From: a virus
DNA: 21,417 nt
IMG/VR virus record: IMGVR_UViG_3300042539_000902
Location: 1-21,417 of that record
Direction: 5' to 3' (one strand)
In this document: positions 1 through 21,417 of the stretch, one piece after another
Numbering within the stretch: the first letter of the stretch is position 1
Layout: every line of letters starts with the position of its first letter
Made by a program: the position numbers and the translations under genes
Notes under the pieces: model-generated
What the model saw: the letters and a program-made list of their open reading frames with translations, nothing else
Told to the model about the DNA's origin: nothing
Databases searched by the model: none

Positions 1-31
1 CTTCTATAAGTTTGCTTGCTACTTCGTGCAT
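1..31 (-). CDS. Start of an unidentified gene, cut by the window edge
   Basis: Only the first ten codons lie in the window: ATG at 31-29, reading MHEVASKLIE. They are preceded by a strong Shine-Dalgarno TAGGAG (44-39) with an 8-nt spacer, better than most in this window, which supports a real start. The gene follows the GT2 glycosyltransferase at 79-1296 by 47 nt, so it probably continues the sugar island. An AGTAAATA octamer (55-48) sits just upstream and resembles the TGTAAATA octamers at 16254-16274, but in DNA this AT-rich that may be chance. The product cannot be named from ten residues. Confidence 0.6.
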   Translation of the reverse strand, partial: MHEVASKLIE

Positions 32-78
32 TCTAAATCTCCTATATTATTTACTTGGTATAGATATAAATATCATTT

Positions 79-1296
79 TCAGGACAAAAACTCATTTTCT
101 ACGTTTACAAGAGTTTTGTTTAGGTTATTTACACGATTTATTCTTACAATCAAACCTTCCAATTCAAACTTGCCAATTTCTTGTTCTTCGGTAATTATTT
201 CATTAAGAAGACCAATCCACTTTGCGTTTTCATTGTTAAGATTTTTAGAGTCTATTTCAACGATAATATCATGTTCTGATAAGTCATCTATCGATTTTAT
301 ACGGTTACTCATATCATATGATGTTGTTGGTTGAATTTCCTCTCTCATAAAATCAATCAGAACGGGGTCATCTAAATAAAGTGTTGAACACCACGGTTCA
401 AGAAACTTAGCAGCTCTGTGGTCTGAATTATTAAGAACAAATCCTACGTCATACTTTGGTTTTATTATTGGCATAAGATATGGGTCGTGCTCAACAAAAC
501 ATCCCCACTTTCTAACGTAGTCCCATGTTGATTGTTCCATCAGTATTTGCCAGTCTTTAGACTTTTGTGAGTGGTCTTTTGTTAGAACACCGTGTTCAAA
601 TTGTCCACCACGGCAAGTTAAGTGGTAAACAAAACCGTCCCACACTTGAATCAAATCTAATCCATTCAAAACAAATCGGTTGAATATATCTGAATCTTCA
701 CGAGCAGATTTCATCACTGGGTCATGTCCACCTATTTGAACTACATTCTTTTTATGTACCATCCACGGTGCAAAACAACCTCTTGTAGTCTTTCCACTAT
801 TTTGTTCTGTGATTTTAGTGACATATTCTCCGAGTTCATTCTCTTTGAATCCATCTTCAACATCGTGTTCCGGCCATAGACCAAAGTCTTCTACAATCTT
901 TTCCGGTCCTGGTGGATGTAGTGGTGGTTCAATTCTTGTTGCACAGACAACAGACTTTTCGGTTAAATGTTGATACATCTTTAAGTCTGCATCTTTACAC
1001 AAGTACATATCAGCATGAAATACCACAACTACATCTGTTGTAGCTTCTGCAATACATTTGTCATATGCCCTACCAATTCCGTAAAGAGAATTATTTAGGT
1101 CAGGATTAACTATGTATTTTACATTTAGTTGTTCTGATACTTCCTTTAGCCATTCCACCGTTCCGTCAGTATCTTTATCGACGAATACAATTATATCGTG
1201 GTCTTTTCTGTGTGCATTTTTTCGTATTGAAGGAATACACGACTTCAAGTATCGTAGGTTGTTTTTTGATGGTATACAAAACGTTATTTTTTCCAT
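79..1296 (-). CDS. GT2-family (GT-A fold) glycosyltransferase with C-terminal extension
   Basis: Predicted glycosyltransferase of 405 aa that would move a sugar from a nucleotide donor to an unknown acceptor. The N-terminus (ITFCIPSKNNLRYLKSCI) is the first beta strand and donor-binding loop of GT2 enzymes. It is followed by VFVDKDTDGTVEWL near residue 38 and a metal-site-like motif, FHADM, at residues 93-97 in place of a classic DXD. A Trp/His-rich acceptor region (EDSDIFNRF, then VYHLTCRGGQFEHG) lies at about 200-240. The last roughly 125 residues (from KPKYDVGFVLNN) fall outside the catalytic domain and I do not recognise them. No signal peptide or membrane segment is visible. It starts 7 nt after the broken methyltransferase frame, with only a weak ribosome site. 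Family assignment is fairly sure; the sugar and acceptor are unknown. Confidence 0.85.
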   Translation of the reverse strand: MEKITFCIPSKNNLRYLKSCIPSIRKNAHRKDHDIIVFVDKDTDGTVEWLKEVSEQLNVKYIVNPDLNNSLYGIGRAYDKCIAEATTDVVVVFHADMYLCKDADLKMYQHLTEKSVVCATRIEPPLHPPGPEKIVEDFGLWPEHDVEDGFKENELGEYVTKITEQNSGKTTRGCFAPWMVHKKNVVQIGGHDPVMKSAREDSDIFNRFVLNGLDLIQVWDGFVYHLTCRGGQFEHGVLTKDHSQKSKDWQILMEQSTWDYVRKWGCFVEHDPYLMPIIKPKYDVGFVLNNSDHRAAKFLEPWCSTLYLDDPVLIDFMREEIQPTTSYDMSNRIKSIDDLSEHDIIVEIDSKNLNNENAKWIGLLNEIITEEQEIGKFELEGLIVRINRVNNLNKTLVNVENEFLS

Positions 1297-1303
1297 AACT
1301 TTT

Positions 1304-1543
1304 TCACTTTAATTCAATTAGTAAATGTACATCTGAGGATGAATTACTCCATCTTTTTATTTCAGAAACTTTTAGTGGCGTATAATTTTTGCAAATCTCT
1401 TCATAAATAGATATTGGTGCGTTAAAAGGATCCCCCGGTGAATACTTTTTATCTGACAATGATTTTGGAATATAGTGTCCCCCAGAAATACCGTGTTGAA
1501 GTACAATCATTCCTGTTGGTTTTAAAGTTTTGGCCCATTGATT
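1304..1543 (-). pseudogene. C-terminal part of interrupted SAM methyltransferase (after in-frame TGA)
   Basis: This stretch continues in the same frame as the CDS at 1544-1969, directly after its TGA stop. It reads NQWAKTLKPTGMIVLQHG and on to a TGA at 1306-1304. The segment W-(x)n-LKPTGMIVLQHG is the typical strand after motif III of class I methyltransferases (LKPGG, then LxxEH), so it is the missing second half of the upstream gene and not a new gene. The first internal ATG (1510-1508) would give a 68-aa protein, but it falls in the middle of that strand and lacks a convincing ribosome site. The joined reading frame would be 221 codons, a normal size for this family. It is probably not translated on its own. 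Confidence 0.75.
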
Positions 1544-1969
1544 TCAACAATATATTGGATCATATGAGTGATCGAGTGCATTCGAATATATGACATCACA
1601 AGCACCCAACCATTCATCTTTTATTTCGTGCATATCCCATTGTATAGTTATTTCGGGATAACCGAATTTATCACCTATTTCAGTTCCTATGACTTTACAA
1701 TTCAGTAATTCTCCCAAAATTTTATTCTCTAAACCAGATCGAACACCATGACACAATCCAAACGTCGGGTTTTGATTGCGATTCAAAACTTCATCTCGTA
1801 TTTTTTTAAATATGTCTTTTGAATCATTGCAACCGGGCATACTATTGAATTTTTTCTCATTTAAATACTTTTGATTTTTTACATATGATTCATAATCATT
1901 TGTGTAATCCGTAAGTAGAAACCCATTCCCTTCGCCTAATTCTTCATAAATCTTTCTGTCTGTTTTCAT
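1544..1969 (-). CDS. N-terminal part of class I SAM-dependent methyltransferase, cut by in-frame TGA
   Basis: This 141-aa product carries the SAM-binding half of a class I methyltransferase. GLCHGVRSGLEN (residues 71-82) replaces the usual ExG motif, CKVIGTEIGD (91-100) ends in the ribose-binding acid, and CDVIYSNALDHSYDP (124-138) is the motif typical of this family. The frame then stops at TGA 1546-1544 exactly where the family continues into W-x(n)-LKPGG, and that continuation is present in frame downstream (1543-1304). A change of TGA to TTA (Leu) would restore an uninterrupted 221-codon gene. The start is well supported: TAGGAGT, which overlaps the stop of the preceding dioxygenase gene, lies just upstream of ATG 1969. 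As it stands the product should be inactive. Sequence error, true decay and a strain variant cannot be separated here. Confidence 0.75.
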   Translation of the reverse strand: MKTDRKIYEELGEGNGFLLTDYTNDYESYVKNQKYLNEKKFNSMPGCNDSKDIFKKIRDEVLNRNQNPTFGLCHGVRSGLENKILGELLNCKVIGTEIGDKFGYPEITIQWDMHEIKDEWLGACDVIYSNALDHSYDPIYC

Positions 1970-1977
1970 TTTTACTC

Positions 1978-2880
1978 CTAAATATTAACTATCTTTAAAA
2001 AGTCACAAAGTTGTTTATGTCTATCACTTAATTTATTATATTCGTCTTTACTAAATTGAAATCTTCTACTAGAATCGAAATCTTCGTCATGGCATACATA
2101 ATCTAATGTCAACATAGTTCTATCATTTGATATTGGTTTAGTACCTCTATGCCATCCATTTGTATCAGCAACCAATAAATCACCTTTTTTAGCAGTCAAA
2201 TATTTTACGTTTTCTTCACCGTATATTTGATTTATTGGTTCGGTTGGCCATCTATATTGTTTGTTCCAATTCATACCATTTATCTCAAACTTTTTAGTAT
2301 GACTACCTTTGACGTAACAGAAAGGTCCACCATCAATATCAACATCATTCAAGTAAACAAAAAACTTTAAGAATCTTGGAGAATTTGGATCAACATGATA
2401 AAGTTGTGTTCCCTCTTCTGGAAGATCGTTAACAAAACTCTTTCTGAGATTACAGGTTCCAAACGCAGGAAAACAGTCTAAATACGCACCTGCAATATCA
2501 ATAATAAAGTCATTGAATACAAGTTCGTGTATTTCTTCCACAGAAATTAGTGGCTGGAGCACTTGTATGTACGGCTTTGTATTCCTAGCATCCGACTGAG
2601 AAATTTTGTTTTGATTGTATGGGTGATTACCATCATCTAAAATTCTTTGAGTCTTTTGATTTATTGTGTCTATCAATTCTAAACTTAAAAAGTTTTCTAT
2701 CTTAGCATAACCTTTTTCTTCAATTTCGTATGCAACTGAAATCGCGTTTTCTTGTGGAGTATAATTTGGATACTTTTCTTTTCTGACTGAATATGCCTCA
2801 CTAAACTTTGTAAGGTTTGTCAATCCATTTGTTATCGACCTTATATCCGGCCAGTAGACCCATTCTATATTTTGACTCAT
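1978..2880 (-). CDS. Phytanoyl-CoA dioxygenase (PhyH)-like Fe(II)/2-oxoglutarate oxygenase
   Basis: A 300-aa member of the PhyH-type non-haem iron oxygenases, which hydroxylate small substrates using 2-oxoglutarate and O2. The iron triad is visible as H162-V-D164 (YHVDPNS) and H244 (NGWHRGTKP), with R254 (SNDRTMLTLD) placed to hold 2-oxoglutarate. The jelly-roll strands LKFFVYLNDVDIDGGPF (171-187) and KKGDLLVADTNGWH (231-244) are typical. The substrate is unknown. Its place in a sugar island suggests oxidation of a sugar or lipid-linked glycan intermediate, which is inference. The start follows the upstream stop by one base and has AAGGAA as ribosome site. It ends with TAG, the only terminal TAG among the genes here, and that TAG overlaps the ribosome site of the next gene. 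Confidence 0.85.
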   Translation of the reverse strand: MSQNIEWVYWPDIRSITNGLTNLTKFSEAYSVRKEKYPNYTPQENAISVAYEIEEKGYAKIENFLSLELIDTINQKTQRILDDGNHPYNQNKISQSDARNTKPYIQVLQPLISVEEIHELVFNDFIIDIAGAYLDCFPAFGTCNLRKSFVNDLPEEGTQLYHVDPNSPRFLKFFVYLNDVDIDGGPFCYVKGSHTKKFEINGMNWNKQYRWPTEPINQIYGEENVKYLTAKKGDLLVADTNGWHRGTKPISNDRTMLTLDYVCHDEDFDSSRRFQFSKDEYNKLSDRHKQLCDFLKIVNI

Positions 2881-2881
2881 G

Positions 2882-3607
2882 TTAATTCCTTAGTATTTTT
2901 TTTATTTTTTCCGATAGAGGGAAATATATTTTACTGTAATCTGTACTGCAATTAAAATTAAATCCTTCACCCAAGTTGTATAGTTTACACCCGTTCAATT
3001 TAGAGTATTCATATAAAGCGTTCGCCATTTGAATATATGATTTATACACCGTTTCGTAACTGTGTTTTCCATTATCTCCATCTATTATAGATGTTCGGAA
3101 CGAGTTGTGGGGGTCTTTCTTATAATCCACACTCCTCCCGTCAATTCCAACATAATACAATTCAGAAGGATTAAATGACATAACGAAAAAAGTTAATCTA
3201 CCAGCTGCACCTTCCTTATCATCTATTTCTGTATTGTAATATACAAGTTTTTCTCTATTTTTTTCTTCAAACTTTTTGAAGATTTCAGAATTGTAAAAAG
3301 GTCTTCCTAATTTTGGCTCAAAAGCTAATGTACAATTTGGATTATCTTCTATAAAACTTAATAATCTATTGTCTTGAAAATCTAATATTTCAGATAGCGT
3401 TACATGGCCTATATTTTTTAGATTTCGTATCTCATCATTGAGATAAAAAAATGTTGTTGTTACTATTACGTCATAATCTAACTTTCTCCAGTCCACAAGA
3501 TTTAAAGATGGACCAGAACCTATAACTAATACCTTTTTACCAGTAAACTTTTCTACAAAAATATTTGAATCTATTGTTGAAGATTTTGTCTCTAAAAATT
3601 TTAACAT
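2882..3607 (-). CDS. GT42 / DUF115-like Rossmann-fold protein, candidate sialyltransferase-type enzyme
   Basis: A 241-aa protein opening with KKVLVIGSGPSLNLVDW (24-40), a glycine-rich nucleotide-binding turn followed by a short helix. In GT42 sialyltransferases (Campylobacter CstI/CstII) and in MAF/DUF115 proteins the equivalent loop (GNGPSL/GSGPSL) contacts CMP-sialic acid or related donors. The order of later elements also fits: a strand at 46-56 (DVIVTTTFFYL), then ELYYVGIDG (149-157) as the second hallmark strand, then an amphipathic helix and a KLYNLGEG-like strand. The gene lies directly downstream of a CMP-sugar synthetase, overlapping it by 7 nt, so a transferase using that CMP-sugar is a reasonable reading. 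I cannot distinguish a GT42-type transferase from a DUF115 protein of other function by eye. Confidence 0.55.
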   Translation of the reverse strand: MLKFLETKSSTIDSNIFVEKFTGKKVLVIGSGPSLNLVDWRKLDYDVIVTTTFFYLNDEIRNLKNIGHVTLSEILDFQDNRLLSFIEDNPNCTLAFEPKLGRPFYNSEIFKKFEEKNREKLVYYNTEIDDKEGAAGRLTFFVMSFNPSELYYVGIDGRSVDYKKDPHNSFRTSIIDGDNGKHSYETVYKSYIQMANALYEYSKLNGCKLYNLGEGFNFNCSTDYSKIYFPLSEKIKKILRN

Positions 3608-4281
3608 AATGTTTTATATAGAGATTGTGCAACATCAAACTGCCATTCATAGTCTATATCAAATGATTCTAATTCTTCCATGACAAATAATTCTGGTTTT
3701 GGTGGAGATTGTGTGTCCATCCAATACCCTTGACCAATTATATCCATTCTACTTGCATACAAACAGTGTGCCGCCTCATAAATTGGATCTACATACTTTG
3801 TATTCATTATAGTAGATCCTTTCCAGTCTGTTATTGGAAATCCAACTTTATCCCAATAGTATGTTTTCTTTTCAAAAACTGCAAAGGCACCTTCTCTGTC
3901 AGATGATATAAATTTTTCTATGAAAGAATCTATTGTATCTGGTTTTAAAAGTGGATTACATGCACTAACTAATATCACGTATTTAAAAGGCAATCTATCC
4001 CACCACTCATATATCTCTGTAAGTGGTTGTCCTTCTGATTGTGCAGATTGTTTTGACCTATCAAAAATTTTTATTCCGTGATTTTTTCCTATTGTTTTTA
4101 GTTCATCCTCATACGCGGAGAAATATACTTGTTCAATACTTATGGATTTCAGTTTTTTTAGTTTTTCAAAAAGTATGTCAACAAGAGTTGAATCGGCAAA
4201 AGGTCTTATCATTTTATTTGGAACTCTTTGTGAACCCAGCCTTGCTTGAACCAGCACGCAAACATCATCTATTTTTTTCAT
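3601..4281 (-). CDS. CMP-sugar synthetase (acylneuraminate cytidylyltransferase family, NeuA/PseF/LegF-like)
   Basis: A 226-aa cytidylyltransferase predicted to activate a nonulosonic or similar 3-deoxy sugar acid as its CMP derivative, using CTP. The N-terminal signature VCVLVQARLGSQRVPNKMI (7-25) matches the CTP-binding loop of the family (ARxGSxR-x-x-K). A downstream VSACNPLLKPDTI (near 106-118) corresponds to the conserved segment with its acidic/Asn-Pro metal region. The length suits the single-domain form (about 220-240 aa). It lies between a 66-aa helical protein gene (17-nt overlap) and the GT42-like gene, in an island with two NeuB-type synthases, which strongly supports the role. 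Which acid it activates cannot be read. Confidence 0.82.
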   Translation of the reverse strand: MKKIDDVCVLVQARLGSQRVPNKMIRPFADSTLVDILFEKLKKLKSISIEQVYFSAYEDELKTIGKNHGIKIFDRSKQSAQSEGQPLTEIYEWWDRLPFKYVILVSACNPLLKPDTIDSFIEKFISSDREGAFAVFEKKTYYWDKVGFPITDWKGSTIMNTKYVDPIYEAAHCLYASRMDIIGQGYWMDTQSPPKPELFVMEELESFDIDYEWQFDVAQSLYKTLC

Positions 4282-4465
4282 TGTTGGATAGTTCCTCTGT
4301 TAATTCATTAATTTTTTGGTCACAATCTTTAATATCCTTAAATATCTTTCTAGCTTTTTCTGGATCAAGTTCAAAACACAGTCTAACTGCGTCCATCCAA
4401 TTAACATTGTTTTTTGCTCGAATTTCTTGTATTTCGTTTATTATTTCAATATCCGTTCTGTTCAT
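4265..4465 (-). CDS. Small helical protein of sugar clusters, function unknown
   Basis: A 66-aa, highly charged and probably all-helical protein with the pattern EIQEIRAKNNVNWMDAVRL (12-30), then PEKARKIFKDIKDCDQKI. From memory of phage and marine bacterial genomes, short proteins with a similar I-R-x-K-N-N-x-x-W-M core recur near surface-sugar genes, but no function is established that I know of. It has its own ribosome site (AAAGGT, 9-10 nt before ATG 4465) and overlaps the cytidylyltransferase start by 17 nt, which suggests coupled translation. A stabilising or accessory role for a neighbouring enzyme is only a guess. Confidence 0.75.
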   Translation of the reverse strand: MNRTDIEIINEIQEIRAKNNVNWMDAVRLCFELDPEKARKIFKDIKDCDQKINELTEELSNNEKNR

Positions 4466-4475
4466 AACATAACCT

Positions 4476-5807
4476 TTAATTGTGAAAATAGTTCATGCAA
4501 TAAGAAACTGCTCTTTGATAAATATCGGGGTCTCTGCTAAACATTATATGATTACCACCTTCACAGTAATTCCAATGTGCGTATTTGGGTCCCATCAATA
4601 TCATCTTTAACAACTTTTCATCTAGTCTGTAAGTAACATAATCTTTTCTATCGAATTCCGATTCATTAATTATTTCATATGGTTTACCATTAAAAGGCAA
4701 CTTTAACATTTTGTTTTCTGGTAGGTAAATGTAAACAGAAGTATTTGATTCAAATTCCATTTCTTTTCGTTTTTTATCAAATCTTTCAAATGCACCGGGG
4801 ATTAAATTTAATATATCAGACAATTCAGGTTTTGGATTATCTTCGTATGTGTATGTTACTTTTGATAAAACTTCTTCTATATACTTATCTCGTTCTTCAT
4901 AATTAACGGGTATATATTCTGATGTTTGTTGAAGAGTGGTTAAATCAAATGTTTCCCAACTATTCAATAAGAAGCCATGTGATTTATGATTTCGTTTAAA
5001 ATAATCTAAAGCGTATTCTACTGTATGTACTCCCTTGAACTTTTCTAATTTTGAAGCCTTACCTGCAAGAGTATATGTACCAGCAAAAGGCATATAGCTA
5101 ATTGGGTTTACCTTTTTAATAAAATTCATACCATTATCTAAGTTCAATTTTCTATAACGGTCGCCATGCAATCCAAGTTTTTCTTCATCTGAATAATGTT
5201 CATAACACTGTGGGTAAGCACCAGCACCAGAATATCCAGTTAGTAATAAGTTTATTTTTGGATGCGATTTTAAAATTCTATCTACTGTTTTTTCTGCCAA
5301 AGAGAATGGACAATCATTTGTATTTAGGATTGTTTCTGATTCATTGTAAAATACTGCCATTGTATCAATTGTAGATGATCTATATTTTGTTTCCATTTTT
5401 CCACATCCAAAATGACTGTAACAGATTTCTGGATTGCAGTCATCTGCTATAAATATTTTTATGTATAGACCATCACCACAATGAAACTCCTCACCGTGTT
5501 TTAATTCTATTACAGTTTTTCCGTACCCTTTTAATCTATTTTTCAATGCAGGAGAATCGAATTGATAAATGATAATCGGTATATCATCGTTTATTGATTT
5601 TAAAGTTTCTTCATCTGCATGGTCTGCGTGTACGTGTGAAATGTAAATGTAATTTACATCATTTAGTTTTTCCGATTTATTTTCAACAGGTGGGTAGTGT
5701 GACCATGAACCAAAAAATGGCTTTCCTATCACCCACGGGTCAGTCAAAATTTTAGTATTTTTGTGAGATACTATTGTTGTTGATGAGGCGATAAATGTTA
5801 AATTCAT
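4476..5807 (-). CDS. Metallo-beta-lactamase-fold hydrolase/oxidoreductase, UlaG- or CMAH-like
   Basis: A 443-aa MBL-fold enzyme. The dinuclear metal motif is H58-V-H60-A-D62-H63 (YISHVHADHAD), preceded by the buried strand KILTDPWV (19-26) typical of UlaG-like members. Further landmarks are a TNDCPF segment and LLTGYSGAGAYPQCY, the Gly/Pro-rich loop seen in the MBL half of CMP-N-acetylneuraminate hydroxylase-like proteins. The protein is longer than a bare MBL domain, and the last roughly 150 residues form a separate part I cannot name. There is no Rieske CxH...CxxH motif, so if it is related to CMAH it lacks that domain. It overlaps the GNAT gene by 4 nt (ATGA). The sugar-island context makes modification of a sugar acid plausible but unproven. 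Confidence 0.7.
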   Translation of the reverse strand: MNLTFIASSTTIVSHKNTKILTDPWVIGKPFFGSWSHYPPVENKSEKLNDVNYIYISHVHADHADEETLKSINDDIPIIIYQFDSPALKNRLKGYGKTVIELKHGEEFHCGDGLYIKIFIADDCNPEICYSHFGCGKMETKYRSSTIDTMAVFYNESETILNTNDCPFSLAEKTVDRILKSHPKINLLLTGYSGAGAYPQCYEHYSDEEKLGLHGDRYRKLNLDNGMNFIKKVNPISYMPFAGTYTLAGKASKLEKFKGVHTVEYALDYFKRNHKSHGFLLNSWETFDLTTLQQTSEYIPVNYEERDKYIEEVLSKVTYTYEDNPKPELSDILNLIPGAFERFDKKRKEMEFESNTSVYIYLPENKMLKLPFNGKPYEIINESEFDRKDYVTYRLDEKLLKMILMGPKYAHWNYCEGGNHIMFSRDPDIYQRAVSYCMNYFHN

Positions 5808-6361
5808 TGTAGTTCCTTAAAATATTTTGGATTGAAACAGCCAACCAATATTCTATCGATTTGATTACCGTCAACCAAATAGTGGCCGCTTAACCTGCCT
5901 TCAATCACCCAACCAGCTTTTGTATATGATTTTATTGATGAAATATTTGTTTCATACATTCCACCATATAGTTTTCTAATGTCATAAATATCAAATGCAA
6001 TTTTATTTCCCAAAGAAATTGACTCAGACGCAAGTCCTTTTCCGTGATAGGATATATCACCAATTAAAACAACTAAGTCAGATATTTTGTGGATATGATT
6101 TATGGTTCCAATTTTTATTGTGCCTATACATTTTGAATTAGAGTTATCATATATTCCATATGTATAGTTTGTTTTAGAAATTTCTCCATCGATTATATGA
6201 TTTACTATATCTTCTCTTGTTATTTTCTTCCCACTATTCGTATAGTATTTCATCAACTCTTCATTTGAAAACCAAGACATAAAAGTATCATCTATTTCCG
6301 AAGTAGATAGTTTTTTTAAATATACCCTTTCTCCATAAAAACGTAGCTCATCTTTTTCCAT
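5804..6361 (-). CDS. GNAT-family N-acetyltransferase (RimJ/PseH-like)
   Basis: A 185-aa GNAT acetyltransferase that would move an acetyl (or other acyl) group from acyl-CoA to an amine. It begins with the RimJ/PseH-type opening GERVYLKKLSTSEID (10-24). It has the acceptor-domain SWFSNEELMKYY, and motif A is DLVVLIGDISYHGKGLASE with the pyrophosphate-binding HGKGLA turn. Motif B follows with KLYGGMYETNISSIKSYTKAGW, the usual N-x-x-S-x-x-x-Y-x-K-x-G-F/W pattern. Inside an island with a PseB-like dehydratase and a DegT aminotransferase, the natural reading is N-acylation of an amino-sugar, as PseH or LegH does. The start has AAGG about 8 nt upstream and lies 4 nt after the methyltransferase stop. 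Confidence 0.83.
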   Translation of the reverse strand: MEKDELRFYGERVYLKKLSTSEIDDTFMSWFSNEELMKYYTNSGKKITREDIVNHIIDGEISKTNYTYGIYDNSNSKCIGTIKIGTINHIHKISDLVVLIGDISYHGKGLASESISLGNKIAFDIYDIRKLYGGMYETNISSIKSYTKAGWVIEGRLSGHYLVDGNQIDRILVGCFNPKYFKELQ

Positions 6362-6365
6362 AAGA

Positions 6366-7052
6366 TTACCTTATTTGTAATGATGCAAGACCACGATGTG
6401 TATTTGCTATGTAATCATATTCAAGACCAGTTTCAGAGATAAACTCTTGAAACGCCTTGTATTCATGGTCTTCCCATTTATAATTGTACCAGTATTCGTC
6501 AAACATAATAACTGTTTTTGATTTTATTAAGTGCTTAAAATTGTCAAAAATAATTTTAGTTGACGAATAAAGATCACAATCAATGTGCATGAAACTTACC
6601 ATGTCAACATCACTCGGAAGAGTTTCAACAAATTTTGGTATTGTTTCATCAAACCAACCTGGGATTAATTGAACATTTGGATTTACTTTTGGAAGTAAAC
6701 CTTTTAAATCAAGAGAACCTTTTTTGCAAAAATCAATATCTGAATACCAGTCTTCTGGAAGTCCTTTAAAAGAATCAAAACCATAAACTGTCATACCCGT
6801 TCTGCTTGATATTAAATTTATACTTCTTCCTTGATATACACCAAATTCCATCCAAAGACCATTTTTTGAATCTGCGTGATTTAGTGTGTAATTCCAAAAA
6901 TCAGTCTGACTTTTTAAATTACTGGTCCGGCCGTGCTCCGCGTCAAATGTTTTAGATTTCAATACTCTTTGTATTTCATCGTAGTGAACGCCCCAATATG
7001 AGTTTGGTCTTTTAGAAGGGTCTACTTGAAATATTTCTTTATTTGGGTCCAT
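6366..7052 (-). CDS. TylF/MycF-like class I SAM methyltransferase
   Basis: A 228-aa methyltransferase of the TylF (macrocin O-methyltransferase) type, a family that often methylates sugar hydroxyls. Motif I is LWMEFGVYQGRSINLIS (67-83), in which E69-F-G-V-x-x-G-R-S is diagnostic. It is followed by VYGFDSFKGLPEDW, the acidic loop of this family, then SFMHIDCDLYSSTK with the metal-binding Asp pair, and FDEYW near 180. All key residues appear present, so it should be active, probably Mg2+-dependent. It overlaps the NeuB gene upstream by 14 nt. It probably O-methylates the island's sugar or glycan, with SAM possibly supplied by the MetK encoded at 18709-19854. The acceptor is unknown. Confidence 0.83.
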   Translation of the reverse strand: MDPNKEIFQVDPSKRPNSYWGVHYDEIQRVLKSKTFDAEHGRTSNLKSQTDFWNYTLNHADSKNGLWMEFGVYQGRSINLISSRTGMTVYGFDSFKGLPEDWYSDIDFCKKGSLDLKGLLPKVNPNVQLIPGWFDETIPKFVETLPSDVDMVSFMHIDCDLYSSTKIIFDNFKHLIKSKTVIMFDEYWYNYKWEDHEYKAFQEFISETGLEYDYIANTHRGLASLQIR

Positions 7053-8046
7053 AATTTAATTCCGTATTCTGTATAAAATCATCATATTCATAATCTTTTT
7101 GTGAAATCTTACCAATAACATCAAAGTAAGAAATTCCAGGAATACATCCCTCGATACATGGTCTTTTTGTTGTTACATTTTCGTATGAAAATTTTTCACC
7201 TTTCTTTATAGATTTATGTGCAACAACAGACCTCATTGCTTTTTGGATTGTCAATTCAGATTCGGTAAAGTCATTTTCTTTAATACCCATACAAGTTTCA
7301 GTATATCTGATATTATCGACCATTGTTTTTAGTTCATGTGGTTCTAATGCAAAAGGATGATCGGGGCCTTTAAGAAATTTACTCAATGTGAAATGTTTTT
7401 CAATTACAGTTGCTCCAGCAGCAACAGCCAACGATGGCGTCAATGTTGAAATAGTGTGGTCGGAAAAACCAGTCTTGTATCTATTATCGTTTGACATCAG
7501 CCGTATAGTTTCTAGATTAACATCAGTTGGTGGTGTTGGATATGCGTTGTTACAATGTAAAAATGTAACGTCATCAATTTCATGTTTATTGGCTATGACT
7601 AAAATTTTATCGATTAGTTTTATGTTTGCACCAATACCGATAGAAACTATAATTGGTAGTTTTGCAGAGCAAACCATTTCAACAAATCTCATATCAGTAG
7701 ATTCAAACCCAGCTATCTTCATTCTACTTACACCAATAGAAACAAGTTCATCAACAGCTTTTTCATCAAATGGAGTTGACATGAATTCAATACCAACAGA
7801 ATCGCAATGATTTTTTAAATCAGACTGCCACTCTCTTGGTAATTCAATGTCTTTTATAAGTTTGTTTATATTTTTATACCCAGCAAAATCTGGCGTATTC
7901 TTACTATAAAGTGTCTCGGATGAATATGTTTGAAACTTACAAGCATCTGCACCAGATTCTTTGGCAACATTTATCAATGATATTGCCTGTTCAAAACTTC
8001 TATTGTGATTGGCGCCCGCCTCAGCTATGATAAATGTTTTCGTCAT
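7039..8046 (-). CDS. neuB: NeuB-type nonulosonic acid synthase with SAF domain
   Basis: A 335-aa sialic-acid-synthase-family enzyme that condenses phosphoenolpyruvate with a six-carbon amino-sugar to give a nine-carbon sugar acid. The TIM-barrel starts with FIIAEAGANHNRSFEQAI (5-22) and ADACKFQTYSSETLY (33-47). FMSTPFDEKAVD (88-99) is a hallmark. VIEKHFTLSKFLKGPDHPFA (214-233) is the conserved metal/PEP region. Residues from about 271 (MRSVVAHKSIKKGE) to about 330 form the C-terminal SAF antifreeze-like domain that closes over the neighbouring active site, so this copy is complete. Whether the product is Neu5Ac, legionaminic or pseudaminic acid cannot be told by eye. The start lies 26 nt inside the preceding aminotransferase gene, the longest overlap in the window. 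Confidence 0.9.
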   Translation of the reverse strand: MTKTFIIAEAGANHNRSFEQAISLINVAKESGADACKFQTYSSETLYSKNTPDFAGYKNINKLIKDIELPREWQSDLKNHCDSVGIEFMSTPFDEKAVDELVSIGVSRMKIAGFESTDMRFVEMVCSAKLPIIVSIGIGANIKLIDKILVIANKHEIDDVTFLHCNNAYPTPPTDVNLETIRLMSNDNRYKTGFSDHTISTLTPSLAVAAGATVIEKHFTLSKFLKGPDHPFALEPHELKTMVDNIRYTETCMGIKENDFTESELTIQKAMRSVVAHKSIKKGEKFSYENVTTKRPCIEGCIPGISYFDVIGKISQKDYEYDDFIQNTELNYGPK

Positions 8047-9004
8047 ACAGTGGTAAATTCAATATTAGTTTATGTAACTTTTCAGTATTTGGTAATTGAA
8101 TATCCGATGAAAAAATCTTGGTTTTGTGTATCATTGGATAATGTTTTGATGTTGGATATATTTGATACAGGGAGTCAATATTATCTTCGTTACAAATCAA
8201 CGTATCAAAGTAATATGATGACATTGTATCGTGATGTAATAATCTACCATCTAATCCAAGTGATTCAACTAATATATGACATTTTTTTCTCTTATCCAAA
8301 TTTTCTTGGTATCTATTTAACTGAGTTAAGGCTATGGTCGCATTTAGATTATTCATGTAAAACTTAAATCCATCGGTAACTATATCGTATGTATTACCGA
8401 GTGGCTTTCTTCCAAAGTTTCTATACAGATTGAAAAACTCAAAAGATTCCTCATAGTCCGTAGAAATCATTCCACCGTCCGAACACGCAATTGGCTTAAA
8501 TGGGTGGAACGAGAAAAAAGTAAAGTGTGATTTTATAGTTGGGGTAACACAGTGGGCAGAGTCAACAACAATTATTTCTTCATCTAAATCATCGAATCCA
8601 TTTATCGTACTGACTCCACCGTATAGAATTGGCATCAATACCCTTATTCTACCACTATTCTTTTTTATTCTCTGATAATGATTTATGTCAAATAACAAAT
8701 TATCATCAACATCAACAAATATAACGTTATGACCTAAATGTTTTGCAGTCCAAATTGGTGAAATAAATCCAATCGATGTTGTGTAAACATCACATACTCC
8801 AAACTTTTCCATCAAGTATGCAAATATCATATAGGCGGATGCCGACGCTGAGTTAGTGGCGACGTTGAATTTCTTTTTACTGAATTGTGAAAACTCAGAT
8901 TCAAATTTATTTACTGAACTACCAAATCCAATATCTCCACTTTTAATTACATCGGCTATAACATTTACATCTTCATCCAATATGGTAGTTTTAAACAGAT
9001 TCAT
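8021..9004 (-). CDS. DegT/DnrJ/EryC1/StrS-type PLP sugar aminotransferase
   Basis: A 327-aa PLP-dependent aminotransferase of the sugar type (PseC/LegC-like), which converts a 4-keto nucleotide sugar to the 4-amino sugar, usually with glutamate. The Schiff-base lysine is K170 in FFSFHPFKPIACSDGGM (163-179), and the PLP-pyridine Asp is D148 in EEIIVVDSAHC (142-152). The N-terminal ATNSASASAY (49-58) replaces the common NGTxAL phosphate loop. It is somewhat shorter than the usual 360-390 aa, mainly in the C-terminal part, but no break is evident. It overlaps the PseB-like gene by 14 nt and neuB by 26 nt, so the three genes are tightly coupled, matching the order of reactions dehydratase, aminotransferase, synthase. 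Confidence 0.87.
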   Translation of the reverse strand: MNLFKTTILDEDVNVIADVIKSGDIGFGSSVNKFESEFSQFSKKKFNVATNSASASAYMIFAYLMEKFGVCDVYTTSIGFISPIWTAKHLGHNVIFVDVDDNLLFDINHYQRIKKNSGRIRVLMPILYGGVSTINGFDDLDEEIIVVDSAHCVTPTIKSHFTFFSFHPFKPIACSDGGMISTDYEESFEFFNLYRNFGRKPLGNTYDIVTDGFKFYMNNLNATIALTQLNRYQENLDKRKKCHILVESLGLDGRLLHHDTMSSYYFDTLICNEDNIDSLYQIYPTSKHYPMIHKTKIFSSDIQLPNTEKLHKLILNLPLYDENIYHS

Positions 9005-9980
9005 TTTCTATACCACGCTGAATTAATTTGACAAGTTCATCAATATCACCATTCAAATACAAAGAAGAATTAAATTCTGGACCATCATATTTTTTCCAGT
9101 CTTGATAATTCTTATTTGTATATTGTGGTCGTATCTGTAATAGATTTATATCCGGTACTTTGTGAGTGAATGGTAATTCAGTAACCGCCAACATATCTTC
9201 GTGGAGTTTTTCACCAGGTCTTATTCCAACTACATCATAGTCTACGTTCTTATTTGTTATCTTCGATATTGCATTGACAACATCTAGGATTGTGTATGAA
9301 TTTATTTTTGGAACAAAAACTTCACCACCAACAGAATGATATAGTGCATTTAAAACAGTATCAACTGCATCATCGAGTGTAAATAAAAACCGAGTCATAT
9401 CCGTGGAAGTAACCTTAATTTTTTTATCCTCTGAGATCATTTCCATCCAAAGTGGTATAAATGAGCCACGACTTGCTATTACATTACCGTATCTAACAGA
9501 AGAAAATATTGTATCGGTTGAGCTATAATCATAGTTTGTAAATATTCTTTCTGCAATAAACTTACTTGAACCGTATACGTTCACAGGCTGACAAGCTTTA
9601 TCAGTAGATATTAAAATACACTTTTTCACTCCACTTTCTAAAGAGGCACGAGCAACATTTTCAGAACCCAATATGTTTGTTTTTACACACTCATCGGGAT
9701 GAAATTCCATGTCATCTATTCTCTTTAATGCCGCAGTATGTATAACATAATCTGGTTTATGTTTCTTGAATGAAACTAGTAACTTATCATAATCACGAAC
9801 ATCACCAATCACAGTTACAACTTTAGAATCACCACCAAATGAAAGTGCTTGTTTACCTTCATCTCTCGAATAAACAACTATCTTGCAGTTGTATGACTTT
9901 AATCTTGTTACCAATTCCTTTCCAAGAGAACCAGTTCCACCCGTAATTAAAATGGTTTTACCTTCTATAAATTCTTTCAT
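8991..9980 (-). CDS. PseB/FlaA1-like UDP-sugar 4,6-dehydratase (short-chain dehydrogenase fold)
   Basis: A 329-aa extended short-chain dehydrogenase of the Polysacc_synt_2 group, which contains PseB (UDP-GlcNAc 4,6-dehydratase/5-epimerase) and related enzymes. The NAD(P) loop is GGTGSLG (14-20). D60-V-R-D holds the adenine. HTAALKRIDDMEFHPDECVK (81-100) matches the family's signature after the third strand. The active site is STDKA (125-129) with VYGSSK (135-140), in which the D-K pair is typical of PseB-type dehydratases. GIRPGEKLHE later in the sequence is another family hallmark. It starts 1 nt after the SAF-less synthase stop, with AGAGG as ribosome site. It likely makes the 4-keto-6-deoxy sugar that the next gene aminates. 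The precise stereochemistry is unknown. Confidence 0.88.
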   Translation of the reverse strand: MKEFIEGKTILITGGTGSLGKELVTRLKSYNCKIVVYSRDEGKQALSFGGDSKVVTVIGDVRDYDKLLVSFKKHKPDYVIHTAALKRIDDMEFHPDECVKTNILGSENVARASLESGVKKCILISTDKACQPVNVYGSSKFIAERIFTNYDYSSTDTIFSSVRYGNVIASRGSFIPLWMEMISEDKKIKVTSTDMTRFLFTLDDAVDTVLNALYHSVGGEVFVPKINSYTILDVVNAISKITNKNVDYDVVGIRPGEKLHEDMLAVTELPFTHKVPDINLLQIRPQYTNKNYQDWKKYDGPEFNSSLYLNGDIDELVKLIQRGIENESV

Positions 9981-9981
9981 A

Positions 9982-10809
9982 TCATCCTCTCAACTTACTT
10001 CTGATTGGTTTCTGAGATTCTGTAATTTTTATAATACCATCGCCATACGCCTGTTCAAGTTCACGTATTCCCTTTACAAGTTTAATTAAACCTTGTGGTT
10101 CTACTGATGACATATGGTCTGTTCCCCACATTGTTCTATCGAGTGTAATGTGTCTTTCTATAATGGACGCACCGAGATATACTGATGCAACCGTGGTTCC
10201 TAATCTAAATTCGTGACCAGAATAACCAACTTCACAGCCATATTTTTCTTTAAGTGTTTTTATAACTGATAGATTTAGTTCCTCTATTGGAGCTGGATAT
10301 GTGGAATTACAATGTAATATTGCAAATTCTTTTGAATCTTTCAATATCTCAACAGCACTATCTATTTCTTCTTCAGTTGACATACCGACTGACAATATTA
10401 TCTTCTTACCAGTGTCTCTTGCCGATTTAAGAAGTTCGTGGTTTGTTAACATTGCCGATGGTATCTTTATAAAGGGAATATCATATTGACTTAAAAAGTT
10501 AAGTGAGTCTAAATCCCACGGTGATGCAGACCACGAGATTCCTTTTTCTTTACAGTAAGAATCTATTTCATCGTATTCTTTCTTACCAAACTCAACTTTA
10601 TACTTGTATTCCAAGTATGTCATAGTTCCCCATGGCGTTTCTCTCATAACATTTTTCTGATGTTCTGGTACACAGACATCTGGATTTCTTTTTTGGAATT
10701 TTACAGCATCACATCCAGCTACTGCGGCAATGTCTATAAGTTTCTTCGCAACATCTATACTGCCATTATGGTTTATACCTATTTCGGCAATTATGTAAGT
10801 ATTTTTCAT
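9982..10809 (-). CDS. SAF-less NeuB-family synthase (second sialic-acid-synthase-like enzyme)
   Basis: A 275-aa member of the NeuB/PseI/LegI family, distinct from the copy at 7039-8046. The barrel hallmarks are present: YIIAEIGINHNGSIDVAK (5-22), CDAVKFQKRNP (33-43), SASPWDLDSLNF (94-105), ILHCNSTYPAP (165-174) and IIERHITLDRTMWGTDHMSS (216-235). The last segment matches the R-x-x-W-G-[ST]-D subgroup rather than the GPDH form of the other copy. The protein ends at about the point where the SAF domain would start, and no continuation is seen in any frame, so it is naturally short rather than broken. It may make a different keto-sugar acid, or be a partner of the full-length copy. Ribosome site TAAGGT precedes ATG 10809. 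Confidence 0.86.
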   Translation of the reverse strand: MKNTYIIAEIGINHNGSIDVAKKLIDIAAVAGCDAVKFQKRNPDVCVPEHQKNVMRETPWGTMTYLEYKYKVEFGKKEYDEIDSYCKEKGISWSASPWDLDSLNFLSQYDIPFIKIPSAMLTNHELLKSARDTGKKIILSVGMSTEEEIDSAVEILKDSKEFAILHCNSTYPAPIEELNLSVIKTLKEKYGCEVGYSGHEFRLGTTVASVYLGASIIERHITLDRTMWGTDHMSSVEPQGLIKLVKGIRELEQAYGDGIIKITESQKPIRSKLRG

Positions 10810-10818
10810 TTATTGACC

Positions 10819-12027
10819 TTATAATGTTAGTAGATAATTTACTATTCTCTCTGAAGCTGATTTATCATTGAATTCATCGAATAACTTTATAAAAGGAGAT
10901 TTTGATTCATGTAGATTATTTAGAAACTCAAAATTAGTGTCACACATTAGTACATTATCTTTGGAAATGTTATTGACAATATTATTTGTTTCATTAAACT
11001 TATTAATCCTATCCAAATCTATCATTCTAGAAAAATCCTCATGGGAGTTAACACCAAATACGGACATCCAGAAACGAGCAGAATCTTCGACGCCCTCTTT
11101 TGATTCATTGATGTATCTCGAATAATCATTCGTCATCAAATCTATATCACAAACTTCATTCAATATACACAAAATTTTGTTAAAATAAAAGGAGTATTGA
11201 CATACACTAGATATTGATGCAATGTGAATATCACATATACTACTCATAGTATTTGTATCTATGTCATCATATATTACTTGAATTTCGGGTATTATGAATG
11301 GATTAAATTGATGACTGAACATCCGATTAAATGGTTCTTGTGGATTTGGTTTGTAAAATATCTGATGAGTCTCTTTAACTTTTTGATATAGATTTCTGAG
11401 GAATTCAAATGATTTAGTTCTTGACGTATTTATTATTCCCCAAAACAATATTTGCTTCTTTGAAGTATCTATCTTGTATTTTTCAATACACCGTTCTTTA
11501 TCCATTTCTGTGAGTAAATCAAATCTGGGGTTTCCTACAACTATTGATTTATTAATCCATTCTGGATAAAGACAGTCGGCTCTGCGTAATCTTGCAAATT
11601 CACTGTGTTCAAAATATCCATCTACCATTGACTGTGGAATCACAGAATCTCTGGATAACATTTCTAGTCTATTTTCTATGTTGTTTATTATGTGGGAGCT
11701 AACTTCAACAACATATACTTTTGAACCAATAGATTTTGATTCGAAAATTATGGACTGTTCTGGTTGCCACCTTTCTCTTGCCAATAAAACAACATCCGGT
11801 TTGAATGGTAAGTTTATTCCAAGTGATTGCATAAAATAACCAGACGAGAAATCTGTATCTATGTTTGTATCATAGCTGAATTCTTCAACACTAAATTGGG
11901 GATTTTTAACATCAGTTTCTGTTGAATATAGAAAAAATGTTGGTATTTCTCTATTAACCAATTCCACATAAACATTTTTTAAAGCGGTATAGCTTCTATA
12001 GCTAGACGCAAATATTAAAACATTCAT
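10819..12027 (-). CDS. GT-B-like surface-carbohydrate protein, candidate glycosyltransferase
   Basis: A 402-aa protein taken from ATG 12027 (MNVLIFASSYRSY), which overlaps the FkbM stop as ATGA; an ATG 12 nt upstream lacks support. It looks like a GT-B fold of the CDP-glycerol transferase, MurG or polysialyltransferase kind. There is a Rossmann opening, a KPDVVLLARERWQPEQ stretch, then the inter-domain segment SIVVGNPRFDLL, which in such enzymes precedes the C-terminal domain. That domain begins KKQILFWGIINTSRTKS, and FYKPNPQEPFNRM and DIHIASISSVCQY follow where the donor-phosphate site would lie. I do not see a clean EX7E motif, so GT4 is unlikely. It might instead be a UDP-sugar hydrolase (PseG-like), a step otherwise missing from this island. 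Fold moderately sure, reaction not. Confidence 0.6.
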   Translation of the reverse strand: MNVLIFASSYRSYTALKNVYVELVNREIPTFFLYSTETDVKNPQFSVEEFSYDTNIDTDFSSGYFMQSLGINLPFKPDVVLLARERWQPEQSIIFESKSIGSKVYVVEVSSHIINNIENRLEMLSRDSVIPQSMVDGYFEHSEFARLRRADCLYPEWINKSIVVGNPRFDLLTEMDKERCIEKYKIDTSKKQILFWGIINTSRTKSFEFLRNLYQKVKETHQIFYKPNPQEPFNRMFSHQFNPFIIPEIQVIYDDIDTNTMSSICDIHIASISSVCQYSFYFNKILCILNEVCDIDLMTNDYSRYINESKEGVEDSARFWMSVFGVNSHEDFSRMIDLDRINKFNETNNIVNNISKDNVLMCDTNFEFLNNLHESKSPFIKLFDEFNDKSASERIVNYLLTL

Positions 12028-12851
12028 AGAGGTACACAAATTAAATTGTGACCGGAAGATATATCGATGTCATCGATAGATTTTATTTCTTTGCCCAAAT
12101 TATCTATATCAAGATTGTTTACTTTTTCATCATATGCTTTATATCCAGCATTGTTAATAGAATCAATTAAATCCTTAACTTCATCAGTATCCAATCCATT
12201 ATACACTTCCGTTATAAGAACTGGTTTGTACTCTTGAAGTAATGGTGTTATTGTTTTTATGATTTCTTTATCGTGACCTTCTGCATCTATCTTGATGAGA
12301 GATATTGAAGTTGAATCAAACTCTATTTCTTTTAGAAATTCAATCAATCTAATTGCATAAACATCAATTGGAATTTTATGACCAGTTACACCAATTCCTC
12401 TGTGAGTTCTGACCGCAAATCCTCCATTACAAAAACCTTTATCGGAGTAATGGAATGTAAGAGGTCCTTCTAAATCACTGACTGCATAGTTATATGGTTG
12501 TATATTTTTGTTTATCTCGGAGTTCTTTTGTAGTACCTCAAATGTTGCAGGATTTGGTTCAAACGATAAAACTTTATCTGCAAATAATGAATAAGCAACA
12601 GACATATTTCCAGACTGAGCACCTATATCAATTACCGTAGAATTGGGTTTAATTATTTTTGAAAGATTAATCAAAATCTCATCAGTAAATACTTCCGTTA
12701 ATTCCCAATCGCCTTGGTATGGATGTAACCATCGGTGATATTGAATATCTCTTTCTAATCTTTTTAAGTTGATAATCTTTGTATCGTAGTGATTTCCAGT
12801 TTCAGTTAATACTTTAAGAACTTCACTTCTGTATTGTGAAATATCGTACAT
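12024..12851 (-). CDS. FkbM-family SAM methyltransferase
   Basis: A 275-aa FkbM-type methyltransferase, a family that O-methylates sugars and polyketides. Motif I is STVIDIGAQSGNMSVAYSLF (71-90), followed by VLSFEPNPATFEVLQKN, in which E-P-N-P is the family hallmark. It continues with YNYAVSD and ISLIKIDAEGHDKEIIKT, the D-A/V-E-G-x-D/E motif. The N-terminal roughly 60 residues, including RDIQYHRWLHPYQGDWEL, precede the core and contain no domain I can name. It follows the GT2 gene by 2 nt, with AGGA as ribosome site, and overlaps the next start by 4 nt. Likely methylates the glycan made by the nearby transferases. The acceptor is unknown. Confidence 0.88.
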   Translation of the reverse strand: MYDISQYRSEVLKVLTETGNHYDTKIINLKRLERDIQYHRWLHPYQGDWELTEVFTDEILINLSKIIKPNSTVIDIGAQSGNMSVAYSLFADKVLSFEPNPATFEVLQKNSEINKNIQPYNYAVSDLEGPLTFHYSDKGFCNGGFAVRTHRGIGVTGHKIPIDVYAIRLIEFLKEIEFDSTSISLIKIDAEGHDKEIIKTITPLLQEYKPVLITEVYNGLDTDEVKDLIDSINNAGYKAYDEKVNNLDIDNLGKEIKSIDDIDISSGHNLICVPL

Positions 12852-12853
12852 TT

Positions 12854-13480
12854 TTATCCTATCGTATCATAAAAATCATTTTGTTTTTCTTGACGTTGAA
12901 TTGACTTGTTATGAAAAAGACAATAATCTTTATCGTCTGGTAACATTGCATATTTATCAAATCCTTCTAGGACTTCATGTACTTTATTTTTCCATTGAAT
13001 TTCTTCTTTGTTCTTGTAGATTCTCATTTGCCAGTCAGGCCAATTTATTCTACCCTGCTCGTCATATTTCCACCGCCATCTATTTATATGTTCTTTTGTT
13101 ATACCTTCAACAATATTCCATCTTGGAACTATCAATACATCCAAATCGTCATTTGATTCTAAAATCGGATGAATATTCTCAATTAAAAATGATGATGGCA
13201 TTTCATCGGCATCAATATTGAAGATCCATTTTTTACTACAATGTTTCTTCAAGTTATTCTTAAATGAAGCAAAGTCTCCATTCAGAGGATATTCTATAAC
13301 TTTCATCGAAGGAATTCTACTTTGATACAAAATTGCAACACCTCTAACGGCATCAGTTACTTTTGCAGAATCCATTTGAAGAACTATCTCATCATTTGAT
13401 TTTAAATTCGTTCTCAAATAATTCAGGAGTTTTTCTAACTCCATATGTTCATCACAAACAGTTATGGTATATGAAATCAT
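12854..13480 (-). CDS. Small GT2-family glycosyltransferase
   Basis: A 208-aa GT2-like enzyme with a complete but compact GT-A domain. It starts ISYTITVCDEHMELEKLL (2-19), where the expected strand-turn-helix of GT2 appears. The metal motif is D90-A-D92-E in WIFNIDADEMPSSF (85-98), the I-D-A-D-E form common in LPS and phage transferases of the WaaE type. NWPDWQMRIYKNKEEIQWKN and KVHEVLEGF later match the same subgroup. The start codon overlaps the preceding GT4 stop (ATGA), so translation is coupled. Acceptor and sugar are not readable. Confidence 0.85.
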   Translation of the reverse strand: MISYTITVCDEHMELEKLLNYLRTNLKSNDEIVLQMDSAKVTDAVRGVAILYQSRIPSMKVIEYPLNGDFASFKNNLKKHCSKKWIFNIDADEMPSSFLIENIHPILESNDDLDVLIVPRWNIVEGITKEHINRWRWKYDEQGRINWPDWQMRIYKNKEEIQWKNKVHEVLEGFDKYAMLPDDKDYCLFHNKSIQRQEKQNDFYDTIG

Positions 13481-14784
13481 TCTGATTCTACCTTTTTGAG
13501 TGTTGGTAACTTTTTAAGTTGTGGTAGTTTTAGTTGGACTTTTTCTGCGAACTTCGGAAGATATTTTTCCAACATACCATCAAACTTTTGAACCATTGCA
13601 TCGTATGACCATCTTGTTTCTATTTCCTTTACTGACTTCTTTGATTCAGATAAGAATGAGTTGTACTTCTTGTGAATCTTTTGTAGAGTTTCTGCGGCTG
13701 ATTGATAGTTAACTGTAAACCAAGATGAACCTTCGTTTAGAATACCTTCCCATACAGCACTCTTATGTATCGGTTTCAATTCTCCATCGAGATATGTGTG
13801 GAATGCTGGGTTAACAAAATCAACATGACCACTCCAACCAGATACAATTACTGGCTTACCAGATGTAATGAACTCTGCAATTGGCCTACCATAACCCTCT
13901 CCCTTTGTAAATGAAACCATCGCCTTTACTTTCTCATGATTGTAAAGAGTATTCATCTCATTATCTGTTAAATCACCGTGGAGAAGATAAATATTCGGAA
14001 GGTTTTTCTTCTTAGACATTTGTTTGATTAGATTAATCTTTTCCATCGTTTTACTTCTATCGGTTACCGAGAATGTTCCACTTGATGCTTTCAAAAGAAG
14101 TGCCGGTGGATTTTCTGTATCTCCGAATGTTTCAAGGAATGTAAAAATCAAACCTGACAAGTCCTTTCTATCTTGACCGAAATCACCTTTCAACCAGTGT
14201 CCAACAAATAAAAACGCAAAATCTTCTTTAATACCATCCAATACTGATTTTAGATTTTCAGATTGTGGTAAAGTTTTGCTGTAAATATCAGTCCGAACGC
14301 CTTCATGTAAAACTTCAACCGGAACAGTTACTTCGATATTTCCAAGTGATTGATTGGATGCCTTGTCTCTCTTTTCATATTTTGTTGACATGAAAACTTC
14401 TTTTGCATGTTTTGATGGAACAATGACAAGGTTCATACGGTTGCATCCTTCAATCCATTCACCTGAGCAAAGGTCTGTTTCAACACCAGCAGTTACACCA
14501 ATGTTATATTTACCAACTGGTTGGAATTCATTTGGAATCGTACATTGTACCCAAACATCTGGTTGTTGTTGAACTCCCGGAATTATACAATCTAAAATCT
14601 TCTTATGGTCTGGATTATTTTTATCCAAAGCATTCATAGGAGTGTTTCCCCAATTTATAGAGATGACTTTGATGTTAAACTTATCCATTTCGAATAGTGA
14701 TAACAAAACATCTCTTGCGTGAGCACCATATCCAGACATCGTTGCAACTGGTCCACAAAATACTAATTCGGGTCTATAACTCAT
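13477..14784 (-). CDS. GT4-family glycosyltransferase
   Basis: A 435-aa retaining GT-B glycosyltransferase. The N-terminal domain begins LVFCGPVATMSGYGAHARDV (7-26), where the glycine-rich turn is the acceptor-side loop. The link region shows VPVEVLHEGVRTDIY. The C-terminal domain carries FAFLFVGHWLKGDFGQDRKD, LLHGDLTDNEMNTLY and the donor-site motif EGYGRPIAE, which fits E-x7-E of GT4, followed by SGKPVIVSGWSGHVDFV. All key elements look intact. It begins 7 nt after the stop of the interrupted GT4 gene, with TGAGGAT as ribosome site. Base composition here is less AT-rich than in the island to the left. The sugar is unknown. Confidence 0.88.
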   Translation of the reverse strand: MSYRPELVFCGPVATMSGYGAHARDVLLSLFEMDKFNIKVISINWGNTPMNALDKNNPDHKKILDCIIPGVQQQPDVWVQCTIPNEFQPVGKYNIGVTAGVETDLCSGEWIEGCNRMNLVIVPSKHAKEVFMSTKYEKRDKASNQSLGNIEVTVPVEVLHEGVRTDIYSKTLPQSENLKSVLDGIKEDFAFLFVGHWLKGDFGQDRKDLSGLIFTFLETFGDTENPPALLLKASSGTFSVTDRSKTMEKINLIKQMSKKKNLPNIYLLHGDLTDNEMNTLYNHEKVKAMVSFTKGEGYGRPIAEFITSGKPVIVSGWSGHVDFVNPAFHTYLDGELKPIHKSAVWEGILNEGSSWFTVNYQSAAETLQKIHKKYNSFLSESKKSVKEIETRWSYDAMVQKFDGMLEKYLPKFAEKVQLKLPQLKKLPTLKKVESE

Positions 14785-14791
14785 ATTATCC

Positions 14792-16120
14792 TCATGCTAA
14801 ATGTAGTTCAAAACGATTTCTTGGTTGCCATTGTTGGAAACATCCTTCGATGCTATCTACAACTCGTTGACACATATTTTCTCTACTCATACCGACCGCA
14901 GGGTTCTTGATGTACTCAACACCCTTCATTCCAGCAGAAACTCTTTCTTCTCTCGAAGTTATGTACCATTCATAGAGTGCCTGACCAATTTCACGGAAAT
15001 CTGCTCGGTCATCAAAGATATACGGTGTTGGTACTGAACCTTGAAGTGAAATGTTAGATGGCCATACTGGTTTTACCCACTCACCATGTTCTAATGTTGA
15101 CCAATCTTCTTTTCTGTGAAGGGTTTGAACTTCAACGTATTCTTGTGGTGTAAAATACTTACCAGTTTCTGGATTGATAAATCCACATTGGTCTTGCATA
15201 CCACCCGTTACGTTTACAACAATCGGTGTACCAGCGGCAAGTGACTCTGCTGTACTTAAACCGAATCCTTCGTTGGAAGTCATGTTTAGAGTTACGTCTG
15301 CAACGTTGTACATCACATTAAGTGCCTCTCCCGGTAAAACTTTATCGCTGAATAAAACATTATACTCGTTACAAAGTTCGTTTACTACCGCAGTCAAGTC
15401 TGTTCCATTTGGGTCAATCGGTTGTGTGTGCATAAGAAGAAGACAATCTTTTTCGGCATTACCACCGTTTTTATCAATCAATTCACACATATGACGATAA
15501 GCGAGAACTACGTCACCAGGATGTTTGCGGTGAATATTTCGGTTGTTCCAAAATACAACAAACTTGTTTTCATTGTTACCTCGAATCTTTTTGATTTCAT
15601 TCTTTAATGGTTCCCATGACTTATCACCTTCTGTGATAGGATAGAACATTTTTGTATCTATACCGTGTGGGACGTATGTTATTCTATTGTCTTGAACACT
15701 ACCCTCAAACCTATTAAGTATTCGGTGATTGATTCCATATGTTTGCTTTGAAATGGCCATTAGCAAGTCACAACTTGAATAAGCTTCCTTATTCCAATAC
15801 GGGTCTGGAATACAGTCCCAAATATTTAGATACATCAGAGGAATCTGTGTTCTGATTTCGTGTTCCATTGAATACAACCAATCCCAGAATCTTGGGTCAG
15901 TAAAATGCAGAATTGCATCTGGTTTTTCGGAATCAATGATTGAACGAATAAGGAACGGGTCACCATATCCATCGTTACAATAAATCTTGACAGATGCGTC
16001 TTGAACACCTGTTAGTTTTTTTGCATCTTCGGAAAGGTCTAATAACTTTCCTTTTTCTGGGTGATTAATTGCAGCTCCAACTTGGAACCAATCATATTGA
16101 TGACACGTACCAATAACCAT
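14792..16120 (-). CDS. GT4-family glycosyltransferase, open frame lacking its first strand
   Basis: The longest uninterrupted frame (442 aa from ATG 16120) of a GT4 enzyme. It has the linker VPHGIDTKMFYP, a C-terminal domain starting KFVVFWNNRNIHRKHPGD, and the donor motif EGFGLSTAE (E-x7-E), followed by AAGTPIVVNVTGGMQDQ. ATG 16120 is unlikely to be the true start. The usual first strand and glycine loop (ILLLSDDLR, then LTSGIATVSRD) lie upstream in the same frame, separated by a TAG at 16159-16157. No ribosome site is evident before ATG 16120. The original gene would run 16237-14792, 481 sense codons. If translated only from 16120 it would lack part of the N-terminal Rossmann fold and probably be inactive, unless the TAG is an error or is read through. 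Confidence 0.8.
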   Translation of the reverse strand: MVIGTCHQYDWFQVGAAINHPEKGKLLDLSEDAKKLTGVQDASVKIYCNDGYGDPFLIRSIIDSEKPDAILHFTDPRFWDWLYSMEHEIRTQIPLMYLNIWDCIPDPYWNKEAYSSCDLLMAISKQTYGINHRILNRFEGSVQDNRITYVPHGIDTKMFYPITEGDKSWEPLKNEIKKIRGNNENKFVVFWNNRNIHRKHPGDVVLAYRHMCELIDKNGGNAEKDCLLLMHTQPIDPNGTDLTAVVNELCNEYNVLFSDKVLPGEALNVMYNVADVTLNMTSNEGFGLSTAESLAAGTPIVVNVTGGMQDQCGFINPETGKYFTPQEYVEVQTLHRKEDWSTLEHGEWVKPVWPSNISLQGSVPTPYIFDDRADFREIGQALYEWYITSREERVSAGMKGVEYIKNPAVGMSRENMCQRVVDSIEGCFQQWQPRNRFELHLA

Positions 16121-16237
16121 ATCACGGGAAACAGTTGCTATTCCTGATGTGAGTCGCTACCGGAGGTCATCGCTAAGGAGAAGAATCTTCTTCTTCCTAA
16201 CGTGACCCCCTGTGTCCTTTCTTTCTTGTTCTGACAT
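16121..16237 (-). pseudogene. Detached N-terminus of the GT4 gene, ending at in-frame TAG
   Basis: ATG 16237 has ribosome site AAAGG and opens a frame of 26 codons, MSEQERKDTGGHVRKKKILL then LSDDLR, followed by TAG (16159-16157). The same frame continues as RLTSGIATVSRD into MVIGTCHQYDW of the main ORF. ILLLSDDLR-x-TSGIATxSR is the expected opening of this GT4 group, so the two parts belong together. Compared with that pattern there are two extra codons, TAG and CGA. Removing 6 nt (for example GTAGCG at 16160-16155) would restore DDLR-LTSGIA with no stop. The hexamer TAGCGA occurs at 16175-16170 and again at 16159-16154, so the extra bases may be a slipped copy. No extra sequence of a larger insertion is present. 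Confidence 0.7.
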
Positions 16238-16253
16238 ATCAAAACCTTTAATC

Positions 16254-16274
16254 TATTTACAAAACTTATTTACA
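16254..16274 (-). promoter_or_regulatory. Tandem TGTAAATA octamers, candidate T4-type late promoters
   Basis: The gap between the IMPDH stop and the GT4 start (16300-16238, 63 nt) is the longest gene-free stretch. On the minus strand it holds TGTAAATA twice, at 16274-16267 and 16261-16254. T4-like phages start late transcription from TATAAATA and close variants, and the octamers here differ by one base. From the second copy a transcript would begin only about 10-14 nt before the ribosome site AAAGG of the glycosyltransferase gene, a short leader. The rest of the gap is plain AT-rich DNA with no hairpin that I would call a terminator. In AT-rich sequence these matches could be chance. Confidence 0.35.
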
Positions 16275-16300
16275 ATAAATATCAATATACGAAAAAACGA

Positions 16301-17332
16301 TTACAATAACAAGTGTGGCTTAGCTTCAACCAAACCATTTTGTGTAATAAGGACGTGGTTTGAGTTTGAATGAAATTCCGAAATAGTCCTTGCATTTACA
16401 TAAGACATCGAAGAACGAACGCCATCCTTGATGTCATTGATGATTCGTTCAACCTTACCCTTATAAGGGATTAACTTCGAATTACCTTCCACGTTTTTTT
16501 CTTCTAAACCGTGAACTTGTTTTACTTCAGCGGACGCGGAACCACGGTATTTCTTAAAGAGTTGTTCATTCGGCCACATTCCCATTCTCTGAATTTCCCC
16601 AGGAGATTCACGAGTGCCAGCAAGAAGCGAACCTAACATCACAGAATCAGCACCAAGTGAGAGTGCCTTCGCAACATCACCTGTCATTTTAATTCCACCG
16701 TCCGCAATAATAGGAACATCAATCCCTGTTGATTCTACGGCACTTACTGCCTCAATAAGTGCAGTTACCTGTGGAATACCAACTCCGGTTCTGATTCTTG
16801 TTTCACATAGAGAACCATTACCGATACCAACACGAATTGCGTCAGCTCCCCACTCTGCCAAGTTTTTTGCACCTTCATATGTAGAAACATTACCAGCAAT
16901 CACATCAACGTAATCGGGTAGATTTTCTTTGCACCACTTGATTGCATCACGGACTTGTTTTGTGTTACCGTGGGCAACATCAATCAGTAGAACGATAACA
17001 CCTGCGTTCACAAGTTCTTGTGCACGCTCTTGATAATCACCAGTTGCACCAATAGCAGCAGCAACTAATTTCTCTTGTTCTTTTATCTTACGGACTTGGT
17101 TTGCCTGTTCCCCAATTTTCATAAAACGATGGATGATACCAACACCACCATGTGATGCCATCGCAAGACACATCTTTGAATCTGAAACGGTGTCCATCGG
17201 TGAAGAAACGAGTGGTGTTCCAATAACATATCTCTTTGTGAATCTCGACCTCAAGTCACATTGACTACGAGATTCTATTTCACTGTAAATCGGAGTAATT
17301 TGTATATCATCGAATGTATATGCGTACTTCAT
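16301..17332 (-). CDS. guaB: IMP dehydrogenase/GMP reductase family protein without CBS domains
   Basis: A 343-aa TIM-barrel enzyme counted from ATG 17332, whose A is the last base of the preceding TAA; a longer upstream start (17359) would lie inside the nuclease gene. It begins YTFDDIQITPIYS (5-17), then VSSPMDTVSDSKM (42-54) and GGVGIIHRFM (62-71), a pattern closer to IMP dehydrogenase than to GMP reductase. The catalytic loop is GIGNGSLCETRIRTGVGIPQ (169-188) with active-site Cys176. The phosphate and flap regions are IADGGIKMTGD and KYRGSASAEVKQ, then EGNSKLIPYKG. The two CBS domains that bacterial GuaB carries between the second and third barrel elements are absent. Predicted to oxidise IMP to XMP for guanine nucleotide supply. 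GMP reductase is the alternative. Confidence 0.83.
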   Translation of the reverse strand: MKYAYTFDDIQITPIYSEIESRSQCDLRSRFTKRYVIGTPLVSSPMDTVSDSKMCLAMASHGGVGIIHRFMKIGEQANQVRKIKEQEKLVAAAIGATGDYQERAQELVNAGVIVLLIDVAHGNTKQVRDAIKWCKENLPDYVDVIAGNVSTYEGAKNLAEWGADAIRVGIGNGSLCETRIRTGVGIPQVTALIEAVSAVESTGIDVPIIADGGIKMTGDVAKALSLGADSVMLGSLLAGTRESPGEIQRMGMWPNEQLFKKYRGSASAEVKQVHGLEEKNVEGNSKLIPYKGKVERIINDIKDGVRSSMSYVNARTISEFHSNSNHVLITQNGLVEAKPHLLL

Positions 17333-18234
17333 TATTGAACCCTGTTCTTTATTGGACATAAATCATCTCTATCTTTGAATTCACACCACCGGCAATTTTT
17401 AGCTTTCTCACCTTGAGTTGCCGGATATATGATGTCTGTTCTCTTGTTACCTTCAGAATCAAATGCAGTTTCAACGAATGTTTGGATTTCTTTTAGGATT
17501 TGAGTTTGTGAAACCTTACCGTGTGAAGGAGCAAAACGTTGAACACGTTTCTTCATTACAGCATATTCTGCATCTTCATTGATTTTACGTTTGAGGATAA
17601 GATACTCAATCTCAATATCATCAGGGTGAATATCATACTGCTTTGCGTAGAAGGTCTTGTAAAGAACAAGTTGTGAAGTCTTTACTTTATCTGCCTTTGT
17701 GTACTTATTCCAACCACTCGTTGATGTTTTGAAATCATAGATATGAATCTTACCTGTTCTTATATCTCGCATCACCAAGTCAAGGAAACCAACAAGACGA
17801 ACATTTTGATTTGATTCAAGAGGTATGATATTGATTGGCAATTCGATACCAACAAGTTCCCATCCCTTTTTCATAAAGAACTCTTCACGGTGCGCCTTGA
17901 ACCATCGGATGATTTCAATACCATCAATTAGGTGTTCTTGCATTTCATCACGATGTGAAAAATGTTTGTCATTGTTTTCAGCCAAGAGTTTCTTGTACTC
18001 TACGCCCATCTTTTCTTTTAGTAGATCTTCGAGTGGAAGTGCATTTGCTTCTTCAACAGTAGAACGATATAACATCTCTACATACATCTGAAGAACTTCG
18101 TGCATAGCAGTTCCAAACACGAGTGCAATAGATGGGGAAGGAACGGAAACCTTATCAATGTAATTTAATTTCCAACGATGAGGACATCCTTTCCACATTT
18201 GATACTGTGAAAAGGAAATTTTAGACGTTGACAT
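17332..18234 (-). CDS. Cas4/RecB-like PD-(D/E)XK nuclease with predicted 4Fe-4S cluster
   Basis: A 300-aa nuclease of the PDDEXK_1 type. It opens with SFSQYQMWKGCPHRWKLNY (8-26), the family's first helix with Cys17. GTAMHE (41-46) supplies the His of the active site. GFLDLVM (149-155) gives the first Asp, HIYDFKTS (164-171) the D-x-K pair (D167, K169), and SQLVLY (187-192) the QxxxY motif. The C-terminus has C281-x2-C284-x8-C293, which with Cys17 makes the four-cysteine iron-sulfur arrangement of Cas4, AddB and related exonucleases. No CRISPR array or other cas gene is present, so a replication or recombination role in the phage is the sensible reading. It overlaps the preceding gene by 14 nt. 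Confidence 0.88.
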   Translation of the reverse strand: MSTSKISFSQYQMWKGCPHRWKLNYIDKVSVPSPSIALVFGTAMHEVLQMYVEMLYRSTVEEANALPLEDLLKEKMGVEYKKLLAENNDKHFSHRDEMQEHLIDGIEIIRWFKAHREEFFMKKGWELVGIELPINIIPLESNQNVRLVGFLDLVMRDIRTGKIHIYDFKTSTSGWNKYTKADKVKTSQLVLYKTFYAKQYDIHPDDIEIEYLILKRKINEDAEYAVMKKRVQRFAPSHGKVSQTQILKEIQTFVETAFDSEGNKRTDIIYPATQGEKAKNCRWCEFKDRDDLCPIKNRVQ

Positions 18235-18712
18235 ACTTCTTCACTTTCAGTGGAGTGAAAATATTTACGATTGGTAAACCACCTTTATCGTAAAATACTC
18301 CTAAGTAATTTTGTGAAGCGGCCTTAAACATCGCATCCCAATCAGTATAACCACCACCAAGAAGAGCATGGACAACGTTATATGCCTTCTTATCGGTTTT
18401 TTGTAGTTGTTCCTTGTCCTTCTTGTATTCTTCTAACGCGGCCTGAATATACAAAATTTTACTTCCATCAACACTCGTAGTATAAAGTTCACGGGAACTA
18501 GACTTTATCTGGTGTTCGACCTTTGATAAATCGGTATAGTAAAAAACCCGTGGAAAGTCTGACAACTTGTACTCATTTCCTGAGTAAGTTGAACGTCTCG
18601 ATGTTGTTTCTTTTGGGTCCAATATAGTCTCATTACCCATGTCTGTTTTAGTGAAATGATAAAGATTAACAGTTCCACTTAAAGTAGTTGATTCATTCAG
18701 TTTCTTTTTCAT
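18221..18712 (-). CDS. Unknown protein, possibly ADP-ribosyltransferase-like
   Basis: A 163-aa protein from ATG 18712, whose start overlaps the MetK stop (ATGA); an ATG 12 nt upstream gives an N-terminus inside metK and is less likely. After about 10 residues comes GTVNLYHFTKTDMG. LYHFT is the kind of strand that opens ADP-ribosyltransferase and RNA 2'-phosphotransferase-like folds. Then come EYKLSDFPRVFYYTDLSKVE, KILYIQAALEEYKKDKEQL, and at the end QNYLGVFYDKGGLPIVNIF. I recall similar hypothetical proteins in large phages, but no tested function. No signal peptide or membrane segment is seen. It lies between metK and the nuclease gene. The ART idea rests on the short LYHFT motif and general layout only. 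Confidence 0.7.
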   Translation of the reverse strand: MKKKLNESTTLSGTVNLYHFTKTDMGNETILDPKETTSRRSTYSGNEYKLSDFPRVFYYTDLSKVEHQIKSSSRELYTTSVDGSKILYIQAALEEYKKDKEQLQKTDKKAYNVVHALLGGGYTDWDAMFKAASQNYLGVFYDKGGLPIVNIFTPLKVKKYVNV

Positions 18713-19854
18713 ACATTTTCCCATTCAAAATACTTTGTACCACCGGCGGCTTCATATGGATTCACCCCGAAGTGCCCACGTAAAGCAGTCTGACTGTAAA
18801 TAGGTGACTTCAATCCCAATCGAGAAATGATCCCACTCGGTGTCAGGTCTCCACGAGTAAGTGTACCCAATCCAAACTCTTTTCCGGTTGTTGGGTCATA
18901 GATTCTATATGATACAGGATACTTCTCACCAATTGCATATGCGAGTTGAACCTTCACCTTCTCTACATCACCATTCACTTTCAGAGTCCTAAGTGCAATA
19001 TGACGTGCCATGTAAGCGGCAGAACGGTCAACCTTACTTGGGTCTTTTCCTGAGAAGGCACCACCACCGATTTCACAGTCTGCACCATATTGGTCAACTA
19101 CAATCTTTCTTCCTGTCAAACCACAATCCGAGATAGGTCCACCGATGTTCCAAGTTCCTGCTGGATTGATGTGCCACTTCGTCTTTTCAGTAAAGAGTGA
19201 TTGTAAGTTCTCGTCAAGATTGCGCATTACACCAAGTCTAATTTCGTAGTGGAACATCTCACGTAGTGACGTTAGTGTATATGATTCGTCGTGACACATA
19301 GAAAGAACAACGTTATCAATGTGTTTTGCAATACCATCTTCATAGTAGATGGAGACTTGACTCTTCATATCTGGTCTTAGTTTTAGTTCGTGTCTACGTG
19401 TAAAAGACTCTTGTACAAATTGCCTTGCCAAGTAAATTGGAATCGGCATGAACGTTGGAGTTTCTCTTGTTGCATAACCGAACATGATGCCTTGGTCACC
19501 AGCAGTAAGTTCATCACCAACTACAACGGCATTGTGTATCTCTGGTGCTTGTTGAGAAATGTTTAGGTGGATGTTTACTTTGCTGCTATTGAAGTATGAT
19601 ACGTTACTATCATACCCTGTTTGTTGAATGGCAAAAATAGCGGCATCTCGAATATCCCCATCACTCAAGTTTGCAGTTGATGAAATTTCACCACAGACGT
19701 AAACGTCTAAGTTCTTTACCATCACTTCACAGGCAACCTTTGCATCAGGGTCTCTCTTTAGATATTCATCTAGAATTGCATCTGAAATACAATCGGCAAT
19801 CTTATCAGGATGACCGGGTGAAACAGATTCAGAAGTCCAAATATATGATGACAT
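18709..19854 (-). CDS. metK: S-adenosylmethionine synthetase (methionine adenosyltransferase)
   Basis: A complete 381-aa MetK, which makes S-adenosylmethionine from methionine and ATP in the cytoplasm. The first ATP/Met motif is SVSPGHPDKIADCISDA (10-26) with H15, D17 and K18. TAGDQGIMFGYA (117-128) carries the flexible-loop Asp and the hexapeptide-like region. The P-loop-like GGGAFSGKDPSKVDRSAAY (263-281) is intact. Length agrees with bacterial enzymes of about 380-390 aa, and no key residue is missing, so it should be active. Its start codon overlaps the previous stop (TAATG). A metK inside a phage replication operon is unusual. The probable users are the phage's own FkbM, TylF-like and other methyltransferases, or DNA methylation elsewhere in the genome. 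Confidence 0.95.
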   Translation of the reverse strand: MSSYIWTSESVSPGHPDKIADCISDAILDEYLKRDPDAKVACEVMVKNLDVYVCGEISSTANLSDGDIRDAAIFAIQQTGYDSNVSYFNSSKVNIHLNISQQAPEIHNAVVVGDELTAGDQGIMFGYATRETPTFMPIPIYLARQFVQESFTRRHELKLRPDMKSQVSIYYEDGIAKHIDNVVLSMCHDESYTLTSLREMFHYEIRLGVMRNLDENLQSLFTEKTKWHINPAGTWNIGGPISDCGLTGRKIVVDQYGADCEIGGGAFSGKDPSKVDRSAAYMARHIALRTLKVNGDVEKVKVQLAYAIGEKYPVSYRIYDPTTGKEFGLGTLTRGDLTPSGIISRLGLKSPIYSQTALRGHFGVNPYEAAGGTKYFEWENV

Positions 19855-20225
19855 TACTTACCCCACTTTCCATTTTGGACGAGTTGTGCAATTATACCGT
19901 AAACTGAAATATCTTTGAATGTATCTTCGAGTGACTCACCAACCGCATCCTGTGAGCCAAACATAATCATTTGCTTGTACCGATTAATTTTATCATTCAG
20001 ACGAAAGAACAAACCTTGAAGTGACAACCTTCTATCTTGTTCTCGTTCGAGAGTTGTTCCCAACGAGATATTATCTGGTCCGTAATTCTTTTGTTTACGG
20101 CAGAATAAAACGTATTGGTCTCTTTGAATTCTCTTAAACTCATCAGTCATTCCTGGATATTTTTCTTCCATCTCACGAACGATTGGGTCTTCTTGTCTAC
20201 CCAAGTCAATTTCTTTTATTGCCAT
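19854..20225 (-). CDS. DUF1599 / Nmad1-like protein (nucleotide-modification associated)
   Basis: A 123-aa protein from ATG 20225, chosen over ATG 20237 because GAGGA lies at the right distance before it. It shows the DUF1599-type layout: a helix ending FCRKQKNYGPDNISLGTT, then a basic SLQGLFFRLNDKINRYKQM, then DAVGESLEDTFKDISVYGII. The E-x3-D-x3-D pattern in the last helix is reminiscent of all-alpha NTP pyrophosphohydrolases (MazG-like). DUF1599 was named nucleotide modification associated domain 1 from its co-occurrence with modified-base genes in phages, and its reaction is not established. It overlaps the start of metK by one base. The assignment is by pattern memory and is moderately sure. 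Confidence 0.7.
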   Translation of the reverse strand: MAIKEIDLGRQEDPIVREMEEKYPGMTDEFKRIQRDQYVLFCRKQKNYGPDNISLGTTLEREQDRRLSLQGLFFRLNDKINRYKQMIMFGSQDAVGESLEDTFKDISVYGIIAQLVQNGKWGK

Positions 20226-20233
20226 CTTGTTCC

Positions 20234-20686
20234 TCATTGTAATGTCTTAATTTGTTTCTTGAATTTTTCTACATCTTCTTTCTTAGTACCGTAACATTCC
20301 AAAACAGAAATAAGTTCGTTTGGATTTATTCTTACAAGGTCTGTAATATACTCAAAAATTACTTTCTTACCAAGCTGATAATGTTGGCAGAACAAATCCA
20401 CAAACTGAGAATCAATCTCTATCTTCTTCTTTTTCTTTGTGTACTTCAGATAGAATGTTGTCTTTGGTAGAATATCATGAAGTAATTTGTAGTAATCTTT
20501 GGAGGTGAGGATGCCGTTACTATACTTTTGAAAGTCGTTCACGGCATCCGTTAATTCCATCTCCATAGAAAACCAACGTGTGATAATAAAATTATTCCAC
20601 ACCTTTTGGTCTTCTTCAGTAAGGGTTTCCCATTTAATTTTATCTTTGGTCACACCCTTTATCAAATCGAACAGGGTCTTAGCCAT
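20234..20686 (-). CDS. 62: Clamp-loader small subunit, gp62-like
   Basis: A 150-aa protein from ATG 20686 (MAKTLFDLIKGVTKDKIKW), which overlaps the zinc-ribbon gene's stop by 8 nt. A longer frame to 20755 would lie within that gene and is rejected. T4 gp62 is the non-ATPase subunit that with four gp44 subunits loads the gp45 sliding clamp. The sequence has the form seen in gp62 of marine T4-like phages: WETLTEEDQKVWNNFIITRW near residues 20-39, where N-x-F-[IM]-[IV]-[NT]-R-W is a recurring motif. This is followed by SKDYYKLLHDILPKTTFYLK and a C-terminal helical part. It is shorter than T4 gp62 (187 aa). Location two genes after gp44 supports the call. Confidence 0.75.
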   Translation of the reverse strand: MAKTLFDLIKGVTKDKIKWETLTEEDQKVWNNFIITRWFSMEMELTDAVNDFQKYSNGILTSKDYYKLLHDILPKTTFYLKYTKKKKKIEIDSQFVDLFCQHYQLGKKVIFEYITDLVRINPNELISVLECYGTKKEDVEKFKKQIKTLQ

Positions 20687-20942
20687 TCTGACCAAATCCC
20701 GTTGGTAAAAATTCAGGATTGATATTTCCACACTCAAGACAGGCATACGTTTCAAGTGGAACGATTGCTTCCTTTCCTGTTGGAGACATCAGAGCAGAAA
20801 TCTTCTTGAAGAAGGTTACTGAATGAAAGAAATGTCCACCACACTTATCACAAGTAATATCTTGTGCATCATTGAGATTTACATTCACACGTTGTGGTTG
20901 TGGTGTTTGTTCTCCACCACTCAAGTCAAATACGTTACTCAT
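20679..20942 (-). CDS. Small zinc-ribbon protein
   Basis: An 87-aa protein with two cysteine pairs, ITCDKCGGHFF (near residues 29-39) and TYACLECGNINPEF (near 65-78), spaced about 30 residues apart as in a zinc ribbon binding one Zn2+. A hydrophobic turn, HSVTFFKKISALMSP, separates the pairs. The N-terminal 25 residues are polar and rich in Gln and Pro, likely flexible. The start has the ribosome site AAAGGA. It sits inside the clamp-loader gene pair, so a role in replication or in control of late transcription is plausible, but no function is known to me. Confidence 0.78.
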   Translation of the reverse strand: MSNVFDLSGGEQTPQPQRVNVNLNDAQDITCDKCGGHFFHSVTFFKKISALMSPTGKEAIVPLETYACLECGNINPEFLPTGFGQNG

Positions 20943-21093
20943 TTTCTTTTCCTTTCTCTTCTATTAGTTTTTTGGTTTTGTCATATATTTCATATAAAAT
21001 TTCTTTCGGGAAATCGGCAGTATCTATTTCATCTGTTGATGATATATTCGAAATCCTATAATGGTTATCTGATATAGTTATCATGATTTGCAT
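20935..21093 (-). CDS. 52-aa acidic/basic mini-protein filling the gap after gp44
   Basis: A 52-codon frame from ATG 21093 begins one base after the gp44-like stop (TAAT-ATG). It ends in a TAA that overlaps the ATG of the zinc-ribbon gene (AATGAGTAA). It fills the otherwise empty space exactly, as expected of a real gene in a packed phage operon. The protein starts MQIMITISDNHYRISNIS and has a charged helical tail, KEILYEIYDKTKKLIEEKGK. GGAAG upstream of the ATG is a plausible ribosome site, and the second Met (21084) is an alternative start. I recognise no family. Its small size means coding is supported by fit and not by homology. Confidence 0.6.
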   Translation of the reverse strand: MQIMITISDNHYRISNISSTDEIDTADFPKEILYEIYDKTKKLIEEKGKENE

Positions 21094-21094
21094 A

Positions 21095-21415
21095 TTACTT
21101 CCGTTGGTCAATTTCCATAATTAGTTGGATGAACATTGCCATTGCATTAATTTCATGGTCTACTACCATTGCATCTTTGTATTGTGATTCCGCGATAATA
21201 AGAATCGCAGTTGATACAAACCCATTCGCAAATTGTTCTACATTATCATACAGATAACGGAAGAGTGGGTTGTAATCACGGATTGAATTGTCAGCAAGAA
21301 TCTGACGAATCTCTGTATACTTTTCTTTCTTGTTCTTACTTGACTTTAGAATATCAACAATCGTTGAGTAAAAGTTATTCTGAACGAGAGTTGACTTATC
21401 AAGTTGCATCTTACC
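21095..21415 (-). CDS. 44: Clamp-loader ATPase subunit, gp44-like, C-terminal fragment (cut by window edge)
   Basis: The visible 3' end of a longer gene. The frame is open to the window edge, and the first Met (21409) is preceded in frame by Gly-Lys, so it is internal. The fragment matches the C-terminal collar domain of the RFC/gp44 family: a helical segment KEKYTEIRQILADNSIRDYN, then PLFRYLYDNVEQFANGFV, STAILIIAESQYKDAMVVDH and EINAMAMFIQLIMEI. The pattern A-x-I-I-x-[AG]-[DE]-x-Q-Y in the middle and a closing [DH]-x-E-[IL]-N/H-x-x-A are typical. The Walker A and B ATPase motifs must lie outside the window. With gp62 downstream this forms the T4-type clamp loader, with two small genes between. 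Confidence 0.75.
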   Translation of the reverse strand, partial: GKMQLDKSTLVQNNFYSTIVDILKSSKNKKEKYTEIRQILADNSIRDYNPLFRYLYDNVEQFANGFVSTAILIIAESQYKDAMVVDHEINAMAMFIQLIMEIDQRK

Positions 21416-21417
21416 AT

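Follow-up and report, generated by a model that had tools for sequence, protein, structure and literature searches.

The Kdn pathway of Bacteroides thetaiotaomicron (genes BT1713-1715) and Prymnesium parvum includes a NeuB-family synthase, a CMP-sugar synthetase and a HAD phosphatase. The gene set described here likewise holds the first two, and the phosphatase has a counterpart in many related phage loci. The phage set differs in being phage-borne, in having a GT42-like transferase attached and in the weakly EcbF-like character of the HAD. Streptomyces loci with a SAF-less NeuB formed the largest group of bacterial synthase relatives kept here; streptomycete walls are reported to contain Kdn teichulosonic acid. 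One of these loci, L105, encodes a fusion of CMP synthetase and a HAD, whereas the phage has a remote cytidylyltransferase instead. PMC11481543 reports Kdn for streptomycete walls; in the particular Streptomyces species compared here it is presumed. From the pseudaminic acid pathway (PseB-C-H-G-I-F), PseB-, PseC- and PseI-like enzymes occur in one phage gene run with a GNAT acetyltransferase and a cytidylyltransferase, but PseG was not found in this set, no equivalog cut-off was reached and the phage relatives include formyltransferase and PIG-L variants.

Phage genes also act on nonulosonic acids in Acinetobacter, where phage O-acetyltransferases (PMC6586298) and prophage epaA/epaB modify a sugar made by the host; here synthesis itself is phage-borne. 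Variable glycosyltransferase islands are present in pelagimyophages and in the phages Mel-JY01 and immuto, in the latter two at the same genomic place as here. Neither Mel-JY01 nor immuto was among the matches of the synthase search, and the words 'sialic' and 'neuraminate' are absent from the main text of the pelagimyophage paper (PMC7029224). No report of de novo nonulosonic-acid synthesis by phages was met in the part of the open-access literature searched; the phage genes surfacing there modify host-made acids. PMC11360552, which surveyed phage metabolic genes in the ocean, left out contigs bearing lipopolysaccharide islands, and this may be why such gene sets are little reported.

The window analysed here is the whole 21,417 nt stretch of DNA, and its record is a 21-kb fragment. 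We read its sugar island as two separable modules in preference to a single pathway. Our favoured reading, held with moderate confidence, is that the island makes CMP-activated nonulosonic acids through these modules and that the product probably sits on a soluble virion protein.

Gene content and phage context

The initial annotation described a one-strand, overlapping run of dehydratase, DegT aminotransferase, two NeuB proteins, GNAT acetyltransferase, CMP-sugar synthetase and GT42-like protein, next to phage replication genes. Both points were borne out. The genes it named are intact ORFs on the minus strand with short mutual overlaps, the families were recovered (Table 1), and the clamp-loader genes gp62 and gp44 lie in the right flank. 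Genes beyond that list are an FkbM methyltransferase and, between the SAF-type NeuB and the CMP-sugar synthetase, a TylF-type methyltransferase, an MBL-fold protein and a 66-aa ORF.

Table 1. Features of the window
Positions	Strand	Feature	Length (aa)	Evidence
79-1296	-	GT2 glycosyltransferase		Pfam GT2 58 bits
between 79-1296 and 1978-2880	-	Short ORFs		
1978-2880	-	PhyH-type dioxygenase		Pfam PhyH 48.6 bits
2882-3607	-	GT42-like sialyltransferase-fold protein, proposed nonulosonic-acid transferase	241	Profile to Cst-I/Cst-II
3601-4281	-	CMP-sugar synthetase (cytidylyltransferase)	226	Pfam CTP_transf_3 (PF02348) 50.5 bits, cut-off 22.6, E 3e-13
4265-4465	-	ORF	66	Similar sequence is C-terminal tail of a phage formyltransferase (by eye, cluster c81)
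4476-5807	-	MBL-fold protein, possibly Rieske-less CMP-Neu5Ac hydroxylase relative	443	Lactamase_B_3 25 bits, cut-off 24
5804-6361	-	GNAT acetyltransferase, candidate N-/O-acyl decoration	185	Pfam Acetyltransf_3 E 7e-12
6366-7052	-	TylF-type (Methyltransf_24) methyltransferase that may O-methylate the sugar		Pfam TylF 27.4 bits, cut-off 23
7039-8046	-	NeuB-family synthase with SAF-like tail, PseI/LegI-like	335	Pfam NeuB 237 bits
8021-9004	-	DegT/PseC-like PLP aminotransferase	327	Pfam DegT (PF01041) 119.8 bits, cut-off 19.8
8991-9980	-	PseB-like UDP-GlcNAc 4,6-dehydratase	329	Pfam Polysacc_synt_2 280 bits
9982-10809	-	SAF-less NeuB-family synthase, proposed Kdn-9-phosphate (Kdn-type) synthase, module 1 core	275	Pfam NeuB 270 bits
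10819-12039	-	GT-B-fold protein, glycosyl/glycerophospho-transferase or epimerase-like	406	Model pLDDT 88.5
12024-12851	-	FkbM methyltransferase		Pfam Methyltransf_21 56 bits
12854-13480	-	GT2 glycosyltransferase		Pfam Glycos_transf_2 25.9 bits, cut-off 23.3
13477-14784, 14792-16120	-	Two GT4-type glycosyltransferases, conserved island head		PHROG 2170 glycosyltransferase (both)
16301-21409	-	Phage backbone: IMPDH, exonuclease, MetK, clamp-loader gp62 and gp44 (3' part)		

The backbone follows the gene order of Microcystis phage Mel-JY01 (MetK being named by its match to that phage), and the nuclease and glycosyltransferase genes that flank the island are those found in cultured Mel-JY01 and Flavobacterium phage immuto. 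The second GT4-type protein, the only one of the two to exceed the Pfam GT1 cut-off, has 56% identity to its Mel-JY01 counterpart and 48% to that of immuto, at the syntenic place in each. Exonuclease, IMPDH, glycosyltransferases and island are joined in identical order in L003, L004 and L040, the last of which appears close to L003. These repeated joins and the site match to the complete Mel-JY01 and immuto genomes establish the phage context and speak against a chimeric assembly of host LPS and phage genes.

Ratios of pN/pS against L003 and L004 were 0.12-0.26 for five of the enzymes; the GT42-like gene gave 0.32-0.35. Against L006 the six genes gave 0.18-0.43, with synonymous sites near saturation. 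Because these values are low, the six genes are under purifying selection and maintained, and are not chance frames.

Distribution of the synthase genes

The genes had been proposed to form a single near-complete nonulosonic-acid pathway. Genes for synthesis, for activation with CMP and for a GT42-like transferase are phage-borne as stated, but the set splits into two modules by its distribution across loci. The core trio of SAF-less NeuB, CMP-sugar synthetase and GT42-like protein occurs together in 66/81 loci (55/66 once near-duplicates were removed). DegT was found solely alongside the SAF-type NeuB (16/16 loci), and the PseB-like gene in all 17 SAF-type NeuB loci; Fisher tests on the 66 loci gave p 1.9e-13 for DegT and p 5.8e-11 for PseB with SAF-type NeuB. 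The SAF-less NeuB, taken earlier for a side relative of the full enzyme, is instead a core gene: the module 2 synthase (SAF-type NeuB) is missing from 64 of the 81 loci that carry it. Conversely, a close SAF-less NeuB is missing from 14 of the 17 loci found through the SAF-type NeuB.

Such a pathway had also been called unusual in phages. Named phages seldom carry relatives of the SAF-less NeuB (3 of 50,697 records), but IMG/VR has them often (221 stretches); close relatives of this key synthase gene are present in many other uncultured virus sequences.

Searches against Pse/Leg/Neu subfamilies gave a divided result. The NeuB and CTP_transf_3 families were established at the Pfam cut-off, but in the NCBIfam scan, which took in ten window proteins other than the GT42-like one, 0/10 reached an equivalog cut-off. 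Because none of the ten passes, the exact sugars are given below as predictions.

Assignment of the SAF-less synthase

Both synthases belong to the NeuB family (PF03102, 237-270 bits, cut-off 22.1), and both keep, in alignment, the Lys, His, Glu and Asp of the PEP and metal positions. No Pfam match to the SAF domain was obtained for the 275-aa enzyme, and the match in the 335-aa enzyme is weak (17.6 bits, cut-off 21). The latter keeps the SAF-domain Arg, which in Neisseria NeuB contacts the N-acetyl group; the former has lost it.

From at least 588 bacterial relatives of the SAF-less synthase, 80 were kept. Identity is 54-61% to 79 of these and 70% to the best; 55/80 come from Streptomyces (54-57%). 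A KdsC/Kdn-9-P-phosphatase-like HAD lies within 4 kb of the bacterial synthase in 71/80 kept loci and a CMP-sugar synthetase in 72/80, using profiles built from three and two proteins, respectively, of those same loci. The HAD of L089 has as best PDB match 3e81 (E 8e-31), which we take to be the B. thetaiotaomicron Kdn-9-P phosphatase, with KdsC entries next at 6e-29. In 20/20 bacterial genomes the SAF-less enzyme is the sole strong NeuB, a second match of 22-33 bits appearing in four. The phage enzyme is therefore kin to SAF-less bacterial NeuBs that adjoin a HAD and a CMP synthetase in genomes with no other strong NeuB, which is indirect evidence for a Kdn-9-P synthase.

The SAF-less NeuB fits Kdn(-9-P) synthesis, and the likely product, judged from sequence, is Kdn from mannose-6-phosphate. 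According to PMC6200933, mannose-6-phosphate is the only substrate of a characterised Kdn-9-P synthetase among seven sugars. The Kdn route needs no NeuC or PseG. The SAF-less NeuB would condense mannose-6-phosphate and PEP to Kdn-9-P, from which a HAD phosphatase would free Kdn.

We infer this phosphatase step to be phage-borne in many relatives and host-supplied for the window. The window has no HAD-cluster member, and Pfam scans of 20 of its proteins gave no HAD match; it does not encode the complete pathway with a HAD in the same locus. A small HAD is present in 49/81 loci, 23 of its 49 ORFs preceding the synthase by at most two places and 26 lying elsewhere, and in the records of two distant named phages it follows the SAF-less NeuB. 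It scores 26.9 bits against EcbF-BcbF, below the cut-off of 162, its presence shows no significant association with the cytidylyltransferase (p 0.066), and no KdsC-like HAD was matched in 80 phage loci.

The enzyme might instead have a different product (a Neu5Ac-like or Kdo-like acid, or a new aldulosonic acid), with the modules acting in series or sharing intermediates. The Kdn assignment follows from homology, the best NCBIfam match is N-acetylneuraminate synthase (NeuB_NnaB, TIGR03569, 268 of 400 bits; PseI, TIGR03586, 204 of 340; both below cut-off), and its top PDB hit, 6ncs, carries the annotation sialic acid synthetase. Against this, a NeuC/WecB homologue for ManNAc was found in 0/50 related records, the bacterial kin adjoin the phosphatase-like HAD, and the N-acetyl-contacting Arg is gone. 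We regard another product as rather unlikely and retain Kdn.

Sugar activation and transfer

The CMP-sugar synthetase cluster is present in 70/81 loci. The window protein matches CMP-NeuAc synthetase in the PDB (6oew, E 4e-7; 1qwj, E 3e-6), misses the PseF (TIGR03584) cut-off at 32 of 206 bits and is remote from the cytidylyltransferases beside the bacterial synthases (tblastn, 22-27% identity in 6/80 loci). Loci with and without module 2 are mixed in its tree clade. The enzyme would make CMP-Kdn, and the same enzyme could activate the module 2 acid; the window has one cytidylyltransferase for two synthases.

For the GT42-like protein, no Pfam cut-off was exceeded and a weak MptE-like match was seen. 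Its family profile reached eight GT42 sialyltransferase chains (Cst-I/Cst-II) at E 7e-8 to 3.5e-7, the next match being at 0.028. The structure model (pLDDT 90) scored Z 13.0 against Cst-I, with 207 residues aligned; an archaeal HPPK of MptE-type fold ties with it (Z 12.8, 161 residues), and the 26 fold rows with Z >=9.5 comprise 22 sialyl/glycosyltransferases, 2 HPPK and 2 SteA. Profile kinship and the Cst-I/Cst-II fold together support the GT42-like label first given to the protein. It shares fold and profile match with Cst-I/Cst-II, but identity in structural alignments is 13-19% and no invariant His was found across 27 aligned phage proteins. It would transfer Kdn from CMP-Kdn.

The SAF-type synthase branch

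We infer that module 2 (PseB-like, DegT, SAF-type NeuB, GNAT) is a pseudaminic/legionaminic-like branch. The SAF-type NeuB has as best PDB match the pseudaminic acid synthase 8h2c (E 1.7e-56) and scores 269 of 340 bits for PseI (TIGR03586) and 302 of 400 for NeuB_NnaB (TIGR03569). The dehydratase scores 283 of 408 bits for PseB (TIGR03589) and the aminotransferase, whose best NCBIfam is PseC (TIGR03588), 102 of 423.5, each under its cut-off. The GNAT protein is weakly PseH-like (TIGR03585, 30.6 of 93.1 bits), spermidine acetyltransferase scoring above PseH, also under cut-off. Dehydratase and aminotransferase would yield a UDP-4-amino-sugar, which an acyltransferase would decorate; UDP would be removed by a host enzyme or one still to be recognised, and the SAF-bearing NeuB would make a pseudaminic/legionaminic-like acid.

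That a PseG/NeuC-type step is not obvious, as noted at first reading, holds: the NeuC-type family PF02350 and PseG (TIGR03590) were each found in 0/50 related records (those of 50 of the 80 kept phage loci, many of them fragments) and in none of the ten scanned window proteins. A complete Pse/Leg/Neu pathway with PseG or NeuC is thus not encoded in what was scanned. The 406-aa GT-B protein, with one sub-threshold Pfam match, could be the missing UDP-sugar hydrolase/2-epimerase. Its model resembles UDP-GlcNAc 2-epimerases (Z about 20-21) and NeuC (18.4-18.7), among 66 loci the SAF-type NeuB is present in 6 of the 10 that carry it (Fisher p 0.0066), and it occurs in 13/17 loci of the SAF-type NeuB scan. 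However, TarL/TagF transferases match the model equally well, tying with the 2-epimerases at Z 20-21.5; in the set of 66 it is missing from 9/15 SAF-type loci, and 4/10 of its own loci are without SAF-type NeuB. We consider this role doubtful.

The methyltransferases and the MBL-fold protein would further decorate the sugar. The TylF-type methyltransferase matches PHROG 6608 (E 2e-41). The MBL-fold protein matches a non-heme diiron monooxygenase (8a90, E 1.6e-7) by PDB profile, and no Rieske family was found in its Pfam listing. Its profile matched an approximate CMAH sequence at E 2e-16, with 0 matches to 20 shuffled copies of that sequence. All 13 close relatives (L178-L190) lie near NeuB and CMP-synthetase genes, 9 of the 13 contigs having already been found through NeuB; among ten weaker relatives NeuB is near two and the synthetase near none.

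Acceptor and implications

Membrane-like ORFs number 9/1269 near the synthase and 40/1950 among all phage ORFs of the loci, against 18/128 in ten low-GC bacterial loci. This near-absence around the synthase points to an acceptor in the cytosol, perhaps a protein of the virion. The product would most likely cap a cytosol-built glycan on a soluble acceptor.

Alternatively, flippases and polymerases of the host could take the acids into its LPS or capsule, which would alter receptors and block superinfection. The pelagimyophage authors read their glycosyltransferase islands as host-surface modification (PMC7029224), and PMC12053666 reports the conversion of pseudaminic acid in the capsule of the host by prophage genes epaA/epaB. 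The few membrane-like ORFs near the synthase speak against this, although host flippases could still serve; we judge it a less likely outcome. Sugars on modified phage bases, resisting host nucleases, are highly improbable. In favour, PMC12619734 states that DNA can be modified by phage glycosyltransferases, and the island includes a PhyH-type dioxygenase. Against it, no base-modification gene was recognised in family listings of the 21-kb window, and a CMP-nonulosonic acid is not known to serve as a donor for DNA.

Returning to the soluble virion protein, a more specific version is tentative: a widespread group of T4-like phages might make Kdn, accompanied in one branch by a second, diamino nonulosonic acid that a Rieske-less CMAH-like enzyme alters, and sialylate their own virion proteins with a GT42-like transferase in the host cytosol. 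If true, this would be a viral sialic-acid coat independent of the host glycosylation machinery.

Synthase, activation and transfer genes travel together across many uncultured virus contigs. Such viruses may give themselves a sugar coat or alter their hosts. If this reading is true, phages would be able to bear sialic-acid-like sugars or to add them to other molecules, which would affect adsorption, immunity and host recognition, and they would be a source of compact enzymes such as a SAF-less synthase and GT42-like transferases of small size.

Gene content of the island

Within this uncultured virus record of 21,417 bases, every gene named in the initial annotation was recovered as an intact minus-strand ORF, and family matching bore out the PseB-like dehydratase, the DegT aminotransferase, both NeuB proteins, the GNAT and the cytidylyltransferase. 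A SAF match was obtained for just one of the two NeuB proteins and was weak there. NCBIfam cut-offs were reached by none of ten window proteins scanned, the GT42-like protein lying outside those ten. Two methyltransferases, an MBL-fold protein and a 66-aa ORF were located in addition to the genes already named. The 66-aa ORF resembles, by eye, a formyltransferase tail in phage loci L006 and L010, and on this inspection may be a small domain moving between gene contexts. Comparison of the window with phage loci L003, L004 and L006 gave pN/pS of 0.12 to 0.43 for six enzymes, while the 406-aa GT-B protein ranged from 0.20 to 0.60. All these ratios are rough because pS was near saturation. GC was 0.31-0.34 across most of the island against 0.37-0.42 in the flank.

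Positions of genes and regions (window ORFs on the minus strand)
Record	Positions	Feature	Module
Window	2882-3607	GT42-like	1
Window	3601-4281	Cytidylyltransferase	1
Window	4265-4465	66-aa ORF	
Window	4476-5807	MBL protein, 443 aa	
Window	5804-6361	GNAT	2
Window	7039-8046	SAF-type NeuB	2
Window	8021-9004	DegT-like	2
Window	8991-9980	PseB-like	2
Window	9982-10809	SAF-less NeuB	1
Window	10819-12039	406-aa GT-B protein	
Window	2000-13000	Low-GC island	
Window	14500-20000	Flank	
L005	14509-15693	ATP-grasp-like protein	
L006	13757-14485	Formyltransferase with similar tail	
L034	13761-14981	ATP-grasp-like protein	
L034	16467-17924	Long NeuB	
L076	10807-11457	Bacterial-type cytidylyltransferase	
L086	8822-9969	Bacterial SAF-less NeuB locus	

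The naming of a GT42-like protein was upheld by profile search and structure modelling. The PDB profile search returned eight Cst-I/Cst-II chains (E 7e-8 to 3.5e-7) and no other match below 0.028. Cst-I headed the fold comparison with Z 13.0 over 207 residues, level with an archaeal HPPK at Z 12.8 over 161 residues; the 26 rows with Z of at least 9.5 comprised 22 sialyl/glycosyltransferases, two HPPK and two SteA. The identity is not settled by fold alone; fold, sequence and position beside the CMP-sugar synthetase all agree.

Phage context and sampling

The right flank contains clamp-loader, exonuclease and IMPDH genes and MetK. The complete genome of Microcystis phage Mel-JY01 shares this gene order and continues with other glycan genes, and a glycan island occupies the equivalent position in Flavobacterium phage immuto. 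Both the window's island and its junction were found again in L003 and L004. A chimeric assembly of host and phage genes, which the initial annotation had raised against its own reading, was rejected on account of this recurrence and of the matching place in two cultured phages. MetK and a 167-aa ORF of the window were absent from the 80 related loci. The capsid protein on the contig of L016 was nearest to that of Mel-JY01 (57%); that on the contig of L015 was nearest to LR756508, a named record of an uncultured phage (39% over 96%), with Mel-JY01 and immuto at 46-48% over shorter parts.

Among 50,697 named phage records the SAF-less NeuB gave three matches, one a Moritella record at 26%, and the cytidylyltransferase gave none at E 1e-5. 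An apparent neuB mention in PMC7003362 proved to be an author name. In IMG/VR, SAF-less NeuB relatives were encoded in 221 of 242 candidate stretches. The best 80 of the 221 were kept, so locus counts are confined to these and the window (81 loci); gene presences are lower bounds because loci were cut at their flanks. The counts also depend on how ORFs were called: those of at least 60 aa were picked with an overlap filter and grouped by single-linkage clustering.

Two proposed biosynthetic modules

Module 1 unites the SAF-less NeuB with the cytidylyltransferase and the GT42-like protein; all three were present in 66/81 loci, or 55/66 once near-duplicates were removed. GT42-like genes were often multiple, with 92 ORFs in 73 loci (26 of the 92 joined the cluster without a direct blastp match to the window protein) and 41 ORFs directly after the SAF-less NeuB.

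PseB-like, DegT-like and SAF-type NeuB are a linked set. DegT was confined to loci with SAF-type NeuB (16/16) and PseB was present in 17/17 SAF-type loci; the sole SAF-type locus without DegT, L050, has a class III aminotransferase, read by eye. PseB without SAF-type NeuB occurred in 11 loci, 5 of them with another second NeuB. A scan with SAF-type NeuB gave 17 loci, three on contigs already in the first set, and a close SAF-less NeuB was missing from 14 of the 17 within the stretch examined. The cytidylyltransferase tree did not assign the window's single copy to one module. Phage contig L076 has a bacterial-type cytidylyltransferase (E 3e-73 to the profile of bacterial ones), which sets it apart from most of the other phage copies. 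NeuB proteins of a longer type (485-503 aa) were also seen, in L034 and seven other ORFs of 487-503 aa; the L034 protein, the one scanned, has a NeuB domain followed by a cupin-like domain.

Decorating genes differed by locus, being GNAT, the MBL protein, or PIG-L deacetylase plus formyltransferase. The last two co-occurred in 8/8 loci, with PseB (L004, L010, L019, L020, L025, L026, L027, L043), which suggests N-formyl sugar variants.

The SAF-type NeuB was nearest to a pseudaminic acid synthase. No recognisable gene for the UDP-removing step was found in the scanned window proteins or in records covering 50 of the 80 retained loci, where PseG and Epimerase_2 gave no matches; the product of module 2 is therefore called pseudaminic/legionaminic-like and no more. 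UDP removal would depend on the host or on the 406-aa GT-B protein. The latter was kept as a rival candidate for the missing hydrolase because of a weak positive association with SAF NeuB in locus distribution; in comparisons of its predicted model the TarL/TagF, epimerase and NeuC rows were too close to choose among.

The MBL family (window and relatives L178-L190) may be a Rieske-less relative of CMP-Neu5Ac hydroxylase (E 2e-16). All 13 close relatives had NeuB and cytidylyltransferase genes nearby, and 9 of the 13 lie on contigs first recovered through NeuB; ten weaker relatives mostly lacked such neighbours. Substitution for PseG was disfavoured, and an oxygenase-like reading weakly preferred, because a second NeuB was absent from 4/10 loci with the MBL protein.

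Predicted product of the SAF-less NeuB

The bacterial relatives kept (80 of at least 588) were all SAF-less, 55 being from Streptomyces, and 79 had 54-61% identity to the window enzyme. The top bacterial match among those listed (70%) was in L086, a Neomarinimicrobiota MAG locus in which the SAF-less NeuB is followed directly by a cytidylyltransferase and a KdsC-like HAD; it is the nearest cellular relative among the matches listed. Within 4 kb of the bacterial SAF-less NeuB, a KdsC-type HAD was found in 71/80 loci, a CMP-sugar synthetase in 72/80 and both in 68/80, using profiles built from proteins of the same 80 loci. One such HAD had as best PDB match 3e81, the presumed Kdn-9-P phosphatase of B. 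thetaiotaomicron, with KdsC entries nearly as good. Each of 20 whole genomes (Streptomyces in 17 cases) had no strong NeuB other than the SAF-less one; four of the genomes also gave a weak hit at 22-33 bits.

The phage SAF-less NeuBs keep the NeuB catalytic positions but have neither the SAF domain nor its Arg; that Arg is retained in the SAF-type NeuB and presumably contacts the N-acetyl group of ManNAc. A Kdn polymer is reported from streptomycete walls, in species other than those compared here (PMC11481543), and an algal Kdn-9-P synthetase is reported to accept Man-6-P alone among seven sugars (PMC6200933). Together with these reports, kinship, HAD/CMP-synthetase neighbours, sole-NeuB genomes and Arg loss favour Kdn as the predicted product.

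A small HAD, weakly EcbF-like (26.9 of 162 bits), was found in 49/81 loci, directly after the SAF-less NeuB in named phage record MH319754; in LR756508 it follows that gene at a distance of about 3 kb. The window has no member of this cluster, which makes it necessary to postulate a phosphatase from the host. ATP-grasp-like proteins in L005 and L034 have a C-terminus that resembles the small HAD phosphatase by eye. The Kdn route does not require NeuC or PseG.

Acceptor

In a plain hydropathy scan, at least two membrane-like segments were found in 9/1269 ORFs no more than eight places away from the synthase and in 40/1950 of all phage ORFs in the loci, compared with 18/128 in ten low-GC bacterial loci that encode this enzyme. 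So few membrane-like ORFs near the synthase leave little room for flippases and polymerases, an argument for a soluble acceptor. Virion proteins would be the likeliest acceptor, in line with their reported glycosylation in mycobacteriophages (Freeman 2023, cited by PMC12619734).
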